From a virus, in the IMG/VR virus record IMGVR_UViG_3300027668_001405, positions 1 through 64,000 of that record: 64,000 nt of DNA; one strand, given 5' to 3'. Positions 1 through 64,000 of the stretch are shown piece after piece (within the stretch, counting starts at the first letter, position 1; every line of letters begins with the position of its first letter). The position numbers and the translations under genes were made by a program. The notes beneath the pieces were generated by a model. The model saw only the letters and a program-made list of their open reading frames with translations. It was not told the origin of the DNA and made no database searches.

Positions 1-105
1 TTACTACTTGCATGTAACAACGTATTGGGCTTACACTATACGTTACTGTGGAAGGTTACTCCTAAAAAATTTGTTGCAGACTTCGTGAGTATCTTAGTAG
101 AGTAA
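1..105 (+). CDS. 3' end of a gene cut by the window edge
   Basis: The first frame is open from base 1 to a TAA at 103-105 and gives 34 residues ending FVADFVSILVE. The visible part is rich in hydrophobic residues (LLLACNNVLGLHYTLLW), so it could be the tail of a membrane protein. The start lies outside the window. No family is recognisable. A promoter follows after about 50 bases, which fits the end of a transcription unit. It could be a chance open frame. Confidence 0.4.
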   Translation, partial: LLLACNNVLGLHYTLLWKVTPKKFVADFVSILVE

Positions 106-157
106 TAAACTAGCATTTGTGTGACCAAGATATCTTATAGTGTATAGTTAATACTGG

Positions 158-187
158 TTGACAATCAAGAAACTTTAGTGTTATACT
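158..187 (+). promoter_or_regulatory. sigma70-type early promoter
   Basis: TTGACA at 158-163 and TATACT at 182-187, spacing 18. It lies in a noncoding gap and faces the gene starting at 211. The perfect -35 hexamer recurs at most of the promoters called in this window. Confidence 0.65.
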
Positions 188-210
188 AGGGTATAAGCAA
201 AGGCTCAACA

Positions 211-417
211 GTGACAGACTACAACAACACCCACATGATAGAAAGACTAGGTTTGCAGTATGCCGATTGGTATAGTGTATGCATAGGTTTAAGTACTGGA
301 CAAATTGGTCCTAGAGCTTGGTGTGAACTTCACTGCTCGGGTAGTTACAGTAGCTATGCTTATACCTACTGGTTTGAACTGGAGGCAGATGCAATGATGT
401 TTAGGATAGCACATTAA
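211..417 (+). CDS. small protein, C-terminal F..eA.mfrl family
   Basis: A 68-residue protein with a GTG start, the first in-frame start after the promoter at 158-187. No known domain is recognised. Its second half (WYSVCIGL, then YTYWFELEADAMMFRIAH) resembles the end of the next gene (VNYVWFELEKDAVVYKLSH), so the two are probably paralogues. The stop TAA shares its last A with the next ATG (TAATG), which suggests translational coupling. Similar C-termini occur in several other tiny genes of this window. Confidence 0.6.
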   Translation: MTDYNNTHMIERLGLQYADWYSVCIGLSTGQIGPRAWCELHCSGSYSSYAYTYWFELEADAMMFRIAH

Positions 418-818
418 TGGATAATAAATTAGATAAACACTTGAAAGAACAGTGTAGATTAGATGACGATTGGGCTGAGTATAGTGGCAGTAACCGACGA
501 CAAGCAGCGGCACTAGCTAAACTTCCTACACCACCTAGTTGGAACAATGTAGTAATAGGAAGCAAGGGTTGGGGCAATAGTAGACCCATGGATGTGGTAT
601 ACAAAGAGTATGCTCTAGAGATGGTACACTACAACAAACATCTAGACATGGGTTGGGTTTGTATAGCGTTGAATAGTTGCGACTGCACATGTCTATGCGA
701 TATGAAGTGTGCAGTAAACTGGAGTAGAACCTATTGTACAGGACACTACAGCGTTAGCGTTAACTACGTATGGTTTGAATTAGAAAAAGATGCAGTGGTG
801 TATAAATTAAGTCATTAG
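417..818 (+). CDS. small Cys-rich protein, paralogue of the preceding gene
   Basis: A 133-residue protein beginning inside the previous stop codon. The N-terminal half is charged. The centre has a cysteine-rich stretch (CDCTCLCDMKC) that could bind metal. The end, WFELEKDAVVYKLSH, matches the previous gene. This looks like the same small domain with an added N-terminal extension. Function unknown. Confidence 0.65.
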   Translation: MDNKLDKHLKEQCRLDDDWAEYSGSNRRQAAALAKLPTPPSWNNVVIGSKGWGNSRPMDVVYKEYALEMVHYNKHLDMGWVCIALNSCDCTCLCDMKCAVNWSRTYCTGHYSVSVNYVWFELEKDAVVYKLSH

Positions 819-828
819 GAACTAAACT

Positions 829-969
829 ATGAAAGAAACTACCAAAGAATGTCCTAGATGTGGAAGCGTACACTTGGGATTGGTACGCAGTCAGTACCTA
901 AAGTACTGCACAGATTGCTGGTTATGGTTTGAATGGCCATTGGAAAAAGACCAAAAAGACTTGAAGTAA
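829..969 (+). CDS. 46-residue zinc-ribbon protein
   Basis: An ATG-started frame with two CxxC knuckles, CPRCG at residues 8-12 and CTDC at 27-30, the classic four-cysteine zinc ribbon. The rest is short and ends in a charged tail. Such mini zinc ribbons in phages are often nucleic-acid or RNA-polymerase binding, but nothing here shows the partner. It lies 10 bases after the previous gene and is followed directly by a promoter, so it closes the first operon. Confidence 0.65.
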   Translation: MKETTKECPRCGSVHLGLVRSQYLKYCTDCWLWFEWPLEKDQKDLK

Positions 970-972
970 AGG

Positions 973-1001
973 TTGACAAGTAAGACGTCTTGTTATATAA
1001 T
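973..1001 (+). promoter_or_regulatory. early promoter with palindromic spacer
   Basis: TTGACA at 973-978, TATAAT at 996-1001, spacing 17. The spacer contains the perfect palindrome AAGACGTCTT at 982-991. The -35 and spacer sequence is repeated almost unchanged at 51154-51182, so this is one copy of a promoter cassette. The symmetric centre could be an operator. Confidence 0.8.
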
Positions 1002-1034
1002 AGTAGTATAAGTTAACTAAAGAAGGATTCAATT

Positions 1035-1298
1035 ATGAAAAGAAACTATAGAAACGCTTACAATGAACTATTAAAGATGCAATGTCCAGTTATTGAAGGT
1101 GGCGACAGAGGCGAAGATACATTCCGTATTAGTGCAGAACAAAACTGTGAAGACAGTGCATGTACTGTATGGGCAGACTACTACAACATGGCATCAGGAT
1201 TGTTTGGAGTACACAAGAACATTACTACAGTGTTAGACAAGCATGGATTGTATGCAGAGTGGATTAACCCTGGTGTACTTAGCGTACAGGTAGCATAA
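1035..1298 (+). CDS. conserved-looking small protein, unknown function
   Basis: An 87-residue protein with an AAGGA ribosome site about 8 bases upstream of its ATG. It is mixed alpha/beta in composition and ends with LYAEWINPGVLSVQVA. I do not recognise a named domain. First gene behind the promoter at 973-1001; its stop overlaps the next start (TAATG). Confidence 0.6.
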   Translation: MKRNYRNAYNELLKMQCPVIEGGDRGEDTFRISAEQNCEDSACTVWADYYNMASGLFGVHKNITTVLDKHGLYAEWINPGVLSVQVA

Positions 1299-1699
1299 TG
1301 GCATTCATCGGAACATTCATTAAAGACTTCATTAGAGCAGGCATTTACTTGGCAGTCTTTGCATTCCTATTGGGTTTGTGTACAGGAGCATATGCAGACG
1401 AACCAGACTATAAATGGGAAGACTTTAGAGTAATAGTAGATGGAAACAGTCTTACACTTGACGAAGCTAACATAGGTCAGTTGGACTTGGTTAAGAGTAT
1501 TAAAGCACCTCTACAAAAAGAAATAGCTGAACTAGAAGCTGTAATAGGTAACCTAGAAACACAGCTAGCACAAGCAATTGAAGATGTAGAAATAGCAGAA
1601 GCATTTAAAGCCAAAGCAGATAAGACTAGAGCTGACGACATCATTAATATGGAACGTGAGCTACTTGAATGTAAACCCTCAGAAGAAGTGACTGAATAA
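1298..1699 (+). CDS. exported or membrane-anchored coiled-coil protein
   Basis: 133 residues. Residues 10-33 form a hydrophobic segment (IYLAVFAFLLGLCTGAYA) ending in an AxA-like site before DEPDYKW, so it is either a cleaved signal peptide or an N-terminal anchor. Residues about 70-125 are a charged helix with heptad character (KEIAELEAVIGNLETQLAQ), likely a coiled coil. It would act in the periplasm or at the inner membrane. Coupled by TAATG to both neighbours. A spanin-like lysis role is possible but unsupported. Confidence 0.6.
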   Translation: MAFIGTFIKDFIRAGIYLAVFAFLLGLCTGAYADEPDYKWEDFRVIVDGNSLTLDEANIGQLDLVKSIKAPLQKEIAELEAVIGNLETQLAQAIEDVEIAEAFKAKADKTRADDIINMERELLECKPSEEVTE

Positions 1700-1899
1700 T
1701 GAAATACTTAAAAGAAGTAACAGTTTGGGATAGTCCAGTTCAGAACCACACCTACATGATTGATGATAAGGATTGGTGTGTAGGATACATCAAACAAGGC
1801 ACTACAGCAGAGATAATCTTTAAGCAACCATTGAAGCAGTGGAGCAAGAGTTATCGTAAGTTTGAGAAACTAGCGGAAGACATTAAAATTAACGGTTGA
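1699..1899 (+). CDS. small protein, unknown
   Basis: A 66-residue protein starting inside the stop of the upstream gene. Beta-rich, with EVTVWDSPVQNHTYMIDD near the start and a basic C-terminal helix (SYRKFEKLAEDIK). Its last codons overlap the -35 element of the next promoter. Function unknown. Confidence 0.55.
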   Translation: MKYLKEVTVWDSPVQNHTYMIDDKDWCVGYIKQGTTAEIIFKQPLKQWSKSYRKFEKLAEDIKING

Positions 1900-1924
1900 C
1901 ATGCACTAGTACAAGTGCTATTAT
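1896..1924 (+). promoter_or_regulatory. early promoter with inverted repeat in spacer
   Basis: TTGACA at 1896-1901, TATTAT at 1919-1924, spacing 17. The spacer contains GCACT-agtaca-AGTGC, a 5-bp inverted repeat. The expected start of RNA near 1931 excludes the upstream ATG at 1915 as the start of the next gene. Confidence 0.7.
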
Positions 1925-1956
1925 ATCGGAACATAGCTAATCAAAAGGAAATTGAG

Positions 1957-2175
1957 ATGACTAAGACACTTATTCAAGACATTGCTAACCTAGAAGAAAG
2001 TATTATTCTACTCCAAGAAGGTGCTAGTGATGAGAAGCATATGGCCCTGGCTAACCTAGTGAGGATGCTGAGTGAGAAGAGAGAACAGTTAGAGCTGATA
2101 GCTACTACGTTTAAAACGGATATCGATACAGCAGACGGTATTCGCAGTACTATAATGGGCTTTAAGATTAAGTAG
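1957..2175 (+). CDS. small helical protein
   Basis: 72 residues. The frame is open from 1915, but that ATG overlaps the promoter -10. The ATG at 1957 has a good ribosome site (AAAAGGAAATTGAG) and is chosen. The sequence is almost all helix (DIANLEESIILLQEG, then MLSEKREQLELIA) and may be a coiled coil. It ends by overlapping the converging leftward gene by 8 bases. Function unknown. Confidence 0.55.
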   Translation: MTKTLIQDIANLEESIILLQEGASDEKHMALANLVRMLSEKREQLELIATTFKTDIDTADGIRSTIMGFKIK

Positions 2176-2509
2176 GAATAATCTTCATAGGATTAACCTG
2201 CTTATGTAAGTTACTAGATGTAGGTTTACTACACATCTTTTTACAAATACTTGGACAGTTAGGAGATTTATCTTCTAGCTGTTTTTTTAAGGTTAACCAT
2301 AATTTGCTGTTAATCACAGCATCCATTCCACCAAACAATAGTTGTAGATCTTTTATCTTTAGATCGTTATCGCTAGCCCACATTAAGAACTCATCCCAAT
2401 CCAATGTATTATTAACAAAGCAACAAGGTCTAACGTAACCGTCAGGGCCTATGAATACACTGTGACTTTCGTGTTGCAAACATCTAGGGTTTAGTTCTAT
2501 TTGTTCCAT
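2168..2509 (-). CDS. free-standing SPASM-like tail of a radical SAM enzyme
   Basis: 113 residues that look like the C-terminal auxiliary iron-sulfur (SPASM-type) region of a radical SAM enzyme. It has NPRCLQHESHSVFIG, then the paired cysteines of VRPCCF at 29-30, then a late cluster NCPSICKKMC. The same layout (one Cys, CC, late C..C) ends the fused enzymes at 15345-16502 and 21061-22170. Here it is a separate frame that starts 13 bases before the end of the upstream core gene, so the two are probably coupled and may work as one complex. The other split pair is 37638-38617. Confidence 0.7.
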   Translation of the reverse strand: MEQIELNPRCLQHESHSVFIGPDGYVRPCCFVNNTLDWDEFLMWASDNDLKIKDLQLLFGGMDAVINSKLWLTLKKQLEDKSPNCPSICKKMCSKPTSSNLHKQVNPMKIIPT

Positions 2510-3147
2510 AACTCTAATTCTTTGGGGAATAGGTATTGACTAATGTCGTGCTGTTCCATGCTTCTTGGATATGCTCTCCACCTACTACTTTTCATTACTT
2601 CAAACCTATCAAAGCCAATCTCCAATGCTAACTCTTTGGCAGTTTTTGTTTGATGTGCATTGTATGGGAACTCTATCCATTTCCATATTGTTTTAGGTCT
2701 ACGATCCTTGGGCATACTAAGTATCTTACTCATAGCATATTCTATATTACTCCACTTGGAATGTTTACGATAGATGTGATTGGTATCTTCTAATCCATCT
2801 ACACTAAATGTCCAAGTCATCTTATGTATGTCTAGGTCAGTGTTGATTACATCCCATAACTCTTTCTTACCAAAACTACCATTAGTTTCTAGATGTACAC
2901 GCTTACCTAACCAAGCATAGAAATCTAATATCTGTAGTATATCTGGGTGGTAAAGCGGATCTCCGTAACAGCCAACGAACAGATAAGTCTTAAAGTCTGT
3001 GTTCTTTGCTATCCACTTTACATGATCCAACAACATATGTCCTGTGTTCCATTGTCCTTTAAGGTGCTTTTGATAATTTCGTGGACAACCTGGGCATCCC
3101 AGACTACAGACAGTTGTCAACTCAATTTCAATGTTATTATGGTTCAT
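2497..3147 (-). CDS. radical SAM core protein, first half of a split enzyme
   Basis: 216 residues. CSLGCPGC places the three cluster cysteines at C14, C18 and C21 (CxxxCxxC), which hold the 4Fe-4S that cleaves SAM. Later segments match the family here: FVGCYGDPLYHPDI, ETNGS, FSVDGLEDTNHIYR. The frame stops before any SPASM cysteines; these lie in the next gene (2168-2509). It overlaps the upstream hydrolase-like gene by 11 bases. Substrate unknown; related enzymes modify peptides or sugars. Confidence 0.85.
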   Translation of the reverse strand: MNHNNIEIELTTVCSLGCPGCPRNYQKHLKGQWNTGHMLLDHVKWIAKNTDFKTYLFVGCYGDPLYHPDILQILDFYAWLGKRVHLETNGSFGKKELWDVINTDLDIHKMTWTFSVDGLEDTNHIYRKHSKWSNIEYAMSKILSMPKDRRPKTIWKWIEFPYNAHQTKTAKELALEIGFDRFEVMKSSRWRAYPRSMEQHDISQYLFPKELELWNK

Positions 3148-3841
3148 TCATCTCCGCCCAAATTACTTTAAACGCTTTACATCCCAATTCAATTGTTGGG
3201 TGTGCAAAGATTTTTTTATCTCTAATAGGTTCTTGCCAATCTGATTCTTGTGTTGCTATTTTTGCACTTTCAGTTATATAATCCATATCAGTAAACGTTA
3301 CTCCATGTTGTTTAAATAACTTGCCGGCTTCTTCCCATATTTCTGGGCCACAACATCCAATCCAACCTCTGAACGCATATACATCAGCACCTAGCTTGGC
3401 CAGCATACACAATACACTTACTAGGTTACGGAAGTAATGGTCACCGCTAAAAGCCTCTTCGGTAAAACCTTTAAGTGATAAGCCTGCATCTTGCATATAG
3501 AACTCGTCGCGGCCAGTTAGATTGTTATGTATAAACTGTCCTAGAGGAAACTTATTCTTATTGTATGTACCAGTTATTTTACTCAAGTTAAGTTTAACTC
3601 TATCTTCCCACATTATTTCTTTGTGAGTTACTAGTGTTTGTCTATGGATTCCAGTAAACTGAACAATAACTGTTGATTTACTAATATCATGCAATAGGAA
3701 ATGATTAAGTATTCCACTTAATGGAAACCCATTACCACCTCCACTCATTTGAAGTCTTAGAGTATCTGCTGAATAGTTGAAATAAGGCATCCAGGATTCT
3801 CCGAGGCTACACCCACCTAATATTGTTGTTTCATAGTTCAT
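3137..3841 (-). CDS. SGNH/GDSL-hydrolase-like protein
   Basis: 234 residues. It begins with a strand followed by GGCSLGES, like SGNH block I, putting the nucleophile at S12. A glycine-rich SGGGNGF near residue 34 could be block II and the late HPTIELG could supply the block V His. These hydrolases remove acyl groups from lipids, sugars or esters, which would fit a glycan-editing role. It leads the leftward radical SAM operon. Catalysis is inferred from motif order only. Confidence 0.5.
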   Translation of the reverse strand: MNYETTILGGCSLGESWMPYFNYSADTLRLQMSGGGNGFPLSGILNHFLLHDISKSTVIVQFTGIHRQTLVTHKEIMWEDRVKLNLSKITGTYNKNKFPLGQFIHNNLTGRDEFYMQDAGLSLKGFTEEAFSGDHYFRNLVSVLCMLAKLGADVYAFRGWIGCCGPEIWEEAGKLFKQHGVTFTDMDYITESAKIATQESDWQEPIRDKKIFAHPTIELGCKAFKVIWAEMNEP

Positions 3842-3846
3842 GTTAG

Positions 3847-3854
3847 TATTTATG
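3847..3854 (-). promoter_or_regulatory. T4-type late promoter motif, leftward
   Basis: CATAAATA on the minus strand, followed within 6 bases by the ATG of the leftward hydrolase-like gene. T4-like phages use TATAAATA at the -10 of late promoters. The short distance would leave almost no leader, so this is tentative. Confidence 0.35.
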
Positions 3855-3855
3855 C

Positions 3856-3883
3856 TTGCAAAATAGTTAAAACGTGTTATAAT
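3856..3883 (+). promoter_or_regulatory. sigma70-type promoter
   Basis: TTGCAA at 3856-3861 and TATAAT at 3878-3883, spacing 16, pointing right. It would drive the peptide at 3911 and the carbamoyltransferase. The -35 is weaker than at the other promoters here. Confidence 0.45.
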
Positions 3884-3910
3884 AAATAGTATTATACAAA
3901 AGGAGTTTAT

Positions 3911-4012
3911 ATGAGCAAAGCAATAGCATATGCCTTTGTAGGAATATTTACAATCACAACAGGTCTGTATTTCTACATGGACATGATATTAAGAAGTTAT
4001 TTTATAACATGA
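3911..4012 (+). CDS. 33-residue membrane peptide
   Basis: ATG with an AGGAG site 7 bases upstream. The product is one hydrophobic helix (AIAYAFVGIFTITTGLYFY) with a short tail, so a single-span membrane peptide. Its stop overlaps the start of the carbamoyltransferase (ATGA). It could be a true peptide or a leader that couples translation. Confidence 0.45.
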   Translation: MSKAIAYAFVGIFTITTGLYFYMDMILRSYFIT

Positions 4013-5517
4013 AACCTATTAAGATTTGGGGAATAACGACAGGGTCACATGATGCAAGCATTTGTGTTGTGGATCAAAGTCGTACAGGAAGTCTAGAGAT
4101 AGAGTTCGCGGCTCATGCTGAACGTAGCAGTCGCATTAAGAACGACAAGAACCTTAATAGAACACTAATCGAACAGGCACTAGAGTTTGGCAACCCTAGC
4201 GAGATAATACACTACGAACACGACTTACTAAAACGTACTAGACAGCTATGGGCTGGTCAGTACAGTACAGCGTGGAACAAGCCAAGTATTAAGAAGCAGT
4301 TGAAAGCAGTCTATCCAGAACTAGATTGCAAAATTAAGTATGCAAAGCATCATGCAAGTCATGCCGCTGGTGGATACTATACCAGTCAGTTTACAGATGC
4401 AACAGTATTGGTAATTGACAGTATTGGTGAATGGGAAACATTAAGTGTATGGAACGGAGAAGGAAGTAAACTTGAACGTGTGTACAGTCAGAAGTTCCCT
4501 AACAGTCTAGGCATATGGTATAGTGCAATGACACAACGTATAGGTCTTAAACCTAACGAAGATGAATACATATTAATGGGCTGGGCCGCATTAGGTGATC
4601 CCGAAAAGTATAAGATGAAGATATGGAACGACTTCTTCCATCCTATATCAGACAATGGCTTACCAATTGTAAAGCTAAAGAAGAACCTACATCGTGGATG
4701 CAAGGACTGGGCACCAGAGCTAAACAGCATACAAGACTATGCAGACTTAGCCGCAGGTACGCAGGCAGTATATGAATATGTATTCCGTAAACTAGTTAAC
4801 TGGTGCAAGAATAATACACCAAGCAAGAACTTAGTTATAATGGGAGGTTGTGCATTAAATTGTGTAGCCAACACTATAGCAAGACAACATTACAATGATG
4901 TATGGATAATGCCTAACCCAGGTGATGCAGGTAGTAGCTTAGGTGCTATCCTTGCAATCAAGAAGAGGCACATACATTTTAATAGTCCTTACTTAGGTTA
5001 TAGAATCTCAGGAAGTTATCCTGTTAACAAAGCATTAGAAGAACTTAAAATAAATAGAATGGTAGGAGTTGCTAATGGTCGTGCAGAGTTTGGACCCAGA
5101 GCATTAGGTAATAGAAGTTTGTTTGCTGACCCACGTGGAAATGATGTTAAGGACTTAGTCAATACAGTTAAACGTAGACAAGAGTTTAGACCATTTGCTC
5201 CAGTGATACTAGAAGAACATGCAAGTAGTTACTTTGATGGACCAACAGGACCTTATATGCAATACACAAGTGTATGCAGAGACCCAGAAGCATTTCCAGC
5301 AATTGCACACTTAGATAACACAAGTAGAGTACAGACTGTTAATCAGTTCCAACACCCTAAGTTACATGAATTGCTAACACGTTGGTACAAGGATACCGGT
5401 TGTCCAATGTTATTGAATACAAGTTTAAATATTAAAGGTGAGCCAATGGTAGACACTGAGTCAGATGCTCAGAGATGGCAACAAACATATGGAGTTAAGG
5501 TAATAACGCATGACTAA
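4009..5517 (+). CDS. carbamoyltransferase, NodU/CmcH family
   Basis: 502 residues. These enzymes move a carbamoyl group from carbamoyl phosphate, through carbamoyl-adenylate, to a hydroxyl on a sugar or metabolite. Visible family segments are GSHDASICVVD near the start, AKHHASHAAGGYY, NEDEYILMGWAALGDP, GGCALNCVAN, NPGDAGSSLGA, and the C-terminal set AEFGPRALGNRS, RQEFRPFAPVI and LLNTSLNIKGEPMV. It contains both the Kae1-like ATPase part and the YrdC-like carbamoylation part. It is slightly shorter than many bacterial members. The acceptor could be a glycan or a modified DNA base. Confidence 0.9.
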   Translation: MKPIKIWGITTGSHDASICVVDQSRTGSLEIEFAAHAERSSRIKNDKNLNRTLIEQALEFGNPSEIIHYEHDLLKRTRQLWAGQYSTAWNKPSIKKQLKAVYPELDCKIKYAKHHASHAAGGYYTSQFTDATVLVIDSIGEWETLSVWNGEGSKLERVYSQKFPNSLGIWYSAMTQRIGLKPNEDEYILMGWAALGDPEKYKMKIWNDFFHPISDNGLPIVKLKKNLHRGCKDWAPELNSIQDYADLAAGTQAVYEYVFRKLVNWCKNNTPSKNLVIMGGCALNCVANTIARQHYNDVWIMPNPGDAGSSLGAILAIKKRHIHFNSPYLGYRISGSYPVNKALEELKINRMVGVANGRAEFGPRALGNRSLFADPRGNDVKDLVNTVKRRQEFRPFAPVILEEHASSYFDGPTGPYMQYTSVCRDPEAFPAIAHLDNTSRVQTVNQFQHPKLHELLTRWYKDTGCPMLLNTSLNIKGEPMVDTESDAQRWQQTYGVKVITHD

Positions 5518-5689
5518 GAAGAGAAGGTTGCTAAGTGGCAACGAGGTTTCAGAACTAGAAACCCATACAACGTTAGAAATTAGGACTAGATGTCCTGAGA
5601 AGTATAAGCTAGTAGATATGGAAACAGGTGAAGAATATACAGGTAACCTACCAGAAGATACTAAGTGGCATTGGAGAAAGATAATATGA
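5510..5689 (+). CDS. small basic protein, unknown
   Basis: 59 residues, starting 8 bases before the end of the carbamoyltransferase gene. Basic start (MTKKRRLL) and a beta-rich centre (KYKLVDMETGEEYTGN). Its stop overlaps the next ATG. Function unknown. Confidence 0.55.
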   Translation: MTKKRRLLSGNEVSELETHTTLEIRTRCPEKYKLVDMETGEEYTGNLPEDTKWHWRKII

Positions 5690-5886
5690 GTGAAATAGCA
5701 GAACGTATGCAGGAACTATGTGAACCAATTGATAGACAAATATTGATGTGTGATAACAGAGAAGATACTCTTATGTTAGCATGTGCAATGTTAGAGAAGG
5801 TTAAGATAATACTTGACTCTCAGATTGGAGAACGAGGTAGGATGGAAATTATAGCACAAGCCAATAATATTAAGTTGGACTCGTGA
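5686..5886 (+). CDS. small helical protein
   Basis: 66 residues from the ATG at 5686, which forms an ATGA overlap with the upstream stop. The frame could begin 21 bases earlier, but coupling favours 5686. Helical throughout (EIAERMQELCEPID, LACAMLEKVKIILDSQI). No family recognised. Confidence 0.6.
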   Translation: MSEIAERMQELCEPIDRQILMCDNREDTLMLACAMLEKVKIILDSQIGERGRMEIIAQANNIKLDS

Positions 5887-6002
5887 AGATAACAAACCCA
5901 ATCAAGTGGGCTAAAGAAGCTATAGCACGTTGGAAATACAAACGTGCAATTAAGGCCAAACTAAAGAAGTTGAAAGAGAAAGATCCTTTCATTTACGACT
6001 AA
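5883..6002 (+). CDS. 39-residue basic peptide
   Basis: GTG start overlapping the previous TGA. It is strongly basic, with a helix RAIKAKLKKLKEKD and the end DPFIYD. The tight overlap on one side and the short gap to the kinase gene support it being real. Nucleic-acid binding is possible. Function unknown. Confidence 0.5.
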   Translation: MKITNPIKWAKEAIARWKYKRAIKAKLKKLKEKDPFIYD

Positions 6003-6022
6003 ACGATTACGCAGAGGAACAC

Positions 6023-6526
6023 ATGAAAATCTTAATATGCGGCTTACCCGGTAGCGGTAAGAGCACTCTAGCAGAGCCCCTTGCTAAACTCACAGGTGGC
6101 GTATGGATTAATGCAGATGCAGTTAGATCCAAGTACGAAGGGCCAGACATAACACTATGGGACTTTAGTCTCGCAGGTCGTGTTAAACAAGCACAACGTA
6201 TGAAACATTTAGCAGACGGAGTAGAACTAGCAGGTAAGATTGCTATCACTGACTTTGTATGCCCTACAGAAATTACACGTAAAGCATTTGGTGCAGACTT
6301 TGTTGTTTGGATGGATACGATTCAAAAAGGAAAATACGACGATACTAATCAAATGTTTGAACCACCAAAGCATTATGACTATCATGTATCACAGTGGTTT
6401 GATAATACACACACGCAATTAATGCATGTTGTTAACAGGTTTGTAGAAGTACAAGCAAAGCAGGATACTGATGATAGAAACGATAGGCATTTAACTGAAG
6501 GTGAATCTGGATGGGATCGAAAATGA
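6023..6526 (+). CDS. APS-kinase-like P-loop kinase
   Basis: 167 residues with Walker A GLPGSGKST at 7-15. The next segments follow the adenylylsulfate kinase pattern: WINADAVRSKY, WDFSLAGRVKQAQRM, then AITDFVCPT and VVWMDTIQKGKYDDTN. Family members phosphorylate adenosine 5'-phosphosulfate to PAPS, the sulfate donor of sulfotransferases. That is notable because sulfotransferase-like proteins are encoded elsewhere in this window. Other P-loop kinases of this fold act on nucleotides or polynucleotides, so the substrate is not proven. Confidence 0.75.
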   Translation: MKILICGLPGSGKSTLAEPLAKLTGGVWINADAVRSKYEGPDITLWDFSLAGRVKQAQRMKHLADGVELAGKIAITDFVCPTEITRKAFGADFVVWMDTIQKGKYDDTNQMFEPPKHYDYHVSQWFDNTHTQLMHVVNRFVEVQAKQDTDDRNDRHLTEGESGWDRK

Positions 6527-6552
6527 AAACGCAAGGTAAGTTAGAATAAGAC

Positions 6553-6581
6553 TTGACAAACACTAAAGATTTGTGTATAAT
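6553..6581 (+). promoter_or_regulatory. sigma70-type early promoter
   Basis: TTGACA at 6553-6558 and TATAAT at 6576-6581, spacing 17, both perfect. It drives two tiny genes and a methyltransferase. Confidence 0.85.
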
Positions 6582-6604
6582 AATAACTTAAACAAGGAGA
6601 ACTA

Positions 6605-6739
6605 ATGGGATATTTTTTATTAGGAGTACTTATTGGCTGGTTAGTGCCAAGACCAAAGTTCATAGGCAAAGCGGAAGCAGCCATATGGAACCCAATCAAA
6701 TCAAAACTACCAAAGAGTGTTACTAAACACTTTGGATAA
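6605..6739 (+). CDS. 44-residue membrane peptide
   Basis: ATG preceded by AAGGAG. Residues 3-15 (YFLLGVLIGWLVP) form a short hydrophobic segment, followed by a basic tail that should stay in the cytoplasm. Probably a single-span inner-membrane peptide. Function unknown. Confidence 0.6.
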   Translation: MGYFLLGVLIGWLVPRPKFIGKAEAAIWNPIKSKLPKSVTKHFG

Positions 6740-6754
6740 TAAAAAGGACTGAAC

Positions 6755-6934
6755 ATGGATAATGTACACAATCAAATAGTAGAAGCATACAATGCTTATA
6801 TTACCGAGCATGAAGCTTGGGAAGATAAAACAGTAAAAGCTGCTGCCGCTAGAGCACGTAAAGCACTAGGCGACCTTGGTAAATTAACTAAGTCACGTAG
6901 AGCAGAGATTCAAGAAAAGAAAAACGCACTTTAA
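6755..6934 (+). CDS. small basic helical protein
   Basis: 59 residues. An acidic first helix is followed by an Ala/Lys/Arg-rich part (AAAARARKALGDLGKL, then SRRAEIQEKK), reminiscent of histone-H1-like or DNA-binding tails. Similar small proteins are common in marine T4-like phages as far as I recall. Good ribosome site (AAAAGGACTGAAC). Confidence 0.6.
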   Translation: MDNVHNQIVEAYNAYITEHEAWEDKTVKAAAARARKALGDLGKLTKSRRAEIQEKKNAL

Positions 6935-6947
6935 TAGGAGTTAGTAA

Positions 6948-7634
6948 GTGAATAGGAAGATACTACAACAACTAGCTATTATGTTTCAAGCAAGCCCTCA
7001 GCTTATGCGAGACAATGACTTACTATCTAAAGCAATCAATGGAACGTTTGGAGTAGAGATACGACCAGAGTTCGTTAACATTGTTGAACTATCAGAGCAG
7101 ATTGACTATGCTGTACTGGAGAAATACTTCAGTACAGTATGGCAACCACAAACAAAGAAATACAAGTACAGTGGACTAAGCATCATTGATGAAGTCAATG
7201 CATTGCACCCACTTAAAGTATTAGACTTGGGTTGTGGTTATAACGAGTTCAAAGGAAAGATTAATAACCTACTAGGAATTGATCCATACAACGACAAAGC
7301 AGATGTAAAAATAAAGATAATGGATTATGCGAGTGCAGAACCAGCTGATGTTTTAATTTGCTTGGGAAGTATTAACTTTGGAAGCGTAGACAAGATTTAT
7401 AATGAACTAGAACATGCAGTAAAACTCACAAAGAAAGATGGGTTGCTTTATTTTAGAGCTAACCCAGGCACACAACACACAGCTCCAGAAGCAACGTGGA
7501 TTGAGTTCTTTGGATGGACTAGTGAATTTATAATTAACAGTGCAGAGAAACTAGGCTGCTCTATCCTAGAGTTGAGACAAGAAATGGGTGAACGTGGTTC
7601 ACGCTATTACTTTGTGTTTAAAAAGGATAAATAA
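6948..7634 (+). CDS. class I SAM-dependent methyltransferase-like protein
   Basis: 228 residues, GTG start behind AGGAG. SAM-binding motif I is VLDLGCGYNE at 91-100, followed by LLGIDPYN (the acidic residue after strand 2) and LICLGSINFG. A late segment FRANPGTQH precedes a conserved W.EFFGW. The protein at 48791-49525 has the same unusual features and is a paralogue. The substrate is unknown; no target-recognition domain for DNA is visible. Confidence 0.75.
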   Translation: MNRKILQQLAIMFQASPQLMRDNDLLSKAINGTFGVEIRPEFVNIVELSEQIDYAVLEKYFSTVWQPQTKKYKYSGLSIIDEVNALHPLKVLDLGCGYNEFKGKINNLLGIDPYNDKADVKIKIMDYASAEPADVLICLGSINFGSVDKIYNELEHAVKLTKKDGLLYFRANPGTQHTAPEATWIEFFGWTSEFIINSAEKLGCSILELRQEMGERGSRYYFVFKKDK

Positions 7635-7643
7635 ACATAACAG

Positions 7644-7661
7644 CAATACAGAGTTGTATTG
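7644..7661 (+). terminator. possible terminator hairpin after the methyltransferase gene
   Basis: CAATACA-gagt-TGTATTG makes a perfect 7-bp stem with a 4-base loop, then GATTCGTTTT. The stem is AT-rich and the T run is short and displaced, so termination would be weak. It lies in the 186-base gap before the transporter. Confidence 0.3.
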
Positions 7662-7750
7662 ATTCGTTTTAAGGCCATTGCACCACACACATAGACGAGC
7701 GTCATAGTGTCCACAAGTGCAACTCATCATACAAACAATAGATGTTTTAT

Positions 7751-7789
7751 AGAGTGCGGAAGCTTCGTAACTTAGTTACGGCATCCTCT
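7751..7789 (+). promoter_or_regulatory. structured leader upstream of the transporter
   Basis: CGTAAC-tta-GTTACG (7766-7780) is a perfect 6-bp hairpin. It is flanked by GGA (7758-7760) and TCC (7784-7786), which can extend the fold. The element sits about 35 bases upstream of the TctC start. This 186-base gap is among the longest noncoding stretches here. It may be a leader RNA controlling the transporter; no known riboswitch class is matched. Confidence 0.3.
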
Positions 7790-7820
7790 TGGCAAATTTT
7801 CATACAATTAGGAGAACAAC

Positions 7821-8879
7821 ATGAAAAAAGTAATATTAGGCGCATTAGCAGCTCTAACGTTAACAGCAAGTACAGCATTTGCTGACTATACCCTAATCGT
7901 GCCACAGGCACCTGGTAAGGGCACTTCAGTTTGGAGTGAAATTATTGCTAAGAACTTAGAAAAGTTCCTAGGTGAACCAGTAGTGGTTCGTCATATTCCA
8001 GGCGCACGTGATATTCCTGGTTTCAACAAGTTCCATGACAGTCTACGTTTTGATGATAAAACAATCATGGTTGCACACGGTGGCAACGGTGTATCGTTTC
8101 TATTAGATAAAGTTAGATACAATTATTTCGATTATGAACTAATTGGTTCAATGAACAACGATATCGTTCTTGGTAAACAAGAAGGTAAAGATGAAAAATC
8201 AGGAACTTGGACAATCGCAGGTGGCTCAGGTTTTGAACCAGATGCAGCCGCGGCAGCAATGTTAATCTGTGGCCCACAAACAAACGGTTCAATCGATGCC
8301 TACTTGGCATGTTGGAGAGAACGTGTTGTATGGGTTAACGGTGTATCAGGCGGTGAAAAGCGTCTAGGTTTCCAAAATGGTGAATTTGATATTGCACGTG
8401 AATCACCAGCGGCATGGAAGCGTTTCTATACAGATATCGAAGGTAATGAACTTTGGTTCACACATGGTATCTTAGACTTAGAAAACAATGTACAAATGGA
8501 TGACGCTAACTTCCCGAATACACAATTTGAAGATGTGTATGAAAGATTATATGGCGAACGTCCAGCAGGAGATTTATATCAAGCATATAAACTTACTCGT
8601 AACTGGCGTGACGCAATCCAAAAATCACTTTGGATGAACAAAGGTAACCCGAATGCGGCAAAAGTAAAAGCGGCTGTAACTGCGATGATTAATGACCCAG
8701 TTGCAAGTGCAGAAATTTATGCCAAGACAGGTGTTTATCCTTGGATTCAAGACGGTGATAGTCTATTAGCGGCTCTTAAATCTTTGATTACAGAGAAAGC
8801 CCTAAAAGATGCGGTTCGTTGGAATCAAGAAGCATATGGCTTCCCATCAATCTATAAACCAGAACTACTAGAAGATTAA
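7821..8879 (+). CDS. tctC: TctC/Bug-family periplasmic solute-binding protein
   Basis: 352 residues. A clear signal peptide (MKKVILGALAALTLTASTAFA) precedes the mature start DYTLIVPQAPGKGTS. The opening, with a conserved GEPVVVRHIPGA, is that of the Bug/TctC receptors, which bind carboxylates such as citrate in the periplasm for tripartite tricarboxylate transporters. Bug proteins are usually a little shorter; the extra length lies in the middle (GPQTNGSIDAYLACWRERV). It has a strong ribosome site (AGGAGAACAAC) and is followed 13 bases later by the TctA permease gene. The actual ligand cannot be read. Confidence 0.85.
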   Translation: MKKVILGALAALTLTASTAFADYTLIVPQAPGKGTSVWSEIIAKNLEKFLGEPVVVRHIPGARDIPGFNKFHDSLRFDDKTIMVAHGGNGVSFLLDKVRYNYFDYELIGSMNNDIVLGKQEGKDEKSGTWTIAGGSGFEPDAAAAAMLICGPQTNGSIDAYLACWRERVVWVNGVSGGEKRLGFQNGEFDIARESPAAWKRFYTDIEGNELWFTHGILDLENNVQMDDANFPNTQFEDVYERLYGERPAGDLYQAYKLTRNWRDAIQKSLWMNKGNPNAAKVKAAVTAMINDPVASAEIYAKTGVYPWIQDGDSLLAALKSLITEKALKDAVRWNQEAYGFPSIYKPELLED

Positions 8880-8892
8880 GGAGTAGCATAAC

Positions 8893-10407
8893 ATGTGGTA
8901 TGATTATGTAATGTGGGCGATGATAGGTACTTGTTACGGTATGTTAGTTGGTATTATTCCAATTGCTGGCGTAACAACAGCTCTAATTACTGTCTTTAGC
9001 ATGGGTGCTTACTTTATGGCCGACCCCTATTTGGGGTTGGTCTTTCTTACAGCAATTGTTGCAAGTTGTGCAAGTGCTGATAGTTACACAAGTATCCTAA
9101 CAGGTATACCAGGGGCAAGTACTACAGCCGCCTGTGTTATTGACGGTTATCCAATGGCAAAGAAAGGACAAGCCGCCAGAGCAATGGGAATTGCTATTAC
9201 TGATTCCACATTTAATGGAGTTGTATTCGCGGCATTAACTTTCTTTTTACTTCCTTATTATGGGAAGATTATCGTATTATTTGGACGTCCAGAGTTTCTG
9301 GGCTTTATGACAATGGCTCTAGCCTGTGTAGGCTTTGTAGCAAGTAAAAATGTATTTTTAAGTATCTGTGCAATCATATTTGGATTAGCATTAGGTATGG
9401 TTGGAGAAGATGTTGTAAGTAATCCTAGACTGACATTCGGTTGGGAATATTTACAAAGTGGAATTGGCATGGTTGTTCTACTATCAGGCTTATTCGGAGT
9501 TCCTGAATTATTGGACGGATTTAGAAAGAAATTAAAATCAGCTGCACCACCGCTTGAGGGAGACTATTGGGTTGGACTAAAGCAAGGTTTTGGTGATTGT
9601 AGACGACATTGGAAAGATATGGTTCGTGGCGGTTCAATTGGGTTCGTTACTGGCTTATTGCCGGGCGTAGGAGGAGCAGTAGGCGACTTCTTGGCATACG
9701 GTGCCACAAAAGCCGCACACAAAGGTAAAGACCAAGAAGTTCCATTTGGTGAAGGTAATCCTGTAGGACTACTAGGTTGTGAAGGAGCCAACAATGCACA
9801 AAAAGTATCTAGTATGATACCAGCAGTGTTGTTTGGAATTCCAGCGGCACCATTTGCGGCTATGGTTATGGCAATCTGTATGTACTTTGGTATGGAGATT
9901 GGCACACCAAGTTTACTACAAGATTTGCAATTCACAAATGCTCTAGCATTTGGTTATATATTTGGTACAGTCGGCGTAGCATTGTTGAGTATAGTCTTAT
10001 ACAAATACATTCTTAAAATACTAGAAGTACCTTTCTGGATTTATGCTACATTCATATTAGCAGTAATTGTTTATGCTAATATGCAATATACAGGCGGCTG
10101 GGAAGATTTAGCCTTACTTGCAATTTTAAGTGCTGTCGGTGTTGTATGTAAAACATACAATATTAGTAGACCAGCAATTCTTGTTTCATATGTCGTGGCA
10201 TTTAAAATAGATGAATACTTTTGGGGAACATTACAGTTATATGGATATAAACAATGGAAACCAGGACTAAGTTCTATGTCAGATTTTAGATGGTTTGATT
10301 TATTCAACATTTACAATCATCCTATCTTTATTGTATGTATAATAATCAGTCTTGCTATCTTTATTAACAGTGTTGTTAGAAAAGACAGAGGAATAGATTA
10401 CGTATAA
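8893..10407 (+). CDS. tctA: TctA-family permease of a tripartite tricarboxylate transporter
   Basis: 504 residues, very hydrophobic, about 10-12 membrane spans. The family's duplicated motifs are visible: GMLVGIIPIAGVTT near residue 17, SILTGIPGASTTAA, DGYPMAKKGQAARAMGIA, then the second half GLLPGVGGAVGDFLAYG and CEGANNAQKVSSMIP. TctA is the large ion-coupled permease. A small TctB subunit gene is normally found beside it, but none is present here, so it may be supplied by the host or be unnecessary. Transporters are unusual in phages. Confidence 0.9.
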   Translation: MWYDYVMWAMIGTCYGMLVGIIPIAGVTTALITVFSMGAYFMADPYLGLVFLTAIVASCASADSYTSILTGIPGASTTAACVIDGYPMAKKGQAARAMGIAITDSTFNGVVFAALTFFLLPYYGKIIVLFGRPEFLGFMTMALACVGFVASKNVFLSICAIIFGLALGMVGEDVVSNPRLTFGWEYLQSGIGMVVLLSGLFGVPELLDGFRKKLKSAAPPLEGDYWVGLKQGFGDCRRHWKDMVRGGSIGFVTGLLPGVGGAVGDFLAYGATKAAHKGKDQEVPFGEGNPVGLLGCEGANNAQKVSSMIPAVLFGIPAAPFAAMVMAICMYFGMEIGTPSLLQDLQFTNALAFGYIFGTVGVALLSIVLYKYILKILEVPFWIYATFILAVIVYANMQYTGGWEDLALLAILSAVGVVCKTYNISRPAILVSYVVAFKIDEYFWGTLQLYGYKQWKPGLSSMSDFRWFDLFNIYNHPIFIVCIIISLAIFINSVVRKDRGIDYV

Positions 10408-10440
10408 TACATAATACTAATTGGAATAAAAAACTATCTG

Positions 10441-10469
10441 ATCCCGACAGCTTTAATAGCAGTTGGGAT
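10441..10469. terminator. strong hairpin between converging genes
   Basis: ATCCCGACAGCT-ttaat-AGCAGTTGGGAT forms a 12-position stem with one A-A mismatch and one G-T pair. It lies between the TctA stop and the end of the leftward Fis-like gene. On the minus strand it is followed by a T-rich run (TAGTTTTTTATT), so it best suits termination of the leftward gene but could act both ways. Confidence 0.6.
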
Positions 10470-10473
10470 TGGC

Positions 10474-10698
10474 CTATTTAAATAGGTTGTACTTTTTAAT
10501 CTTATGTATCAGCAGTGTTCTACCAATTCCCAATTCTAAAGCAGTATGAGTACGATTGAAACTATGCTTGATAAGAGCTTCTTCAATGCGAGTATGCTCT
10601 AATTCAGCTACTTCTGTAGCTAATGATTGTTCACGAACTGTTCCACCTAGAAAGTTCATTTGGTCCATAATCCAATTTTGTTCGTCATTATTATTCAT
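10474..10698 (-). CDS. Fis-type helix-turn-helix regulator
   Basis: 74 residues from an ATG with GGAG 7 bases upstream; the longer open frame extends past this start but lacks support. The C-terminal half (EEALIKHSFNRTHTALELG, then IGRTLLIHKIKKYNLF) closely follows the Fis-family DNA-binding helix-turn-helix, which ends bacterial Fis and NtrC-type activators. No ATPase domain is present, so it is a stand-alone DNA-binding protein. It is transcribed away from the surface-protein operon, with the 10723-10742 palindrome between them, a layout typical of autoregulation. Confidence 0.75.
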   Translation of the reverse strand: MNNNDEQNWIMDQMNFLGGTVREQSLATEVAELEHTRIEEALIKHSFNRTHTALELGIGRTLLIHKIKKYNLFK

Positions 10699-10722
10699 TT
10701 TGATCTCCACTTCATTAAAACT

Positions 10723-10742
10723 AGTGTAAATATATTTACACT
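10723..10742. promoter_or_regulatory. perfect 20-bp palindrome between divergent genes
   Basis: Half-site AGTGTAAATA is followed directly by its exact complement. It lies 24 bases upstream of the Fis-like gene and 47 bases upstream of the 10790 operon, between them. Its core TAAATATATTTA is shared with the palindrome at 16536-16555. It may be an operator for the Fis-like protein, a two-way late promoter, or both. Confidence 0.6.
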
Positions 10743-10789
10743 TTAGAATAAATAACAGTATAGTTAACTTATATAAGGAGAAGCATACT

Positions 10790-11341
10790 ATGCATATATT
10801 TATAAGAACAATCATCCTTGTTTGTTTGACCCTGTCAATAGGAAATTTTGCTAATGCAGCCCCTATCGTAACTGACTCAACAAGCAATTCAACAGTAACA
10901 ACAAAAGGCACAACTACGACAACCGTTAAATCGGCACCACCTAGTGCTATCAGTCCGAGTATTAATTCAAACAACAGCGACCTATGTACAATTGGAGTAA
11001 GCGGAGCAGTGCAAACACAGATACTAGGTATCAGCGGAGGCGCAACAGTTAGAGACATGAACTGTGAGAGACTCAAGTTAGCTAAAACAATCTATGACAT
11101 GGGTATGAAGGTCGCGGCCGTTAGTGTTATGTGTCAAGACACAAGAGTATTCAAAGCCATGGAAATGGCAGGCACTCCTTGTCCGTTTATGGGTAAAATT
11201 GGTGAAGAGGCTCAAACATCTTGGGACGCTAAACCAGAATTGAAGCCAGAAGTAAAACATGAGGAGATGAGACAAAATGATAAACTCAAAGGTGCTGCAA
11301 TGGGCGTTGGTTCTGTTTTGTTGCTTTTGCTTCTCTTATAA
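10790..11341 (+). CDS. exported protein with C-terminal membrane helix
   Basis: 183 residues. Signal peptide at 1-23 (ending NFANA), then a Ser/Thr-rich stretch (about 25-55), a central conserved-looking domain with several cysteines (DLCTIGVSGAVQTQ, NCERLKLAKTIYDMGMKV, VMCQDTRVFKAME) and a final hydrophobic tail (GSVLLLLLLL). It is probably anchored in the envelope or virion with the domain outside. Similar proteins occur, from memory, in marine T4-like phages without a known role. First gene of the surface operon; AAGGAG precedes the ATG. Confidence 0.65.
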   Translation: MHIFIRTIILVCLTLSIGNFANAAPIVTDSTSNSTVTTKGTTTTTVKSAPPSAISPSINSNNSDLCTIGVSGAVQTQILGISGGATVRDMNCERLKLAKTIYDMGMKVAAVSVMCQDTRVFKAMEMAGTPCPFMGKIGEEAQTSWDAKPELKPEVKHEEMRQNDKLKGAAMGVGSVLLLLLLL

Positions 11342-13541
11342 AAGCCTAGCTGACACTACAACTAATCCAGTAGAATTAAACTTATCAGATGGAACCATTG
11401 CGAATCCACAATTTGGATGTCCTAGTGGAACAACAGCCGCACAGGTCAACAGTTCAAATTGGGGAACAAAAACAGTTCGCTTTGGTGAATGTATAAACAC
11501 ATTTGCTATCTCATATGCAATCAATCAAGCACTTCAAGGCGTTGGAATAAGTATTGACAAGGTACATTATAACTGGCGTTATGTTCACTGTTTTAATACG
11601 CCAGGACAGAGTTGTAATTCTAACATAGAGAACAGAGTTAATACATCTACAGGTGAGATTACTGATACTACTTATTGGGACGAATTAACAGTTGTAATTG
11701 AGGTTACAGACAGTAGTGGAAATGTAGTTGAAACTAAAACATGGAACATGGATAAGTGGTACAAATACAATGGAGACAATAGTCATAGTTCTAATGAAGT
11801 CAAAGTAGGTAGTACACGTTGGCAGATACACGAAGACAATATAGAAGTATACAATCATTTACAAAACTCAGGAACAATACGAACACCTAACTCTTTGGGA
11901 GATGTTAGATTTAGAATAACAGGATACGACAAAGGTAATTGGGATGGATTTTATGGACCTGTAATTAGCAAATTTCAAACTTGGTTTACATATAGAACTA
12001 ATCCATGTACTCAGACAGCATTGTATGACGCAAGTTGTCCAGGCTATTCAGAAGCATATGCAATATATACATATAACACTGCCTGTGCATCAAGTGCATT
12101 ATATGACAGTGGTTGTCCAGGTTACGCAGCCGCATACTATACTCAACAATGTAACGCCAGTGCTTTATATGATAGTGGATGCTCAGGTTATGCAGCCGCT
12201 TATTACACACAGCAATGTAACGCTAGTGCTTTATATGATAGTGGGTGTAATGGATACGCAGAAGCATACTACAGTCAACAATGTGGCATAAGTGCATTGT
12301 ACGATAGTGGATGTACAGGTTATGAAGCAGCATACTTTACATATCAATGTACAGCAAATCCATTATATAATAGTGCTTGCTCAGGATACACCGCCGCTTA
12401 TCTAGCTCAACAATGTGGAATTAATTCATTGTATGATAGTGCTTGTCCAAATTATGCAACAGAATACTACAAAGCACAATGTAAACTTAGTCCATTATAC
12501 GATAGTGGATGTGATGGACATAAATTAGCACAATGTGATGCTAACCCATTATATGACTTTACATGTACAGGATATAGTAAAGCATACCTTAGCCAACAGT
12601 GTTTATATAATCCACAATACGATAAAACTTGTACAGGATACATAGCACCAATTGTTGCACCACCTACTAGTACTAATCCAATTGTTATACCAGGAGCAGG
12701 TACGGGTGATACTATAGTTGATAGCATAATTGCATTACCACCTAAATTACCAGAATTAATTATAATGCCTCAACCAGAGATAAAACCAACACCTGAAGTA
12801 ACTTTACCAACAGTAATTGATACAAAAGTTCCAGTAATAGAAGCACCAGTAATTGTTGTAGAACTAACAATTGTGGACAACATTGAAGCACAAGTAGACA
12901 AAGAAATAGAAGCACAACTAATGGAAGAGGTTATTGTAGACGAACCAATAGTAGAGGAGATAGTTACAAATGACACGCAAGAAGAAAAAGAAGAAGATAC
13001 CGATACTGTCAACGAAACAGTGGAAGACACTGGTGAAGATACTGGCTCTACAGAATCTGATGAAACAGATGAAGCAGAGGAAGTTACAGAAGAAGCTGAA
13101 GTAGTTGAAGAAAAAGCAGTTGACGAGAAGGTAGTCGAAGAGAAGGCTGTCGAAGAAAAGAAAGTAGTTGAAGAAGTAGTTGTTGCTAAGAAACCTACTA
13201 AAAAGATTGTAATGACTAAGAAACAAAAGCGTGATGCTAAGATAAAGAAAATGAGAGAGATTATAAAGAACAAGTTAAAAGCGTTAGCTATTACAATGGG
13301 CAAAGCAGTTACATTAGAACAGCAACAAGCATTACAAGCACAGATAAACGCATTGATTAACTTCGTACCGGGCTTTAATGCATACGGTAAGCAGATGATA
13401 CCTGGAGTAGATTTTTATACTACTAAGGATATTTACAGAGATAGGATAGTCCCAGAAAACAATCGAGGACTACTTAATGGACTTGCAAGTCAAATACTTC
13501 ATGAGAAGATGGTAGACATGCAATACGAGGGAATGAAATAA
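11277..13541 (+). CDS. large secreted cysteine-repeat protein
   Basis: 754 residues, starting 65 bases inside the upstream gene behind GAGGAGATGAGACAAA. Signal peptide 1-25. Residues about 30-240 form a globular beta-rich domain. Residues about 241-460 are ten tandem units of mostly 22 residues with the pattern C..(S/N).LYDSGC.GY..AY..QQ; paired cysteines suggest disulfide-braced repeats. A Pro/Val linker follows, then an acidic Val/Glu-rich tract (about 520-640), a lysine-rich stretch and a C-terminal domain. It may be a surface or fibre-like virion protein or a host-envelope protein. Confidence 0.7.
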   Translation: MINSKVLQWALVLFCCFCFSYKSLADTTTNPVELNLSDGTIANPQFGCPSGTTAAQVNSSNWGTKTVRFGECINTFAISYAINQALQGVGISIDKVHYNWRYVHCFNTPGQSCNSNIENRVNTSTGEITDTTYWDELTVVIEVTDSSGNVVETKTWNMDKWYKYNGDNSHSSNEVKVGSTRWQIHEDNIEVYNHLQNSGTIRTPNSLGDVRFRITGYDKGNWDGFYGPVISKFQTWFTYRTNPCTQTALYDASCPGYSEAYAIYTYNTACASSALYDSGCPGYAAAYYTQQCNASALYDSGCSGYAAAYYTQQCNASALYDSGCNGYAEAYYSQQCGISALYDSGCTGYEAAYFTYQCTANPLYNSACSGYTAAYLAQQCGINSLYDSACPNYATEYYKAQCKLSPLYDSGCDGHKLAQCDANPLYDFTCTGYSKAYLSQQCLYNPQYDKTCTGYIAPIVAPPTSTNPIVIPGAGTGDTIVDSIIALPPKLPELIIMPQPEIKPTPEVTLPTVIDTKVPVIEAPVIVVELTIVDNIEAQVDKEIEAQLMEEVIVDEPIVEEIVTNDTQEEKEEDTDTVNETVEDTGEDTGSTESDETDEAEEVTEEAEVVEEKAVDEKVVEEKAVEEKKVVEEVVVAKKPTKKIVMTKKQKRDAKIKKMREIIKNKLKALAITMGKAVTLEQQQALQAQINALINFVPGFNAYGKQMIPGVDFYTTKDIYRDRIVPENNRGLLNGLASQILHEKMVDMQYEGMK
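12000..12660 (+). repeat. tandem coding repeat, about ten units of 66 bp
   Basis: In-frame repeats inside the cysteine-repeat gene. Units two to four (about 12085-12280) are nearly identical at the DNA level, which suggests recent expansion. The eighth unit is short by four residues. Such arrays can gain or lose units by recombination, changing protein length. Confidence 0.85.
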
Positions 13542-13867
13542 TGCCCGGATTAATATGTGGAATAGCACTATCAGCACACTTGTTGATGAATGGAAACTAT
13601 AACGCTATCCATCCATATTGTAATTACGAAACACCTAAGAGTTATATAGCTGGTGCGTACTACAACAGTGTGGATAGAATGAGTTTGTTTGCTGGATATA
13701 AGTGGAGGCTTAATAGCGATATATCAATGGATATAGTTGCAGTCACAGGTTATTACGAGTATGACATTGTTCCATCAGTCAGGCTAAATTACAAGAATGT
13801 TTTTGTCATGCCTGCAGTAGAAGAAGACACAGTCGGGATCGTAGTTGGCCTAGACTTTAAATTTTAA
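13541..13867 (+). CDS. small beta-rich protein, possible membrane barrel
   Basis: 108 residues, coupled by TAATG to the repeat protein. Strands alternate hydrophobic and polar residues (MSLFAGYKWRLNS, VAVTGYYEYDIVPSVRLNY) and it ends in VVGLDFKF with a terminal Phe, as outer-membrane barrels do. It is too short for a full barrel alone. Function unknown. Confidence 0.6.
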   Translation: MPGLICGIALSAHLLMNGNYNAIHPYCNYETPKSYIAGAYYNSVDRMSLFAGYKWRLNSDISMDIVAVTGYYEYDIVPSVRLNYKNVFVMPAVEEDTVGIVVGLDFKF

Positions 13868-13877
13868 GGAGTAACTT

Positions 13878-14363
13878 ATGAGTATAATGAAATATGCAGC
13901 AGGTGTGCCAGTAGTGGCAGCAGTAGTTGCGTCACTGTATGGAGGTCTTAGTTATGTAAACGGACTTCAAAATACAATAGAAGCTAACGAGAAAACAATA
14001 ATAACATTAACAATGAACCAAAAGAGCAACCACGATAAAGTTAACAGTGAAATTGCCAATATGCATACAAACCTCGATGACAGGATATCAGCAGAGATGG
14101 ATAAACTGAACATTCGTGTAAACAACAATGATGAAAGATTAAAAACAGGAAGAGAAGAACTTCTTATTGAAATGACTAACTTTTCTAAAGTAATTGCTGA
14201 CATTAATGCAAAAGTTAATGTACTAAGAGATGGCTCTTACAAGACAGCAAGTATGGCTGAATTAAGTGCGTTAGAAGAACTAGTTCGCAACACATCAGAC
14301 AGCATGCGTGAATTTACTTACTCCATAAAAGAGATGGAACGTAAACTCAACGGAGGGTATTAA
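13878..14363 (+). CDS. membrane-anchored coiled-coil protein
   Basis: 161 residues. Residues about 8-30 form one membrane helix (AAGVPVVAAVVASLYGGLSY); the rest is a long coiled coil (NEKTIITLTMNQKSNHDKV onward to MREFTYSIKEMERKL). It resembles the protein at 14839-15348 in architecture. It probably projects from the inner membrane or sits in the virion. Good ribosome site (AAGGAGTAACTT). Confidence 0.65.
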   Translation: MSIMKYAAGVPVVAAVVASLYGGLSYVNGLQNTIEANEKTIITLTMNQKSNHDKVNSEIANMHTNLDDRISAEMDKLNIRVNNNDERLKTGREELLIEMTNFSKVIADINAKVNVLRDGSYKTASMAELSALEELVRNTSDSMREFTYSIKEMERKLNGGY

Positions 14364-14364
14364 A

Positions 14365-14832
14365 ATGGATAGAAATGTATTAACTGGAGCACTAATACTA
14401 GTAGTAGTTGCAATAGCATTTTGGGTTAAGCCAGCACAAGCGGCTAACGAATACCTTCAGGGTGGACAGCATTGTGATCCTGTTACACTAGAACCATATG
14501 TTGAACTTAACAAAGGCGACGACACTAGCGGTAATAACTATCCTAGTAGTTCAAGCAATAATTATAATTCAAGCAGAGACAGTGAAAACTTAAGAGTTGG
14601 TGTTAGATTACGAATTTCATTAGGTGGAACATGTACAAAGAAGTATAGAAAAACTATGCTACAGAACGAACTGTTAAGACAACAGCTTGAAATGTTAAAA
14701 ATGTGTGCTAGGTATAAAGATTTAGAACTAGGCCCTGAGTTCGCAGAAGTAAGAGAAATGTGTGCAGGAGTACGCAAGGCCAAAATAGAAAACAAACTGG
14801 AAATACCAAACGAAAAACCAGTCAAGGAGTAA
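14365..14832 (+). CDS. exported small protein with C-terminal helix
   Basis: 155 residues. Signal peptide (VVVAIAFWVKPAQA) at about 10-26, a Ser/Asn-rich linker (PSSSSNNYNSS), a short beta segment (LRVGVRLRISLGGTC), then a charged helix (MLQNELLRQQLEMLKMCARY). Two bases after the preceding gene. Secreted to the periplasm; function unknown. Confidence 0.65.
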   Translation: MDRNVLTGALILVVVAIAFWVKPAQAANEYLQGGQHCDPVTLEPYVELNKGDDTSGNNYPSSSSNNYNSSRDSENLRVGVRLRISLGGTCTKKYRKTMLQNELLRQQLEMLKMCARYKDLELGPEFAEVREMCAGVRKAKIENKLEIPNEKPVKE

Positions 14833-14838
14833 TATTTA

Positions 14839-15348
14839 ATGAGTGAAAAAACAACAGTAGAAGTTGGCGGAGTAAAATTTACAGGCGGTAAATTATTCTT
14901 GGTCATTACACTGTTAAGTACTCTAGGTGGAATAGCATGGGGAGGCTTTGAATTCTATAATGACTATAGAGTTATGAAGGCTAAAATAGAACGCTATGTT
15001 GCACCAGACTTAAAAGGAATTAGATCGGAACTTGCAATCATTGATCAAAAGCTAGACGATGCACTTGAATACTCTAAGGATATCAAAAACGGATTACGTG
15101 ATGATATTGTTAGACTAGAGCGTATTGTTGATGCAGTTGAAGATGATGTAAACAAAACAGAAGATAAAACACGTGAACTAATAACATTAGCTGACCAACG
15201 TTTTGAAAACAAACGTGATCAGTTGTTAACAGATTACGAACAAAAAGCTGATAGTTTACGTACAAGTACTGATATAAAACTTAAAGAACTAGAAATTAGA
15301 CTTAACAAACGATTACAGAGAGCACTTGATAACCCATTAGCAAACTAA
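14839..15348 (+). CDS. membrane-anchored coiled-coil protein
   Basis: 169 residues. A short beta start (TTVEVGGVKFTGGK), a membrane helix (LFLVITLLSTLGGIAWGG) at about 20-38, then a long coiled coil to the end. It closes the surface operon and overlaps the converging radical SAM gene by 4 bases. Function unknown; together with 13878-14363 it might bridge the membrane. Confidence 0.65.
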   Translation: MSEKTTVEVGGVKFTGGKLFLVITLLSTLGGIAWGGFEFYNDYRVMKAKIERYVAPDLKGIRSELAIIDQKLDDALEYSKDIKNGLRDDIVRLERIVDAVEDDVNKTEDKTRELITLADQRFENKRDQLLTDYEQKADSLRTSTDIKLKELEIRLNKRLQRALDNPLAN

Positions 15349-16502
15349 CCTTTAGTTTTAGCTAACCCACACTGTCTAGCACATAGCTCGACTTTATCAA
15401 AGTTACTCATAATCTTCTTAATAGCAACACCTTCGATAATCTCATCGTAGGTGTTGTTATATATACTCAACGATTTCTCATCTTCCTTTGTAATTCCAGC
15501 GTGATCAAAGTGTTCTTGCTGTCCAACTCTCATATAACAACAAGGTAAGAACAATCCTTCACTTGATATAAAGTTACTATGTCCTTCTATGTTTATGCAT
15601 TGTGGAGATACCTTCTCAGTATGTACTAATTCCTTTTTAAGTTGAGGTATCCTTTGAAACTTTCTATTAACGTTGATATTCGTTTTACCAAGTTCTTCTG
15701 TCTTAACATCATTAGCCTGAGCAAACTTCTTTACTACTTTGTCTGTTTCCATTTTAACATGTGCATTCTTCTCAGTATTTTCTATAATAGACTTAGATTT
15801 AAACACACTTGTTCTTGGAGTAACAGCTACACTTAGCTTAGGTTTATTAAGATGTTCCATGTTCCACACATATTCTTCTAGTTTAACCAAGTTGTCATCA
15901 AAGTCTGCTTTATTAGCTAGCTGTCCTTTTTCTGCTCTGTGTGTATGTACAATAACAAACTCTTGCATACCCATTTCATACGCTTTATCATATGCAGTTT
16001 TCATATCTTCAAACGTTTGATTGTATTTGAATACAATATACTTCCATCTAGCTCTACCACCGCCTTGTGCTATAATTCTAGCACCCATCTCTATACTTTC
16101 CCAGTCAGCATTGACTCTATATTGTGTAAAGTTATCAGGTGTGCCGTCTATGCTAAAAATAACACAGTCTTTCCATGTCATCATTTTAGCAAGTTCTTTC
16201 CAATCTGCTTCGGGTCTTCTGCTACCATTAGTATCAAAGTTAAATGATGCACCAGCTTCTTTAATAGCTTTTAATGTAGTTACTAGGTGTGGATGATATA
16301 ATCCATCGCCATATGCACCGCCTAGTTGGAATCGTTTGTATTCAGATGTTTTTAAGAACTCTAATAGTTTCTCATGATCAACGTGTCCATTATCCCATAC
16401 TCGTCGCATGTGGGCTTGGTATGTTCGTGGACAGTTAGGACATAGCAATACACATTTTGATGTGAGTTCTAGTTCTACCTTAAAAGACTTACTGAATTTC
16501 AT
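15345..16502 (-). CDS. radical SAM/SPASM enzyme
   Basis: 385 residues. The SAM cluster is CVLLCPNC with cysteines 17, 21 and 24. Later segments are GGAYGDGLYHPHL, DTNGSRR, FSIDGTPDNFTQYR and GGGRARWKYIVFKYN. The C-terminal SPASM region is SPQCINIEGHSNF, LPCCYM and CARQCG. Fused enzymes of this type form carbon-centred radicals to modify peptides or other substrates. It is the closest relative here of 21061-22170. It starts next to the palindrome at 16536-16555, so its expression may be tied to the rightward genes. Confidence 0.9.
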   Translation of the reverse strand: MKFSKSFKVELELTSKCVLLCPNCPRTYQAHMRRVWDNGHVDHEKLLEFLKTSEYKRFQLGGAYGDGLYHPHLVTTLKAIKEAGASFNFDTNGSRRPEADWKELAKMMTWKDCVIFSIDGTPDNFTQYRVNADWESIEMGARIIAQGGGRARWKYIVFKYNQTFEDMKTAYDKAYEMGMQEFVIVHTHRAEKGQLANKADFDDNLVKLEEYVWNMEHLNKPKLSVAVTPRTSVFKSKSIIENTEKNAHVKMETDKVVKKFAQANDVKTEELGKTNINVNRKFQRIPQLKKELVHTEKVSPQCINIEGHSNFISSEGLFLPCCYMRVGQQEHFDHAGITKEDEKSLSIYNNTYDEIIEGVAIKKIMSNFDKVELCARQCGLAKTKG

Positions 16503-16535
16503 TTATGTACCTGTGTATTAACTGCAATGTTAATA

Positions 16536-16555
16536 TGCATAAATATATTTATGCA
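16536..16555. promoter_or_regulatory. 20-bp palindrome containing back-to-back late promoter motifs
   Basis: Half-site TGCATAAATA plus its exact complement. It contains CATAAATA on both strands, close to the T4 late promoter TATAAATA, between a leftward radical SAM gene and a rightward operon. One site could therefore start RNA in both directions. Confidence 0.6.
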
Positions 16556-16575
16556 AAAAGAAATCACCATAACAC

Positions 16576-16604
16576 TTGACATTTCAGTCAATTCAATGTA
16601 TTAT
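16576..16604 (+). promoter_or_regulatory. sigma70-type promoter
   Basis: TTGACA at 16576-16581, TATTAT at 16599-16604, spacing 17. RNA should begin near 16611, only a few bases before the ATG at 16615, so the message would be almost leaderless. Confidence 0.6.
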
Positions 16605-16614
16605 TGTAATACAA

Positions 16615-17241
16615 ATGAGTAGACTATTAATTATAACCGGACCACAAGGTAGTGGCAATCATGTATTCAGTAAGTGTTTAGCATTACACGAAAGTGTATT
16701 TGGCTGGAAAAGCCTGTTAAATACGTATTGGGAAGGACATCATCACGAACCTTTTGCTGATGCTTGGGAAGATCCAGAACTACTACATGAGTTTGATTGG
16801 AAACAAAGTGATTACTTTGTAACAAGTGTTAGTACACCATATTTTAAGAATCAAAAAGCAGTGATACCTAACTTTGAAAGATTTATAAACGTTGCACTAC
16901 AATACGTAGATGACATAGACGTAGCAATTATTGGCAGAGATCAAAACATACTAAAATCTCAGCAAACAAGAGTACGTAAGCAACACACTACACCGTTAGC
17001 ATTAGATCATTTTAATTGGTTATTTGCTAACCAACAATGCACATTTTTAAGCCAAGAACTATTATACTTGTACAAGCAGAACTATTTAGAACAAGTAAGC
17101 AGAGATATAGATTGGCCAATAGCCTATTGGGATCCAGAGATAGATGCAATACTATCACATGATGCTAATAATAAGTACGTCAAGGATGTACACGAATACT
17201 GGTTGGACTTCGAAGTTCATAGAGCAGTCAAAGAAAGTTAA
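16615..17241 (+). CDS. P-loop protein, possibly sulfotransferase-like
   Basis: 208 residues from the ATG at 16615; a TTG further upstream coincides with the promoter -35 and is rejected. The start LLIITGPQGSGNHVFSK is a P-loop-like nucleotide or PAPS binding segment, and the next part (CLALHESVFGWKSLLNTYW) resembles the layout of sulfotransferase-fold proteins. The rest is not recognisable. It sits between a radical SAM enzyme and a glycosyltransferase-like gene. Assignment is tentative. Confidence 0.5.
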   Translation: MSRLLIITGPQGSGNHVFSKCLALHESVFGWKSLLNTYWEGHHHEPFADAWEDPELLHEFDWKQSDYFVTSVSTPYFKNQKAVIPNFERFINVALQYVDDIDVAIIGRDQNILKSQQTRVRKQHTTPLALDHFNWLFANQQCTFLSQELLYLYKQNYLEQVSRDIDWPIAYWDPEIDAILSHDANNKYVKDVHEYWLDFEVHRAVKES

Positions 17242-17254
17242 TTAGAGAGAATAT

Positions 17255-17959
17255 ATGTTAGATGTTTTTATGCTGTCTTTCGGAGAACCCGATGCAGATG
17301 ATAATTTTAAGATTTTACAACAAAAAGCTCCTCATGCTAAACGCATTGATGGGGTAGAAGGATTGCTTAACGCACATCAACGTGCCGCTGAAGAGTCACG
17401 CACACAATACTTTTATGTATGTGATGCAGATGCAATTATACAAGAAAACTTTGCATTTAAGTTTGAGCCAAGTGATAGGCGTGATGCTTATCCTGGTGTA
17501 CCCGAAACAGAATGTGTGTTTACATATCGTAGTCACAATCCTGTTAATGATTTAATATATGGATATGGTGGAATTAAACTGTTTCCAAAGCGTAACCTAT
17601 TAGAGGTAACAGAATTTAAAGTAGACATGACAACTAGTATTGGTGCAAAGTTTGTACCTAAGTTTGAGATTGCTAACACCACAGCATTTAATACAGATCC
17701 ATTTAACGCTTGGCGCAGTGGGTTTCGTGAATGTACTAAGCTAGCAAGTAATATCATTGATCATAATAAGCAAGTTGATGATGCATACCGACTAGAAGTT
17801 TGGTGTACACGTGGCGAGAACAGACGCTATGGTGAATATGCATTAGTTGGAGCACAACAAGGACGTGACTTTGGCACCCATTACAAAGGCAACACGGCAG
17901 CATTAAGTAGAATTAATGACTGGAAATGGCTAAGGGAGAAGTTTAATGAAGCTATCTGA
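17255..17959 (+). CDS. GT-A-like glycosyltransferase candidate
   Basis: 234 residues. It opens with DVFMLSFGEPDADDN, has a helix (LLNAHQRAAEESRTQY), then FYVCDADAII, where DAD could be the DxD motif that holds the metal and nucleotide-sugar in GT-A enzymes. Similar proteins are common in marine phages. The donor and acceptor are unknown. Its 3' end overlaps the next gene by 14 bases. Confidence 0.5.
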   Translation: MLDVFMLSFGEPDADDNFKILQQKAPHAKRIDGVEGLLNAHQRAAEESRTQYFYVCDADAIIQENFAFKFEPSDRRDAYPGVPETECVFTYRSHNPVNDLIYGYGGIKLFPKRNLLEVTEFKVDMTTSIGAKFVPKFEIANTTAFNTDPFNAWRSGFRECTKLASNIIDHNKQVDDAYRLEVWCTRGENRRYGEYALVGAQQGRDFGTHYKGNTAALSRINDWKWLREKFNEAI

Positions 17960-18971
17960 GTTCCAAGAACAATATCATTGGATGAACGGACTAAGTGAAT
18001 ACTTTCAATTTACAGGACAAGATGACAAGTGGGATAATATACACAAAGCATTGTATCATGACAATTGGTTTCGTAAGCGTGATGTAATGATTGAACTATG
18101 TCAGATGTCAAACAGTAGTCCTACCCATGTAAAAGCATGGATGAATATCTTACTACATGAGAAGCTAGAAGATGTTGAGATAAAGCCACAGCTAATTGCT
18201 ACACTGTTTAGAAAGTATATGGAAGAAGATCCATTCCTTGTAAACATTTGTCAGTTTATTAACTTTTGGGCAACAGGCGATAAGGCTGCAGAAATGCCTA
18301 ACATGAATGACTTTCTAAGCAGAGGACAAGTTAGATCAAAGGTATGGATGATAAGTGAATTAGCTCAGCTAATTGATGGGCCGTTAGGTAACGTAGTATT
18401 TTACGGTGGCTGGTATAACTTCTTAGGACACATGTTGTTTAGTCAATTTGATGTTAAGAGAATATATAGCTTAGACATTGATGAGAAAGTAATAGTACCT
18501 AGCAAACGATTGTACCCTAAAGAAGTTAAGCAAGGCAGGTTCCTACCAATGAAAGTTGATTGCGATAAAATTAGATGGGGCACAGACAATACACAAACAT
18601 TATTGCAGTTAGACCAAGCTAAGAAGATTAATATGATTGATGATCATATGGCTTCAGGCAAGTACTATGCAAGTGAGAAAGACTTATGGGACGAAGCAGA
18701 TGCTAACAGTTGGGGTTACAAACGCATTGATGAAATGAATATTGTTATCAATACTAGCTGTGAACATATGACTAATGCATGGTATGAGAATTTACCAGCA
18801 GGAACATTTGTCGCAATACAAACAAACGATTACTTCTCAAATCCACAACACAGCAATTGTTGTAAGGACTTGGAAGCCGCTAAAGCAAAATATCCAATGC
18901 AGAGTATTATGTATGAAGGCGAACTCGATACACACTTATATAATAGATTTATGTTGATTGGAATAAAGTAA
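17946..18971 (+). CDS. methyltransferase-like protein with helical N-terminal part
   Basis: 341 residues. Residues 1-135 are helical. About residue 150 a Rossmann-like segment begins: NVVFYGGWYNFLG, then VKRIYSLDIDEKVI, where the acidic residue could hold SAM, and later INTSCEHMTNAWYENLPAG. The motif order resembles a class I methyltransferase, although the glycine-rich loop is atypical (YGGWYN). No catalytic pocket can be assigned. Confidence 0.45.
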   Translation: MKLSEFQEQYHWMNGLSEYFQFTGQDDKWDNIHKALYHDNWFRKRDVMIELCQMSNSSPTHVKAWMNILLHEKLEDVEIKPQLIATLFRKYMEEDPFLVNICQFINFWATGDKAAEMPNMNDFLSRGQVRSKVWMISELAQLIDGPLGNVVFYGGWYNFLGHMLFSQFDVKRIYSLDIDEKVIVPSKRLYPKEVKQGRFLPMKVDCDKIRWGTDNTQTLLQLDQAKKINMIDDHMASGKYYASEKDLWDEADANSWGYKRIDEMNIVINTSCEHMTNAWYENLPAGTFVAIQTNDYFSNPQHSNCCKDLEAAKAKYPMQSIMYEGELDTHLYNRFMLIGIK

Positions 18972-19219
18972 TGTCGTTAAACAAATTTGGTGATGTAGTA
19001 TATATAGACTTCTTCTTAGAAGAATACAGTGAACACAATGATACAGATGCGTGTTGTAAGATATCATCTGAAATAGGAGCAACAGGATTAATGTATGGAG
19101 TAGACTTTTGGTTTCATGAGAGTTATACAGTAGACTCAGAGCATATAATCAAGTTTGGCTTTAAGGACAAACACGAAGCAATGCTACTTAAACTAGCAGG
19201 AGTAACTAAACTACATTAG
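18971..19219 (+). CDS. small protein, C-terminal F..k.eAmllkl family
   Basis: 82 residues, coupled by TAATG. The end, IIKFGFKDKHEAMLLKLAGV, matches the recurring C-terminal pattern seen at 211-818, 19221-19463, 50901-51119 and 52585-52926. It looks like a small alpha/beta domain, and the next gene is probably a tandem duplicate. Function unknown. Confidence 0.6.
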   Translation: MSLNKFGDVVYIDFFLEEYSEHNDTDACCKISSEIGATGLMYGVDFWFHESYTVDSEHIIKFGFKDKHEAMLLKLAGVTKLH

Positions 19220-19220
19220 C

Positions 19221-19463
19221 ATGACCAAAGCAACCATAGCATATTTTACAGACGAGTATAGCCCAAAAGCTAATACGTTTGCTACCTTTGATGCAATAGC
19301 ACACATATCTGGTAAACTAACTGAAGAAGGCTTAGTGTATTTAGATGACTACGAACTGTCGTCAGTAGATTATAGATATGATGGACGGCAAGTAATTACT
19401 ATGAAGTTCCGCTCAGAGGAGTTAGCAATGTTAGTTAAGTTAAGAGGAATAGACAATGGATGA
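19221..19463 (+). CDS. small protein, tandem paralogue
   Basis: 80 residues, one base after the preceding stop. It has the same order as its neighbour: a charged opening, a YRYDGRQVITMKFRSEE strand region, then LAMLVKLRGI. A tandem copy of 18971-19219 that has diverged strongly. Function unknown. Confidence 0.6.
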   Translation: MTKATIAYFTDEYSPKANTFATFDAIAHISGKLTEEGLVYLDDYELSSVDYRYDGRQVITMKFRSEELAMLVKLRGIDNG

Positions 19464-19719
19464 AGAAGTAGAAATGACAATGGATGCATTTGATTTGTAT
19501 CTAGATACGTTAACAATAAGAGAATTACAAACGGAATGTGCTAGAGCGATCAGTACAATGCCAGCAGACAACAACAGCATACATAAGTTTAATAAGAAAG
19601 CCCACCACAATAGTCATTTATGGTACAAGGCTGTGATTACGCACTATGTTATGGAGCAAGGTGGAATGCCAAGTGAGGTAGGACCCGGTGTTGATGTTAA
19701 ATTAATCATAGATAATTAG
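19456..19719 (+). CDS. small acidic protein, unknown
   Basis: 87 residues, starting 8 bases inside the preceding gene. Acidic N-terminus (MDEEVEMTMDAFDLYLD), then helices (RELQTECARAIST, FNKKAHHNSHLWYKAVI). No family recognised. Confidence 0.55.
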   Translation: MDEEVEMTMDAFDLYLDTLTIRELQTECARAISTMPADNNSIHKFNKKAHHNSHLWYKAVITHYVMEQGGMPSEVGPGVDVKLIIDN

Positions 19720-19727
19720 GAGACAAC

Positions 19728-20054
19728 ATGTTACTTAAAATAGATGATATCGGTGGAGAGGTTGTGAAAGATAACGACACTTATCGACTCAAAGACAATA
19801 CACTACTAAACAATTTAGTTGTAAGTTCAACTGAATTAAAACCATACATGAGTACAAATGGACACGCACATCCTGGACAGGAAGAAGTGTATTACTTTAT
19901 TCATGGTGCAGGTACAATGTACTTAGATGATGCTGAATATTTTGTACAAGCAGGAGATGTTATGTTAATTGAAGATGGAGTACATCACAGAGTAAGTTGT
20001 GGACCACATGGCTTAAACTTTGTATGTGTCTTTGATGGAAAGCGTAATCATTAG
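19728..20054 (+). CDS. single-domain cupin
   Basis: 108 residues covering a whole cupin barrel. Motif 1 is GHAHPGQEEVYYFIHGAG, giving H..H and E metal ligands; motif 2 is GDVMLIEDGVHHRV, giving the last His. Small cupins of this kind act as sugar isomerases or epimerases, or as metal-dependent oxygenases. Here it lies among glycosyltransferase-like and radical SAM genes, which would suit sugar chemistry. AGGAGACAAC precedes its ATG. Confidence 0.8.
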   Translation: MLLKIDDIGGEVVKDNDTYRLKDNTLLNNLVVSSTELKPYMSTNGHAHPGQEEVYYFIHGAGTMYLDDAEYFVQAGDVMLIEDGVHHRVSCGPHGLNFVCVFDGKRNH

Positions 20055-20407
20055 TGGTAGAGCTTTTAATAACTAACATTGTATATGTAAGTTACAGACT
20101 TTTAATTACAGCACATATTGTTAAGTTCTTTCACAAGTACATGCCGTACTCGTTTGCAGTAATCATTGCGGCACAGTTAAGCTTCTTGTATGATGGTGGA
20201 ATATTTGCATACTTCTTTGAAGCACAAGCATTACCCGAAACAATGGAAATTGTACAAGCAAACGTATTGTACACATTACGAGTAGGACTAGCATGGGCAT
20301 TTATTTACTGGCTATGGCAAAAGCTAGACAACTATTATCTTGCAGTATTCATAGGAGCAGAAGCTACCTTTGTAATAGATTATTTTATATTTGACGGAGT
20401 TTATTAA
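20054..20407 (+). CDS. small integral membrane protein
   Basis: 117 residues with a GTG start overlapping the cupin stop. About three or four membrane helices can be seen (LLITNIVYVSYRLLI, FAVIIAAQLSFLYDGGIFA, VGLAWAFIYWLW, YLAVFIGAEATFVIDYF). No transport motif is recognised. The next gene starts within its stop (TAATG). Confidence 0.6.
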   Translation: MVELLITNIVYVSYRLLITAHIVKFFHKYMPYSFAVIIAAQLSFLYDGGIFAYFFEAQALPETMEIVQANVLYTLRVGLAWAFIYWLWQKLDNYYLAVFIGAEATFVIDYFIFDGVY

Positions 20408-21054
20408 TGTCTACAGTATATCCAATATACTTTGATAGTTTTACGTGTGGGAACTTCCTAGCACATTTTATTAACATACACTTTGGATTTAGTGAGGCAC
20501 CAACACCAGTTAGTCACCTGCCAACTCCTGCTATCAAAGTAAAAGAAATGTTAAGCAGTACAACAATACATCACCAGATAGCATTAAAAGCATTGCGTAG
20601 TCATCGTACTCACGCAGAGACAACAGAATTAGTTAACAATAGTATACAGTATAGGAATACTATTGATTGGGACTTACCAATTGAATATGATCGAGTTTCA
20701 GGCCCAGCACTATTCCATGAGCTTTGTTTTTTTGATAAGTATATAGTAAGCAACGAACACAACACACTTAAACCTATTAGCATTGTCTGGAAAGCAGAAG
20801 ACAAGTTTCTAGTTGATAGAATGTGTAAAGGACACAACGCTTTAAACAGAGACTTATATATAAAAAACAACGTGAGCAGATGGGATGGGAATACACAGTT
20901 ACCAAGATACGATTGTAGAATACAAAAGATATTAGACGGTGACGAAGAAGAATACACTAAGTTGCTACAGTATATTAAAGCACCCAGGCTTGACAATTGG
21001 AATGAAATAGTTTATAATTACATGAAGCAGATAAATGCAGAGGAAGTAAAATAA
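20407..21054 (+). CDS. sulfotransferase-like protein paired with a radical SAM gene
   Basis: 215 residues. It opens with YPIYFDSFTCGNFLAHFIN and ends with LLQYIKAPRLDNWNEIVYNY. The protein at 36880-37626 has the same ends (WHDQGFLGTWLSWFINSH; LLEAIGEEPHPNWKSKI), so the two are paralogues. Both sit directly before a radical SAM gene. The termini are like those of sulfotransferase-fold proteins, but the PAPS-binding loop is not clear. Function is open. Confidence 0.4.
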   Translation: MSTVYPIYFDSFTCGNFLAHFINIHFGFSEAPTPVSHLPTPAIKVKEMLSSTTIHHQIALKALRSHRTHAETTELVNNSIQYRNTIDWDLPIEYDRVSGPALFHELCFFDKYIVSNEHNTLKPISIVWKAEDKFLVDRMCKGHNALNRDLYIKNNVSRWDGNTQLPRYDCRIQKILDGDEEEYTKLLQYIKAPRLDNWNEIVYNYMKQINAEEVK

Positions 21055-21060
21055 TATACA

Positions 21061-22170
21061 ATGTATAAGTATACAGACATCAACGAAGTACACTTGGAAA
21101 TTACACAGCGTTGTAATGCGGCTTGCCCTATGTGTGATCGTAATGAGAATGGTGGAGCAGTTAACCAGCACATCAGAGGTGATGAGAAAGAACTTACACT
21201 AAGTGATTGTATTGATATATTCCCACACGATTTTATAGCACAGTTACACACAATGTATATGTGTGGTAACTTAGGTGATCCAATCAGTGCCAGAGATACA
21301 TTAGAAGTTATGCAATGGTTTAGAGATTGCAACCCGAACATGTGGTTAAGCATGAACACTAACGCAGGCATGCAAAGTGCAGAGTGGTGGGGAGAACTAG
21401 CTAGAGTAATTGGCCGTAATGGTTGTGTTATCTTTAGTGTAGATGGTTTGGAACATACAAATCATTTGTATAGACAAAACGTAAAGTGGAAACTAGTAGA
21501 ACGCAACATGAAAGCATTCATTGCCGCAGGTGGCAGAGCTCGTTGGGACTACTTGATATTTGAACACAGTGAATGTGATGTAGAACGTGCAGAGCAGTTA
21601 GCCAAGGAATGGGGCTGTGAACGCTTTATGAAGAAGAAGACTGGACGCTTTATTAATGCAAACAGTGAGAAGAAAGATTCACATCAAGCAAGCAATCGTA
21701 AAGGAAAGAATGTATCCGAAACAATTAAGCTAGCTAAACCTAAGAAAGCTGAGTATCAAAACACAGCACTACTAAAGCAAGCAGAGATAGAAAAGACATA
21801 CGGAAGTATGATGGACTATTACAACACAGCTACTATAAAATGTAAAGTTGCAGACCTTAACAGTAAGAGCAGAAGTATGTTTGTTACAGCAGAGGGATTA
21901 ATTATGCCTTGTTGTTGGACAGCAGGTCGCATGTATAAATGGTGGCATCCAGATCATAAAGTAGAACAAATATGGGACTTCATAGATAGAGCAGGAGGCA
22001 AAGATGGAATCAGTGCTAAGATTAACGGCGTTGAAGGAGTGTTTGCAAGTGGTATTATGGACGACATACAAAACAGTTGGAAACTAGCAAGCATTAAAGA
22101 CGGCAAGCTAGGCGTTTGTGCTATGAAATGCGGCACAGAGTTTGATCCTTTTGCATCTCAATTCAAATAA
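21061..22170 (+). CDS. radical SAM/SPASM enzyme
   Basis: 369 residues. CNAACPMC puts the SAM-cluster cysteines at 18, 22 and 25. Then come MCGNLGDPISA, MNTNAGM, FSVDGLEHTNHLYR and GGRARWDYLIFEH. The C-terminal auxiliary-cluster region has TIKCKVADL, MPCCWTAG and CAMKCG. The length and layout match 15345-16502. Both are the one-piece version of the two split enzymes at 2168-3147 and 37638-38617. Substrate unknown. Confidence 0.9.
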   Translation: MYKYTDINEVHLEITQRCNAACPMCDRNENGGAVNQHIRGDEKELTLSDCIDIFPHDFIAQLHTMYMCGNLGDPISARDTLEVMQWFRDCNPNMWLSMNTNAGMQSAEWWGELARVIGRNGCVIFSVDGLEHTNHLYRQNVKWKLVERNMKAFIAAGGRARWDYLIFEHSECDVERAEQLAKEWGCERFMKKKTGRFINANSEKKDSHQASNRKGKNVSETIKLAKPKKAEYQNTALLKQAEIEKTYGSMMDYYNTATIKCKVADLNSKSRSMFVTAEGLIMPCCWTAGRMYKWWHPDHKVEQIWDFIDRAGGKDGISAKINGVEGVFASGIMDDIQNSWKLASIKDGKLGVCAMKCGTEFDPFASQFK

Positions 22171-22185
22171 AAGCTCTTAATTAGG

Positions 22186-22214
22186 TTGACAACCCTTCAT
22201 CTATAGTGTATTAT
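22186..22214 (+). promoter_or_regulatory. sigma70-type early promoter
   Basis: TTGACA at 22186-22191 and TATTAT at 22209-22214, spacing 17, right after the radical SAM stop. Confidence 0.75.
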
Positions 22215-22259
22215 GTACATAACACTACAATAATTTAACTGAATCATATGGAGAACGAC

Positions 22260-22910
22260 ATGGCTACTACAGATAACGCTATCGTTTACGACATTAAGTT
22301 AGTAGAACACTTGGCACCACACTTAGGGCCATTATCAAACAGCGAGCTCAAAACACTTAAAAAACTTACAGACCTTGGAATCATACAGCGTGATAGAGTA
22401 GCAGAAATAGCTATGTCTAATGTAGCTGGTATTGATATTACAAGCATTAATGGTATGGACTTTAGTGATGGCACAGACGCTAAAACTGTAGTAAGCAATG
22501 CTCGTAACAACAATCCCAAAAGGAAACAATGGACTAATAGCTTTGACATTAAGAATGTTAAAACTAAGACAGGCGACCTACGTGTCGTTGCATACAACAA
22601 ATTACAAGAAAAGTATCACTACTTTTATATTCCATATGATGCTTACAAACATCTACGTAATTCTTTACAAATAGTTATTGAAAGTTACACTAGCATACTT
22701 GATCCTAACTTTACTGGCAAGTCACAGTTTCCTCAGACAACTAAGTATTGGGAATATGAATGTGCTAGCTTTGAAGAGATGTGCCAAATGAGTCCAGCCA
22801 AAGACTTACACGCATCAGCAATAAAAGCATCAGCAAGACGCACAGAGTATAACACATCAGATTGGTTTCCACTAACAGACAGCAACTTAGCTAAGAGTGC
22901 ATCTATATGA
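22260..22910 (+). CDS. unknown soluble protein
   Basis: 216 residues. The ATG at 22260 is preferred over the one at 22248 because TGGAGAACGAC lies correctly before it. A helical N-terminus (SNSELKTLKKLTDLGII), then a basic middle (NARNNNPKRKQW) and a mixed C-terminal domain. Possibly nucleic-acid associated given the neighbours (SWIM protein, exonuclease), but no motif proves it. Confidence 0.6.
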   Translation: MATTDNAIVYDIKLVEHLAPHLGPLSNSELKTLKKLTDLGIIQRDRVAEIAMSNVAGIDITSINGMDFSDGTDAKTVVSNARNNNPKRKQWTNSFDIKNVKTKTGDLRVVAYNKLQEKYHYFYIPYDAYKHLRNSLQIVIESYTSILDPNFTGKSQFPQTTKYWEYECASFEEMCQMSPAKDLHASAIKASARRTEYNTSDWFPLTDSNLAKSASI

Positions 22911-23428
22911 TTATAACAGCCTTAGTTAATCTTAAACTAGAAGATAAGCAGTTAGCACAGGACTACGAAACACATTCGTCACACTATAATAATTTGCAAA
23001 CTGCCTTCTATAAAGATAAACTTTATCAACAGTGCGAAAGGTTTAATCAACAAAGTAATTGGGTAGACAATCCTATTATGTGGAAGTCGTTGTACACTAA
23101 CAAGTACGTACTTACTGATACACAAACATACGCATCAGTGGGAAGGAATGTAGCAGACACGCATTGGGTTGAAGATGTATACTATAACATAACAAAGGTG
23201 TTATGGGATAACGATCATGTACAGCAACAAGGCAGAGATATATTCTTTGGTGCAGGCATAGAACAAACAAAGAACATACGCCAATGGTTAATTGATAATC
23301 ATTACAGTAAGACTAAACCTTTTCAAATGTATTACACAGTAGGAGCAATTGAAACACAAGATAAAACAATGTTTACAGAGCTTGCTAAAATGAATGACAA
23401 GTTTAACTGGCAGGAGGCGAACTGGTAA
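22907..23428 (+). CDS. unknown protein
   Basis: 173 residues with an ATGA overlap at the start and TAATG coupling to the next gene. Rich in Tyr, Trp and Asn (HYNNLQTAFYKDKLYQQCER). Some of the layout resembles the sulfotransferase-like proteins of this window, but no motif is convincing. Confidence 0.5.
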   Translation: MIITALVNLKLEDKQLAQDYETHSSHYNNLQTAFYKDKLYQQCERFNQQSNWVDNPIMWKSLYTNKYVLTDTQTYASVGRNVADTHWVEDVYYNITKVLWDNDHVQQQGRDIFFGAGIEQTKNIRQWLIDNHYSKTKPFQMYYTVGAIETQDKTMFTELAKMNDKFNWQEANW

Positions 23429-23688
23429 TGGCTAAACCATCAAAGAGATATTTAACATCTGACATGTTTAAACCTAAAGGCACAGTGTTTGAAGGACTTA
23501 TATGGAAGCAACCCAATTCAAAAGGAACTGACACATATGATGTTGAGTGTACTGAAAAAGGGTTTACATGTGAGTGTGCTGGCTTTACATTTAGAGGCAA
23601 GTGCAAACATAGTCAAGATGTATTAACAAGAATAGAGCAGGCATTAGATGATCGTTCACCTAAATACTGTTGGGAGTTTGGAAGATGA
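23428..23688 (+). CDS. small SWIM-type zinc-finger protein
   Basis: 86 residues. FTCECAGFTFRGKCKHSQDV gives the SWIM pattern CxC...CxH, a zinc site found in proteins that bind DNA or other proteins, often with ATPases or nucleases. It overlaps the exonuclease gene by ATGA, which suggests a shared task in nucleic-acid processing. Confidence 0.75.
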   Translation: MAKPSKRYLTSDMFKPKGTVFEGLIWKQPNSKGTDTYDVECTEKGFTCECAGFTFRGKCKHSQDVLTRIEQALDDRSPKYCWEFGR

Positions 23689-24224
23689 CAACACATGCAA
23701 TGATAGATTTGGAAACATTAGCTACAGGACCTGATTGTGTAGTATTAACAATTGGTGCTGTTAAGTTTGATCCTAATGTAGTAAGTGAAACTACACAACC
23801 TTTTTACCATAGGTTTGAAGTTGATGAGCAACTTGAAAGAGGTAGAGTAACATCTGAAAGCACCCTTGAATGGTGGGGCAAACAAGCAAAAGATGTACGT
23901 GATGAAGCACTTGGTGATGGAAATCGCACAAGAGTGTTTGAAGTACTAAAACTGTTAAACACATGGTGCGTTGGCGTTGATACTATTTGGTGTCAAGGAC
24001 CTGCGTTCGACATATGTATTCTAGAGAATCTATATAGATCATATGATCACCATGTACCTTGGCCGTTTTGGAAGATACGTGATTCAAGAACATTGTTTGG
24101 TATTATGCCAAGCGATCCACGTAAGGAAATTAAGTTCGCAGCCCATAATGCACTCGAAGATTGTAAAGTTCAGGCTTTGTGTGTACAGCAAACAATTATT
24201 AAATTGGGCTTAACACTAAAATGA
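23685..24224 (+). CDS. DEDD-type 3'-5' exonuclease
   Basis: 179 residues from the ATG at 23685, which overlaps the SWIM gene's stop. Exo I is MIDLETLATGP (DxE), Exo II-like is GPAFDICILENLY and Exo III is HNALEDCKVQA, with His four residues before the last Asp (DEDDh). The length suits a one-domain trimming nuclease like the small exoribonuclease or exonuclease families; T4 DexA plays a similar role. DNA or RNA preference cannot be decided. Confidence 0.8.
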   Translation: MTTHAMIDLETLATGPDCVVLTIGAVKFDPNVVSETTQPFYHRFEVDEQLERGRVTSESTLEWWGKQAKDVRDEALGDGNRTRVFEVLKLLNTWCVGVDTIWCQGPAFDICILENLYRSYDHHVPWPFWKIRDSRTLFGIMPSDPRKEIKFAAHNALEDCKVQALCVQQTIIKLGLTLK

Positions 24225-24274
24225 AACAAGTATCAGAGAATGTCACTTTTAAAGCCATAAATGGACCTTTATGC

Positions 24275-24303
24275 TTGACAAACTCTAAATACTAGTATAT
24301 AAT
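24275..24303 (+). promoter_or_regulatory. sigma70-type promoter
   Basis: TTGACA at 24275-24280 and TATAAT at 24298-24303, spacing 17, both perfect. It drives the sliding-clamp candidate and DpdA. Confidence 0.85.
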
Positions 24304-24340
24304 TAATATTAATACAACATCTAAATAGGAGATAACATAA

Positions 24341-25090
24341 ATGAGTACTCGAGATATCGTGCAAGACGTAGTTAAGCACACAGCAGGTTTAGGCTTTATT
24401 ACTTCAGTAAAAGTAACAGGCACAGACGAATCAACAACATTAGACGCAATGGATGCAGATCGCACAGTGATCTTGCAAGCTAAATTGCATAACAATGTTA
24501 CAGAGTTTACAGGTGAATTTGGACTTGGGAACCTTGGGTTCTTAGCAGGTGTAAGTGCATTACAAAACTATCAAGCAGAAGATGCTACAGTAGACGTAGT
24601 GTCACGTGAACGCAATGGCGTATCAGTTCCAGATCATTTGATGTTTAAAGACAAAGACGGCAATACTGATCAGTATCGTTTTATGTCTAAAGAGATTATT
24701 GAACAAACACTACAAACTGTAAAGTTTAAAGGTGTAGAGTGGGATGTAACGTTTGAACCTACTAAAGCTAAGGTTGCAGAACTTCAAGCAGTAGCAGGTA
24801 TTTACGGTGGCATTGAACCTAACTTTACTGTTAAGACAGTAGATGGTAATTTGATTATTACAGTTGGTGCCGCAGACGGTAGCTTTACAGGTAAGCGAAC
24901 ATTTGCTATGAACGTGAATGGTGAGATTACAGAAGGCTATGCATGGCCACTTAACCAAGTACTAGCAATTCTTAAATTAGGAATGAGCGGTGCATGTGTA
25001 ATGCAAATTAGTAAAAAAGGTGCATTGATGATTTCAGTAGATTCTGGAATTGGAAAGTATGATTACATTCTACCAGCATTAACAGTTTAA
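24341..25090 (+). CDS. candidate sliding clamp (gp45/PCNA-like fold)
   Basis: 249 residues, about right for a phage clamp subunit. It has the alternating strand/helix pattern of clamps: LGNLGFLAGVSALQNY (the loop before a short helix), repeated beta segments, and the ending GALMISVDSGIGKYDYILPA, like a clamp's last strands. In T4-type phages the clamp serves replication and late transcription, which would suit the late promoter motifs here. No single motif proves it. A structural protein is an alternative. Confidence 0.5.
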   Translation: MSTRDIVQDVVKHTAGLGFITSVKVTGTDESTTLDAMDADRTVILQAKLHNNVTEFTGEFGLGNLGFLAGVSALQNYQAEDATVDVVSRERNGVSVPDHLMFKDKDGNTDQYRFMSKEIIEQTLQTVKFKGVEWDVTFEPTKAKVAELQAVAGIYGGIEPNFTVKTVDGNLIITVGAADGSFTGKRTFAMNVNGEITEGYAWPLNQVLAILKLGMSGACVMQISKKGALMISVDSGIGKYDYILPALTV

Positions 25091-25105
25091 CCAGAAGAGA
25101 TTAGT

Positions 25106-26602
25106 ATGCCTAACAGAAAAGACTTAACAACTAGCAATAAAGACTACAGTGTGTTCCTTCCGAGTATCAGTAGTTTTTATTCAAAGTTCATTGCACAAGC
25201 ACAGAAGCGTCCAGACTTTGTAACACCAGAGCGTATGCCAGATGGGTTTGAGTATGGGATAGATGGCTTTGACTTTTTAAAGCCTAAGGAAGAAACCTAC
25301 TATAATTATAAATGGGGTCTTTACTCTGCCGGGCATGCTACTCGTGACACAGCTAAGAGTGATGTACAGGAACCAATGATCCAGAAACGTGACAGGGAAA
25401 AGACTTTTATCCTTGGTGACAGTGGTGGGTTCCAAATTGCTACTGGTGTAATCAAATGTGATTGGCCTAACTTTAAAACAGATGATGCTTTGCGTTCGCA
25501 AATCTTAAACTGGTTAGAGCATACAGCAGATTACAGTATGGTGTTGGATATTCCAACACTAGCGGCTGCACCACCTCTTAATGCTAAAACAGGATTAACT
25601 GATTGGGTTGACTGTTTAGAATATACAATGCATAACAATGATTACTTTCTAAAACATAGACAAGGTAAAACTAAGTTCCTTAACGTATTACAAGGCAACA
25701 ACGAGTCGCAAGCTGATCAATGGTATGATGCAGTTAAGCATTATCCATTTGAAGGTTGGGCAATGGCTGGTTATAACATGAAGCAATTACATCTTGCACT
25801 ACGTAGACTTATTGTTATGCGTGATGAGAAGATGCTTGATCCTGGACGTGACTTAGTACACTACTTAGGTACAAGTAAATTGAATTGGTCTTGTATTTTT
25901 ACAGCTATCCAACGTAACCTACGTGAAACTGTTAACCCTAACATGATGGTAACATATGATGCCGCTAGTCCGTTTATTACAACAGCTAAAGGTCAAGCAT
26001 ATACACAGCATGTACACAGGAATAACAAGTTCAGTTATGTAATGGAACAAGCGGTAGACGACAAACGTTTTCAACACAGTCAGATTCCTTTCCCATACAA
26101 TAGTCCAATTGGAGAACGTATGGTAATGGGTGACTTGTGTCATATGGGTCCAGGTATGCTTAACAAACTTGGCAAGGAAGGTAAGACAAGTTGGGATAGT
26201 TTCTCATACTTCTTACTAATGGCACACAACGTTTATCAACATATTGAAGCATGTCAACGTGCTAACACACTAGCTGACATTGCAACTACTAGATATCAGC
26301 CTAGCCACTTAGAGTGGAATAAAGTTAAGCCTGGGCAAAGTGAATTTGACTTGTGGGTACCACGTGATGTAATTTACGTTACAGAGTTTATCAACAAGTT
26401 ATTTAAGAGCGAAACGCCTATGCAGTTACTAGATGAAGGCGAAGCTATGTTAACACACTTTAGCGGAATGAAATCTATTAAGAGTACACAGAGTGCATTT
26501 GATAGTTTATTTGCAGGCGGAGTTGAATCTCAAGGTACAGCAGATACAGAGTTTACCTTGGAACAAGCAGAAGCCGCAGAAGATTTCCTAGAGGGTTTAT
26601 AA
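25106..26602 (+). CDS. dpdA: tRNA-guanine-transglycosylase-like enzyme (DpdA type)
   Basis: 498 residues. FILGDSGGFQIATG carries the D-S-G-G-F-Q motif of the TGT superfamily (D105), used to bind or exchange guanine. Other TGT-like steps are DYSMVLDIPTL, FLNVLQGNNE, GWAMAGYNMK and VTYDAASPF. It is longer than bacterial TGT. In phages, the related DpdA swaps guanine in DNA for a 7-deazaguanine. FolE and QueE in this window make precursors for this pathway, supporting a DNA role. Confidence 0.8.
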   Translation: MPNRKDLTTSNKDYSVFLPSISSFYSKFIAQAQKRPDFVTPERMPDGFEYGIDGFDFLKPKEETYYNYKWGLYSAGHATRDTAKSDVQEPMIQKRDREKTFILGDSGGFQIATGVIKCDWPNFKTDDALRSQILNWLEHTADYSMVLDIPTLAAAPPLNAKTGLTDWVDCLEYTMHNNDYFLKHRQGKTKFLNVLQGNNESQADQWYDAVKHYPFEGWAMAGYNMKQLHLALRRLIVMRDEKMLDPGRDLVHYLGTSKLNWSCIFTAIQRNLRETVNPNMMVTYDAASPFITTAKGQAYTQHVHRNNKFSYVMEQAVDDKRFQHSQIPFPYNSPIGERMVMGDLCHMGPGMLNKLGKEGKTSWDSFSYFLLMAHNVYQHIEACQRANTLADIATTRYQPSHLEWNKVKPGQSEFDLWVPRDVIYVTEFINKLFKSETPMQLLDEGEAMLTHFSGMKSIKSTQSAFDSLFAGGVESQGTADTEFTLEQAEAAEDFLEGL

Positions 26603-26623
26603 TAACAATCAGGGAGTAGATAA

Positions 26624-26818
26624 ATGGGAACTGGAACAATTAATAGTAAGAAACGCTATATGGCATCTCTAACAGAGAAGCATAGAACACTTGACAAAGA
26701 GATAATTACGTTGTATAATAACAATACAAGCGACGACATTGTTAAGGCAAAGAAAACTGAGAAGTTGCAGTTAAAACAGCAAATCGTAAAACTTGAAGAA
26801 CAAATTAATAATCTATAA
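26624..26818 (+). CDS. small coiled-coil protein, DUF465/YdcH-like
   Basis: 64 residues. SLTEKHRTLDKEI followed by KTEKLQLKQQIVKLEEQI closely follows the short YdcH/DUF465 pattern of two antiparallel helices. Its function in bacteria is unclear. Confidence 0.6.
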   Translation: MGTGTINSKKRYMASLTEKHRTLDKEIITLYNNNTSDDIVKAKKTEKLQLKQQIVKLEEQINNL

Positions 26819-26828
26819 AGGTAGTTAA

Positions 26829-27359
26829 ATGAAACGAGATTACACATCAAGCACAAATGTTACAGGCGTAACATATTTTGTAGGCACTGAAATTGAACAC
26901 ACTCCAACATTTGGTATGAAAACACTATTTGTTGTTGGTATGCAACGTTTAGAAGAAGTACAAGAGCTAGCTAAAACTAACAAGGTTGAAGCTATATACT
27001 TAGGTGCTAATCAAAGTTTCGATATTACTGGAGAACATGGTACTGATGAAGAACAAGAAGGTTGGGATTCATTAGTTAAAGGTCTTGTAAAGGATTACTT
27101 TGTAACTCTCGATTTTGATTTAACTTGCATAGAATGGATCCAGGAGTCTGGGTACAGCGAGTATAATAATTTTATCCCAATGGTCAGTGTTAAGGTTCCA
27201 TACGCTGAACTACTAGGATATAATACTTGTATTAAGATTGATGATATTGATTTTAATGCAACAAACAAAGGTGTGTGGACACATAGTCTACATTCTTTAA
27301 TGAACCGTAACAAGTTCACAAGTTGGAACCAATATAAACAAGACGAAATAATTGAATAG
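26829..27359 (+). CDS. unknown protein
   Basis: 176 residues. The N-terminal half has TLFVVGMQRLEEVQELA and AIYLGANQSFD, a Rossmann-like alternation; the C-terminal part is acidic and aromatic (LTCIEWIQESGYSEY). It lies between DpdA and the QueD-like candidate, so a link to base modification is possible but not shown. Confidence 0.55.
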   Translation: MKRDYTSSTNVTGVTYFVGTEIEHTPTFGMKTLFVVGMQRLEEVQELAKTNKVEAIYLGANQSFDITGEHGTDEEQEGWDSLVKGLVKDYFVTLDFDLTCIEWIQESGYSEYNNFIPMVSVKVPYAELLGYNTCIKIDDIDFNATNKGVWTHSLHSLMNRNKFTSWNQYKQDEIIE

Positions 27360-27370
27360 GAGAATATACA

Positions 27371-27580
27371 ATGCCAAAGAAGATTCGTTTAATGGATGAT
27401 GCGACAGCAACAGCCGACACAGTAGGTGCTACTACAGGTGCTAAAACACATGAAGAAGCAATCAGTGCAGAAGTAAATATGGAAATAACTACTAAAGCAC
27501 TAATGAAGTATCTTGAAGCAATTGATTGGAAGCTATGGGAAATGCTTAAGATCATGAAGAAGCAAGAAGAAGAAAAGTAA
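27371..27580 (+). CDS. small protein, unknown
   Basis: 69 residues. Ala/Thr-rich opening (DDATATADTVGATTG), then a charged helix ending in MKKQEEEK. Good ribosome site (TAGGAGAATATACA). One base separates its stop from the next start. Function unknown. Confidence 0.55.
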   Translation: MPKKIRLMDDATATADTVGATTGAKTHEEAISAEVNMEITTKALMKYLEAIDWKLWEMLKIMKKQEEEK

Positions 27581-27581
27581 A

Positions 27582-27977
27582 ATGTTAGATATTGCACAAC
27601 GTCAAATTTGGGTTACGTTTCAGAAAGAAGGCATACATTTGTATCCTGGCGCTGATAAAGATCCAGCCTTGGCTACAGATAAGTGGGACGATGTAAGTTT
27701 CTTGGGCTATGCTCATAGGCACATCTTTCACTTTCGTGTAGCAATTGATGTATTCCATGATGACCGAGATATTGAATTTATTCAATTCAAACGTTGGTTG
27801 GAGTCGCTTTACAGCGGTGACATTTTAACACTTAACCACAGGAGTTGTGAGATGATTGGTGAAGAACTTGCTAATCAAATTCATAACAAATATCCAGGTC
27901 GTTCGATAACTATTAGCGTTGCAGAAGATAACGAAAATGGTGCTACAATGACATTTAATCCACAACTAAAAGGATAG
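27582..27977 (+). CDS. QueD-like (6-carboxytetrahydropterin synthase-like) candidate
   Basis: 131 residues. HRHIFHF puts histidines at 45, 47 and 50 on a strand, like the zinc-binding His pair of QueD, and the end (CEMIGEELANQIHNKY, then ITISVAEDNENGA) follows the QueD helix and last strand carrying the catalytic Glu. The first QueD His and the catalytic Cys are not obvious. It would bridge FolE (30485) and QueE (39897). It may also be a degenerate relative with another role. Confidence 0.35.
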   Translation: MLDIAQRQIWVTFQKEGIHLYPGADKDPALATDKWDDVSFLGYAHRHIFHFRVAIDVFHDDRDIEFIQFKRWLESLYSGDILTLNHRSCEMIGEELANQIHNKYPGRSITISVAEDNENGATMTFNPQLKG

Positions 27978-27982
27978 CTATT

Positions 27983-28339
27983 ATGTCGACTAATAATAAT
28001 GACAAAAGCGCCTCAGTTAACTTTTTTAAGTTAACTGGATACTACAACATTAATGATATTAAGTATGATCTTCTTAAAATCATTGCCCCATATGATGGGT
28101 ATATGTATAACGAAAAAGAGACTGAGAAACTTCTCGGTGTGTTTGAATCGTACTTAGGCGATCTCAAACGTTCTTTCAAAATCTTCTCATTTGTTATTGA
28201 GAATACTGAGAAAGAAAACGCAATTACATTTGATATTCAAATTAAGATGCAAAAAGATCGAAGCCCTAAGAAGCTTAAAATTCACGTAGGGAAACTTTGG
28301 GTAGAAGTAAAACCTAAGGTAGAGCCGACAGATGCGTAA
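27983..28339 (+). CDS. unknown small protein
   Basis: 118 residues with mixed helices and strands (VFESYLGDLKRSFKIFSFVI, KKLKIHVGKLWVEV). It overlaps the glycosyltransferase start by 8 bases. Function unknown. Confidence 0.55.
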   Translation: MSTNNNDKSASVNFFKLTGYYNINDIKYDLLKIIAPYDGYMYNEKETEKLLGVFESYLGDLKRSFKIFSFVIENTEKENAITFDIQIKMQKDRSPKKLKIHVGKLWVEVKPKVEPTDA

Positions 28340-29513
28340 GCTATTTTACATGGGGTTAGAACCCTACGAAGGCAGGTATACATTACAGTTGCAAGACTGG
28401 AGTGAACGTGCTTTCAAGAAGCGTGGGATAGAATATGTAGTTGTTCCTGGCGAGACAATTGACGACACTAAAGCAATTAGTGTTGGACAAGTATTAGATG
28501 CACATGGACGTTCGTTCTTTGGAATGAGCCAACTAATGAATCTAGTACAGATGATGCGTAGCGGAGAATGTAGTGGGGAGGATGTTGTTTTCTTTGAAGA
28601 CATGTTTCAACCTGGTATGGAATCTCTACCATACATTATGTGTCAGATACCAGAAGAGCAACGACCTAAAATATTCTTGCGTTGTTTAGCACAGGCAGTA
28701 GACCCAGATGACTTTGTTCATGTATGGGGTATGAGCAAGTGGATGTCTTTATACGAGCAGATGTGTAATGAGATTCCTAACGTTCATATACTAGCAACAA
28801 ACGAAGAAATGGTTGCACATATGCGTATTGCTAATTGGACTGCTCCAATTTTTAATATCAGTGGACTTAGCTTTGGTAAGGAAGAAGTTCTTACTAGAGT
28901 GGAACACAAAGTTAAACCATGGAAAGAACGTAGTGACCGTGTAGTATTTGCGGCACGTTTTGATCAAGAGAAACAGCCAGACTTTTTTATGGATGTTATT
29001 GAAAAGGTTAAAGCAATACGTCCTGACGTTGAGTTTGCAGTGCTAAGTGGCGGACCATTACGTAGCAACAATCAGAAGTATTTAGATCGTGCGTTACAGA
29101 TGGAACAAGATGGTAAACTAACAATCCTTAAAGACTTACAAAAGAATGATTACTACAATGTAGTTAATGATTCTAAAGTTATGTTCAATTGTGCATTGCA
29201 AGACTGGGTATCTAATACCGTAAGTGAAGCAGACGCATTAGGTTGTAATGTTGTTTATCCTGCATACAGAAGTTTCCCTGAAACATTTGCTAACGACTAT
29301 ACTAGACTTTACACACCGTGGAGTCAAGACAGTGCAGTTGAAAAGATTCTAGCTGGTCTAGATTGGCCTAGTGAGAACATGGGAAAAATTAGTAACTGGA
29401 CTGATGGTACAATCGATCGTATGATTGACATCATGGAAGGAAGCTACAAGAAGAACATATGGGCTCGTAACGATAATCGTTATAGAGATCACGTAGCGGA
29501 GGCAAAGTATTAA
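28332..29513 (+). CDS. GT-B fold glycosyltransferase (GT4-like)
   Basis: 393 residues. The second half carries the recognisable donor domain: VVFAARFDQEKQPDFFMDVI (start of the nucleotide-sugar binding half), VEFAVLSGGPL, and a final SEADALGCNVVYP that stands for the E-x7-E-like region of GT4 enzymes. The first half is the acceptor domain. It would transfer a sugar to DNA, a glycan or a protein. A sugar epimerase gene follows directly. Confidence 0.75.
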   Translation: MRKLFYMGLEPYEGRYTLQLQDWSERAFKKRGIEYVVVPGETIDDTKAISVGQVLDAHGRSFFGMSQLMNLVQMMRSGECSGEDVVFFEDMFQPGMESLPYIMCQIPEEQRPKIFLRCLAQAVDPDDFVHVWGMSKWMSLYEQMCNEIPNVHILATNEEMVAHMRIANWTAPIFNISGLSFGKEEVLTRVEHKVKPWKERSDRVVFAARFDQEKQPDFFMDVIEKVKAIRPDVEFAVLSGGPLRSNNQKYLDRALQMEQDGKLTILKDLQKNDYYNVVNDSKVMFNCALQDWVSNTVSEADALGCNVVYPAYRSFPETFANDYTRLYTPWSQDSAVEKILAGLDWPSENMGKISNWTDGTIDRMIDIMEGSYKKNIWARNDNRYRDHVAEAKY

Positions 29514-30470
29514 ATGAGAATACTAGTAACAGGAGCCAGTGGTTATATTGGTGCTCAAACATGTAAGGCGTTATCGCAGTATCATGAAATAGTAGCAGTT
29601 GATCGCAACACAGTCAAGCACAACTACTTTAAAGAGTTTTATTGCGAAGACTATGGATCGTTTGAAGTGCAACAGTTACTACTCAATATTGATGCTGTGG
29701 TGCATATTGGTGCAACTAGTTTAGTAGGCCCTAGTGTTTTAGACCCTAGCAAGTACTACAAAAATAATGTTGTATCAACTATTGCATTGTTAGATGCATG
29801 CAAGGCACAAGGCGTTAAACGTGTTGTCTTTGCAAGCAGTGCCGCAACTTATGGGGAACCAAAGGAAGATGTATGTACAGAATCTGGACAGCATGAACCG
29901 GTTAACCCTTATGGTTGGAGTAAGCGTATGACAGAGATTATGCTAGCAGATTATGCTACAGCATATGGAATTAACAGTGTTAGTTGTCGCTTCTTTAACG
30001 TAGCAGGTGCAGACTTAGAAGGCGAGTTTGGACAGGAGAAACAAGCTACACATATTATTGCTAAGATTATGGAACTTGCTTTGGATAACAAAGAGTTTAC
30101 ATTAAATGGCGATGGCTTTGGCACACCAGATGGAACATGTGTAAGAGATTACGTACATGTACATGATGTTGCTAGAGGTTTAGGTATGGCATTAGACTTC
30201 ACAGAGAACAACAAAGGCGCATTTAGATTTAACATGGGTAACGGAAAAGGTTACAGCAACATGGATATTATAAATGCAGTAAAAGAGCACACGCCTTTAG
30301 ATCCAACGTATAAAGTTGGACCAGCACGTGCAGGCGACCCAGCCACACTAATAGCAGACAGTACATTAGCTAACAGGGTATTAAAATGGACACCAAATTA
30401 TGGGCTTGACACAATAGTAAAGACAGCGTATAATTATTATATCAAAAACAATAAGACATCCACGTCTTAA
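29514..30470 (+). CDS. NAD-dependent sugar epimerase (GalE-like)
   Basis: 318 residues, an extended short-chain dehydrogenase. GASGYIG at 7-13 binds NAD; YGWSK gives the catalytic Tyr133 and Lys137; SSAATYGEP supplies the serine and threonine. The closest family is UDP-glucose 4-epimerase. It directly follows the glycosyltransferase and probably prepares its donor. A related nucleotide-sugar epimerase is possible. Confidence 0.85.
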   Translation: MRILVTGASGYIGAQTCKALSQYHEIVAVDRNTVKHNYFKEFYCEDYGSFEVQQLLLNIDAVVHIGATSLVGPSVLDPSKYYKNNVVSTIALLDACKAQGVKRVVFASSAATYGEPKEDVCTESGQHEPVNPYGWSKRMTEIMLADYATAYGINSVSCRFFNVAGADLEGEFGQEKQATHIIAKIMELALDNKEFTLNGDGFGTPDGTCVRDYVHVHDVARGLGMALDFTENNKGAFRFNMGNGKGYSNMDIINAVKEHTPLDPTYKVGPARAGDPATLIADSTLANRVLKWTPNYGLDTIVKTAYNYYIKNNKTSTS

Positions 30471-30484
30471 ACTCGGAGAACAGA

Positions 30485-31171
30485 ATGACTAAGTCAGAAC
30501 AAATAAAGGCCCGCCTAAAACTAGGCAACATACGTTACTGGGCAGGCGATAACATTTCAGAAGTAATGCAAGAAGGCGACAAGGAAGAACTAATTGAAGA
30601 ACTAGTTCCTAAGTTTGAGGCTGTTCTTGACAGTTTACTAATTGATCGAGAAAACGATCCTAACAGTAAAGACACAGGTAGACGTCTAGCAAAGATGTAT
30701 ATCAAAGAATTAATGAGTGGGCGATATGAACCCATCCCAAACGCAACAGCATTTCCTAACCATATAAGTGAAGGTTATAGAGGTATGCTAGTTATCCGTA
30801 GTGAACTTACAAGTGTATGTTCACATCATCATCAACCAGTTAAAGGAGTTGCATACATAGGTATTATTGCATCTGAGAAGTTAATTGGTTTATCAAAGTA
30901 TACTCGTATTGCACAATGGTGTGCAAGGCGTGGAACGTTACAAGAAGAACTATGTAATGATATTACCGCTGAAATTATGAAAGCAACAGGTAGTAAAAAC
31001 GTAGGTGTTTATATTCAAGCAACACACGGTTGTTGTGAGAACAGAGGCATTATGGCACATAGTAGTCTAACACAGACAACAGTATTAGAAGGCTCGTTTA
31101 ACACAGACCCAGGAACTAAAACTGAATTCTTTAACAACATTAAATTACAACAGGAGTTTGCACCAAGATGA
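30485..31171 (+). CDS. folE: GTP cyclohydrolase I
   Basis: 228 residues. The zinc site is clear: CSHHHQP (C112 with the adjacent histidines) and HGCCENRGI (H181, C183). The C-terminal SLTQTTVLEG is also typical. FolE opens GTP to make dihydroneopterin triphosphate, the first step to folate and to 7-deazaguanines. With QueE and DpdA in this window the second use is more likely. The next gene overlaps by ATGA. Confidence 0.92.
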   Translation: MTKSEQIKARLKLGNIRYWAGDNISEVMQEGDKEELIEELVPKFEAVLDSLLIDRENDPNSKDTGRRLAKMYIKELMSGRYEPIPNATAFPNHISEGYRGMLVIRSELTSVCSHHHQPVKGVAYIGIIASEKLIGLSKYTRIAQWCARRGTLQEELCNDITAEIMKATGSKNVGVYIQATHGCCENRGIMAHSSLTQTTVLEGSFNTDPGTKTEFFNNIKLQQEFAPR

Positions 31172-31716
31172 TAGAAAAAGTATATTATACATGGAAAGAC
31201 ATTGAACATCAGATTCAAGTCATTGGAAATTTAATGGCAGCTGATGGTTGGCGTCCAGATTACATTGTAGGATTAACACGTGGTGGATTAGTTCCAGCCG
31301 TAATTATGTCCAACTCAACTGGTATTCCAATGCATGCATTAGATGTTAGGTTCCGTGATACTAACGAAATGTACGGCCCAGAAAGCAATACATGGATGGC
31401 TGAAGATGCACTTGGTTATGATGGTACAGAAGACTTTAAGTCTTACAACAAAAAGAACATTCTAATTATGGACGACATTAATGATTCCGGTCGCACACTG
31501 TCTTGGATTAAACAAGACTGGCGAGGTGGATGTTTACCAGACAGCCCAGCATGGGATAGTATATGGGGTAGCAATGTTCGTACAGCATGTCTAATTGACA
31601 ATGGTGGCAGTGGCTTTGGCGACTGTGATTATACAGCATTAGAGATAAACAAAATGGAACGTGACCAATGGATTGTATTTCCATGGGAAGGCGAACGTAA
31701 CTACGGACAAGCATAA
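31168..31716 (+). CDS. type I phosphoribosyltransferase
   Basis: 182 residues. LIMDDINDSGRTLSW is the PRPP-binding motif (two acidic residues, then the phosphate loop) and YIVGLTRGGLVPAVIM is the other conserved strand. This resembles xanthine/guanine or hypoxanthine phosphoribosyltransferases, joining a base with PRPP. It is coupled to folE by ATGA, so it may salvage guanine or handle a deazaguanine base. The exact base is unknown. Confidence 0.8.
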   Translation: MIEKVYYTWKDIEHQIQVIGNLMAADGWRPDYIVGLTRGGLVPAVIMSNSTGIPMHALDVRFRDTNEMYGPESNTWMAEDALGYDGTEDFKSYNKKNILIMDDINDSGRTLSWIKQDWRGGCLPDSPAWDSIWGSNVRTACLIDNGGSGFGDCDYTALEINKMERDQWIVFPWEGERNYGQA

Positions 31717-32051
31717 TGTCAGCTCAAAAACATTACTCAGGTGGACTTGTAACTTCAACAGTACAGGGCAAAGGAACACTTGGCCCTATTACTACAATTA
31801 GTAACGCTAGTAGTGGATCGTTTATAACATCAAACGGAACTACAATACCACTGAACAACAACTCAATAACAACTTCTTCTGCACAGCCTAGCATAATAAT
31901 ACAGCACGACGGTATAGATATAGATGTAGGCAAAGTATTGCAAGAACTTCAGCTATATAAGACTGTATTTTCAGACATATTGACTGAAATGGGCGTTGAT
32001 GTGCCTACTAAAGTAGAAAAACACCGTTTTATACAAAAACTTTCAAAATAA
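31716..32051 (+). CDS. Ser/Thr-rich small protein, unknown
   Basis: 111 residues, coupled by TAATG. Ser/Thr/Asn-rich first half (TTISNASSGSFITSN), then a helix (VGKVLQELQLYKTVFSDI). Its last codons (KLSK, TCAAAATAA) and the following AT-rich run resemble the end of the gene at 50901-51119, which hints at a shared 3'-end/promoter cassette. Confidence 0.55.
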   Translation: MSAQKHYSGGLVTSTVQGKGTLGPITTISNASSGSFITSNGTTIPLNNNSITTSSAQPSIIIQHDGIDIDVGKVLQELQLYKTVFSDILTEMGVDVPTKVEKHRFIQKLSK

Positions 32052-32075
32052 ATCAAATAAACCAAGACTTTTCGG

Positions 32076-32104
32076 TTGACAACCACCCTGTTTCATCGTA
32101 TAAT
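32076..32104 (+). promoter_or_regulatory. early promoter with upstream A-rich repeats
   Basis: TTGACA at 32076-32081 and TATAAT at 32099-32104, spacing 17. It is preceded by repeated AAATAAA(T/C)C, also found upstream of the promoter at 51154; this may act as an UP element. It drives the subtilase. Confidence 0.85.
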
Positions 32105-32157
32105 ATATATACAAGTTAGAAATTTAACAGTTTTATAACACGTCAGGAGACAACACT

Positions 32158-34926
32158 ATGAAAAAGTTACTAATTACGGCACTGCTAACAATTTGTTTAA
32201 CAAGCACAGCATACGCCGCACCAGCATTTAAGAGTTACTATGATTACGCAAGTGGTCTAAACAGTGGATTACAAATTAGCTTTTCCACTTCAATGGTAAA
32301 AAACTACAATCGTTCTAATAAATCTTACAAGGGTTTGATTGACAAGTATGATCACTTGTTTAGTAAGTACGGTTGGTTTCAGAACCTTAAGCTAAGGTAC
32401 GCTTTCCAAGTAGAAGAAATCTCAAAGTACAATTTGCTACTTAACAAAGTTGAAGCAAAGGTTACACTAGTAAGCACAAGTTATGTTAATACTAATGGTG
32501 TAATTACTACACGTGGAACTATCTCAGAAACAAGTAATACTGTAGTTGTAGAAGAAACAGTTGACAACAACGTAACAGAGTATGCAGTAGTTACTAAAAC
32601 ATTCTCAACCCCAATTAAGAAACAGGCTTGGGAAAATGTTAATGCTATTACATTATATAGTGATGGAACTAAAGGTTCTACTAACACTACAAAAACAACA
32701 TCAATTACAAATACTGTAGAAACAGAGACAAAGGTAGAGCGTACTGTTATACGTACATACGCATTGGTTGTTGAACCAGTTGTTGTAGTTGAAGAAGTAG
32801 TTGCAGAAGTAGAAGTAGTTGAAGAAGTAGTTGAGGTTGTTGAGGTTGTTGAAGAAGACAAGCCAGTAGTCGTAGTAATTACTGAAGCAGAATATCTTGC
32901 AAGAAACGATGTTACATATACAGATACTGAAACATATCGTAACGCAGTATGGGCAATGAATAGCAGAATCAATCAAACATATACAGACACAGTATTGTCT
33001 AAGCATTATGGTAATCACTTAGAAACTATTGGTGCACCGGCTGCATGGAGCAGAGGTTACACTGGTAAAGGTTCTACTATTGCTATACTTGATACTGGTA
33101 TTGATATGGACCATACGGAATTTAAAGACAGCATTAAAGGTACAAAATGTTTCACACGTAGCTGTAGGTTAGGTATTGAAACAATAGATGATCTTAACAA
33201 GTACTCACACGGAACACACGTTGCAGGTATTGCAGCCGCAAACTTAGATGGTGTAGGTACTACAGGTGTTGCTTATGATGCAGACTTGCTAATTGCAAAG
33301 ACAGCATACGATGCAGGATCATTTGACTTTACAGTTGTAGACGAAGCAATTGAATGGGCAGTTGAAAATGGTGCTGATGTAATTAATATGAGTGCTAACT
33401 ATAACTTTGATAACACATACAAGAACTCAATTACTAAGATGTCAGATGGAATGTTTATGTCAACAGACACACGTGGACGTAATGGTATTACATTTGATAA
33501 GTTTGGTTATGCAGGACTACTAGACAGTCAACATTATTATAAGAACATTGTTAACGCAATGAAAGGACACGAAGCAGTACTAGTAATGTCAGCAGGTAAC
33601 CAAGGTACAGACGTTGTTGGACAGCCAGGCTTTATTGCACTAGATGCAGAAGTTGGTGACAGGGTTTTACTTGTTGGTAACTATGATACACGTTTAGGTA
33701 AAATTGACCGTAGCAGTAACAAAGCTGGTACAATGTGTTTTGATGTTGTAGCTGGTACAAATACATGTGCAAGTGATGCACGTATTAGTGATAGGTATTT
33801 GATGGCGCCAGGACGTTATGTTGCAAGTACAGATAACAATGGAGAGTACAGAACTAACAGTGGTACGTCACAAGCGGCTCCAATGGTATCAGGTGCAGTT
33901 GCAATTGTACACCAAATGTGGCCACACATGACAGGTGCTAACTTGTCTAAGTTGTTGCTAAACACAGCCAGCAAAGATATTGTAGGCTATGATGTAAACG
34001 TACATGGACAAGGATTGCTAGACTTAAACGAAGCTACACTACCACAAGGTGCTATTGGACTTCCTACTACAGGACGAGTTACAGGTGGCAAGGTAGATGT
34101 AAGTAACAGTGGAACAATTGCAGTACAAGGTGGAAGTATCTCATCACTAACAAGTGTTATGGTTGTTGATGCATACGACAGAGACTATTACTTTGATGCT
34201 AACAGCATGGTACAAGTAAACGACACACGTACTACAAGTCCAGTGGAAGCCGCTAAGAATGGTTTTGCACCAGACTACTACATTGGTTTCTCAGGTGGAA
34301 CAGTTATCCCAACAGGTAACGGAAGTACATTCCTAAGCATTAACGAAACTAATAATAACATCAGCTTGCTACAAACATACGATAAGTTCTCATTAGGTCT
34401 TGTTAACGAATCAGACACTTACTTAGGTAACTATGCAAACAGTAGCTTAATGAAAGTAGATGGTAGTAACACAGCATACATTGGTTACAATGAAAGCATT
34501 GACATGGGAGATGGATTAAAGTTTTATGGTAGTGCAACAATTGGTGCAACAAAACTAGATGTTGATAACAGTTCAATGCTTAAGAGTGCAGACATTATGA
34601 TGTCTAACAGTGCTACACTAGGCTTCTCGCAAACTATAAACACAAGAAGTACATTTGGGTTTGTAACAAGTATGCCAGTTAGCATTACAAGTGGTAAAGC
34701 ACACTTTAACTTGCCAACTAGTGTTAGTACTAATGGAGACATTAATAGTTCTAATATGAGTAGCTCATTAGAAGCTCCTAAAAGAGAAGTAGACTTTGGA
34801 TTGTTTTATAACTACAACCCAACAGAGAATACAGCTTTTACAGCTAACATTGAACTACGTACTAACTATGCAGGAACAAGTGAAAACATGGGTACAGCAG
34901 GCGTAAGCTATAAGGTGATGTTTTAA
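32158..34926 (+). CDS. secreted subtilisin-family serine protease with autotransporter-like C-terminus
   Basis: 922 residues. Signal peptide 1-22 (ending TAYAA). A beta-rich region follows, then a Val/Glu low-complexity linker (about 200-240). The S8 catalytic triad is visible: ILDTGIDMDH (D312), SHGTHVAG (H351) and GTSQAAP (S571), with an oxyanion Asn likely in VMSAGNQG. The last ~270 residues are beta-rich, with a glycine/serine pattern and an aromatic last residue (SYKVMF), as in autotransporter barrels that thread the protease to the cell surface. This is very unusual in a phage. AGGAGACAACACT precedes the ATG. Confidence 0.85.
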   Translation: MKKLLITALLTICLTSTAYAAPAFKSYYDYASGLNSGLQISFSTSMVKNYNRSNKSYKGLIDKYDHLFSKYGWFQNLKLRYAFQVEEISKYNLLLNKVEAKVTLVSTSYVNTNGVITTRGTISETSNTVVVEETVDNNVTEYAVVTKTFSTPIKKQAWENVNAITLYSDGTKGSTNTTKTTSITNTVETETKVERTVIRTYALVVEPVVVVEEVVAEVEVVEEVVEVVEVVEEDKPVVVVITEAEYLARNDVTYTDTETYRNAVWAMNSRINQTYTDTVLSKHYGNHLETIGAPAAWSRGYTGKGSTIAILDTGIDMDHTEFKDSIKGTKCFTRSCRLGIETIDDLNKYSHGTHVAGIAAANLDGVGTTGVAYDADLLIAKTAYDAGSFDFTVVDEAIEWAVENGADVINMSANYNFDNTYKNSITKMSDGMFMSTDTRGRNGITFDKFGYAGLLDSQHYYKNIVNAMKGHEAVLVMSAGNQGTDVVGQPGFIALDAEVGDRVLLVGNYDTRLGKIDRSSNKAGTMCFDVVAGTNTCASDARISDRYLMAPGRYVASTDNNGEYRTNSGTSQAAPMVSGAVAIVHQMWPHMTGANLSKLLLNTASKDIVGYDVNVHGQGLLDLNEATLPQGAIGLPTTGRVTGGKVDVSNSGTIAVQGGSISSLTSVMVVDAYDRDYYFDANSMVQVNDTRTTSPVEAAKNGFAPDYYIGFSGGTVIPTGNGSTFLSINETNNNISLLQTYDKFSLGLVNESDTYLGNYANSSLMKVDGSNTAYIGYNESIDMGDGLKFYGSATIGATKLDVDNSSMLKSADIMMSNSATLGFSQTINTRSTFGFVTSMPVSITSGKAHFNLPTSVSTNGDINSSNMSSSLEAPKREVDFGLFYNYNPTENTAFTANIELRTNYAGTSENMGTAGVSYKVMF

Positions 34927-35498
34927 TGTCGGGAACATATAAAAGGGGCAAGCTAGAAGTAATAGCTGGCCCTATGTTCGCAGGTAAGAGTAGTGAGCTT
35001 CTAAAGAGGCTACTATTCATTGAGCATGGTGGACATAAAGTATTAGTACTAAAGCCAATTGTTGATGACAGGTATGACAGTAACTTTATAGTAACACACA
35101 ATCAATTAAAGCACCCGGCTGTAGCAGTAATTGATTTAGAACTAGTAAAAGATAATTACACAATTAAGCCTTACAACTACCACTCAGTGTTTATTGATGA
35201 AGTACAGTTTTTTGATATGAACGAAGCTATGTGGTTTGTAGAAGAAGGGTTAAGAGAAGGAGTTAACTTTGTAGTTGCAGGACTCGACCAAGACAGTCGT
35301 GGAGTTCCATTTGAGACTACAAGCAGAATGCTAGCACTCGCAGACGAGGTTGTTAAAATAAAAGCATTTTGTACTATATGTGGAATGGATGCAGGAAAGA
35401 CACAACGGTTAAAAGCAACCAGACACTCATCTAGGGTTAAAGTCGGCGGAGCAGAAACATATGAGCCTCGCTGTCACGAACATTGGGAGAGTAAATAA
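34926..35498 (+). CDS. tdk: thymidine kinase (type II, TK1-like)
   Basis: 190 residues. P-loop GPMFAGKSS at 15-23; the metal-binding strand VFIDEVQFFD; lasso-type zinc site with CTICG and a late C..H. It makes dTMP from thymidine, adding to dTTP supply together with ThyX (48127). It is coupled to the protease gene by TAATG. Confidence 0.93.
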   Translation: MSGTYKRGKLEVIAGPMFAGKSSELLKRLLFIEHGGHKVLVLKPIVDDRYDSNFIVTHNQLKHPAVAVIDLELVKDNYTIKPYNYHSVFIDEVQFFDMNEAMWFVEEGLREGVNFVVAGLDQDSRGVPFETTSRMLALADEVVKIKAFCTICGMDAGKTQRLKATRHSSRVKVGGAETYEPRCHEHWESK

Positions 35499-35689
35499 TG
35501 ACATATGCAGTAAAAGTAATGTTGTCAGTTGATGACTGGATTTACATTACAAAAAATAATAGCACACATTGTTGGGACTTAAAGCCTGAGACGTTTGCTA
35601 CAAAGAAGTTGGCATACGGATTTGCCAAACAATGGCGCCTTAGCGGAAAAGGCCAAAACGTAAAAGTGGTGAAATATAATGAAAGTTAA
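35498..35689 (+). CDS. small protein, unknown
   Basis: 63 residues, coupled by TAATG. Beta-rich start (AVKVMLSVDDWIYIT), then a helix (TKKLAYGFAKQWR) and a closing strand. Similar mini-proteins are, from memory, frequent in T4-like marine phages. Function unknown. Confidence 0.6.
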   Translation: MTYAVKVMLSVDDWIYITKNNSTHCWDLKPETFATKKLAYGFAKQWRLSGKGQNVKVVKYNES

Positions 35690-36212
35690 TATAGGAAATT
35701 ATCCTAGTTGGAACAGGTTTACCAATTGGATTGGATATGAACCTAAACAGAAGATCAAAGTTCAAATAGAAAGATGGGATACGTACAGCATGGACCAAAC
35801 ACTATCACATATTATCCATCCTATGTTGATTCAGCTTAGAGATACATCACATGGTATCCCTTGGGTAGATCAAAAAGATGTACCAAAAACACTAAGGTGG
35901 ACAAAAGCAGAAGCAGTTGCTTATGAAAAACATGGAGACATGGACGACAACTTCGGGCCAAGGTGGGAGTGGATTATTAATGAAATGATCTGGGCATTCG
36001 GCCAAAAGATAACTGATGATGACAATACATTTGGAGAAGGTAATTGGGATGTGTCCTGGACAGATACTGGCAAAGGTGATGGTACTTCTGAAATGAAATA
36101 TGGACCTGATCATACTTATAAGATTGACAAGGATGCACTTACTAATCATCATGATAGAATGAGGAAAGGGTTTTTATTCTTTGGAAAATACTATGAGCAT
36201 CTTTGGGACTAG
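35679..36212 (+). CDS. conserved phage protein, unknown function
   Basis: 177 residues. The segments QIERWDTYSMDQTLSHII and MLIQLRDTSHGIPWVD, plus the acidic PRWEWIINEMIWAF, occur in a family I recall across many phages but with no known activity. It starts 11 bases inside the preceding gene. Confidence 0.65.
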   Translation: MKVNIGNYPSWNRFTNWIGYEPKQKIKVQIERWDTYSMDQTLSHIIHPMLIQLRDTSHGIPWVDQKDVPKTLRWTKAEAVAYEKHGDMDDNFGPRWEWIINEMIWAFGQKITDDDNTFGEGNWDVSWTDTGKGDGTSEMKYGPDHTYKIDKDALTNHHDRMRKGFLFFGKYYEHLWD

Positions 36213-36336
36213 GTACAGGCTGTTTGTTAAATGGTATCGTAAACTCAGGGTTGACGGTTATGCTTGGTATAACTGTTTAGCTTGGGCGTGGAGTAATTCA
36301 AGAACACACAATATAGATGGGAGCTACAGACGATGA
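36193..36336 (+). CDS. 47-residue basic protein
   Basis: ATG within the end of the upstream gene, TGA overlapping the next ATG (ATGA). Basic and aromatic (RYRLFVKWYRKLRVDGYAWY). Coupling on both sides supports it being real. Function unknown. Confidence 0.5.
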   Translation: MSIFGTRYRLFVKWYRKLRVDGYAWYNCLAWAWSNSRTHNIDGSYRR

Positions 36337-36527
36337 ACTATACAAAAATTGATGACAAGAACTGGATTGTAGTTGTGCAGGAAGATGGAAAAACAAAAGA
36401 ACTGTTTATTGAATTTCCACCAGGCGCAATTGATCAAGCAGGATGGAGTGATGATCAAGATCTAGAATGGATTATTAATGACGATCAATCTGTTACATTA
36501 AGAAAGAAAGACAATGGAGAAACGTGA
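36333..36527 (+). CDS. small protein with AbrB-like pattern
   Basis: 64 residues. A strand, then IEFPPGAIDQAGWSDDQDLEW, then DDQSVTLRKK: the order seen in AbrB/SpoVT swapped-hairpin domains, where the strand carries the dimer and DNA contacts. The sequence is acidic, so DNA binding is uncertain. Confidence 0.5.
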   Translation: MNYTKIDDKNWIVVVQEDGKTKELFIEFPPGAIDQAGWSDDQDLEWIINDDQSVTLRKKDNGET

Positions 36528-36870
36528 AAGCTACTATGATTTTATGGGGCGTAAACTTAGGGAAGATGAAAACAAAATGACACAACTAAATCTGTTCGTA
36601 GAAGATATTAATATATCAAACCTTGATAGGCAAACAGAACTTATGGCTATCACAGCAGAAGAATGTGGCGAACTAGTACAGTCGTGCATGAAGATAGCAA
36701 GATGGGGAGTAGATAAAAAGAAGATTGCTTCGTTACTAGAAGAAGCAGGAGATGTAGCATTGATGTTAGACTTGTTAGTAGAGAATGGATACATTACTAA
36801 CGAAGAACTAAATGCTAGGAAAACAGTAAAACGACTTAAACTAACAAAGTATTCTAATTTAATTAACTGA
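36514..36870 (+). CDS. MazG-like nucleotide pyrophosphohydrolase
   Basis: 118 residues. ITAEECGELVQSCMKIARW matches the MazG pattern E-E-x-x-E, and EEAGDVALMLDLL gives the second E-x-x-D. The four acidic residues hold magnesium and split NTPs to NMP and pyrophosphate. Single-domain MazG proteins are common in marine phages and can act on dNTPs or signalling nucleotides. It overlaps the previous gene by 14 bases. Confidence 0.75.
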   Translation: MEKRESYYDFMGRKLREDENKMTQLNLFVEDINISNLDRQTELMAITAEECGELVQSCMKIARWGVDKKKIASLLEEAGDVALMLDLLVENGYITNEELNARKTVKRLKLTKYSNLIN

Positions 36871-36879
36871 GAGAAATAA

Positions 36880-37626
36880 ATGAACAATAAAGAACTATAC
36901 ATGTTATGGCACGATCAGGGATTCCTTGGTACATGGCTATCGTGGTTTATTAATAGCCACAGCAACTTCGGACAATACAAAGGCAACTTTAAGCATACGC
37001 CAATTGCACAATCAAGTCGTACTACTAAAACATTTGAAGAACCTCTATACTTTAATCAATCTATTGGAACATGGAACTCTGTGCTTAGTCACAAGATACC
37101 TGCTAAGATACTTAACGAGAAGCCTAGCACGTATGATGAGCACATAGCTTGGTGTGATGCAATGGCTTGTAATAAAGACTACACAAAGCTAACTACACGC
37201 ATCTCTAACCACTTTACTCCCGAGCATGCATTAACGTATGACTTTGCATCTAGATTTAAAAAGCATGAAGTAAAAGTTACTAAGAACATTTGTATTCACG
37301 CAGGCGACTATGCAAGCATGATATCAGATAGGCTAAAAGACTTAACACACCATGACATCTATCATGCAAATCACGCACAGTTGCGTACAGAATGGATACA
37401 ACGTATTGACGATCGTAACGAACGTGTAAACTTTCCTTACCTAAGCACACTAGCACCTAATCACATTGTTGATATTAGTAGGCTTATGGGTGGAAGTAAA
37501 GTTGAGTATAGGCATTTACTAGAAGCAATAGGTGAAGAGCCACATCCCAATTGGAAATCTAAAATAGCAATGGCTAATGAAATGTTTACAAAATACCAAT
37601 GGGTGGAGCCTAATGTCATTGCATAA
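36880..37626 (+). CDS. sulfotransferase-like protein paired with a radical SAM gene
   Basis: 248 residues. The N-terminus WHDQGFLGTWLSWFINSH and the C-terminus LLEAIGEEPHPNWKSKI match 20407-21054, the other copy that also precedes a radical SAM gene. The C-terminal helix with NWK resembles sulfotransferase-fold enzymes. The PAPS loop is not evident. It could prepare or act on the substrate of the next enzyme. Confidence 0.4.
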   Translation: MNNKELYMLWHDQGFLGTWLSWFINSHSNFGQYKGNFKHTPIAQSSRTTKTFEEPLYFNQSIGTWNSVLSHKIPAKILNEKPSTYDEHIAWCDAMACNKDYTKLTTRISNHFTPEHALTYDFASRFKKHEVKVTKNICIHAGDYASMISDRLKDLTHHDIYHANHAQLRTEWIQRIDDRNERVNFPYLSTLAPNHIVDISRLMGGSKVEYRHLLEAIGEEPHPNWKSKIAMANEMFTKYQWVEPNVIA

Positions 37627-37637
37627 ATAATGTAGCA

Positions 37638-38297
37638 ATGTATATATCTAACTCATTAGAAATTGAACTTACTACTAAATGCACACTAGGATGTTCAGCA
37701 TGTCCACGCAACGATCCTAAAGAGAATAGAGAAGATTGGGACGTTGGACATATTGATTTACAACTAGTGAAAAATATTATAGACCAAGACCATTACAAGT
37801 CTTTATTATTTGTAGGTTGCTATGGTGATCCAATTTATCATCCAGACTTTATAGAAATATGTCACTATGCAATTGCAAGGGAAAAGAGACTATTAATACA
37901 TACAAATGGTAGCTATAAAAAACAAAAGTGGTGGGACGAATTAGCTAAAGCTGATTGGAAGAAGTACCATAACTTTACATTTAGTGTAGATGGGTTAGAA
38001 GATACTAACGGAATATATCGTGAACGTATGCAATGGTCAAGTATAATAGCAGGTATGCAAGCAATGAGTAAAACCCGAGCTACAGTTGAATGGAAGATGT
38101 TAGTGTTTCCATATAACATACATCAAGTTCCAGAAGCACGTAGGCTAGCTGAAAGCATGGGAATAAGATTTACACCAGTAACAAGTGAACGAGGCCATGG
38201 AGCATATAAACATGAAACACCTGAAATCTTTATGTGGAAAAACAATCTAGAAGGAGAAGCCTTAGGCTTATCTGGAGTTCCAGGGTTGCCACAATGA
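37638..38297 (+). CDS. radical SAM core protein, first half of a split enzyme
   Basis: 219 residues. CTLGCSAC gives C15, C19 and C22. FVGCYGDPIYHPDF, HTNGS and FSVDGLEDTNGIYR follow, as in 2497-3147, its paralogue. The frame ends before the SPASM cysteines, and its stop overlaps the next start (ATGA). A late promoter-like CATAAATA lies at 37622-37629, very close to the ATG. Both halves look intact, so this is a genuine split. Confidence 0.85.
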   Translation: MYISNSLEIELTTKCTLGCSACPRNDPKENREDWDVGHIDLQLVKNIIDQDHYKSLLFVGCYGDPIYHPDFIEICHYAIAREKRLLIHTNGSYKKQKWWDELAKADWKKYHNFTFSVDGLEDTNGIYRERMQWSSIIAGMQAMSKTRATVEWKMLVFPYNIHQVPEARRLAESMGIRFTPVTSERGHGAYKHETPEIFMWKNNLEGEALGLSGVPGLPQ

Positions 38298-38617
38298 TTA
38301 GACCTAGATGTACAGAAAATGGAATGCCAATGTTTTTATCAGCAAGTAATATATTAAAGCCTTGTTGTTTTTTAAACACTACTAGGCAGTATAACTTTTT
38401 TAAAGAATGGGGCGAAGCAAGAGGATTAACAGTTGAAGCAGACTTAGATGCATCTAAGCATACAATGGAAACAATATTGTCTAGTCCTACTTGGCTAGCA
38501 TTGATTGAGAGTTTTAAACATCAAGGACAATCACCTAGTACATGTGAAAAACAGTGTGGTCCAGGATCGTACAAAAGCACAAGTGGAACTGCTAAACATA
38601 GCACTTTCAAAGAATAA
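38294..38617 (+). CDS. free-standing SPASM-like tail of a radical SAM enzyme
   Basis: 107 residues from the ATG at 38294 that overlaps the core gene's stop. RPRCTENGMPMFLSASNIL, KPCCFLN, then CEKQCGPG show the same Cys, CC, C..C order as the C-termini of the fused enzymes and of 2168-2509. It should bind one or two auxiliary 4Fe-4S clusters. Coupling suggests 1:1 synthesis with the core. Confidence 0.7.
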   Translation: MIRPRCTENGMPMFLSASNILKPCCFLNTTRQYNFFKEWGEARGLTVEADLDASKHTMETILSSPTWLALIESFKHQGQSPSTCEKQCGPGSYKSTSGTAKHSTFKE

Positions 38618-38635
38618 ACACTATAAGGAAATATT

Positions 38636-39391
38636 ATGAAGATAGCCGTATTCGGTTGTGGTTTCGTAGGAGGAACCGTAGCAAACTTTCTAACTGAAAC
38701 AACAGACATAGAAGTAATTAAAGTAGACCCAAAATTATATCCAGATGTAGATCCATTAGATGCTGCAATTGCCGCTGATGGAATTATTATTGCGGTACCA
38801 ACACCAAGCAACCCAGACGGAAGTTGCGACGATAGTATGATACAGCAAGTATTATCTATGTGTGATTATCGTTCAAAGATACTAATCAAAAGCACAGTAA
38901 CACCAGACTTGCTACAAAACTATGATGTTAATGTAGTATACAATCCAGAGTTCTTAAGAGAAGCACACGCAGAAGAAGACTTTAAGAATCAACATACATT
39001 TATACTAGGACATCATGATAACAACAGAGCAGATGCTTTTTGGTGGGCAGATGTGTTCCAACGTAACATAACTGAATGTGTATTTACAAACAGACGTACA
39101 GCAAGCATGATCAAATATACACACAATTCTTGGCTAGCTACTAAGGTTGCATGGTTCCATGAGCTATATGCTAACCTACCACCTGAAGTAGACTATGGCA
39201 CTATTACTAGTACCTTAGCTAGATTTGACACTATTGGTAAAACACACATGGATGCACCAAATAGTCAAGGAACACTAGGTTATAGTGGTAATTGTTTCCC
39301 AAAAGACGTAAAAGCCTTGACAAAGGAAGTAAATCATAGTATACTTAGTACTGTAAATGAGACAAATAATAAACTTAATAAAGGAGATTAG
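38636..39391 (+). CDS. UDP-glucose/GDP-mannose dehydrogenase, short form
   Basis: 251 residues. VFGCGFVGG at 5-13 binds NAD; VPTPSNPDGS, YNPEFLREA and the catalytic GNCFPKD (C220) are all present. This oxidises the C6 of UDP-glucose (or GDP-mannose) to the acid. The protein stops soon after the central domain and lacks the C-terminal UDP-binding domain of ordinary 390-450 residue enzymes. Either it uses another binding mode or it is a shortened phage version. Confidence 0.85.
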   Translation: MKIAVFGCGFVGGTVANFLTETTDIEVIKVDPKLYPDVDPLDAAIAADGIIIAVPTPSNPDGSCDDSMIQQVLSMCDYRSKILIKSTVTPDLLQNYDVNVVYNPEFLREAHAEEDFKNQHTFILGHHDNNRADAFWWADVFQRNITECVFTNRRTASMIKYTHNSWLATKVAWFHELYANLPPEVDYGTITSTLARFDTIGKTHMDAPNSQGTLGYSGNCFPKDVKALTKEVNHSILSTVNETNNKLNKGD

Positions 39392-39392
39392 C

Positions 39393-39884
39393 ATGTTCAA
39401 TATAAAAGAAGTAATGGCACTGAGTGCAGGTATTTTAATATTTTTGTTAGTAACTGGTGCGGCACAAGCAGATTCGCATTCAGCAGTGAAAGTTGACGGA
39501 TATGTCAAGCATCATTATAAAACTGTTACTACACAACAACAAACAAACAACAGGCAATGTCAAGAAGTAGACATTCCAATTTACGGCAATGACGGTGGCG
39601 AAGTTACTATACAGCAACTTTTTGGTGCTATCATTGGTGGTGTTGTAGGATCTAACGTAGGCAAAGGCAACGGCAAAACAATTGCTACTGCAACAGGCGC
39701 TGTTATTGGATCTCAAATTGGTAAAAACAACGCAACAAAGAAAAACATAATTGGTTATAAAAGACAGACAGTTTGTGAAGACAATCCGACATACAATAAT
39801 GTAACTACTCTTGTCTACTCGCATAGTACTATTAGATTTGCTGATGGTTCTGCACAGTACGACATTCGATTCAAAAAGCAGTAA
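39393..39884 (+). CDS. outer-membrane glycine-zipper protein (17-kDa antigen-like)
   Basis: 163 residues from the ATG at 39393, with AAGGAGATTAGC upstream; the frame reaches back to 39357 without a ribosome site. Signal peptide (ALSAGILIFLLVTGAAQA). The core FGAIIGGVVGSNVGKGNG plus GAVIGSQIG is a double glycine-zipper hairpin, typical of Rickettsia 17-kDa-like envelope proteins. It may insert in the outer membrane and alter the host surface. Confidence 0.75.
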   Translation: MFNIKEVMALSAGILIFLLVTGAAQADSHSAVKVDGYVKHHYKTVTTQQQTNNRQCQEVDIPIYGNDGGEVTIQQLFGAIIGGVVGSNVGKGNGKTIATATGAVIGSQIGKNNATKKNIIGYKRQTVCEDNPTYNNVTTLVYSHSTIRFADGSAQYDIRFKKQ

Positions 39885-39896
39885 AGGAGCAGGACA

Positions 39897-40793
39897 TTGA
39901 AATTAAGGTATAGCGAAGCATTCTACAGTGTGCAAGGCGAAGGTAAGTTTGTAGGTGTACCAAGTGTATTTTTACGTACATTTGGTTGTAACTTTCGTTG
40001 CATGAACTTTGGATTGCCTAGGTCAGAACCAAGTAGAGCAGAGAAGCACACCGCAGGGCAACGATACAATGAAGAAGTATTGGGCCTAATCACAGAAGGT
40101 GTTCATCAAACAACAGAAAAGTTTACTGACTTACCTATTATACATACAGGGTGCGATACTTATGCAAGTATCTATCCTGAGTTTAAAGAGTATAATAAGC
40201 AAGCAGAAGTAGATGAAGTTGTTGAACACTTATTAAGTTTAACTCCCGAAGGCAAGTGGACTTGCGATAATGGTCAAGACATACACTTGATTATGACTGG
40301 TGGAGAACCCTTATTAGCTTGGCAACGAGTATACGTTGAGTTATTTAAGCACCCTAAGATGGCAGATTTAAAAAATGTTACATTTGAAACAAACACTACA
40401 CAACACTTACACGAAGACTTGTTTAAATATCTCAACGACAATGACGACATTACAGTCACTTGGAGTTGTTCCCCAAAACTTAGCGTTTCAGGAGAATCTT
40501 GGGAAGATGCTATTAAACCTAAAGTTGCTTTTGAGTATAGCCTTGTTGACAACAGCGACCTTTATCTTAAGTTTGTTGTCGCTGATCGTACTGATATTGA
40601 AGAAGCCGGTAGAGCTGTTCAAGCATATCGCGATGGTGGAGTTGAATGTCCGGTCTATCTTATGCCGATGGGCGGACGCAGTGAAGAATATAATCTCAAT
40701 GTGCAGGAAGTTGCAAATATCTGCATGGAAAAAGGCTGGAGATTTACCCCAAGATTACACATATCCCTCTTCGGAAACGCCTGGGGAACCTAA
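39897..40793 (+). CDS. queE: 7-carboxy-7-deazaguanine synthase
   Basis: 298 residues with a TTG start behind AAGGAGCAGGACA. FYSVQGEGKFVGVPSVF and FGCNFRC are the QueE signature, and MTGGEPLL and FETN follow. QueE is a radical SAM enzyme converting 6-carboxytetrahydropterin to CDG. The cluster cysteines are spread as C31, C35 and then GCDTY at C86, a CX3CX50C spacing, where common QueE have the third Cys close by. The C-terminus LHISLFGNAWGT is normal. It feeds the DpdA pathway. Confidence 0.88.
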   Translation: MKLRYSEAFYSVQGEGKFVGVPSVFLRTFGCNFRCMNFGLPRSEPSRAEKHTAGQRYNEEVLGLITEGVHQTTEKFTDLPIIHTGCDTYASIYPEFKEYNKQAEVDEVVEHLLSLTPEGKWTCDNGQDIHLIMTGGEPLLAWQRVYVELFKHPKMADLKNVTFETNTTQHLHEDLFKYLNDNDDITVTWSCSPKLSVSGESWEDAIKPKVAFEYSLVDNSDLYLKFVVADRTDIEEAGRAVQAYRDGGVECPVYLMPMGGRSEEYNLNVQEVANICMEKGWRFTPRLHISLFGNAWGT

Positions 40794-40920
40794 GGATTAT
40801 GATGACTATGTATCGCACTTTGCTAAACAACGCAAGTATAAGTCTGAAGCACATAAGAAGGCTATGCAAGCCAAGTACCCAAGAGACTTGGAAGACGACT
40901 TACGTAAAGCAGGAATGTAA
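40699..40920 (+). CDS. small basic protein overlapping the queE 3' end
   Basis: 73 residues in a different frame from queE and overlapping it by 95 bases. The part beyond queE (DYDDYVSHFAKQRKYKSEAH, then KKAMQAKYPRDLEDDL) has protein-like composition and ends shortly before the next gene. The ATG at 40699 is the nearest in-frame start; a non-ATG start nearer the queE stop cannot be excluded. Function unknown. Confidence 0.4.
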   Translation: MCRKLQISAWKKAGDLPQDYTYPSSETPGEPKDYDDYVSHFAKQRKYKSEAHKKAMQAKYPRDLEDDLRKAGM

Positions 40921-40961
40921 GCCTAACATGGTTGTATGGAATTTAAGTAATGAAGGATAAA

Positions 40962-41132
40962 ATGGATAACACAACAGAAACACAATGCGAAGATTGCCGT
41001 ATAGAAATAACGACTAAAGGTATTACAGTAGATAGCAGTGAAGGTAACTTATACTTTGAAGCTATTATATTAGTAACAGTATTAGCCGTTGTTTACATTG
41101 GCAAGAAGCTAGTAGACAAGTATATTAAATGA
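40962..41132 (+). CDS. small single-span membrane protein
   Basis: 56 residues from ATG 40962, which has AAGGA 5 bases upstream; an ATG at 40950 has no ribosome site. Two early cysteines (QCEDC) and a C-terminal membrane helix (AIILVTVLAVVYIGKKLVD). Overlaps the SufE gene by ATGA. Function unknown. Confidence 0.55.
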   Translation: MDNTTETQCEDCRIEITTKGITVDSSEGNLYFEAIILVTVLAVVYIGKKLVDKYIK

Positions 41133-41524
41133 GTAAAATAACGGATTGGGCAGATGACTTGTCCATGCTAGAAGGCACAGAAAGACTAGTACATCTTATA
41201 GATTTAGCTAGGTTGCCTACAACATTGCCAGAAGCATTAAGAACTAAAGAGAATCTTATAGGCGGATGCATGTCTAAGATATGGGTTGATGTTGGTATAG
41301 TTGAAGAAAAGGTCAAAGTATATTATGATAGTGATGCAATGATTACAAAAGGTATTACACATGTAGTATGCGATTGCTTTTCAGATATACCAGTTGCAGA
41401 TTCAAAACAATTGAATAAAGCTAGCTTTGACAACTTAGGAGTAAAAGAACTTCTAACTTCTCAAAGACGGAATGGGCTAGGAAGTCTAATAGATACAATA
41501 ATACATAAGGTAAACAAACTATGA
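41129..41524 (+). CDS. sufE: SufE-like sulfur-acceptor protein
   Basis: 131 residues, the usual SufE length. IGGCMSKIWV places the acceptor cysteine at C47, as in bacterial SufE, and YYDSDAMITKGI is the second conserved segment. SufE takes persulfide sulfur from the SufS desulfurase and hands it to Fe-S assembly. No SufS, SufB or SufC gene is in the window, so it would boost the host system. This suits a genome full of Fe-S radical SAM enzymes. Confidence 0.85.
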   Translation: MSKITDWADDLSMLEGTERLVHLIDLARLPTTLPEALRTKENLIGGCMSKIWVDVGIVEEKVKVYYDSDAMITKGITHVVCDCFSDIPVADSKQLNKASFDNLGVKELLTSQRRNGLGSLIDTIIHKVNKL

Positions 41525-42615
41525 ACGAAGGAAGTTATATTTTTACAAGCGAAAGTGTCAGTGATGGGCATCCAGATAAGGTAGCAGACCAAATCTCAGA
41601 TGTACTAGTTGACGCAGGACTAAAGAACGGTGATGAGACAACACGAGTTGCCGTAGAGACACTTGTAACCACTAACCATGTTACGGTAGCGGGTGAGGTA
41701 AAAAACTTCAATGTCAGTGACGATGATGTTAAAGAGTTAATTAAGAATAAAGTCAAAGAGATTGGCTACGAACAAGATGGATTCCATTGGGATAAACTAA
41801 AAATCTATAATGAGATTCATGCACAAAGTGGAGACATTGGTTTAGGTACTAATGACTTTGGAGCAGGAGATCAGGGAATGATGTTTGGCTATGCAAGTAA
41901 TGAGAACGAAGCATTTATGCCAGCACCTATTTACTTCTCGCATAAGATTCTACAAGAACTTAAATTTATGCGTTTAGATGGATATGAGTTTTTACTACCA
42001 GATGCTAAGTCACAAATTAGTGTGCAGTACGAAGGTGGTAAGCCTAAGCGTATTGATCAAATTGTAGTATCACATCAGCACAAGGACGGATTTGTTCATA
42101 GTGTTGTAGGTCCTGTTAGGAGTGCATGTGAAAAGGTATTAGGCGATTTAATTGACAAAAATACTGTATGGCATATTAACCCAACAGGCAACTTTGTTAT
42201 TGGTGGACCAGATGGAGACACTGGTGTAACAGGACGTAAGATTATCGTAGACACATATGGTGGATTTGCACCACATGGCGGTGGAGCATTTAGTGGAAAA
42301 GATCCTACTAAGGTTGATCGTTCAGCGGCTTACATGGCACGTTGGTTAGCAAAAAATGTAATAGCAGACGATATGGCAGATTGGTGTAATATCCAATTAA
42401 GCTATGCTATTGGCGTAAAGGAACCTACTAGCATTTATGTAGATTCTAATGGACACAACAGATCAATTCAGAACTTTATTAAGAACAATGTTGACCTTAC
42501 ACCAAAGGGAATCATTGATAAGTTTGATTTGTTTAACTTTAACAAGTACAGTGCGAATTGTACATACGGACACTTTGGTGATAAGGATGTACCGTGGGAA
42601 AAAATAGGATGGTAA
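41521..42615 (+). CDS. metK: S-adenosylmethionine synthetase
   Basis: 364 residues, close to the usual ~380. SVSDGHPDKVADQISD, GAGDQGMMFGYA, GGPDGDTGVTGRK and GGGAFSGKDPTKVDRSAAY are the classical MetK signatures for ATP, magnesium and methionine. It joins methionine and ATP to make SAM. ATGA overlap with SufE. This would supply the many radical SAM enzymes and methyltransferase-like proteins encoded here. Confidence 0.95.
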   Translation: MNEGSYIFTSESVSDGHPDKVADQISDVLVDAGLKNGDETTRVAVETLVTTNHVTVAGEVKNFNVSDDDVKELIKNKVKEIGYEQDGFHWDKLKIYNEIHAQSGDIGLGTNDFGAGDQGMMFGYASNENEAFMPAPIYFSHKILQELKFMRLDGYEFLLPDAKSQISVQYEGGKPKRIDQIVVSHQHKDGFVHSVVGPVRSACEKVLGDLIDKNTVWHINPTGNFVIGGPDGDTGVTGRKIIVDTYGGFAPHGGGAFSGKDPTKVDRSAAYMARWLAKNVIADDMADWCNIQLSYAIGVKEPTSIYVDSNGHNRSIQNFIKNNVDLTPKGIIDKFDLFNFNKYSANCTYGHFGDKDVPWEKIGW

Positions 42616-42617
42616 GT

Positions 42618-42935
42618 ATGGCTAAAAAAGATAAAACACTAGGTGAAAAAATAACAGGAATGTTTAAAAAAGCACCAGTTGAAAAAAAGAAAGAAGTAAG
42701 TGAAAAAGACAAAGCTACAGCAAAGGGAGAACCTTTTGTTAAAGTATTAGATATTAACTATGACAAGTCAAATCCAGGTGATGGATACTTTGAGTTGGAA
42801 TGGAATAATATCTTTGTTAAGAAGTTATTGGATGCTGGCTACAGTGGAGCAAATGAAAACGAAATCGTTGACAGTTGGTTTACAGGACTATGTAGGCAGA
42901 TATCTGAGGACCCAGGGTTTAAGGAAACAACGTAG
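42618..42935 (+). CDS. conserved small phage protein, unknown
   Basis: 105 residues from ATG 42618. A lysine-rich N-terminus, then GYFELEWNNIFVKKLLDAGY and EIVDSWFTGLCRQI, a segment I associate with T4-like marine phages. Function unknown. Confidence 0.6.
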   Translation: MAKKDKTLGEKITGMFKKAPVEKKKEVSEKDKATAKGEPFVKVLDINYDKSNPGDGYFELEWNNIFVKKLLDAGYSGANENEIVDSWFTGLCRQISEDPGFKETT

Positions 42936-42943
42936 GAATAATT

Positions 42944-43498
42944 ATGAATAAAATAGGAATGAGCGTACCAAACACAACGTGGAAAACACGTGTGCGTGAT
43001 GATAGTATCAGTGGGGACAACCCATTTAAGTGGCAAGACCTAGCAAATGTAGATGTGTTTGCTCATAAGCGTGTATTAGTATTTTCACTTCCAGGTGCAT
43101 TTACACCAACATGCTCTACGATGCAGTTGCCAGGTTTTGAAGAAAATGCAGATGCATTTTATAGTGCAGGAATTGAAGACATCTATTGTATTAGTGTTAA
43201 TGATAGTTTCGTAATGAACCGTTGGGGACAAACAGTCGTTGAGGGTGGATTACAAAACGTTAAGCTACTACCAGATGGTAACGGAGACTTTACTGCAGGC
43301 ATGGATATGTTAGTTGACAAAACGCATATTGGCTTTGGTCAGCGTTCATGGCGTTATGCAATGGTTGTGGATAAAGGAATAATTACACATTGGTTTGAAG
43401 AGCCTGGTTTTAATCAAACTGGAACTGATTCAGATCCGTATGGTGAGACTTCACCTGAGAATGTTTTAAATGCAATAACGATTGACATGCATCAATAA
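42944..43498 (+). CDS. peroxiredoxin (Prx5/AhpC-TSA type)
   Basis: 184 residues, thioredoxin fold. FSLPGAFTPTCSTMQLPGF is the peroxidatic site (C57), characteristic of Prx5-like atypical enzymes; SVNDSFVMNRWG is the next conserved part. It reduces peroxides using thiol donors. Protection of Fe-S enzymes from oxidation is a plausible reason for carrying it. Confidence 0.9.
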   Translation: MNKIGMSVPNTTWKTRVRDDSISGDNPFKWQDLANVDVFAHKRVLVFSLPGAFTPTCSTMQLPGFEENADAFYSAGIEDIYCISVNDSFVMNRWGQTVVEGGLQNVKLLPDGNGDFTAGMDMLVDKTHIGFGQRSWRYAMVVDKGIITHWFEEPGFNQTGTDSDPYGETSPENVLNAITIDMHQ

Positions 43499-43510
43499 TT
43501 GTGTTATTAT
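43482..43510 (+). promoter_or_regulatory. sigma70-type promoter
   Basis: TTGACA at 43482-43487 inside the peroxiredoxin end, TATTAT at 43505-43510, spacing 17. It drives the 5'-3' exonuclease gene. Confidence 0.7.
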
Positions 43511-43543
43511 AGTGTTAATAAATTTTAGATAAGGACTATGAAG

Positions 43544-44539
43544 ATGAGTTATATTTTAGTAGATGCAGCGAATATGTTCTTTCGTGCAAGACATGTAGTA
43601 CGTGGTAGTGATATGCATACAAAAATTGGTATGAGTTATCACATTATGTTTAATAGTATTAACAAGGTGTGGCGTGAGCAAAAAGGCACACATGTTGTTT
43701 TATGTCTTGAAGGACGTAGTTGGCGTAAAGATGCATATGAACCTTATAAGCGAAATCGTAGTGTAGCACGTGCCGCACTTAACGAAACTGAGCAAGATGA
43801 GGATCGTGCATTTTGGGAAGCATTTGATGAACTAAAAGCATTCTTCGAGAAACGTACTAATGTTACAGTATTACAACACAGTGAATGTGAAGCAGATGAC
43901 TTTATTGCTAGGTGGATCCAGAATCACCCTAACGATAAGCATTGCATAGTATCAAGTGACAGCGACTTTTATCAGTTACTAGGCCCTAACGTACAACAGT
44001 ATAATGGTATTACTGGACAGCTAATTACTACAGAAGGCATCTTTGATGACCGTGGTAAGCCTGTAATGGATAAAAAAACTAAGGAACCTAAACTCCTTGG
44101 AGACCCGCAGTGGTTGTTGTTTGAGAAATGTATTCGAGGCGACACAAGTGACAACGTGTTTAGTGCATGCCCAGGTGCTCGTAAGAAAGGCACTAAGAAC
44201 AAGGTTGGTATGCAAGAAGCGTTTGCAGATAAAGAGTCTAAGGGCTATAACTGGAATAACTTTATGCTACAACGTTGGGTAGATCATGAAGGTGTTGAGC
44301 ATCGTGTACTAGAAGATTACGAACGTAACAAACACATTATTGATTTAACACAACAGCCTGATAACATTAAGGCTTCGTTAGATGAAGCTATTGTTGAACA
44401 AGTCCAAAAAGAACACAAAGGACAAGTAGGCATACACTTTATGAAGTTCTGTGGTAAATGGGATATGCAACGTATTGTAGAAAAGGCTCAAGATCATTCT
44501 ACGTATCTAAATAGGAGCTATGCTAATGCACAAACTTAG
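43544..44539 (+). CDS. 5'-3' exonuclease / flap nuclease (T4 RNase H-like)
   Basis: 331 residues from the ATG at 43544, which has AAGGAC at a proper distance; an ATG six bases upstream is too close to it. ILVDAANMFFRARHVV supplies the first metal Asp, CEADDFIARW the central acidic group and SSDSDFYQLL the last. In T4-like phages this nuclease removes RNA primers and flaps behind the replication fork. Confidence 0.85.
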   Translation: MSYILVDAANMFFRARHVVRGSDMHTKIGMSYHIMFNSINKVWREQKGTHVVLCLEGRSWRKDAYEPYKRNRSVARAALNETEQDEDRAFWEAFDELKAFFEKRTNVTVLQHSECEADDFIARWIQNHPNDKHCIVSSDSDFYQLLGPNVQQYNGITGQLITTEGIFDDRGKPVMDKKTKEPKLLGDPQWLLFEKCIRGDTSDNVFSACPGARKKGTKNKVGMQEAFADKESKGYNWNNFMLQRWVDHEGVEHRVLEDYERNKHIIDLTQQPDNIKASLDEAIVEQVQKEHKGQVGIHFMKFCGKWDMQRIVEKAQDHSTYLNRSYANAQT

Positions 44540-45248
44540 AGCATATGTATTTGATGTAGATGGTACACTAACACTTAGTAGAACTTTAATGGACCCAGAG
44601 TTCAAAAAGTTCTTTAAAAAGTTTGTAGAGTATCATAAAGTATATATTGTAACGGGCAGTGACTATCCTAAAACTTTAGAACAACTAGGCAAAGATACAA
44701 TGCATGCAGTAATACGTTCATACAATTGCAGTGGAAATAGTATATGGGAAAGAGGAGAGAACATCTTCAATAATCCATGGACAATTGAAGCAGATGCAAA
44801 TGCATTCTTAGAAAACGCATTACAAGAATCAAACTTTAAAATCAGAACTGGAACACACATTGAACAACGTCCTGGTATGGTAAACTTTAGTGTACTAGGC
44901 AGAGGCGCAACAACAGAACAACGTGCCGCTTATGTAGACTATGATGCTGATATGGGCGAACGTGCAGTTATTGCAACACAGTTTAATGCATTGTACGCAT
45001 CAACAGGACTTAATGCACATGTAGCAGGTGCAACAGGAATTGACATTGCTCCAATTGGTAAAGACAAAAGTCAGATACTAAAGGACTTTGACGATATGCA
45101 TGTTTATTTCTACGGAGATATGATGCAAGAAGGTGGTAACGACAGGCCACTAAAAAACGCAATCGAAGCTAGAAACAGTACACAAGATAGAACGTTTACA
45201 GTTACAGATTGGAAACATACATTTAACCTATTAAAGGAAGCATACTAA
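44526..45248 (+). CDS. HAD-family phosphomannomutase (eukaryotic PMM type)
   Basis: 240 residues from ATG 44526, whose ribosome site AGGAG is correctly spaced. YVFDVDGTLT is the HAD motif with nucleophile and general acid Asp (D10, D12). VTGSDYPKTLEQLG, QRPGMVNFSVLGRG and DIAPIGKDKSQIL follow the PMM2-like proteins, not the bacterial PGM/PMM family. It converts mannose-6-P to mannose-1-P, the precursor of GDP-sugars. This type is uncommon in bacteria and phages. Confidence 0.8.
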   Translation: MHKLRAYVFDVDGTLTLSRTLMDPEFKKFFKKFVEYHKVYIVTGSDYPKTLEQLGKDTMHAVIRSYNCSGNSIWERGENIFNNPWTIEADANAFLENALQESNFKIRTGTHIEQRPGMVNFSVLGRGATTEQRAAYVDYDADMGERAVIATQFNALYASTGLNAHVAGATGIDIAPIGKDKSQILKDFDDMHVYFYGDMMQEGGNDRPLKNAIEARNSTQDRTFTVTDWKHTFNLLKEAY

Positions 45249-45559
45249 TGGTAATCGATACAGCAGAAGGCATCAACTTGATGACTGGCACTAAAGTAGA
45301 ACGAACTGAACTTGAACTTCAGCTTCGTGATAATATTATGGAAGTTACATTTAACAAAATTAACGGCGACAAACGTATAATGAGCTGTACATTGAGTAAG
45401 AATGTTCTACCACCAGCAACTAAGAAAGATCCTCTAACACAGGAAAAGATTCGTAAAATTAACGAAGAAGTAATGAGTGTTTGGGATACAAATGCTAATG
45501 GCTTTCGTAGTTTCCGAATGGCAAATATTGTCGAAGTTAAACAACTAAAAGCAGTATAA
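45248..45559 (+). CDS. small SH3-like barrel protein, unknown
   Basis: 103 residues, coupled by TAATG. IMEVTFNKINGDKRIMSCTL, then VWDTNANGFRSFRMANIVEV are beta strands in a pattern I associate with SH3-like barrel proteins of T4-like phages. Function unknown. Confidence 0.6.
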   Translation: MVIDTAEGINLMTGTKVERTELELQLRDNIMEVTFNKINGDKRIMSCTLSKNVLPPATKKDPLTQEKIRKINEEVMSVWDTNANGFRSFRMANIVEVKQLKAV

Positions 45560-45563
45560 TTAA

Positions 45564-46034
45564 ATGGCTCATAAGATTAAAGAAATCATTACTGACAAGT
45601 ATTGGATCGTTGAAAGTCCTTATATGAAGATAGGAACTATACGTAAAATACCTGAAGGCTATGAGTTCTTTAATCAAATTGAGAACACAAAGACGCTGTT
45701 AGACACCCTACAGGGCTTCAAATCAGCTACTGTAGCGCCTACAGACACAACTACACAAATTTATAAGGGACTACCTACAAACGCAACAGAATTACACCCT
45801 GAAGAGCACCCTACGCTACCCGCATTTAAAAAGACTAAGACTGGTAAAACAGTATTTGTTGCAGGCTATTATATTTTAAAATATACTGGCATGGGCTGGC
45901 AACATGCATTTTGTCCAAAATTAGAGACAGTTGACAAATATGAGACTAGAGGCCCCTATTTCACTGAGTGGGATATGAACTTAAATCTTAAGAAAGCAAA
46001 ATCGGAACCAAAAAATGAAACATCTTCCATTTAA
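45564..46034 (+). CDS. unknown protein
   Basis: 156 residues. Strands dominate (DKYWIVESPYMKIGTIRK, TGKTVFVAGYYILKYTGMGW) with a charged tail. It overlaps the exported protein's start by 20 bases. Function unknown. Confidence 0.6.
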   Translation: MAHKIKEIITDKYWIVESPYMKIGTIRKIPEGYEFFNQIENTKTLLDTLQGFKSATVAPTDTTTQIYKGLPTNATELHPEEHPTLPAFKKTKTGKTVFVAGYYILKYTGMGWQHAFCPKLETVDKYETRGPYFTEWDMNLNLKKAKSEPKNETSSI

Positions 46035-46461
46035 TTCAATTATGTTTTTTGCGACACTCATTCTATTAGCAGTAGCATATACTAGTGGAGCAATAGCACA
46101 GACTACCGGACCAAATAGTTTACTAGACGGAGATCAATACACAGACCCAACAGTTCCAGAAGAAGAAGCCCCAGATGCTGTACCTAAGAAGAATCAAAGC
46201 CAGCAATGGATATCTGCATCACGTCCTATTATGTGTAACAGTATACCCTATATTAAAGGTTGGTTACAAGCTAAAGGACAAGTTATGATTGGCTCAGGAC
46301 ATAAACCAAAAGAGTATATGCCAAGTGATCCATTCGATGGTATTATCCTTTTAATGAACTTAGAAACAAAAGAGTATACCATGTTGTTAGTTAGTGCAGA
46401 GCATAACTTAGCTTGCATAACGGCAGCAGGTGCATCATTCACAACAGGTGGTGTCAAATAG
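46015..46461 (+). CDS. exported small protein
   Basis: 148 residues. Signal peptide (IMFFATLILLAVAYTSGAIA) ending before QTTGPN. An acidic linker, then a compact domain with two cysteines (RPIMCNSIPY; HNLACITAAGA). Likely periplasmic. Function unknown. Confidence 0.6.
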   Translation: MKHLPFNSIMFFATLILLAVAYTSGAIAQTTGPNSLLDGDQYTDPTVPEEEAPDAVPKKNQSQQWISASRPIMCNSIPYIKGWLQAKGQVMIGSGHKPKEYMPSDPFDGIILLMNLETKEYTMLLVSAEHNLACITAAGASFTTGGVK

Positions 46462-46502
46462 TAAAATAATAAACCGTTAAGTCTAGTTTTATCTTCCATT
46501 TG

Positions 46503-46510
46503 TATAAATA
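46503..46510 (+). promoter_or_regulatory. T4-type late promoter motif
   Basis: Exact TATAAATA in a 74-base noncoding gap, 26 bases upstream of the next ATG, the place expected of a T4-like late -10 box. It is the best single match in the window. Confidence 0.6.
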
Positions 46511-46535
46511 CAAGTAATAGGAGAAACAAATACTA

Positions 46536-46838
46536 ATGGCTAGACCAAAACCAAACATTATACTCGACCAAGTAGATAAAAGTTACAACAGTGAACAGAT
46601 TTTAGAAGCAGGCGCAATTTATGCAGTGTATTATGAGAACAAACCAATTAATTTAAGGACCATGAACACACTAGTAAACTACCCTGGGCCTAAGTATAAG
46701 AAAGTAAGTTTCTCAAACAGTGGACACGCATTTAACCTTTCAGACAGACTTAATAAAAAGTTTAATTCTGATCAGTTTAGCGTAGTAAAATTGACTCATG
46801 GCGAAACAGTTACTAGAAACTCGAAAAGTTCAAACTGA
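46536..46838 (+). CDS. small protein, unknown
   Basis: 100 residues. The end of its core (GHAFNLSDRLNKKFN, then FSVVKLTHG) resembles the C-termini of the small F...A..fkl proteins. First gene of a run of four tiny overlapping genes behind the late promoter motif. Function unknown. Confidence 0.55.
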   Translation: MARPKPNIILDQVDKSYNSEQILEAGAIYAVYYENKPINLRTMNTLVNYPGPKYKKVSFSNSGHAFNLSDRLNKKFNSDQFSVVKLTHGETVTRNSKSSN

Positions 46839-47115
46839 TATAATCAAACTATTTTCAATTGATTTAGAGATTAAGGCAGTTTTTAAAAATACGCAGACCT
46901 TACGGCTAACAAAGGTAGGTCAGCGTATACTAAGTAAATCTTACGATAGTTGGGTGTTCGAGTCACCTAAGCTAAATGCAAATAATTTAATTAATTTGCT
47001 ACGTAAGATGCGATATCCCTATTATATTGATAAGGATAAACTAATCTTGTATACTGAGAAAGATGCCTTTCTCGCAAAGTTTGCAGGAGCACAAGGATGG
47101 TTAGATGGCAAATAA
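46798..47115 (+). CDS. small protein, C-terminal e.dAflakf family
   Basis: 105 residues, overlapping the preceding gene by 41 bases. It ends KLILYTEKDAFLAKFAGAQG, again the recurrent pattern of a strand, a charged turn and an amphipathic helix. Function unknown. Confidence 0.55.
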   Translation: MAKQLLETRKVQTDIIKLFSIDLEIKAVFKNTQTLRLTKVGQRILSKSYDSWVFESPKLNANNLINLLRKMRYPYYIDKDKLILYTEKDAFLAKFAGAQGWLDGK

Positions 47116-47314
47116 AATAGAAGGAATTGAAATTCCAGAGTTAATAAACGTACACTGTACAGACAACGATCAGACAGTTGAAGTGCAGTATATATCACAC
47201 CACAATAATATGATAAGAACAGACCTACAAGGAATCCCCTTAAACTTTAATCACTTAAAACGGAACATATACGTTGCCAATTTCAATGGCAGAGAATTTG
47301 TTATGAAACTATGA
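47105..47314 (+). CDS. small beta-rich protein, unknown
   Basis: 69 residues, starting 10 bases inside the preceding gene and overlapping the next ATG by four bases (ATGA). Strands dominate (NVHCTDNDQTVEVQYI; NIYVANFNGREFVMKL). Function unknown. Confidence 0.55.
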   Translation: MANKIEGIEIPELINVHCTDNDQTVEVQYISHHNNMIRTDLQGIPLNFNHLKRNIYVANFNGREFVMKL

Positions 47315-47613
47315 ATCAAATAGACTTACACGGACAAACAGTACATGAAGCTTGGAAGACATTTAGCGAACATGTAGCAGACTGTTACTTCAACGACATT
47401 AAAGCAACTACAGTTATTACAGGACACGGACAAATTGGTGAAGAACTAATTGCTTGGGTACATGCTAATAAACACTGTCAACATGCCTCTAAAGGTAGAA
47501 ACACAGGTGCTTACACTGTAGCTATTAAGAAAAACAAGAAACATAAGCCTACTGTAAAAGCAAACACTACTGTAGATTTAAGTCAACTGATTAAAAAGTG
47601 GAATAATCATTGA
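47311..47613 (+). CDS. Smr-domain protein
   Basis: 100 residues. IDLHGQTVHEAW opens the Smr domain and VITGHGQIGEEL is its second motif; the end is basic and extended. Smr domains nick or cleave DNA or RNA. Here the domain stands alone, as in bacterial small Smr proteins, so it may be a nuclease of the phage. Confidence 0.75.
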   Translation: MNQIDLHGQTVHEAWKTFSEHVADCYFNDIKATTVITGHGQIGEELIAWVHANKHCQHASKGRNTGAYTVAIKKNKKHKPTVKANTTVDLSQLIKKWNNH

Positions 47614-47638
47614 CAACTAAGCAAATTTAATATACTAT
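47610..47638 (+). promoter_or_regulatory. probable sigma70-type promoter
   Basis: TTGACA at 47610-47615; TACTAT at 47633-47638 gives spacing 17 (TATACT at 47631 gives 15). It faces the gene at 47672. Confidence 0.5.
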
Positions 47639-47671
47639 GTATATAGTTTTAACCTAAAGAAGAATATTTAA

Positions 47672-48124
47672 ATGTCAGATGAGAGCTTTAGTCACTTTGT
47701 AAAACAGTTAGAAAAAATGTCAAACGAAATAAAAACAAAACCTATAAAGATAAACGCTAAAGACAATGCTAAGTGGTGGTATAAGCTAAGCCTCGAAGAC
47801 AAGCATCAAGCATTTTATGCAGTAGTTAGTACTATGCTAAAAGCAGAAACAACTTCCAGAAAGACATACAGAAACTCACTATACGAAGTTTTTAAGTTTG
47901 GCCCTGAGATGTATGATGCAGGAGTTCAATGTGGATACAAAGAACTTCATAAGATGTTAGAGAAAGATAAAACATTTGATGACGTAGACGAAATACGTAT
48001 TCAAGACAGCAACGGAATTTTTAACCTAGACCTTAGTGTAAGTGAATTTAGCTTTACTAAAGAAGATAACGGTTATGGAAGTAAGACCCTAATATTGAAA
48101 ATTAAGACAGATAAAGAGGAATAA
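47672..48124 (+). CDS. unknown soluble protein
   Basis: 150 residues, helical first half (FSHFVKQLEKMSNEI; KHQAFYAVVSTMLKAE), acidic beta second half. Two bases before ThyX, so they share a message. Function unknown. Confidence 0.6.
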   Translation: MSDESFSHFVKQLEKMSNEIKTKPIKINAKDNAKWWYKLSLEDKHQAFYAVVSTMLKAETTSRKTYRNSLYEVFKFGPEMYDAGVQCGYKELHKMLEKDKTFDDVDEIRIQDSNGIFNLDLSVSEFSFTKEDNGYGSKTLILKIKTDKEE

Positions 48125-48126
48125 GA

Positions 48127-48801
48127 ATGTCAGTCAAACTAGTATGCTATTCAAAAGCAACCAATCATTACAAAGAAGAAGGACTTGAAAATTTACAAGA
48201 TCTAATTGCATTTTGTGCAAAAGTTAGTAACCCATCAGCACAGATTAACCACGAAACAAGCGAGCGACTAATCAAGTATTTGATTAAACATCAACATTGG
48301 TCACCTCTGGAAATGGTTAATGCTACACTAGAAATTAAAACTACACGTGATATTGCACACCAAATTGTACGACATCGTAGTTTTGCTTTCCAAGAGTTTA
48401 GCCAGCGTTATGCTGATCCAGAAGCACAAGGTGATATGTTTGAATACAGCGAAGCACGTTTGCAAGATCCAAAGAACAGGCAGAACAGTATTGAAACTGA
48501 TGATGTAGCATTACAGGTTTGGTGGGACTCACAACAAAAGTTTATTGCAGAAGCTGCAAAAGTTATCTATGACAATGCTATTGAAAAAGGTATTGCTAAA
48601 GAGCAAGCACGTAAAGTATTGCCAGAAGGACTTACTAAGACTACATTGTACATGCAAGGTAGTATCCGTAGTTGGGTACACTATATTGAATTGCGTGGTA
48701 GTAATGGAACACAAAAAGAACACATGGAAATCGCAATGGCATGTGCTAAAGTAATCGCAGGTATATTTCCACTTGCAGGTGAGTTAACTAATGAGAGTTA
48801 A
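48127..48801 (+). CDS. thyX: flavin-dependent thymidylate synthase
   Basis: 224 residues. The ThyX signature is at 82-96: RHRSFAFQEFSQRYA, which binds FAD and dUMP. It makes dTMP from dUMP with methylenetetrahydrofolate and NAD(P)H. ThyX is typical of marine phages and would supply thymidine nucleotides together with the thymidine kinase at 34926. It overlaps the next gene by 11 bases. Confidence 0.93.
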   Translation: MSVKLVCYSKATNHYKEEGLENLQDLIAFCAKVSNPSAQINHETSERLIKYLIKHQHWSPLEMVNATLEIKTTRDIAHQIVRHRSFAFQEFSQRYADPEAQGDMFEYSEARLQDPKNRQNSIETDDVALQVWWDSQQKFIAEAAKVIYDNAIEKGIAKEQARKVLPEGLTKTTLYMQGSIRSWVHYIELRGSNGTQKEHMEIAMACAKVIAGIFPLAGELTNES

Positions 48802-49525
48802 TAAAAAGATTACAGCAGACTTAGCTAACTTTATTAAGATGCGTTACAATATTAGTGTAACAGACTATGCAGAAAAGTATCCTGAGATGTTTAAATCATT
48901 TATGCGTATGCAGTACTGGCTAGATGAAGCTACGCTAGCTAGGTATTTTGGTCCTAACGATAATGCAGAAGAAGAAGGAACCTATTGGGTTCAGCAGTTG
49001 AAATGGGACACACGCAGAACAGGCAAGGAGTTACTTGCTAAACTTACTAAGAGCAACCCAGCAAAGATTATTGATGTAGGTTGCGGTGATAACGAATGGA
49101 AACAATACTTTGGCGACAAGCTAATTGGCATTGATCCTTTCAACGAAAATGCTGATTTTATAATTGGTGTAAATGAATATGCACCCGAACACTTAAACAA
49201 GTATGATGTTGCACTAGCATTAGGTAGCATTAACTTTGGCGATCAAACAGAAATTGAACGTCAAATTGGTAATGTAGTGCATATGGTTAAGCCGGGTGGA
49301 AAGATATACTGGCGTATGAATCCTGGCATTACACATGATAACCCACAAGCACAATGGGTTGACTTCTTTCCTTGGTCAGAGGAATATATTAAAGACATTG
49401 CTAGCAGATGTAATTGTATAGTAAACGAAATATCATGGGATCATACCGAAGTAGATGTAGACGTCAGATGGGGAAACCGCTTGTATAGCGAGTGGACTTT
49501 AGACGACAAATACAACACAGTCTAA
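48791..49525 (+). CDS. class I SAM-dependent methyltransferase-like protein
   Basis: 244 residues. Motif I IIDVGCGDNE at 93-102, then LIGIDPFNENAD and LALGSINFGD; the late WRMNPGITHD and WVDFFPW match the gene at 6948-7634, its paralogue, 41 kb away. The shared order suggests one protein family with two copies. Substrate unknown. Confidence 0.75.
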   Translation: MRVNKKITADLANFIKMRYNISVTDYAEKYPEMFKSFMRMQYWLDEATLARYFGPNDNAEEEGTYWVQQLKWDTRRTGKELLAKLTKSNPAKIIDVGCGDNEWKQYFGDKLIGIDPFNENADFIIGVNEYAPEHLNKYDVALALGSINFGDQTEIERQIGNVVHMVKPGGKIYWRMNPGITHDNPQAQWVDFFPWSEEYIKDIASRCNCIVNEISWDHTEVDVDVRWGNRLYSEWTLDDKYNTV

Positions 49526-49593
49526 TAGATAAATACATATAGGGTCGGCCCTCAAATAATGAGTTAAAAGATACCTATAAGGAAGAGAAATCT

Positions 49594-50904
49594 ATGCATT
49601 TAGACAACGGTATCATTAAAGATTCAATTACGATAATTAAAAAAGCAACTAACTCAACATACAATTTCTTTTGTATCCCACGAGTAAAAACGATTGCTAT
49701 AATAACATTCGCAGTACTATTAAGCACAACAATTAATTCGTATATGCGACCAATCCAACAAAAACTACACGATGGAATCAATTTCGTTTATGAATATAAC
49801 GAACCAATCGGTGAAGCAATATACGAAGTTAATGGGTTCTTATTTAATGGTAAGAGTTTTGATGCTGAACGTATTGCTAAACGTGTAATATATGATTCGT
49901 ATAGTTCAGTTGTAATAGTTACAGTAGCGTCTAAAGATAAAACAGCAAACAAAGGTATGGCTGGACGAGGCACTGGATTCTTTATTGAAGTAACAGATGA
50001 CTACGCACTTATTGCTACCAACCATCACGTAGTAGATGGGCATATCAACGACAAAACATTTGAGATTTCAATTGGAACATCTACAGAAATGTGGACTTAT
50101 GATGTTGAACTTATTGGCTATGACCAAGTAGCAGATGTTGCAGTTCTAAAAATTCTTAAAAAAGACAACGAAGATTGGAAAGCACTTGAGTGGTCAACAC
50201 AAGACTCTATTAGTGTAGGCGATCCTGTTGTAGTTATTGGACACGGTATGAGTATGCCTTGGACAAGTACACAAGGACATGTTGTTTACAAGGATAGATT
50301 TGGTGCAAGACCATATTCATTAATGCTACAAGTTGACGCAGTTATTAACCAGGGCAACAGTGGTGGACCAGTTATTGATACTAACGGCAAGGTTGTTGGT
50401 ATAGCACAAAGCATTTACAGCCCAGGTAGAAAGATTCCAGGTTGGGATGGTATTGGAATGGCAGTACCTGTAAGACAAGCAAAGCGAGCAATTGAATACA
50501 TTATTAGTCCACTATATATCTCTAAAGGATTTGTACCTTATGCAGAGTTTCCTTTTATGCTAGGAACATTTACACTAGATGAAGTTAAAGATGTTGCACG
50601 TGATGATAGAAGATTTGCATACATTAATTACCCAGAGATAAAAGAAGATGGAACACTTGTACCTAAAACAGTAGGTGAGAAGTCAGGATTCTTACAGGGC
50701 GATATTATAACAAAGATTAATGATATTGATGTATACTCAAGCTTCTATGTATTAAGAGAAACAATATATGCATTTCCAGGTGATATATGGACTGTTACAT
50801 TTACACGTGATGGCGAAGTAATGACTAAGGATATTGCACTAAGTGAAATGGACCATGATAAACTTGTTAAATCTTTAAAGCGTCGAGCTACTGGTGGTAA
50901 GTGA
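49594..50904 (+). CDS. membrane-anchored HtrA/DegP-like serine protease
   Basis: 436 residues. One membrane helix at about 27-48 (VKTIAIITFAVLLSTTI). The trypsin-like triad is visible: TNHHVV (H145), ADVAVLKI (D181), NQGNSGGP (S256). A PDZ-like domain closes the protein (EKSGFLQGDIITKINDID). It should sit in the inner membrane with the protease in the periplasm, where HtrA enzymes degrade or guard unfolded proteins. GATAAATA at 49528 may be a late promoter. Unusual in phages. Confidence 0.88.
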   Translation: MHLDNGIIKDSITIIKKATNSTYNFFCIPRVKTIAIITFAVLLSTTINSYMRPIQQKLHDGINFVYEYNEPIGEAIYEVNGFLFNGKSFDAERIAKRVIYDSYSSVVIVTVASKDKTANKGMAGRGTGFFIEVTDDYALIATNHHVVDGHINDKTFEISIGTSTEMWTYDVELIGYDQVADVAVLKILKKDNEDWKALEWSTQDSISVGDPVVVIGHGMSMPWTSTQGHVVYKDRFGARPYSLMLQVDAVINQGNSGGPVIDTNGKVVGIAQSIYSPGRKIPGWDGIGMAVPVRQAKRAIEYIISPLYISKGFVPYAEFPFMLGTFTLDEVKDVARDDRRFAYINYPEIKEDGTLVPKTVGEKSGFLQGDIITKINDIDVYSSFYVLRETIYAFPGDIWTVTFTRDGEVMTKDIALSEMDHDKLVKSLKRRATGGK

Positions 50905-51119
50905 AGCCTAAGACACACTACGATTTACTAACACACAGACATGCTCCTATCAAATGCTTTACTTGGTTCCCTAAACGTATGACAAGTGGCAAATTAGTGC
51001 TTGTTGGCACATATTACCAAGTAGTTACGAACATCAGAAGTGCAGATCCACGTCATTTGTGGATAGATAGCGAATTCTATACAGAAGCAGAGCTATTCCT
51101 TATAAAACTATCAAAATAA
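50901..51119 (+). CDS. small protein, C-terminal F..eaelfliklsk family
   Basis: 72 residues, GTG-started, ATGA-like overlap with the protease (GTGA). It ends WIDSEFYTEAELFLIKLSK, the recurring C-terminal pattern. Basic N-terminus. Its 3' end and following AT-rich repeat resemble 31716-32051. Function unknown. Confidence 0.55.
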   Translation: MKPKTHYDLLTHRHAPIKCFTWFPKRMTSGKLVLVGTYYQVVTNIRSADPRHLWIDSEFYTEAELFLIKLSK

Positions 51120-51153
51120 ACCAAAATAAACCAAATTAATTGCAATTTACCGG

Positions 51154-51182
51154 TTGACAAGTAAGACGTCTTGCCGTATAAT
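51154..51182 (+). promoter_or_regulatory. early promoter with palindromic spacer (second cassette copy)
   Basis: TTGACA at 51154-51159, TATAAT at 51177-51182, spacing 17, with AAGACGTCTT at 51163-51172. It is nearly identical to 973-1001, 50 kb away. Upstream AAATAAACC repeats match those at the 32076 promoter. Confidence 0.85.
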
Positions 51183-51217
51183 TAGTATATAAGTTAAACA
51201 AAAGAAGGAAAGATAAA

Positions 51218-51397
51218 ATGATTAGATTAGTACTTGCGTTTTTATGTTTTATTTTAGCAGTTGGTTGCATTGACGGTCCTAGCGGATATGAGTCAGATTG
51301 GTGGGCTGGTTGTTTTGGATTTATGTTTACTGGTATTGCGTTGTTCCTATGGGCACTACGTGATGGAAAAGTAGCAGAACTTAACGAGATTAAATAA
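51218..51397 (+). CDS. 59-residue membrane protein
   Basis: ATG behind AGAAGGAAAGATAAA. Two hydrophobic helices (LVLAFLCFILAVGC and GCFGFMFTGIALFLWAL) joined by a polar loop, with a charged tail. Such small membrane proteins recur in T4-like phages. Lies between two promoters of the same family. Function unknown. Confidence 0.65.
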   Translation: MIRLVLAFLCFILAVGCIDGPSGYESDWWAGCFGFMFTGIALFLWALRDGKVAELNEIK

Positions 51398-51400
51398 AGG

Positions 51401-51429
51401 TTGACAAGTAAGGCTTCTTGCCTTACAAT
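51401..51429 (+). promoter_or_regulatory. early promoter with 7-bp inverted repeat
   Basis: TTGACA at 51401-51406, TACAAT at 51424-51429, spacing 17. GTAAGGC-ttctt-GCCTTAC (51408-51426) is a perfect inverted repeat overlapping the -10. It drives the MoxR gene and suggests a repressor site. Confidence 0.75.
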
Positions 51430-51485
51430 AGTATTATATGCCAAAAAAGAAAACTATTTCAAACTTTGAAGAAGGAAAAAAAGAT

Positions 51486-52610
51486 ATGAAAACTGCAGCA
51501 TCAGAATCGCGTACTGTGAAAATTAGTGAAGCTACTACACTTATTACACGTGCATTTAAAAAGAAGCGTCCTGTGTTTTTGTGGGGTCCTCCAGGAATTG
51601 GTAAATCCGAACTAGTGCAAACTATTGGTGACAGTGGTGCTCTTGGCAATACACTTGTTATTGATATGCGTCTTGCATTATTTGAGCCAACTGACTTACG
51701 TGGGTATCCTGTACCTAATATGGAAACAGGTGTTATGCAATGGCTTCCGCCAGCAGACTTGCCAAGCAAGGAACTAGCGGCAAAGTACGATACAGTAATT
51801 GTATTCCTAGACGAGATGAACTCAGCGGCACCAAGTGTGCAGGCAGCGGGTTATCAATTAATTTTAAATCGACGTATTGGACAGTATGTACTTCCAGATA
51901 ACGTTGTAATGATTGCCGCAGGTAATCGTGAGACAGACAAAGGTGTTACTTATCGTATGCCTAAGCCACTTGAGAATCGTTTTGTACACTTTGAATTACG
52001 TGTAGATTTCCAAGATTGGTTAAACTGGGCAGTACACAATAACGTTGACGCAGACGTAGTTGGTTACTTGTCATTTGCTAAAGGCGATCTTTATAACTTT
52101 GATCCACAATCAAGTTCACGTGGATTTGCTACGCCTCGAGCTTGGACGTTTACATCAGAACTTATTGATGATGCAGATGATCTAAGTGATTCATTACAGA
52201 CTGACTTAGTTGCAGGTTGTGTTGGAGAAGGTATTGCTGTTAAGTTTATGGCACACCGTAAGATTGCAGGCGACCTTCCTATTCCAGAAGATGTACTTGA
52301 TGGTAAGGTTAAAACTATCAAAACTAACGAAGTGTCAGCAATGTATGCAATGGCAACTAGCTTGTGTTATGAGCTACGTGATCGACATATTGCTGGTGAG
52401 AAAGCTGGTGCAGATTCTAAAGAGATGGAAAAGTATCACAAGAGCTTCTCAAACTTTATTGGGTTTATGATGGACACAATGGAAACTGAGATGGTTGTTA
52501 TGGCATCCAGGATTGCAATGCAACAGTATAAGCTAGTACCTAAGCAAAAGAAAATTGAACGCTTTGATGAATATTTTGGACGTTATGGTCGACTCGTACT
52601 TGACGCCTAA
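51486..52610 (+). CDS. MoxR-type AAA+ ATPase
   Basis: 374 residues from ATG 51486, with GAAGGAAAAAAAG upstream; the ATG at 51438 is on top of the expected RNA start. Walker A WGPPGIGKSE at 33-42, Walker B VIVFLDEMNSA, sensor 1 VVMIAAGN. MoxR ATPases remodel complexes together with a VWA protein. The next large gene (52985) encodes such a partner, so the two probably form one chaperone-like machine. Confidence 0.88.
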   Translation: MKTAASESRTVKISEATTLITRAFKKKRPVFLWGPPGIGKSELVQTIGDSGALGNTLVIDMRLALFEPTDLRGYPVPNMETGVMQWLPPADLPSKELAAKYDTVIVFLDEMNSAAPSVQAAGYQLILNRRIGQYVLPDNVVMIAAGNRETDKGVTYRMPKPLENRFVHFELRVDFQDWLNWAVHNNVDADVVGYLSFAKGDLYNFDPQSSSRGFATPRAWTFTSELIDDADDLSDSLQTDLVAGCVGEGIAVKFMAHRKIAGDLPIPEDVLDGKVKTIKTNEVSAMYAMATSLCYELRDRHIAGEKAGADSKEMEKYHKSFSNFIGFMMDTMETEMVVMASRIAMQQYKLVPKQKKIERFDEYFGRYGRLVLDA

Positions 52611-52926
52611 GTTGGAAGAGGGGGAGACAGTTAATCTCTCCCTTTACAATCCACGCCAAAGGACTAACATTCGATTGTATGGACTTAAATGCAAAGATTG
52701 GACCCCTTTAGATATATTTGATTACAAGCACAAATGGTTAGCAGAGGAACATGAGGAACTACGCATTGACCCAGATAGACTTACACAAGCCGCTAAATGG
52801 TGTAAAACAAATCTCTTCCACCAAGACTTTACTATTAACAAATTTGCTTCACCAGACGACAGTCATATGATTTTGTTTAAAAACAGTGCAGAAGCTATGC
52901 TATTTAGACTCAGTATTAATGGTTGA
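52585..52926 (+). CDS. small protein, C-terminal F...eAmlfrl family
   Basis: 113 residues from ATG 52585 (earlier in-frame ATGs lie deeper in the MoxR gene). It ends MILFKNSAEAMLFRLSING, a clear match to the recurrent C-terminal pattern. It lies between the MoxR and VWA genes, and its end overlaps the next promoter's -35. Function unknown. Confidence 0.6.
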   Translation: MVDSYLTPKLEEGETVNLSLYNPRQRTNIRLYGLKCKDWTPLDIFDYKHKWLAEEHEELRIDPDRLTQAAKWCKTNLFHQDFTINKFASPDDSHMILFKNSAEAMLFRLSING

Positions 52927-52951
52927 CAATAGGTATTGTTTATCGTATAAT
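52923..52951 (+). promoter_or_regulatory. sigma70-type early promoter
   Basis: TTGACA at 52923-52928 and TATAAT at 52946-52951, spacing 17. CGTATAAT followed by AGTTAGAAAT is shared with the 32076 promoter. Confidence 0.85.
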
Positions 52952-52984
52952 GTATATAATAGTTAGAAATTAGGAGTTTTATTA

Positions 52985-54163
52985 ATGTTAAAAACTGCAG
53001 AAGAAAGAATTACACAGTCTAGAGTTAGACTTTTACTAACAAAACCTTTCTTTGGTCAACTAGCTGTACGTTTAAAACTAGAAGATGCAAGTGACTGGAT
53101 CCCTACTGCCGCAACAGACGGTCGTAGATTTATGTTTAACAGAGGTTTTGTAGATAGTCTTACAGATGAGATGCTAGACTTTCTAGTTGGACATGAAGTA
53201 TTACATTGTGTATTTGATCACATGGAATCTAGAGGCGAACGAGATGCACAGCTATATAATGCTGCCGCAGACTATAACATTAACATGACATTAGTAGAGC
53301 AGAATATTGGAGCTCCAATTACAGAAGATAAACTAGGCGGCGGAAAGATATGCTTAGATTGGAAATACACTGGTTGGAATAGCTATGAGATATATGATGA
53401 CTTGAAGGCGAATAACGAAGATGCTAAAGGCATGGACGTTCACTTAGAAGATGGCGTAGATGGAGAAGGCAACGCAGTTGCAGATCCTAATGCAGGAAGC
53501 CCAATGTCAGAAGAAGAAAAGAAGCAACTCTCAGATGAGATTAAGCAAGCTACAATACAAGCGGCACAGAGTGCAGGACAAGGTGTTCCAGATGCTGTTA
53601 AACGTTTAATCAATGAGCTTATTGCTCCTAAGATGGACTGGCGTGATGTGCTAGCTACTAACATTGAAAGTTCAATTAAAGCAGACTTTACATTTATGCG
53701 TCCTAGTAAGCGTTCAGGAGAAGTTATATTTCCAGGCATGGACAGAGACGAATGTTTAGACATTGCAGTTGGACTTGATACATCAGGTAGTATTAGTCAA
53801 GTTATGTTACGTGACTTCCTAAGTGAAGTACAAGGCATTATGGATCAATACGCTCAGTACAAAGTACACATTTTCCAATTTGATACAGGTGTGTATGGTG
53901 CAGAAGAATTTACAAGTGATGATGGTCGTACAATGCAAGACTATGAATTAAAAGGTGGCGGTGGAACAGACTTTGATGTTATCTTTAATTACTTAGAGCA
54001 GTATGATATTGATCCGGACCAGTTGGTTATATTCACAGATGGATATCCATGGGGTTCATGGGGCAACCCAGACTACTGTGATACATTATTTTGTATCCAC
54101 AGCGACAAACAAAAACGTATAGAAGCGCCATTTGGTGTAACAGTACACTATGAGGCAGCATAA
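52985..54163 (+). CDS. VWA-like protein with metallopeptidase motif
   Basis: 392 residues. The N-terminal half has HEVLH at 70-74, a zinc-protease HExxH motif, as in the putative metallopeptidase domain paired with a DUF2201-type VWA domain. The C-terminal half has GLDTSGSISQ (a MIDAS-like D-x-S-x-S) and VIFTDGYPWG. With the MoxR ATPase it forms the usual MoxR/VWA pair, thought to fold or insert metals into target proteins. Rare in phages. Confidence 0.8.
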   Translation: MLKTAEERITQSRVRLLLTKPFFGQLAVRLKLEDASDWIPTAATDGRRFMFNRGFVDSLTDEMLDFLVGHEVLHCVFDHMESRGERDAQLYNAAADYNINMTLVEQNIGAPITEDKLGGGKICLDWKYTGWNSYEIYDDLKANNEDAKGMDVHLEDGVDGEGNAVADPNAGSPMSEEEKKQLSDEIKQATIQAAQSAGQGVPDAVKRLINELIAPKMDWRDVLATNIESSIKADFTFMRPSKRSGEVIFPGMDRDECLDIAVGLDTSGSISQVMLRDFLSEVQGIMDQYAQYKVHIFQFDTGVYGAEEFTSDDGRTMQDYELKGGGGTDFDVIFNYLEQYDIDPDQLVIFTDGYPWGSWGNPDYCDTLFCIHSDKQKRIEAPFGVTVHYEAA

Positions 54164-54164
54164 T

Positions 54165-54479
54165 ATGGAAACAAAAACTAAAAATAAAATTCGTGTAGTA
54201 AACAATGGCGGAAGCCTAAGTGAAACAGACCTGACGTTAATCGCAGGAACAGATTTAGTAATGCAGATGATGCGTAATCGCATTGTCGTTGTTACTAATA
54301 ACAATGATATAGACTGGACAACCCTTATGGATGATATTCCAGGCTTGTATCATATTAGACCTTTAGATAAGTCTAAGCAAATATACCAGTTATGGTTTGA
54401 GTTTCAGTCTGACATAGACCAATTCAATAAAAACTTATATGTCAGTAAATTAAGCAACACTGCCCACGAAGCGGCATAA
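54165..54479 (+). CDS. small basic protein, unknown
   Basis: 104 residues from ATG 54165, one base after the VWA stop. Ends with IYQLWFEFQSDIDQFNKNL, YVSKLSNTAHEAA, a looser match to the recurring C-terminal family. Function unknown. Confidence 0.55.
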   Translation: METKTKNKIRVVNNGGSLSETDLTLIAGTDLVMQMMRNRIVVVTNNNDIDWTTLMDDIPGLYHIRPLDKSKQIYQLWFEFQSDIDQFNKNLYVSKLSNTAHEAA

Positions 54480-54482
54480 ATA
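54475..54482 (+). promoter_or_regulatory. T4-type late promoter motif
   Basis: CATAAATA over the stop of the preceding gene, 41 bases before the next ATG. Same motif as in the 16536 palindrome and at 63028. Confidence 0.45.
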
Positions 54483-54522
54483 AACATAGTAGTTAATTAA
54501 ATCTACATAGGAGAATAATACA

Positions 54523-54756
54523 ATGAGTGAAGAAAATAATACCCCAATAGAAGGCGATGTTCAATTATCAATCCAAGACATCGTTCTTGCGGCAAACATT
54601 ATTGACCTTGGTATGCAACGTGGCGCTTATAAAGCGGCTGAAGCTACACAAGTAGGAAAATGTTTTGAGAAACTGGTAACGTTTATCAAAGCTAACACGC
54701 CGGACACGGCAACAACAGAAGCACCAGCTGAAGAAGCTGAGGCTCCAAAGGAGTAA
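54523..54756 (+). CDS. small acidic protein, unknown
   Basis: 77 residues: DVQLSIQDIVLAANIIDLG, a helix with a basic patch, and an acidic Ala/Glu tail (TEAPAEEAEAPKE). AGGAGAATAATACA precedes the ATG. Function unknown. Confidence 0.6.
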   Translation: MSEENNTPIEGDVQLSIQDIVLAANIIDLGMQRGAYKAAEATQVGKCFEKLVTFIKANTPDTATTEAPAEEAEAPKE

Positions 54757-54758
54757 AT

Positions 54759-55472
54759 ATGAGAAATACAAAACACGTTGGTAAACTGTCCAACACAGGA
54801 AAGCGTATCGTAGTAGTTTTTAGAGAGCTACCCGATGATGCAAACAGTTGTTTAGTAGTTGATACAGATGCACTTCCAGATTGGATGCAAGATAATGTAT
54901 TAAATGCAGTAGATAGCCCAGGTGCTCAAGCATCTGCTAACTTCTACGAGTATGCAGAACGTACGGTTCTCACAGACGGCAGTAACATGTTGCAAACTTT
55001 GCACAAGACTGGACGTTTAATGAAGCAACCAACTTCTAACGTAATGATGACACCTAATAACGATGTAGCTGTAGGGCTTGCCGAGATTAATGAGTTAGTA
55101 CGTAAAGAAGGTGGACCAGCTGTAGTGATTCCAGATGAAACAGAAGCGGTGCTTCCTGGGAAGGATACAGTTGATTTAATGACACCAGCTGAACGTAGAG
55201 TTGCAATTAATGAAGGACGTTTGGACCCGACTATGGATCCTAACTACACTGCTCCTAAAGGTGCACCTGCATTACAGGCCAGTGGTGATGAGATGCTTGA
55301 CGATACTGCTATGGCAAAGAACTTGCTAGCACAAGCTAAAGGCTTTGAAGAAGAAGCTAAAAGTTTGAAAGCACAGGCTTATGATATGGTACCAGGTTTA
55401 AAGCCAGGTCCAAAAAAGCCAGTCAAGGCAACGGCAACTAAAGCTGATGCAAAAGATACTGTAAAAGTATAA
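54759..55472 (+). CDS. unknown protein with basic C-terminal tail
   Basis: 237 residues. A beta-rich first third (KRIVVVFRELPDDANSCLVV), then a Pro/Ala-rich charged region and a lysine-rich end (KPGPKKPVKATATKADAK). It looks like a structural or nucleic-acid-associated phage protein that I recall only as hypothetical. Two bases after the acidic protein. Confidence 0.6.
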   Translation: MRNTKHVGKLSNTGKRIVVVFRELPDDANSCLVVDTDALPDWMQDNVLNAVDSPGAQASANFYEYAERTVLTDGSNMLQTLHKTGRLMKQPTSNVMMTPNNDVAVGLAEINELVRKEGGPAVVIPDETEAVLPGKDTVDLMTPAERRVAINEGRLDPTMDPNYTAPKGAPALQASGDEMLDDTAMAKNLLAQAKGFEEEAKSLKAQAYDMVPGLKPGPKKPVKATATKADAKDTVKV

Positions 55473-55494
55473 TTCATCTTTAAGGACGACAACA

Positions 55495-55788
55495 ATGGCG
55501 ATTGAACGGAAAGACAGATCCTTCGATCTGATCTTTGACCAGGTATCTATGGATCATGTTCCTGCTGAATATATCAGAGAAATTATGGTTGACTTAGGTA
55601 CTGGTGAAAGAATAACACTAACTAAAGATGACTTGTTGCTGATTAAGAACAAATCAGCTGATGACATTATATCTGCATTAAGTGTAGATAACATGTCTAA
55701 TATTAGTTTGAAGCTAGACTATGAAGCAATTAAGTCAGATGTGTTACGTGGAGTAACAGGCTTCTTAGGAAAGCATTTTGACGAATAG
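55495..55788 (+). CDS. small acidic protein, unknown
   Basis: 97 residues. RSFDLIFDQVSMDHVPAEYI, then RITLTKDDLLLIKN. Conserved-looking, alpha/beta. A T4 gp33-like late co-activator is one idea by size but no motif supports it. Overlaps the next gene by 11 bases. Confidence 0.55.
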   Translation: MAIERKDRSFDLIFDQVSMDHVPAEYIREIMVDLGTGERITLTKDDLLLIKNKSADDIISALSVDNMSNISLKLDYEAIKSDVLRGVTGFLGKHFDE

Positions 55789-56467
55789 TAACAATATTTG
55801 GATGTGTGGCATCCCCGGTAGTAGATGGAGCGGAATTGATATACAGATCCGCTCCGTGCTATCGTGCGATCGTTCAGATGAAACACGAGCTAGAACCTTT
55901 TACCATAGAGCATATAACCCCTCGGACAGCAATAACGGACATCGTGGCTCTTATTGGGGACCCGGTATGGGCTGTGGAGAGGACTGGACTGATTTCAATC
56001 ATTTAACAAAAGATAAGATTGAGACTGATATACATAACGTTTTTAACGGAGATGGATATCGAGTTATAAAGAACCATTTCTTAGCTCGTCACTTTAATTT
56101 AGATTACATTTGGAATAACTTTCCAGGTGATAAAATAGTACTCATTTATAGAGAACCTCAAAAGAGTTTTGCATGGTGGAGTGAAGTAATGGATTTTAGT
56201 GATCATCACTACCCAAACTACACGCCAGGATACACAGACTACAACACTATGCGTGAGCTACTTTGGAAAGAGAGTGCAAAAATTACAGACTTTGCACTAC
56301 AAAAAGGAATACAGTTTAAACCATACAATGTATCAGAATTTAAACATTGGAATGGATACGATATTGATATAGCTTCGGAGTATGAGATGATAAATATTAC
56401 TAAGCACAATGATGTATATATTGCATCAGTAACAATACCGGAAAAACTAAATGCAGTCCCCCTTTAA
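55778..56467 (+). CDS. sulfotransferase-like protein
   Basis: 229 residues with a TTG start; AGGA lies 8 bases upstream and the start overlaps the preceding gene. MCGIPGSRWSGIDIQIRSVL could be the PAPS phosphate loop (residues 9-28) and KIVLIYREPQKSFAWWSEV matches the sulfotransferase strand with R-x-P and S that bind the 3'-phosphate. It would transfer sulfate from PAPS, perhaps made by the kinase at 6023. First gene of the radical SAM cluster. Confidence 0.6.
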   Translation: MTNSNNIWMCGIPGSRWSGIDIQIRSVLSCDRSDETRARTFYHRAYNPSDSNNGHRGSYWGPGMGCGEDWTDFNHLTKDKIETDIHNVFNGDGYRVIKNHFLARHFNLDYIWNNFPGDKIVLIYREPQKSFAWWSEVMDFSDHHYPNYTPGYTDYNTMRELLWKESAKITDFALQKGIQFKPYNVSEFKHWNGYDIDIASEYEMINITKHNDVYIASVTIPEKLNAVPL

Positions 56468-57155
56468 AACACCATACCATTTTGATAAGTTTAAAACTGA
56501 TCACGAAGGCGAATATTCTAAGAGTATTGGCGTGTTTCAAGGTGATTGGGCTGATGAGATTGTGCATGCAAGAAGCAAGGCTATGGACGAACAGAAATAC
56601 AATACACAACGATACGAACATGCTGCCAATGCTAAGAGCGAGAATCATACAGAAGAAGATAAAGAAAACACAGATGGTAAGCCTTCTGCAATGATGTTCC
56701 GCAAGATAAATTTTGATAAATACCCAGGAGAATTTCCACTATTCCAAAAGATAGTGGAGCATCTAAAGTTTGATACAAGTAAGAAACTGACATGTAAATT
56801 TAATGATCAATATCCAAATGATCAGCTTATGTGGCACATAGACAACTTGCCCGGTAACCCACGTAAGGAACGTGTAATTGACAATCCAGAGTTTAACTAC
56901 GCTAATGACAATAAGATACGTTTTTTAATTACGATGGAAGATTGGGAACCAGGACAGATAATACAGTTTGGTAACAGAATATATACTCAATGGAAAGCAG
57001 GTACTGCTTTTACTTGGGAATGGAGTACGCTACCACACTTAACATGGAACGGCAGTTGGACCAAACGTCCATGTCTACAACTAACAGGAACTGCAACGCC
57101 AGATACATGGAATATTGTAAATGAAGGCAATGCAGAAACAACCTATAAAATTTAA
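56451..57155 (+). CDS. 2-oxoglutarate/Fe(II)-oxygenase-like protein
   Basis: 234 residues. In a jelly-roll pattern, MWHIDNLPGN supplies H129 and D131, LPHLTWNG supplies H196 and KRPCLQLTG supplies R206, matching the H-x-D...H iron triad and the Arg that holds 2-oxoglutarate. Such enzymes hydroxylate amino acid side chains or sugars. The first 80 residues are a charged extension. It precedes a twitch radical SAM gene by 12 bases. Confidence 0.6.
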   Translation: MQSPFKTPYHFDKFKTDHEGEYSKSIGVFQGDWADEIVHARSKAMDEQKYNTQRYEHAANAKSENHTEEDKENTDGKPSAMMFRKINFDKYPGEFPLFQKIVEHLKFDTSKKLTCKFNDQYPNDQLMWHIDNLPGNPRKERVIDNPEFNYANDNKIRFLITMEDWEPGQIIQFGNRIYTQWKAGTAFTWEWSTLPHLTWNGSWTKRPCLQLTGTATPDTWNIVNEGNAETTYKI

Positions 57156-57167
57156 AGGATAATAATT

Positions 57168-58592
57168 ATGGCAGAAAACAAGTTACCCTCGGATACGTTT
57201 TGTATACTACCGTGGATACATTTAAGCACAAGACCAGACGGAAGTATGCGTGTGTGTTGTACAGCTAATGCAAGTGCAGTAGGAGCAACAAATGATAAAG
57301 TACATGGCGGTCGAGTTGGAATTGTAAAAACAGATGATGGTAAACCTGCTAACTTAAACAACAGTGATTTGAATAGTGCGTGGAACAATAGTTACATGCG
57401 TGGCGTTAGACAACAAATGATGGCTGGTGAACAACCACCTAGTTGTGTAAAATGTTATAAAGAAGAAGCGGCTGGACACAGGTCTAAAAGACAGTGGGAA
57501 ACAGACTATTGGATTAAAGACGGTATCGACGTTGAAGATTTAATAAGGGAAACTTACGAAGATGGAAGTACTGATTCTAAACTACGCTATATTGATATCC
57601 GTATGGGGACGAAATGCCAGTTGGGGTGCGTTATGTGTAGCCCACATGACTCTTCAGGCTGGGTAAAAGATTGGAACAAACTATATCCACAAATTACAAA
57701 TGAATCCTTAAAAGAAACTATGAATTGGGATGCTAAAGGTAAGACCTTTGGTGCAAACTATAACTGGCACAAAAACAACCCAACGTTTTGGGATCAGTTT
57801 TATGCACAGATTCCTTATATCAGACAACTATACTTTGCTGGTGGTGAATCAACAGTTATTGAAGAACATTATTCAATCCTATCTAAAGTTATTGAGATGG
57901 GTTACGCACATCAAATTGAAGTGCGTTATAACAGTAATGGTATTGAACTACCAGATCGTTTGCTAGAGCTATGGACACACTTTGAAAAGGTACGTTTCCA
58001 TTACAGTATTGACAGCATTGGTCCAATGAATGATTATATTCGTTATCCAAGTGAATGGTCACATCAGCTAGCAATGTTTGAACGCCTAGATCAAAAGACA
58101 AGTAACAACGTAGAAATTACAATTGCGTGTGCAGTTAATGCACTTAACATTCATTACATTCCAGACTTCCTTAAATGGAAACTTCAGGATAGCGGACTTA
58201 AGAAAACAAATATGTGGCCTTTTGGAGCAGGTGGTATTAACTATCACTTTGTATACTGGCCCGGACATTTGAATGTTAAGATATTGCCAGATGAATTCCT
58301 AGACAAAACAGAAGCCAAGTATGAAGAATTTATTCAATGGTGGAAAGAGAATTGGGAGCTAGGTGTTCCAAGTTGGCATAAGGGTAAAGTAGACTATCAG
58401 AAATGGGAAGATGCTAGTTATGGTATCAAACGTTTACGTGGTATGATTAGCTTTGCTCGTAGTGAAGATTGGACACGCCGACTACCCGAGTTTAGAGAGT
58501 ATATAAACAAGTTAGATGAATTGCGTGGAACAGACTTCCGTGCAACATTCCCAGACATGGCTTACTTGCTTGATGAACCGGATGACACCTGA
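57168..58592 (+). CDS. twitch-domain radical SAM enzyme 1
   Basis: 474 residues. It begins with a half-SPASM (twitch) module: FCILPWIHLS (C12), MRVCCTA (C30, C31) and CVKC (C93, C96), for an auxiliary Fe-S cluster. Then the SAM core CQLGCVMC (C150, C154, C157) and FAGGESTV, YNSNGIEL, YSIDSIGPMN. The auxiliary module comes before the core, the reverse of ordinary SPASM enzymes. Such proteins are seen in marine phages without a known substrate. First of three here. Confidence 0.88.
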   Translation: MAENKLPSDTFCILPWIHLSTRPDGSMRVCCTANASAVGATNDKVHGGRVGIVKTDDGKPANLNNSDLNSAWNNSYMRGVRQQMMAGEQPPSCVKCYKEEAAGHRSKRQWETDYWIKDGIDVEDLIRETYEDGSTDSKLRYIDIRMGTKCQLGCVMCSPHDSSGWVKDWNKLYPQITNESLKETMNWDAKGKTFGANYNWHKNNPTFWDQFYAQIPYIRQLYFAGGESTVIEEHYSILSKVIEMGYAHQIEVRYNSNGIELPDRLLELWTHFEKVRFHYSIDSIGPMNDYIRYPSEWSHQLAMFERLDQKTSNNVEITIACAVNALNIHYIPDFLKWKLQDSGLKKTNMWPFGAGGINYHFVYWPGHLNVKILPDEFLDKTEAKYEEFIQWWKENWELGVPSWHKGKVDYQKWEDASYGIKRLRGMISFARSEDWTRRLPEFREYINKLDELRGTDFRATFPDMAYLLDEPDDT

Positions 58593-58788
58593 GGTTCGTA
58601 AAGAGGCCCATCGACGTTTTTGGATGATCAAGGGCCACTTAGCCTGTAAGGATTGGGACGATGATGCATTATACAAAATGCACGAAAGTTACTTGAAGCG
58701 TTTATGGGGTAATGAAGAAGCATACCTTTGGGAAGAAGGTTTTGAAGAAGCATACTTTAAGTTAACAAATGAACAACCATCAAACTAA
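58582..58788 (+). CDS. small helical protein between two radical SAM genes
   Basis: 68 residues from ATG 58582 (11-base overlap with the radical SAM gene upstream; an ATG at 58573 is also possible). Highly helical and aromatic (RRFWMIKGHLACKDWDDDAL; YLKRLWGNEEAYLWEEGF). It overlaps the next radical SAM gene by 20 bases. Its place between the enzymes makes it a candidate partner or substrate peptide, though no leader/core pattern is plain. Confidence 0.6.
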   Translation: MTPEVRKEAHRRFWMIKGHLACKDWDDDALYKMHESYLKRLWGNEEAYLWEEGFEEAYFKLTNEQPSN

Positions 58789-59980
58789 TACAGACACACA
58801 TTGCACACTGCCTTGGAGTGGTGCGGCAGTTGATGCTGGTGGCAGGGTTGTACCTTGTTGTAGATGGATGGGACCACATGGTGACTTAGACAATGCTCCT
58901 AAAATAGCTAATGGATTAGAAAACGCAAGGAACAGTAAGTTCTTTGAAACAGTACGACAAAGTATGTTAGATGGAAAACGTATTAATGGATGTAAGAAAT
59001 GTTGGGAAGAAGAAGATTTCTTTGGTCCTGAACATCAACAGCGTTGGTTACGTTTACAGCACAATCATAACATACAGGCACTGTCAGTTAATGGAGTAGC
59101 AAACATGACTACCACTGCTCCTACAAAGCTACGGTACCTAGAAACAGGTATAAGCAACCTATGTAACTTTGCTTGTGTAATGTGCAACTCTGCAACCAGC
59201 AGTACGATACACAATATAACAGTCAAAGGCAAAATGCCTAAGAGCTTCCATCAAAACAATAGCGTAATAGATTCAGACTTATCAGAGCTACAATATTTGA
59301 AATTTGTAGGTGGTGAGCCCATGATGGAACGCAAGCATGATGAATTATTAGAAAAGGTTGTTGCATTAAACAATAACCCAACATCACTAGAATTAGAGTA
59401 CCATACTAATGCAAGTATATTTCCAAGCGAGCGTGTAACTACTGCATGGAAGAAAGTAAAATCAGTAAGGATTATATTTAGTTTAGACGGTGTGTATGAG
59501 AAATCTAAACTACAGCGTCCAGGTAGATACAAATGGCAAGATGTAGAAGATACAGTACATAAATATGTACAGCTAGCAGACAAAGTTAATATTATATTCT
59601 CAAGCAATACAGTGTTGACAGCATTGAATGTTGGGCAAGTAATAGATATACTTGAATGGTTATACTCGAGAATAGGACACAAACAACTTGGGTGGTTTAA
59701 TGTACATAAACTGTTTAATGAAAGGTTTAAGTATATAGACCTACGTAATATAAGTCAAGAGAAGAAAACTATTATAAGAAAAGAGTTAACAGATTGGGCG
59801 GCAACAGGTCACCCAGCACTAGACACTCCGCTGAAATCAGTGTATAATGAGACTATAGAAGCACTAGATACACCACCTAGTGGTACATTGACTCTTAGTA
59901 GAGAGTTAATATTAGAAAAGCATTTCCAAAATGATATATGGAAGTACTTCAAAGAAGAATTAAAGGACCTAGAAATATAA
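58769..59980 (+). CDS. twitch-domain radical SAM enzyme 2
   Basis: 403 residues. Auxiliary module HCTLPWSGAA (C12), VVPCCRW (C30, C31), CKKC (C75, C78); SAM cluster CNFACVMC (C132, C136, C139); then KFVGGEPMM, YHTNASIF, FSLDGVYEKS. Same architecture as its neighbour but diverged, so a paralogue, not a fragment. The next gene begins inside its stop codon (TAATG). Confidence 0.88.
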   Translation: MNNHQTNTDTHCTLPWSGAAVDAGGRVVPCCRWMGPHGDLDNAPKIANGLENARNSKFFETVRQSMLDGKRINGCKKCWEEEDFFGPEHQQRWLRLQHNHNIQALSVNGVANMTTTAPTKLRYLETGISNLCNFACVMCNSATSSTIHNITVKGKMPKSFHQNNSVIDSDLSELQYLKFVGGEPMMERKHDELLEKVVALNNNPTSLELEYHTNASIFPSERVTTAWKKVKSVRIIFSLDGVYEKSKLQRPGRYKWQDVEDTVHKYVQLADKVNIIFSSNTVLTALNVGQVIDILEWLYSRIGHKQLGWFNVHKLFNERFKYIDLRNISQEKKTIIRKELTDWAATGHPALDTPLKSVYNETIEALDTPPSGTLTLSRELILEKHFQNDIWKYFKEELKDLEI

Positions 59981-60516
59981 TGAAATACATTTTAGTAGCT
60001 CTAAAAGCAGAATTGCCAGAGCATAATTTAGACCCTACATCATACAAAGTATGGTATACTGGTGTTGGTAAAGTAAATGCATCTATATGGGCAACACTTG
60101 CATGCATACAAAAAGACTGTGAAGCAGTTATTAACTACGGAACAGCAGGTGCATTTAATAGTGAACTAGCAGAACAGTTACTACACATTGGTACAGTAAA
60201 GCAACGTGACATGGATACAAGGCCACAAGCAGAACTAGGTGTTACTCCGTTTGAAGACAGTGGATTTGAAGGTGACATTAAACTTAGTAATAGTGCATAT
60301 ACATGTAGCACTGGTGATAACTTTGTAACAGAGGTTCCAGAATTAGAAAGTGATTGTGTTGATATGGAAGCATATGCAATTGCTAAAGTATGTAAGCACT
60401 TCCAAAAGAATTGCATAGTTTACAAATATATTAGTGACCTAGCAGATTCAGATGCTGCGGCAACGTGGGTAGAGAATCAACACAAAGGAGCAGATGCTTT
60501 TATAGCAATGACCTAG
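59980..60516 (+). CDS. MTA/SAH-nucleosidase-like phosphorylase-fold protein
   Basis: 178 residues from ATG 59980. VALKAELPEHN, TGVGKVNASIW and NYGTAGAFN resemble the purine nucleoside phosphorylase/MTAN fold; DMEAYAIAKVC carries the ribose-binding Met-Glu and ISDLAD the catalytic Asp. MTAN cleaves S-adenosylhomocysteine, methylthioadenosine and also 5'-deoxyadenosine, the by-product of radical SAM enzymes. It sits between two radical SAM genes, so by-product removal is the likely task. A little shorter than bacterial MTAN (about 230). Confidence 0.75.
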   Translation: MKYILVALKAELPEHNLDPTSYKVWYTGVGKVNASIWATLACIQKDCEAVINYGTAGAFNSELAEQLLHIGTVKQRDMDTRPQAELGVTPFEDSGFEGDIKLSNSAYTCSTGDNFVTEVPELESDCVDMEAYAIAKVCKHFQKNCIVYKYISDLADSDAAATWVENQHKGADAFIAMT

Positions 60517-60517
60517 T

Positions 60518-61774
60518 ATGAGTGGATTTTGTTCATTACCTTTTGTACAGTACAGCACATATAACGGAGGCCGTTATAGACTTTGTTGTATGGCTAAAGA
60601 ACCAACTACACTTGTTAACCAAGAAGAGTTGGGTATTAATGGTACATGGAATCACGACTATATTAAAGATGTAAGACGTAGAATGACTGCCGGTGAGAAG
60701 TTATCCGAGTGCAGTGAATGCCATCACTTAGAACGTAATGGAATAATGAGTTCACGTCAATGGGAAAACAAAGTATGGGCAGATGTAATTGATGGAATCG
60801 TAGCAGACGCAAGTGCTAATGATTGGGAAGTTGATCAGCCATTACAGTTTGACTTTAGATTAGGAAACCTATGTAACCTACAGTGTCAGATGTGTAACAA
60901 AGAAGCATCACACTTGGTAAGCGTAGAACGTGCGGCAATGATTAAACGTGGACTAGGAGCTGACCACCCAGATTGGGAAGGACAGATTGCAAGCAAGAAA
61001 GAAGCACTTCTGCAACCTGGAATTGATTGGGTAGACTTTAAAGCCATGTTACCATATGCTCGTAAGATAAAACTAATAGGTGGCGAACCTACAGTAGCAA
61101 CAGATATGTTTAAGCTACTAGATATTGCAACAGAAAGCGGACACGCAGAACACATTGAATTAAGCTTCTACACAAATATTACAAACATGCAAGACAAGTG
61201 GCTAGCTCAGTTAGCTAAGTTTGAGAAAGTCATTGTTAACTGTTCACTAGAAGGAATGGGCGACATGAATGACTATTTGCGTCCACCTAGTAAATGGGCT
61301 AGTGTGTGGAAGAACTTTGATAAATTAGTACAGTTTGCTGATACTAAACCGGGTAAGCGTATTAAGGTACGGGTTACTACAGTAAACCAAATGACTAATG
61401 CATTGCACATAGTTCCTTTTTGGAAGTTTATGCATGATTACCAGATGACTAGTAATAGAGGCATTGGAATGAGTACCAATCAGCTAGTGGAGCCTGCTTA
61501 CTACAGCATGGCACATGCACCTGAATGGTTGAAAGAACAACAACGTGAACAGATTTTGGAATTTCTTAAGTCCATTGACAACAGCCCTCACTTTGAGCAA
61601 TATGAAGAACCACTCATGGAAGTGGTTAACTTTAGTCTTGATAGTGAGCACAAGTTTGATGCTAACATCATGCAACAATATGTCAAGGTCACCGAAAACT
61701 ACGACAGATTCAGAGGACACATGGTTACCAAAGTGTCTCCCGAATTTGAACGAATTAAAAAAGACTCCGAGTGA
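60518..61774 (+). CDS. twitch-domain radical SAM enzyme 3
   Basis: 418 residues. Auxiliary module FCSLPFVQYS (C5), YRLCCMA (C23, C24), CSEC (C65, C68); SAM cluster CNLQCQMC (C119, C123, C126); KLIGGEPTV, YTNITNM and NCSLEGMGD follow. Third member of the family in 5 kb. It lies one base after the nucleosidase gene and the amidinotransferase gene comes next. Confidence 0.88.
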   Translation: MSGFCSLPFVQYSTYNGGRYRLCCMAKEPTTLVNQEELGINGTWNHDYIKDVRRRMTAGEKLSECSECHHLERNGIMSSRQWENKVWADVIDGIVADASANDWEVDQPLQFDFRLGNLCNLQCQMCNKEASHLVSVERAAMIKRGLGADHPDWEGQIASKKEALLQPGIDWVDFKAMLPYARKIKLIGGEPTVATDMFKLLDIATESGHAEHIELSFYTNITNMQDKWLAQLAKFEKVIVNCSLEGMGDMNDYLRPPSKWASVWKNFDKLVQFADTKPGKRIKVRVTTVNQMTNALHIVPFWKFMHDYQMTSNRGIGMSTNQLVEPAYYSMAHAPEWLKEQQREQILEFLKSIDNSPHFEQYEEPLMEVVNFSLDSEHKFDANIMQQYVKVTENYDRFRGHMVTKVSPEFERIKKDSE

Positions 61775-61810
61775 TTACTCTTGGACATGTAAATGGAGAG
61801 TTAGATTCTA

Positions 61811-63019
61811 ATGAACTTTGGTTTTAAAAGTTATAACAGTTGGGACCCACTAAAGAAAGTATTGTTGGGTAGTACACTACCTGAGGGCTTCTTTGCAGAT
61901 TTCCCAGACCCTAAAGTAGCAGATGCTATGACTACAGTTAACGAGGAAACTCGTGAAGACTTAAACAACTTGCAATCAGTATTTGAGAGCAAGGGCATTG
62001 AAGTACATAGGATGCCAGAAGCATGTGTATTAAAGAATAGAAGGTTTAACAGTGTAGCTGAATTTATAGACATGCATGGATATATTCCTAAACCTTTTAA
62101 TGCACCAAGAGATGACCAAATCATTTTTGGAGAGCATATGATTACAGGAACATCAAATCCTGTACATAGAATATTCCATGGTACTAGAGAAGATACATTT
62201 AACATATTTGATAAAAAAGCACCCTGGGCAGGCTGTGATGATTTAATTGATATTGCAGATCCCAATCAAGAACTAAACATAATTGAAGCAGTTGGCAAAC
62301 CTAACTTTACAATGAGTTGGCCTAGTATTATGAGAGCAGGCAAGGACATTATAATTGATATACATGATTTTAATGGACCTACTAGACAGCTAGCTGAAAA
62401 CTGGGTAGACCGTTTTAATGAGAAGTTTGGTTATAAGTTTAGAATTAATACAACTACAATGGGTGGACACACTGACGCAGTAATGGCACTTGTTAAACCT
62501 GGGCTTATAATAAGTCATGTTAATGTAAACAAGTATGAAGAAACATTTCCAGGTTGGGATGTAATTAAAATAGATAGAACACACAACGATCATACAGTAG
62601 CTTGGAACGAATTCCGTATCTCAGAAAAAGATAAATGGAGAGGTAACAAACTAAATCCAGTAGCAGATTATTGGATTGCAGGACAAGAACACAACGTAGC
62701 ATTGAATAAATTTATTGACTTATACATGCACCCTAGCGTTGGCAGTTGTTTTGAAACAAACTTTGATGTAAACTGTGTAAGCATAGACGCTAATACAGTA
62801 GTTGCAAGTGGACCTAGTAAAGTGTTAGAAGATAAGCTAGGCAAGCACAACGTAGATGTAATTACGTCTAACATGAGGCACAGATTCTTTTGGGATGGTG
62901 GCTTACATTGTGCTACAGTTGATTTATACCGTGAAGGCGAGATGGAAGATTACTTTCCTGAACGCAGTGCAGGAGTTGATTTTGGTAAAGTGTGGGGCAA
63001 TAACGAAACACGCCGGTAA
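61811..63019 (+). CDS. amidinotransferase-family protein
   Basis: 402 residues. The start FKSYNSWDPLKKVLLGS is characteristic of the glycine/inosamine amidinotransferase group of the ADI superfamily. The catalytic His is likely in MGGHTDAVMALVKPG and the cysteine region in FDVNCVSIDANTV. These enzymes move an amidino group from arginine to an amine, giving guanidino compounds. In this cluster it could modify a peptide side chain or an amino sugar. Confidence 0.75.
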   Translation: MNFGFKSYNSWDPLKKVLLGSTLPEGFFADFPDPKVADAMTTVNEETREDLNNLQSVFESKGIEVHRMPEACVLKNRRFNSVAEFIDMHGYIPKPFNAPRDDQIIFGEHMITGTSNPVHRIFHGTREDTFNIFDKKAPWAGCDDLIDIADPNQELNIIEAVGKPNFTMSWPSIMRAGKDIIIDIHDFNGPTRQLAENWVDRFNEKFGYKFRINTTTMGGHTDAVMALVKPGLIISHVNVNKYEETFPGWDVIKIDRTHNDHTVAWNEFRISEKDKWRGNKLNPVADYWIAGQEHNVALNKFIDLYMHPSVGSCFETNFDVNCVSIDANTVVASGPSKVLEDKLGKHNVDVITSNMRHRFFWDGGLHCATVDLYREGEMEDYFPERSAGVDFGKVWGNNETRR

Positions 63020-63027
63020 ATTAATTG

Positions 63028-63035
63028 CATAAATA
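63028..63035 (+). promoter_or_regulatory. T4-type late promoter motif
   Basis: CATAAATA in the 47-base gap after the amidinotransferase gene, 32 bases before the next ATG. Confidence 0.45.
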
Positions 63036-63066
63036 TAATTATCAACGCATATAATAAAGGAAAACA

Positions 63067-63945
63067 ATGACTCGCATAGCTAAAGATATTACAGCAGGCA
63101 AGGACTTCATAGTCCATGTATTCGATGCATCTGAAGTTGACGTCAACGACAATTATAGATTATACGAAGCGTTTGAAAGTGGATGGCCTGTAGTTATTAA
63201 GAACTATAAAATAGAAGGACTTGATTACGATTACTATGATAATTTACCAGACTGGAATATTACAGATAACAAATGGGTAATGCCCTGGTACAATAGTCAT
63301 ATTAAGGCTCGTGACAGACTACGTAACGAGCGTGACTGGAGTGAAGATGAAATAGATTTGTTCCATAAAAAGCACAAACAATCAAACAAGGCATGGACTG
63401 ATAGTTTCGATAATATGTTTCCACAGTATAACACGACTGAGAAAATGCTCAGTCACAGGTACAATACATTAGTAGAGAACAAACTACACTTAGACGAGCT
63501 GGACGAACAGCATACTGGTAATGAACAGCAAATGCGTATGTTTGTACAGCTAGATAAAAAACGTCCTAGAGTATTATCATTTGGTCCTGACTTGGAAAAA
63601 ATGTACAATGATTACAAAGATGAGTTTAACTTGGGTGAGATTGACAAAAGCAATACACACAAATTTATAACTGAGATGCGTGATCGTTGTGTATGGAACG
63701 ACAAGGCTTGGGACCAGTTTCATCACCCACTACATTACATAACGTTTGATCCAGGTGACATTTGGTTCTTTAATGCACAATGGATTACACATCAAATTGT
63801 GTTTGGTACTAAGCTACAATGCTTTGAATGTGATATTCAAAACGATAGCTTACTACACCCAGAGTGGGCAATGAAGCAAAGAATACAAACTTTAGATAAC
63901 AACGACAATTCAGCATGGGGCGGTACTACCGTCAGCATGGAATAA
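63067..63945 (+). CDS. possible oxygenase-fold protein
   Basis: 292 residues. The late segment HYITFDPGDIWFFNAQWITH, then QIVFGTKLQCFECDI, resembles the end of jelly-roll oxygenases (a GD..F turn, a His, then a strand). The H-x-D first half of the iron site is not clear, so activity is uncertain. It starts behind AAAGGAAAACA and continues the modification cluster. Confidence 0.45.
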   Translation: MTRIAKDITAGKDFIVHVFDASEVDVNDNYRLYEAFESGWPVVIKNYKIEGLDYDYYDNLPDWNITDNKWVMPWYNSHIKARDRLRNERDWSEDEIDLFHKKHKQSNKAWTDSFDNMFPQYNTTEKMLSHRYNTLVENKLHLDELDEQHTGNEQQMRMFVQLDKKRPRVLSFGPDLEKMYNDYKDEFNLGEIDKSNTHKFITEMRDRCVWNDKAWDQFHHPLHYITFDPGDIWFFNAQWITHQIVFGTKLQCFECDIQNDSLLHPEWAMKQRIQTLDNNDNSAWGGTTVSME

Positions 63946-63957
63946 CAAGGAATAATA

Positions 63958-64000
63958 ATGAATAAACCAGTAAACGCATGGAGCGAGTTTCAACCATTAC
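63958..64000 (+). CDS. start of a second amidinotransferase-like gene (partial)
   Basis: Only 14 residues are visible, MNKPVNAWSEFQPL. The pattern (V-N-x-W/Y-x-E/S-x-x-P-L) matches the opening of glycine amidinotransferase-like proteins and of the gene at 61811. An AAGGAATAATA site precedes the ATG. The gene continues beyond the window. Confidence 0.4.
   Translation, partial: MNKPVNAWSEFQPL

What the first reader, a model, noticed from the sequence alone, without database searches (positions are those of the whole stretch)
7821..10407. Tripartite tricarboxylate transporter pair without TctB
TctC-like receptor and TctA-like permease genes are adjacent, with the expected motifs. Transporter genes are rare in viruses. 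The missing TctB implies reliance on a host subunit. It could keep carbon uptake going in the infected cell.
Basis: partly seen in the sequence, partly recalled or inferred. Interest (0 to 1): 0.7.

Follow-up and report, generated by a model that had tools for sequence, protein, structure and literature searches.

The report
Jumbo-phage carboxylate importer without TctB
A lineage of giant viruses of bacteria carries its own two-part nutrient importer (a periplasmic catcher protein plus a membrane pump); it is among the best conserved genes these viruses share, which suggests that feeding the infected cell on organic acids matters to them.

Summary
ORF 8893-10407 is a TctA permease (Pfam TctA 4e-86). 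ORF 7821-8879 is a secreted TctC/Bug-type receptor; sequence libraries miss it, but the fold and tblastn show it. No TctB was found in the 137.8-kb record or in eleven related records of 99-343 kb.

This is not an assembly join or a one-off. The pair recurs in dozens of IMG/VR contigs, including 300-343-kb T4-like contigs with Gp23 capsid and terminase genes. It forms one clade apart from bacterial TTT systems, joined only by one Omnitrophota MAG. It occurs in two gene orders beside the same virion and lysis genes. Between the window's phage and two jumbo relatives, TctA and TctC are the two most conserved proteins of those compared (88-93% against a median of 52%; dN/dS 0.05-0.12).

The nearest bacterial relatives found have TctB fused to TctA, so the viral form is best read as a self-contained bipartite importer. 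"Relies on a host TctB" is not supported, though not excluded. Substrate and host are unknown. Passing mentions of tctA or tricarboxylate transport in marine viruses exist; the lineage, its conservation and its architecture appear undescribed in the papers searched. A surprise nearby: sister jumbo contigs without TctA carry 1-5 orphan TctC receptors each.

The parts
7821..8879 (+). tctC-like gene: secreted periplasmic solute receptor (352 aa)
   Evidence: AF2 pLDDT 92.7 (40); Foldseek to Bug/TctC (49); tblastn E 5e-18 (42); 77 viral loci (18)
7821..7883 (+). predicted signal peptide MKKVILGALAALTLTASTAFA (by eye; no signal-peptide program was available)
   Evidence: sequence; a hydrophobic N-terminus ending A-x-A then D/E in nearly all relatives
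7810..7815 (+). Shine-Dalgarno-like aggaga before tctC
8893..10407 (+). tctA gene: inner-membrane permease (504 aa)
   Evidence: PF01970 4e-86; TM7 motif G-x3-G-x3-G-x2-P-G-x-G intact, TM1 copy reads P-x-A-G
8878..8883 (+). Shine-Dalgarno-like aaggag before tctA, overlapping the tctC stop
6948..7634 (+). SAM-methyltransferase-like gene just upstream; a family seen near the pair in 62 of 79 loci, but multi-copy in these phages, so a functional link is unproven
   Evidence: paralogue at 48791-49525 hits Methyltransf_23 weakly, below cut-off

Best explanation
The two genes encode a virus-specific, two-component tripartite-tricarboxylate-type (TTT) importer. Shown: TctC has a signal peptide by eye and the Bug/TctC receptor fold; TctA is a full-length TctA permease; the genes sit together as a pair in a lineage of T4-like jumbo phages, under strong purifying selection. 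Inferred: in the infected Gram-negative cell, TctC is exported to the periplasm, closes on a carboxylate (probably a di- or tricarboxylate), and hands it to TctA in the inner membrane. TctA moves it inward with an ion gradient and without TctB. The gain would be carbon, energy or biosynthetic precursors during a long jumbo-phage infection.
For: TctA Pfam hit 4e-86. TctC model pLDDT 92.7 and Foldseek top 17 all Bug/TctC; tblastn to Paracoccus TctC 5e-18. TctC and TctA adjacent in nearly all complete viral loci, in two gene orders. Records holding the pair plus Gp23 and/or terminase: G003, G009, G011, G013, G016, G028, G041, G048. Single viral clade for both proteins, 100/100 and 100/99. TctA and TctC rank first and second in conservation against two jumbo relatives; dN/dS 0.05-0.12. 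Pair within <10 kb of the virion-protein marker in 37 of 39 informative close loci, 0 of 39 distant ones. No TctB. TctC shares an about 50-residue insertion with the receptors that partner TctAB fusions in bacteria, most of which sit beside a 4-oxalomesaconate tautomerase gene, hence the carboxylate guess.
Against: No transport, binding or expression data. The classic Bug motif P-F-x-A-G-G-x-x-D reads P-Q-x-P-G-x-G-T-S/D, so ligand chemistry may differ. TctA's first motif is altered (P-x-A-G for P-G-x-G) across the viral clade. TctB is poorly conserved and could be missed. Host unknown, so need for import is a guess. No solved TctA structure was matched to check the fold.
Confidence: 0.7

Rival explanations
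1. The phage supplies TctA and TctC, and a host TctB completes the transporter.
For: TctB is part of characterised TTT systems (PMC5812351); none is found in the phage.
Against: Absent across the whole viral clade and from the Omnitrophota MAG with the same pair. The nearest bacterial group found fuses TctB to TctA, which would leave no free TctB if the host has that type. TctA is held able to act alone in archaea (PMC5898192).
Confidence: 0.13
2. The receptor acts mainly in sensing or in changing the periplasm or envelope, with TctA serving that role; net carbon import is secondary.
For: A signalling role has been suggested for surplus TctC proteins in bacteria (PMC5812351); sister jumbo contigs carry orphan TctC receptors with no TctA.
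Against: In this lineage the permease is as conserved as the receptor and the two stay together, which argues for transport.
Confidence: 0.12
3. Passenger genes: recently acquired, no selected function.
For: Lower synonymous divergence than the rest of the genome (dS 0.7-1.0 against about 1.2 or more elsewhere) points to exchange among phages.
Against: dN/dS 0.05-0.12, intact frames in dozens of contigs, a deep viral clade, near-fixed presence beside virion genes in one clade.
Confidence: 0.03
4. Assembly join with a bacterial contig.
For: None found.
Against: The near-identical contig L033 shows the same gene order; more diverged contigs keep the pair among phage genes; about half of the ORFs called in the window's record match jumbo contigs G013/G011.
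Confidence: 0.01

Closest known systems
[quoted passage not shown] prototype Salmonella TctCBA citrate system)
   Same: TctA permease family, TctC/Bug-fold receptor, adjacent genes
   Different: No TctB; receptor below every sequence-library cut-off; altered signature motifs; viral
Alphaproteobacterial tctC - tctAB(fused) operons next to 4-oxalomesaconate tautomerase (Paracoccus, Thalassospira, Shinella, Rhizobium)
   Same: Nearest bacterial group found for both proteins; same C-then-A order as in the window; same receptor insertion
   Different: About 25-34% identity; the bacterial TctA carries a fused TctB-like domain (659-676 aa in three scanned proteins) and is usually two-component regulated; the phage TctA is 504 aa
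Omnitrophota MAG pair (L110, WJMG01000074.1)
   Same: Falls in the viral clade in both trees; tctA then tctC, no TctB found
   Different: Bacterial gene context; 1 of 237 genomes of the phylum searched
tctA / 'tricarboxylate transport' mentions in marine viruses: SUP05 viral contigs (PMC4164917) and an oxygen-minimum-zone myovirus scaffold with norB/nirK (PMC8115048)
   Same: Probably related phage genes (sequences not compared here)
   Different: Mentioned in passing; no receptor, architecture, phylogeny or selection analysis in the passages read

Membership tests
TTT transporter (TctABC) | TctA-family permease, full length | tested here: met
   PF01970 4e-86, profile 2-422 of 423
TTT transporter (TctABC) | TctC/Bug receptor fold with signal peptide | tested here: met
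   AF2 + Foldseek, tblastn; signal peptide by eye; Pfam TctC cut-off not reached
TTT transporter (TctABC) | TctC motif P-F-x-A-G-G-x-x-D | tested here: not met
   P-Q-x-P-G-x-G-T-S/D instead; a hydroxyl residue in place of D is discussed for some Bug proteins (PMC5812351)
TTT transporter (TctABC) | TctA repeat motif G-Hy3-G-Hy3-G-Hy2-P-G-Hy-G in TM1 and TM7 | tested here: inconclusive
   TM7 copy fits; TM1 copy ends P-x-A-G in the viral clade
TTT transporter (TctABC) | TctB subunit | tested here: not met
   No PF07331 match in 12 virus records; profile is weak, so a diverged TctB is not fully excluded
TTT transporter (TctABC) | Ion-coupled carboxylate uptake | not testable with these tools
   needs binding and uptake assays
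Fused TctC-TctAB subfamily of Alphaproteobacteria | Receptor insertion shared with this subfamily | tested here: met
   alignment
Fused TctC-TctAB subfamily of Alphaproteobacteria | TctB domain fused to TctA C-terminus | tested here: not met
   504 aa, no TctB domain
Phage auxiliary metabolic gene | Metabolic gene embedded in a phage genome | tested here: met
   jumbo contigs with Gp23/terminase, virion and lysis genes as neighbours in relatives

The most novel reading that the evidence does not exclude
Carboxylate capture is a recurrent trait of this jumbo-phage group, met in two ways: one lineage owns a complete TctB-free importer (TctC+TctA), while sister phages carry 1-5 orphan Bug receptors that would plug into the host's own permeases and reprogram what the infected cell takes up.
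Probability: 0.35. Interest if true: 0.82.

Novelty: new variant of a known kind. Interest (0 to 1): 0.62.

Why it matters
Phage nutrient-uptake genes known to me are mostly for phosphate or nitrogen. A complete organic-acid importer that outranks DNA polymerase in conservation would point to carbon supply as a limit on giant-phage infection. The TctB-free architecture also makes the role of TctB, unknown in the TTT family, directly testable with a natural minimal system.

Tried and rejected
Sequence libraries for TctC (Pfam, NCBIfam, PHROGs) gave nothing; the fold settled it. PDB profile search for TctC was weak (best E 0.066). TctA fold search against PDB found no meaningful match. The ORF between tctA and tctC in one subclade (L073, L074, L077, L078) was considered as TctB and rejected: signal peptide, no multiple membrane spans, ends in F like an outer-membrane barrel. 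T4 late-promoter motif TATAAATA: fewer matches than chance, uninformative. Rfam: none. DNA polymerase as a prevalence marker gave mostly short fragments: 0 of 15 records carried the viral-type pair; the one weak hit, in G300, proved to be a Pfam-type TctC; the virion protein marker worked better.

Full report
WHAT IS THERE. The window is bases 1-64000 of a 137,797-base IMG/VR virus record. TctA matches Pfam TctA at 4e-86 over the whole profile. It starts with a signal-peptide-like stretch, seen by eye. An AlphaFold2 model built on 24 viral relatives is confident (pLDDT 92.7), and its 17 best PDB matches are all Bug/TctC receptors, E down to 3e-9. tblastn finds annotated TctC genes of Rhodobacterales at up to 5e-18, 29.5% identity, beside tctA.

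IT IS A PHAGE FEATURE. TctA relatives occur in 31 IMG/VR loci and TctC relatives in 77; TctA lies beside TctC in nearly all. Contigs of 307-343 kb (G003, G011, G013, G041) carry the pair together with the T4-type Gp23 capsid and terminase genes. The window's own record lacks Gp23 and terminase matches, so its phage nature rests on kinship: of 190 ORFs, 91 match G013 and 97 match G011. Most contig flanks show phage genes: PhoH, virion structural proteins, T4-type lysozyme, Rz-like spanin, or terminase and a structural protein directly upstream. A near-identical contig (L033) has the same gene order as the window. An assembly join is excluded for practical purposes, although reads were not available.

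TWO GENE ORDERS, ONE LINEAGE. Close relatives have tctC then tctA; most of the diverged contigs have tctA then tctC. Members of both kinds lie next to the same virion, lysozyme and spanin genes. Using that virion protein as marker, 37 of 39 informative loci with at least 59% marker identity carry the pair within 10 kb, and 0 of 39 more distant loci do (counted by hand from the table; L251 and L252 set aside as cut off). The pair is thus nearly fixed in one clade of these phages. The marker hits were the best 80 of 392, so this is a sample.

SELECTION. Between the window's phage and jumbo contigs G013 and G011, TctA and TctC rank first and second in conservation among 44 and 38 compared proteins (92-93% and 88-89% over global alignments; median 52-53%; DNA polymerase 56-58%). 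dN/dS is 0.055-0.068 for TctA and 0.106-0.117 for TctC (simple Nei-Gojobori counts). dS (0.7-1.0) is below that of the other genes (about 1.2 upward, often saturated), so some lateral exchange among phages is likely besides strong purifying selection.

ORIGIN. Both protein trees put all viral sequences in one group (100/100 and 100/99) with one cellular sequence, a tctA-tctC pair in an Omnitrophota MAG with bacterial flanks. That pair is in 1 of 237 genomes of the phylum. A motif-based scan of 84,980 species found no other relative; it used two short patterns and could miss diverged ones. The nearest other group, among sequences I could reach (mostly Alphaproteobacterial plasmids), is a subfamily with TctC followed by a long TctA; in the three such permeases scanned, Pfam sees a TctB-like domain fused at the C-terminus, below its cut-off. 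Most of these operons lie beside a 4-oxalomesaconate tautomerase gene. Viral TctC shares an insertion of about 50 residues with these receptors that canonical TctC lacks. Direction of transfer with Omnitrophota is open.

TctB. No match in the window's record, in eleven related virus records or in the Omnitrophota MAG. A scan for small multi-span proteins near the pair gave no recurrent candidate. TctB is poorly conserved (PMC5812351), so absence by profile is strong but not final. Archaeal TctA genes are mostly stand-alone and thought able to act alone (PMC5898192). I therefore prefer a self-sufficient bipartite importer to dependence on a host TctB.

MECHANISM, SHOWN AND INFERRED. Shown: receptor fold, permease family, gene pairing, selection. 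Inferred: export of TctC, binding of a carboxylate, delivery to TctA, ion-driven import, benefit to replication. The substrate guess rests on the family (mostly carboxylates) and on the neighbours of the nearest bacterial relatives; the binding-loop motif is altered (P-Q-x-P-G-x-G-T-S/D), so the ligand may be unusual.

LITERATURE. tctA was noted on SUP05 virus contigs (PMC4164917, 'protein domain hit only') and tricarboxylate-transport genes near norB/nirK on an oxygen-minimum-zone myovirus scaffold (PMC8115048). I found no paper on TTT systems in jumbo phages; only open-licence papers were searched.

SIDE FINDING. Seven outgroup contigs of the same phage group, up to 354 kb and picked up by the same virion protein or the DNA polymerase, carry 1-5 ORFs each of canonical Pfam TctC (16 in all), mostly with signal-peptide-like starts, and no TctA. 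The five in G319 are only about 20-26% identical to each other; one is 90% identical between G319 and G313. G309 and G311 share identical copies. Orphan TctC receptors are also over-represented in Betaproteobacteria (PMC5812351). This deserves its own study.

VERDICT. Observation confirmed; interpretation partly supported; new variant of a known kind (a virus-specific, TctB-free TTT lineage). Host, substrate and activity remain unknown.

Noticed in passing
L325-L345 (G300, G309, G310, G311, G313, G318, G319): Outgroup jumbo-phage contigs without TctA carry 1-5 orphan TctC/Bug receptor genes each (16 in all, Pfam TctC up to 7e-39 by hmmscan), mostly with signal-peptide-like starts; strongly diverged within a phage, some conserved between phages.
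   Followed up: partly
L110:3168-5675: An Omnitrophota MAG contig with bacterial flanks (methyltransferases, B12-type radical SAM) holds the only cellular pair that falls in the viral clade.
   Followed up: partly
L077:5372-5959 (also L073, L074, L078): A 195-aa secreted protein ending in F, like an outer-membrane barrel, sits between tctA and tctC in one subclade; could be an outer-membrane channel for the same solute. No Pfam hit.
   Followed up: partly
window 10474-10698, minus strand: Small Fis-type HTH_8 protein (Pfam 1e-9) just downstream of tctA on the opposite strand.
   Followed up: no
window 57168-61774 and G000 65026-85062, 132686-136552: A striking array of radical-SAM/SPASM-like genes (a dozen or more by eye) in one phage record, several shared with G013 and G011.
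   Followed up: no
window 6948-7634, 16576-17241, 55778-57155: Multi-copy families near the pair in many relatives: methyltransferase-like, P-loop/sulfotransferase-like, and a family resembling 2OG oxygenases by eye; mostly no Pfam hit.
   Followed up: partly
window 32158-34926 and 49594-50904: By eye, a subtilisin-type protease with autotransporter-like end and an HtrA-like protease, both with matches in G011 or G013.
   Followed up: no
window 4009-5517: NodU-type carbamoyltransferase (Pfam 8e-51), recurrent near the pair in about a dozen loci.
   Followed up: no

Follow-up and report, generated by a model that had tools for sequence, protein, structure and literature searches.

An operon with fifteen radical SAM genes in a marine T4-like virus and its counterpart in predatory bacteria suggest a self-supplied pathway that may modify a glycan

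Pathways built on radical SAM (rSAM) chemistry comprise, to our knowledge, one to a few rSAM enzymes. In the aminocyclitol pathways (streptidine and 2-deoxystreptamine, with BtrN, AprD4 and StrB1), an AGAT-type amidinotransferase and a PLP aminotransferase work alongside oxidation by a twitch-type rSAM enzyme, and the locus described here resembles them through profile matches to StrB1 and SxtG; those pathways have one or two rSAM enzymes, whereas this locus has 15, is phage-borne and contains no recognised cyclitol synthase. RiPP clusters (polytheonamide type, ranthipeptides, PqqE/SkfB-type) likewise combine several rSAM/SPASM enzymes with oxygenases, but a precursor gene, an RRE/PqqD, a protease and an exporter were not recognised in the phage cluster. 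Among viruses, the 183-kb marine T4-like genome TARA_ERS488813_N000010 carries 12 rSAM genes together with ATC, grx and paaD (PMC5332604, Nishimura et al. 2017). As far as the accessible part of that paper describes it, this genome is like our source virus in being marine and T4-like, of similar size and rich in rSAM and Fe-S assembly proteins, and judged by the published description it is probably kin of the source virus lineage; in the same part, the rSAM proteins are mentioned only as a number, in connection with Fe-S, and the operon, its order, a MetK/nucleosidase/APRT loop, a bacterial counterpart and the idea of a pathway are absent. In the accessible portion of a second study, rSAM cassettes of the pelagimyophages MAGV3 and MAGV16 share a hypervariable region with glycosyltransferases, which the authors tie to surface alteration (PMC7029224, Zaragoza-Solas et al. 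2020); those cassettes are added between two genomes, in contrast to the ordered pathway of about 25 genes found here (PMC7029224). No description of this ordered cluster or pathway was found in the open-access literature, subscription papers and preprints lying outside the scope of the search.

The locus was found in IMG/VR record IMGVR_UViG_3300027668_001405, and the window, the whole 64,000-base stretch analysed, corresponds to bases 1-64000 of a 137,797-base parent record that is linear and possibly incomplete. The source is a marine T4-like virus, whose DNA polymerase is nearest in an identity comparison to those of large T4-like phages (~45-47%). Genes were called on stretches of the parent record with a home-made caller, and start positions may be off; all gene names in the cluster were assigned by homology, and every gene given with coordinates below lies on the + strand. 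The nine overlapping or closely spaced same-strand genes of the initial annotation were all recovered as ORFs (55778-63945), with overlaps or gaps of at most 47 bases. The window holds less than one third of the cluster, since the run goes on through g98-g119, with 12 more rSAM genes among them, to give an operon that spans 55,778 to ~85,062 of the parent record (~29 kb) without a strand change. What had been seen as three rSAM enzymes among nine genes is accordingly the beginning of a cluster with 15 distinct rSAM genes among ~31, in which 27 of the 30 junctions overlap or lie within 20 bases.

The rSAM genes of the cluster are g91, g93, g95, g99, g100, g103, g104, g108, g109, g112, g113, g114, g116, g118 and g119, and the record as a whole encodes 23 rSAM proteins by the CxxxCxxC motif, or 21 domains by PF04055. 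Three lie in the window: g91 (57168..58592), the most widespread core gene; g93 (58769..59980), an accessory gene present in 3/5 close relatives at 49-53% identity; and g95 (60518..61774), a core gene at 84-90% with an ortholog in the Bdellovibrionia cluster described below. Auxiliary cysteines had been reported to precede the SAM cluster in these three N-twitch rSAM enzymes, and this is confirmed because all pass the curated cut-off of 170 bits for the NCBIfam family NF033640 (N_Twi_rSAM, N-terminal twitch), with scores of 418.7 (g91), 212.7 (g93) and 294 bits (g95). Most of the other rSAM proteins belong to the same family, which has no assigned reaction and is here set in a conserved genomic setting. 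The possibility raised at the outset that the three are recent, inactive duplicates was ruled out, as they are at most ~28% identical to one another and have intact motifs; the highest identity of any rSAM pair in the record is 54% (g203/g205), CxxxCxxC is intact in every rSAM ortholog, and dN/dS relative to the closest ortholog is 0.04-0.28, with dS near saturation. The cluster rSAMs have diverged, remain intact and evolve under purifying selection.

The remaining genes in the window are less uniform. The first, g89 (55778..56467), present in 4/5 close relatives, encodes a P-loop protein in which the sulfotransferase-like motifs GIPGSRWSG and YREPQKSF stand without a Pfam, PHROG, NCBIfam or relevant PDB match; the second, g90 (56451..57155), encodes a putative Fe/2OG oxygenase that conserves HxD...H...R and the HxD...H triad, yet has no family match in Pfam or confident match in the PDB, and is accessory (3/5 relatives). 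With both calls based on motifs, the sulfation and hydroxylation steps proposed earlier are guesses at motif level. Gene g92 (58582..58788) encodes a small accessory protein found in 1/5 relatives at 38% identity, and g97 (63067..63945) is a core gene (74-78%) of no recognised family, with no useful match in a PDB profile search. The amidinotransferase call held for g96 (61811..63019), which, like g98 (63958..65025 of the parent record; 63958..64000 in the window), is a true AGAT-family protein: profile searches gave E-values of 9e-33 to HsvA and ~1e-29 to AGAT and also matched SxtG and StrB1, and the PRD, GH.D (HxD) and HC elements bearing the catalytic Asp/His/Cys are invariant. As the amidinotransferase of the pathway, g96 fared less well, being accessory and absent from 3/5 relatives, whereas g98 is invariant.

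Beyond the window, the 12 further rSAM genes are accompanied by a PLP aminotransferase (g101, Pfam 9e-6), an Asp/Asn-hydroxylase-like protein (g107), an accessory nitroreductase (g110), a protein that is SDR-like by motifs (g111) and two SPASM-like pieces (g115 and g117). The products of g105 and g106 are paralogs of each other for which a PDB profile search yielded no useful match and profile comparison with g27 was negative; a predicted structure of g105 (pLDDT 52) was set aside. The pairing of an aminotransferase with an AGAT-type amidinotransferase that marks aminocyclitol pathways is present in g101 and g98, which are the invariant partners of the rSAM genes, lying within about 2.5 kb of each other in both phage lineages in which they were found and adjoining in a bacterial cluster (G024). 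Their closeness in all three settings suggests a route from ketone to amine to guanidine, in which an alcohol would be oxidised by a twitch rSAM enzyme or by the SDR-like g111, then transaminated and then amidinated, as in aminocyclitol pathways.

The search for the same gene set in other marine viral genomes showed gene order to be kept in five related contigs (G002, G005, G008, G014 and G015), where about 20 core genes remain in order with proteins mostly 60-92% identical and g97 lies inverted, on the opposite strand, in every one. Closely related viral records carry 16-25 rSAM domains each. A second, larger phage lineage, with contigs of up to 257 kb, has g91, g98, g100, g101, g104, g109 and g119 as a contiguous core at 25-82% identity and 10-11 N-twitch rSAMs per record; for g91, identity is 82-91% in the close phages, 64-65% in the second lineage and 55-64% in Bdellovibrionota. 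Chance co-location of the rSAM genes was ruled out by the 21 PF04055 matches in 137.8 kb and the order kept in relatives. The region could also be a loose collection of auxiliary genes that have nothing to do with each other and share no product, as marine T4-like phages do hold rSAM cassettes in a hypervariable region, according to the accessible part of the pelagimyophage study (PMC7029224), and g92, g93, g96, g102, g110 and g114-g116 vary, which with g90 make up the accessory genes across relatives. We consider such a collection very improbable, because some 20 genes keep order and identity in five relatives and the core is shared by orthology with a second phage lineage and with bacterial chromosomes. 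Independent occurrence of the genes, put forward earlier as an argument against a pathway, was thus not seen for the core; g92, g93 and g96 are absent from 4/5, 2/5 and 3/5 relatives. The cluster of G008 also contains an accessory AsnA/class-II aaRS-like gene, and a fibre-like Calx-beta-type protein is encoded inside the clusters of G008 and G014. In the single-virus assembly AG-345-D19, several AGAT-like stretches were seen, with only distant kinship.

A g91 profile scan of 84,980 species genomes returned relatives at 55-64% identity mainly in Bdellovibrionota metagenome-assembled genomes (bins). These hold a small group consisting of g91, g119 and g34 (21061..22170), a radical SAM/SPASM enzyme that co-occurs with the other two in bacteria, often with g27 (17255..17959), a GT-A-fold glycosyltransferase-like gene beside the orthologs of all three, and its methyltransferase-like pair g28 (17946..18971). 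In the Bdellovibrionia genome G024, a homologous 30-kb cluster lies on a 917-kb contig with an rpoD-type sigma factor gene ~6 kb away, and from the contig size and neighbours it is unlikely to be a stray phage contig. It contains homologs of g95, g97, g98 (45%), g100, g101 (43%), g103, g104, g105, g107, g109 (46%), g112, g113, g116, g117 and g118, and at its edge those of the phage radical SAM gene g58 (37638-38297) and its SPASM-like partner g59 (38294-38617). In a tree of 63 rSAM proteins, each of ten phage enzymes (g91, g95, g100, g103, g104, g109, g112, g116, g118 and g202) joins its own Bdellovibrionia ortholog with starred support. The pairing of at least ten rSAM paralogs with their own bacterial orthologs implies that the many-step pathway predates the split between phage and bacterium. 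Since related viruses keep the gene order and chromosomes of predatory bacteria carry a homologous cluster, we regard it as very probable that the cluster is a single phage-borne multi-step biosynthetic pathway; this part of the initial annotation, which had proposed several steps on one substrate, is borne out by gene order, the second lineage, the Bdellovibrionia cluster and purifying selection, with its sulfation and hydroxylation steps staying at the level of motifs.

Relatives of g98 occur in only 4/369 Bdellovibrionota genomes, so the island is sporadic there. Such a distribution would also suit a diffusible small molecule (an antibiotic, a siderophore-like compound or a signal) derived from a sugar or an amino acid and set free by lysis or during predation, as would the resemblance of the operon layout to a natural-product cluster, the presence of SxtG, HsvA and StrB1 among the AGAT homologs and the AsnA-like gene of G008. 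We nevertheless think a diffusible product quite unlikely, since no NRPS, PKS, carrier protein, exporter or resistance gene was recognised in the cluster by Pfam and an exported metabolite would bring little gain to a lytic phage.

5'-Deoxyadenosine, a product of rSAM enzymes, inhibits them and is cleared by bacterial MTA/SAH nucleosidases, after which adenine is salvaged by APRT. The nucleosidase call was upheld for g94 (59938..60516, with a later ATG at 59980 as the likelier start), which matches Pfam PNP_UDP_1 (2.3e-15) and aligns with PDB MTANs across its VDMEA and SDLAD region (the MEA and D-A-D catalytic region), while scoring under the NCBIfam equivalog cut-offs for nucleosidases. It had been taken to act on the pathway substrate, but clearance of the by-product 5'-deoxyadenosine is the better reading. 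Elsewhere, the phage encodes an S-adenosylmethionine synthetase (MetK; g65, 41521..42615), found in 11/20 related viral records against 135/50,697 public phage records, as well as APRT (g143), PRPP synthetase (g134), IscS/NifS (g145), NifU (g146), an A-type carrier (g142), a ferredoxin (g149) and a SufT/PaaD-like protein (g150). MetK would make the SAM that each rSAM enzyme uses up to give methionine and 5'-deoxyadenosine, g94 would split the latter, and APRT and PRPP synthetase would salvage the adenine; IscS, NifU, the A-type carrier, the SufT-like protein and the ferredoxin would build and reduce the Fe-S clusters. Fe-S enzymes often fail when matching electron carriers are missing (PMC8896826). 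We infer that these genes probably form a supply-and-recycling loop serving the rSAM cluster.

In order to rationalise the set as a whole, we propose that about 15 different rSAM enzymes act in sequence with g101 and g98, sometimes also g96, and with further partners such as the putative Fe/2OG oxygenases, the nitroreductase and the SDR-like protein; the individual reactions and the purpose of the cluster are inferred from gene content. The substrate may be a sugar or glycolipid on a glycan built by the phage's own glycosyltransferases, and the product an amino/guanidino-decorated glycan that would alter the host or virion surface. The model of g27 (pLDDT 90) points this way, its top Foldseek matches all being glycosyltransferases, with low TM-scores (0.3-0.5) and no useful match in a PDB profile search. 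The phage further carries a GT1 glycosyltransferase with a nucleotide-sugar epimerase (g46 and g47, 28332..30470) and a gene of the UDP-glucose/GDP-mannose dehydrogenase family (g60, 38636..39391), and g98, which resembles aminocyclitol and other small-molecule amidinotransferases, stays near an aminotransferase. In one Bacteriovoracaceae genome, the 23-kb rSAM region contains 4 of the 17 GT2 genes (a post hoc P of about 2e-6); this enrichment was observed in bacterial relatives rather than in the phage cluster. Neither a polysaccharide exporter nor a flippase was seen, and no cyclitol scaffold synthase or inositol dehydrogenase was recognised by Pfam in the 30 cluster proteins, several of which lack a family match. 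A glycan or glycolipid bearing amino/guanidino sugars is the best reading of the substrate, held tentatively and at less than an even chance.

The main rival to the glycan is a peptide or protein: the rSAM/SPASM-twitch enzymes, the hydroxylase-like protein, the Fe/2OG oxygenases and the amidinotransferases would hypermodify side chains in a ribosomal peptide or in a virion protein such as a fibre, each rSAM at its own site. SPASM/twitch domains are found mostly on peptide-modifying rSAMs, and cluster proteins have SPASM matches in Pfam. The sole relevant match of g91 in a PDB profile search is SkfB, a peptide maturase, many such maturases stand among the NCBIfam families ranking after NF033640 for the in-window rSAMs, and g107 matches Asp_Arg_Hydrox. 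The domain architecture and the SkfB match count against a glycan, as do the low TM-scores of g27 and the presence, in two Bacteriovoracaceae genomes, of a PqqD-like gene no more than ~0.5 kb from a different N-twitch rSAM; the fibre-like protein of G008 and G014 is a further point for a peptide, but is missing from other relatives. PqqD-like RREs were absent from the three phages and two Bdellovibrionia genomes tested (G000, G005, G008, G024 and G026), and the Bdellovibrionia cluster does without a virion protein. The conserved small gene that the initial annotation had suggested as substrate was not found: the operon leaves almost no intergenic room and has no conserved small ORF except the SPASM-like g117, though a precursor could lie outside it. 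As candidate precursors, g88, which groups with upstream phage genes, and the accessory g92 and g102 were rejected. A few relatives carry g11-like small ORFs within the cluster, but the window has g11 itself at position 5510, well away from it. Modification of a peptide is in our view unlikely, if less so than release of a small molecule.

Hypermodified DNA or RNA bases made by rSAM and PLP enzymes would be another end point, amino-acid-decorated bases being known phage products, and the phage does have GTP cyclohydrolase, PTPS and QueE-like genes and matches to thymidylate synthase and thymidine kinase. Those genes sit outside the cluster, a TGT-fold transglycosylase (PF01702) was not found in nine related viral records, and the chromosomal cluster of Bdellovibrionia has no recognised DNA-modification neighbours, which leaves base modification the least probable of the readings considered.

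Taken as one statement, a self-supplied rSAM pathway that most likely acts on a glycan falls somewhat short of an even chance. The fuller proposal, a complete self-supplied radical-chemistry pathway with fifteen rSAM steps whose product would be a glycan with guanidino/amino modifications, or some other conjugate, of an undescribed kind and which has passed between marine phages and predatory Bdellovibrionota, is possible but on balance doubtful. At least ten ancient rSAM paralogs remain associated here as separate steps, so that a new class of radical biosynthesis becomes testable, and the invariant g98-g101 pair offers a first step open to assay. The uncharacterised N_Twi_rSAM family gains a function-rich genomic setting, and the shared pathway links marine phages to predatory bacteria. 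The virus itself appears to lift host limits on SAM, 5'-deoxyadenosine poisoning and Fe-S supply together.

The gene for g97 (63067-63945), a core protein of no recognised family, lies on the plus strand in the window and is in the opposite orientation in every relative examined. In two related marine viral contigs, G008 (L078) and G014 (L080), a gene for a fibre-like Calx-beta-type protein stands between g97 and the AGAT-family amidinotransferase gene g96, and in G008 this interval additionally holds a class-II aaRS/AsnA-like gene. Four AGAT-like stretches (L185-L187; MH319720, MH319724, MH319727) were also observed in the single-virus assembly AG-345-D19, a distant relation of this phage that originates from a Pacific extracellular sort gate plate.

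Immediately upstream of the cluster a trio of genes is kept, which comprises a putative trypsin-like (HtrA-type) serine protease with a GNSGGP motif (49594-50904), followed downstream by a putative MoxR-type AAA ATPase (51438) and a putative VWA-like protein (52985). Farther away, g17 and g18 (7821-10407) encode a TctC-like substrate-binding protein and a TctA tricarboxylate-transporter membrane subunit, full-length in this phage (Pfam 4e-86), both with homologs in the marine viral contig G005 and in L023-L026. GTP cyclohydrolase I (30485-31171) shares the record with PTPS and QueE-like matches, but no TGT enzyme accompanies these preQ0-type genes; a PF01702 search covering nine related viral records gave no match. 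A protein with a long PATDPATDP repeat occupies the end of the parent record (136559-137797; L013).

Homologs of the Nol-like carbamoyltransferase (4009-5517; PHROG 2e-97) lie close to N-twitch radical SAM genes (NF033640) in several bacterial loci (L116, L118, L122, L128). In two Bacteriovoracaceae genomes, PqqD-like genes (G022:C7:103258 and G025:C17:28039) are found about 0.5 kb or less from another N-twitch radical SAM gene, a neighbourhood that possibly represents a RiPP locus employing this enzyme family.
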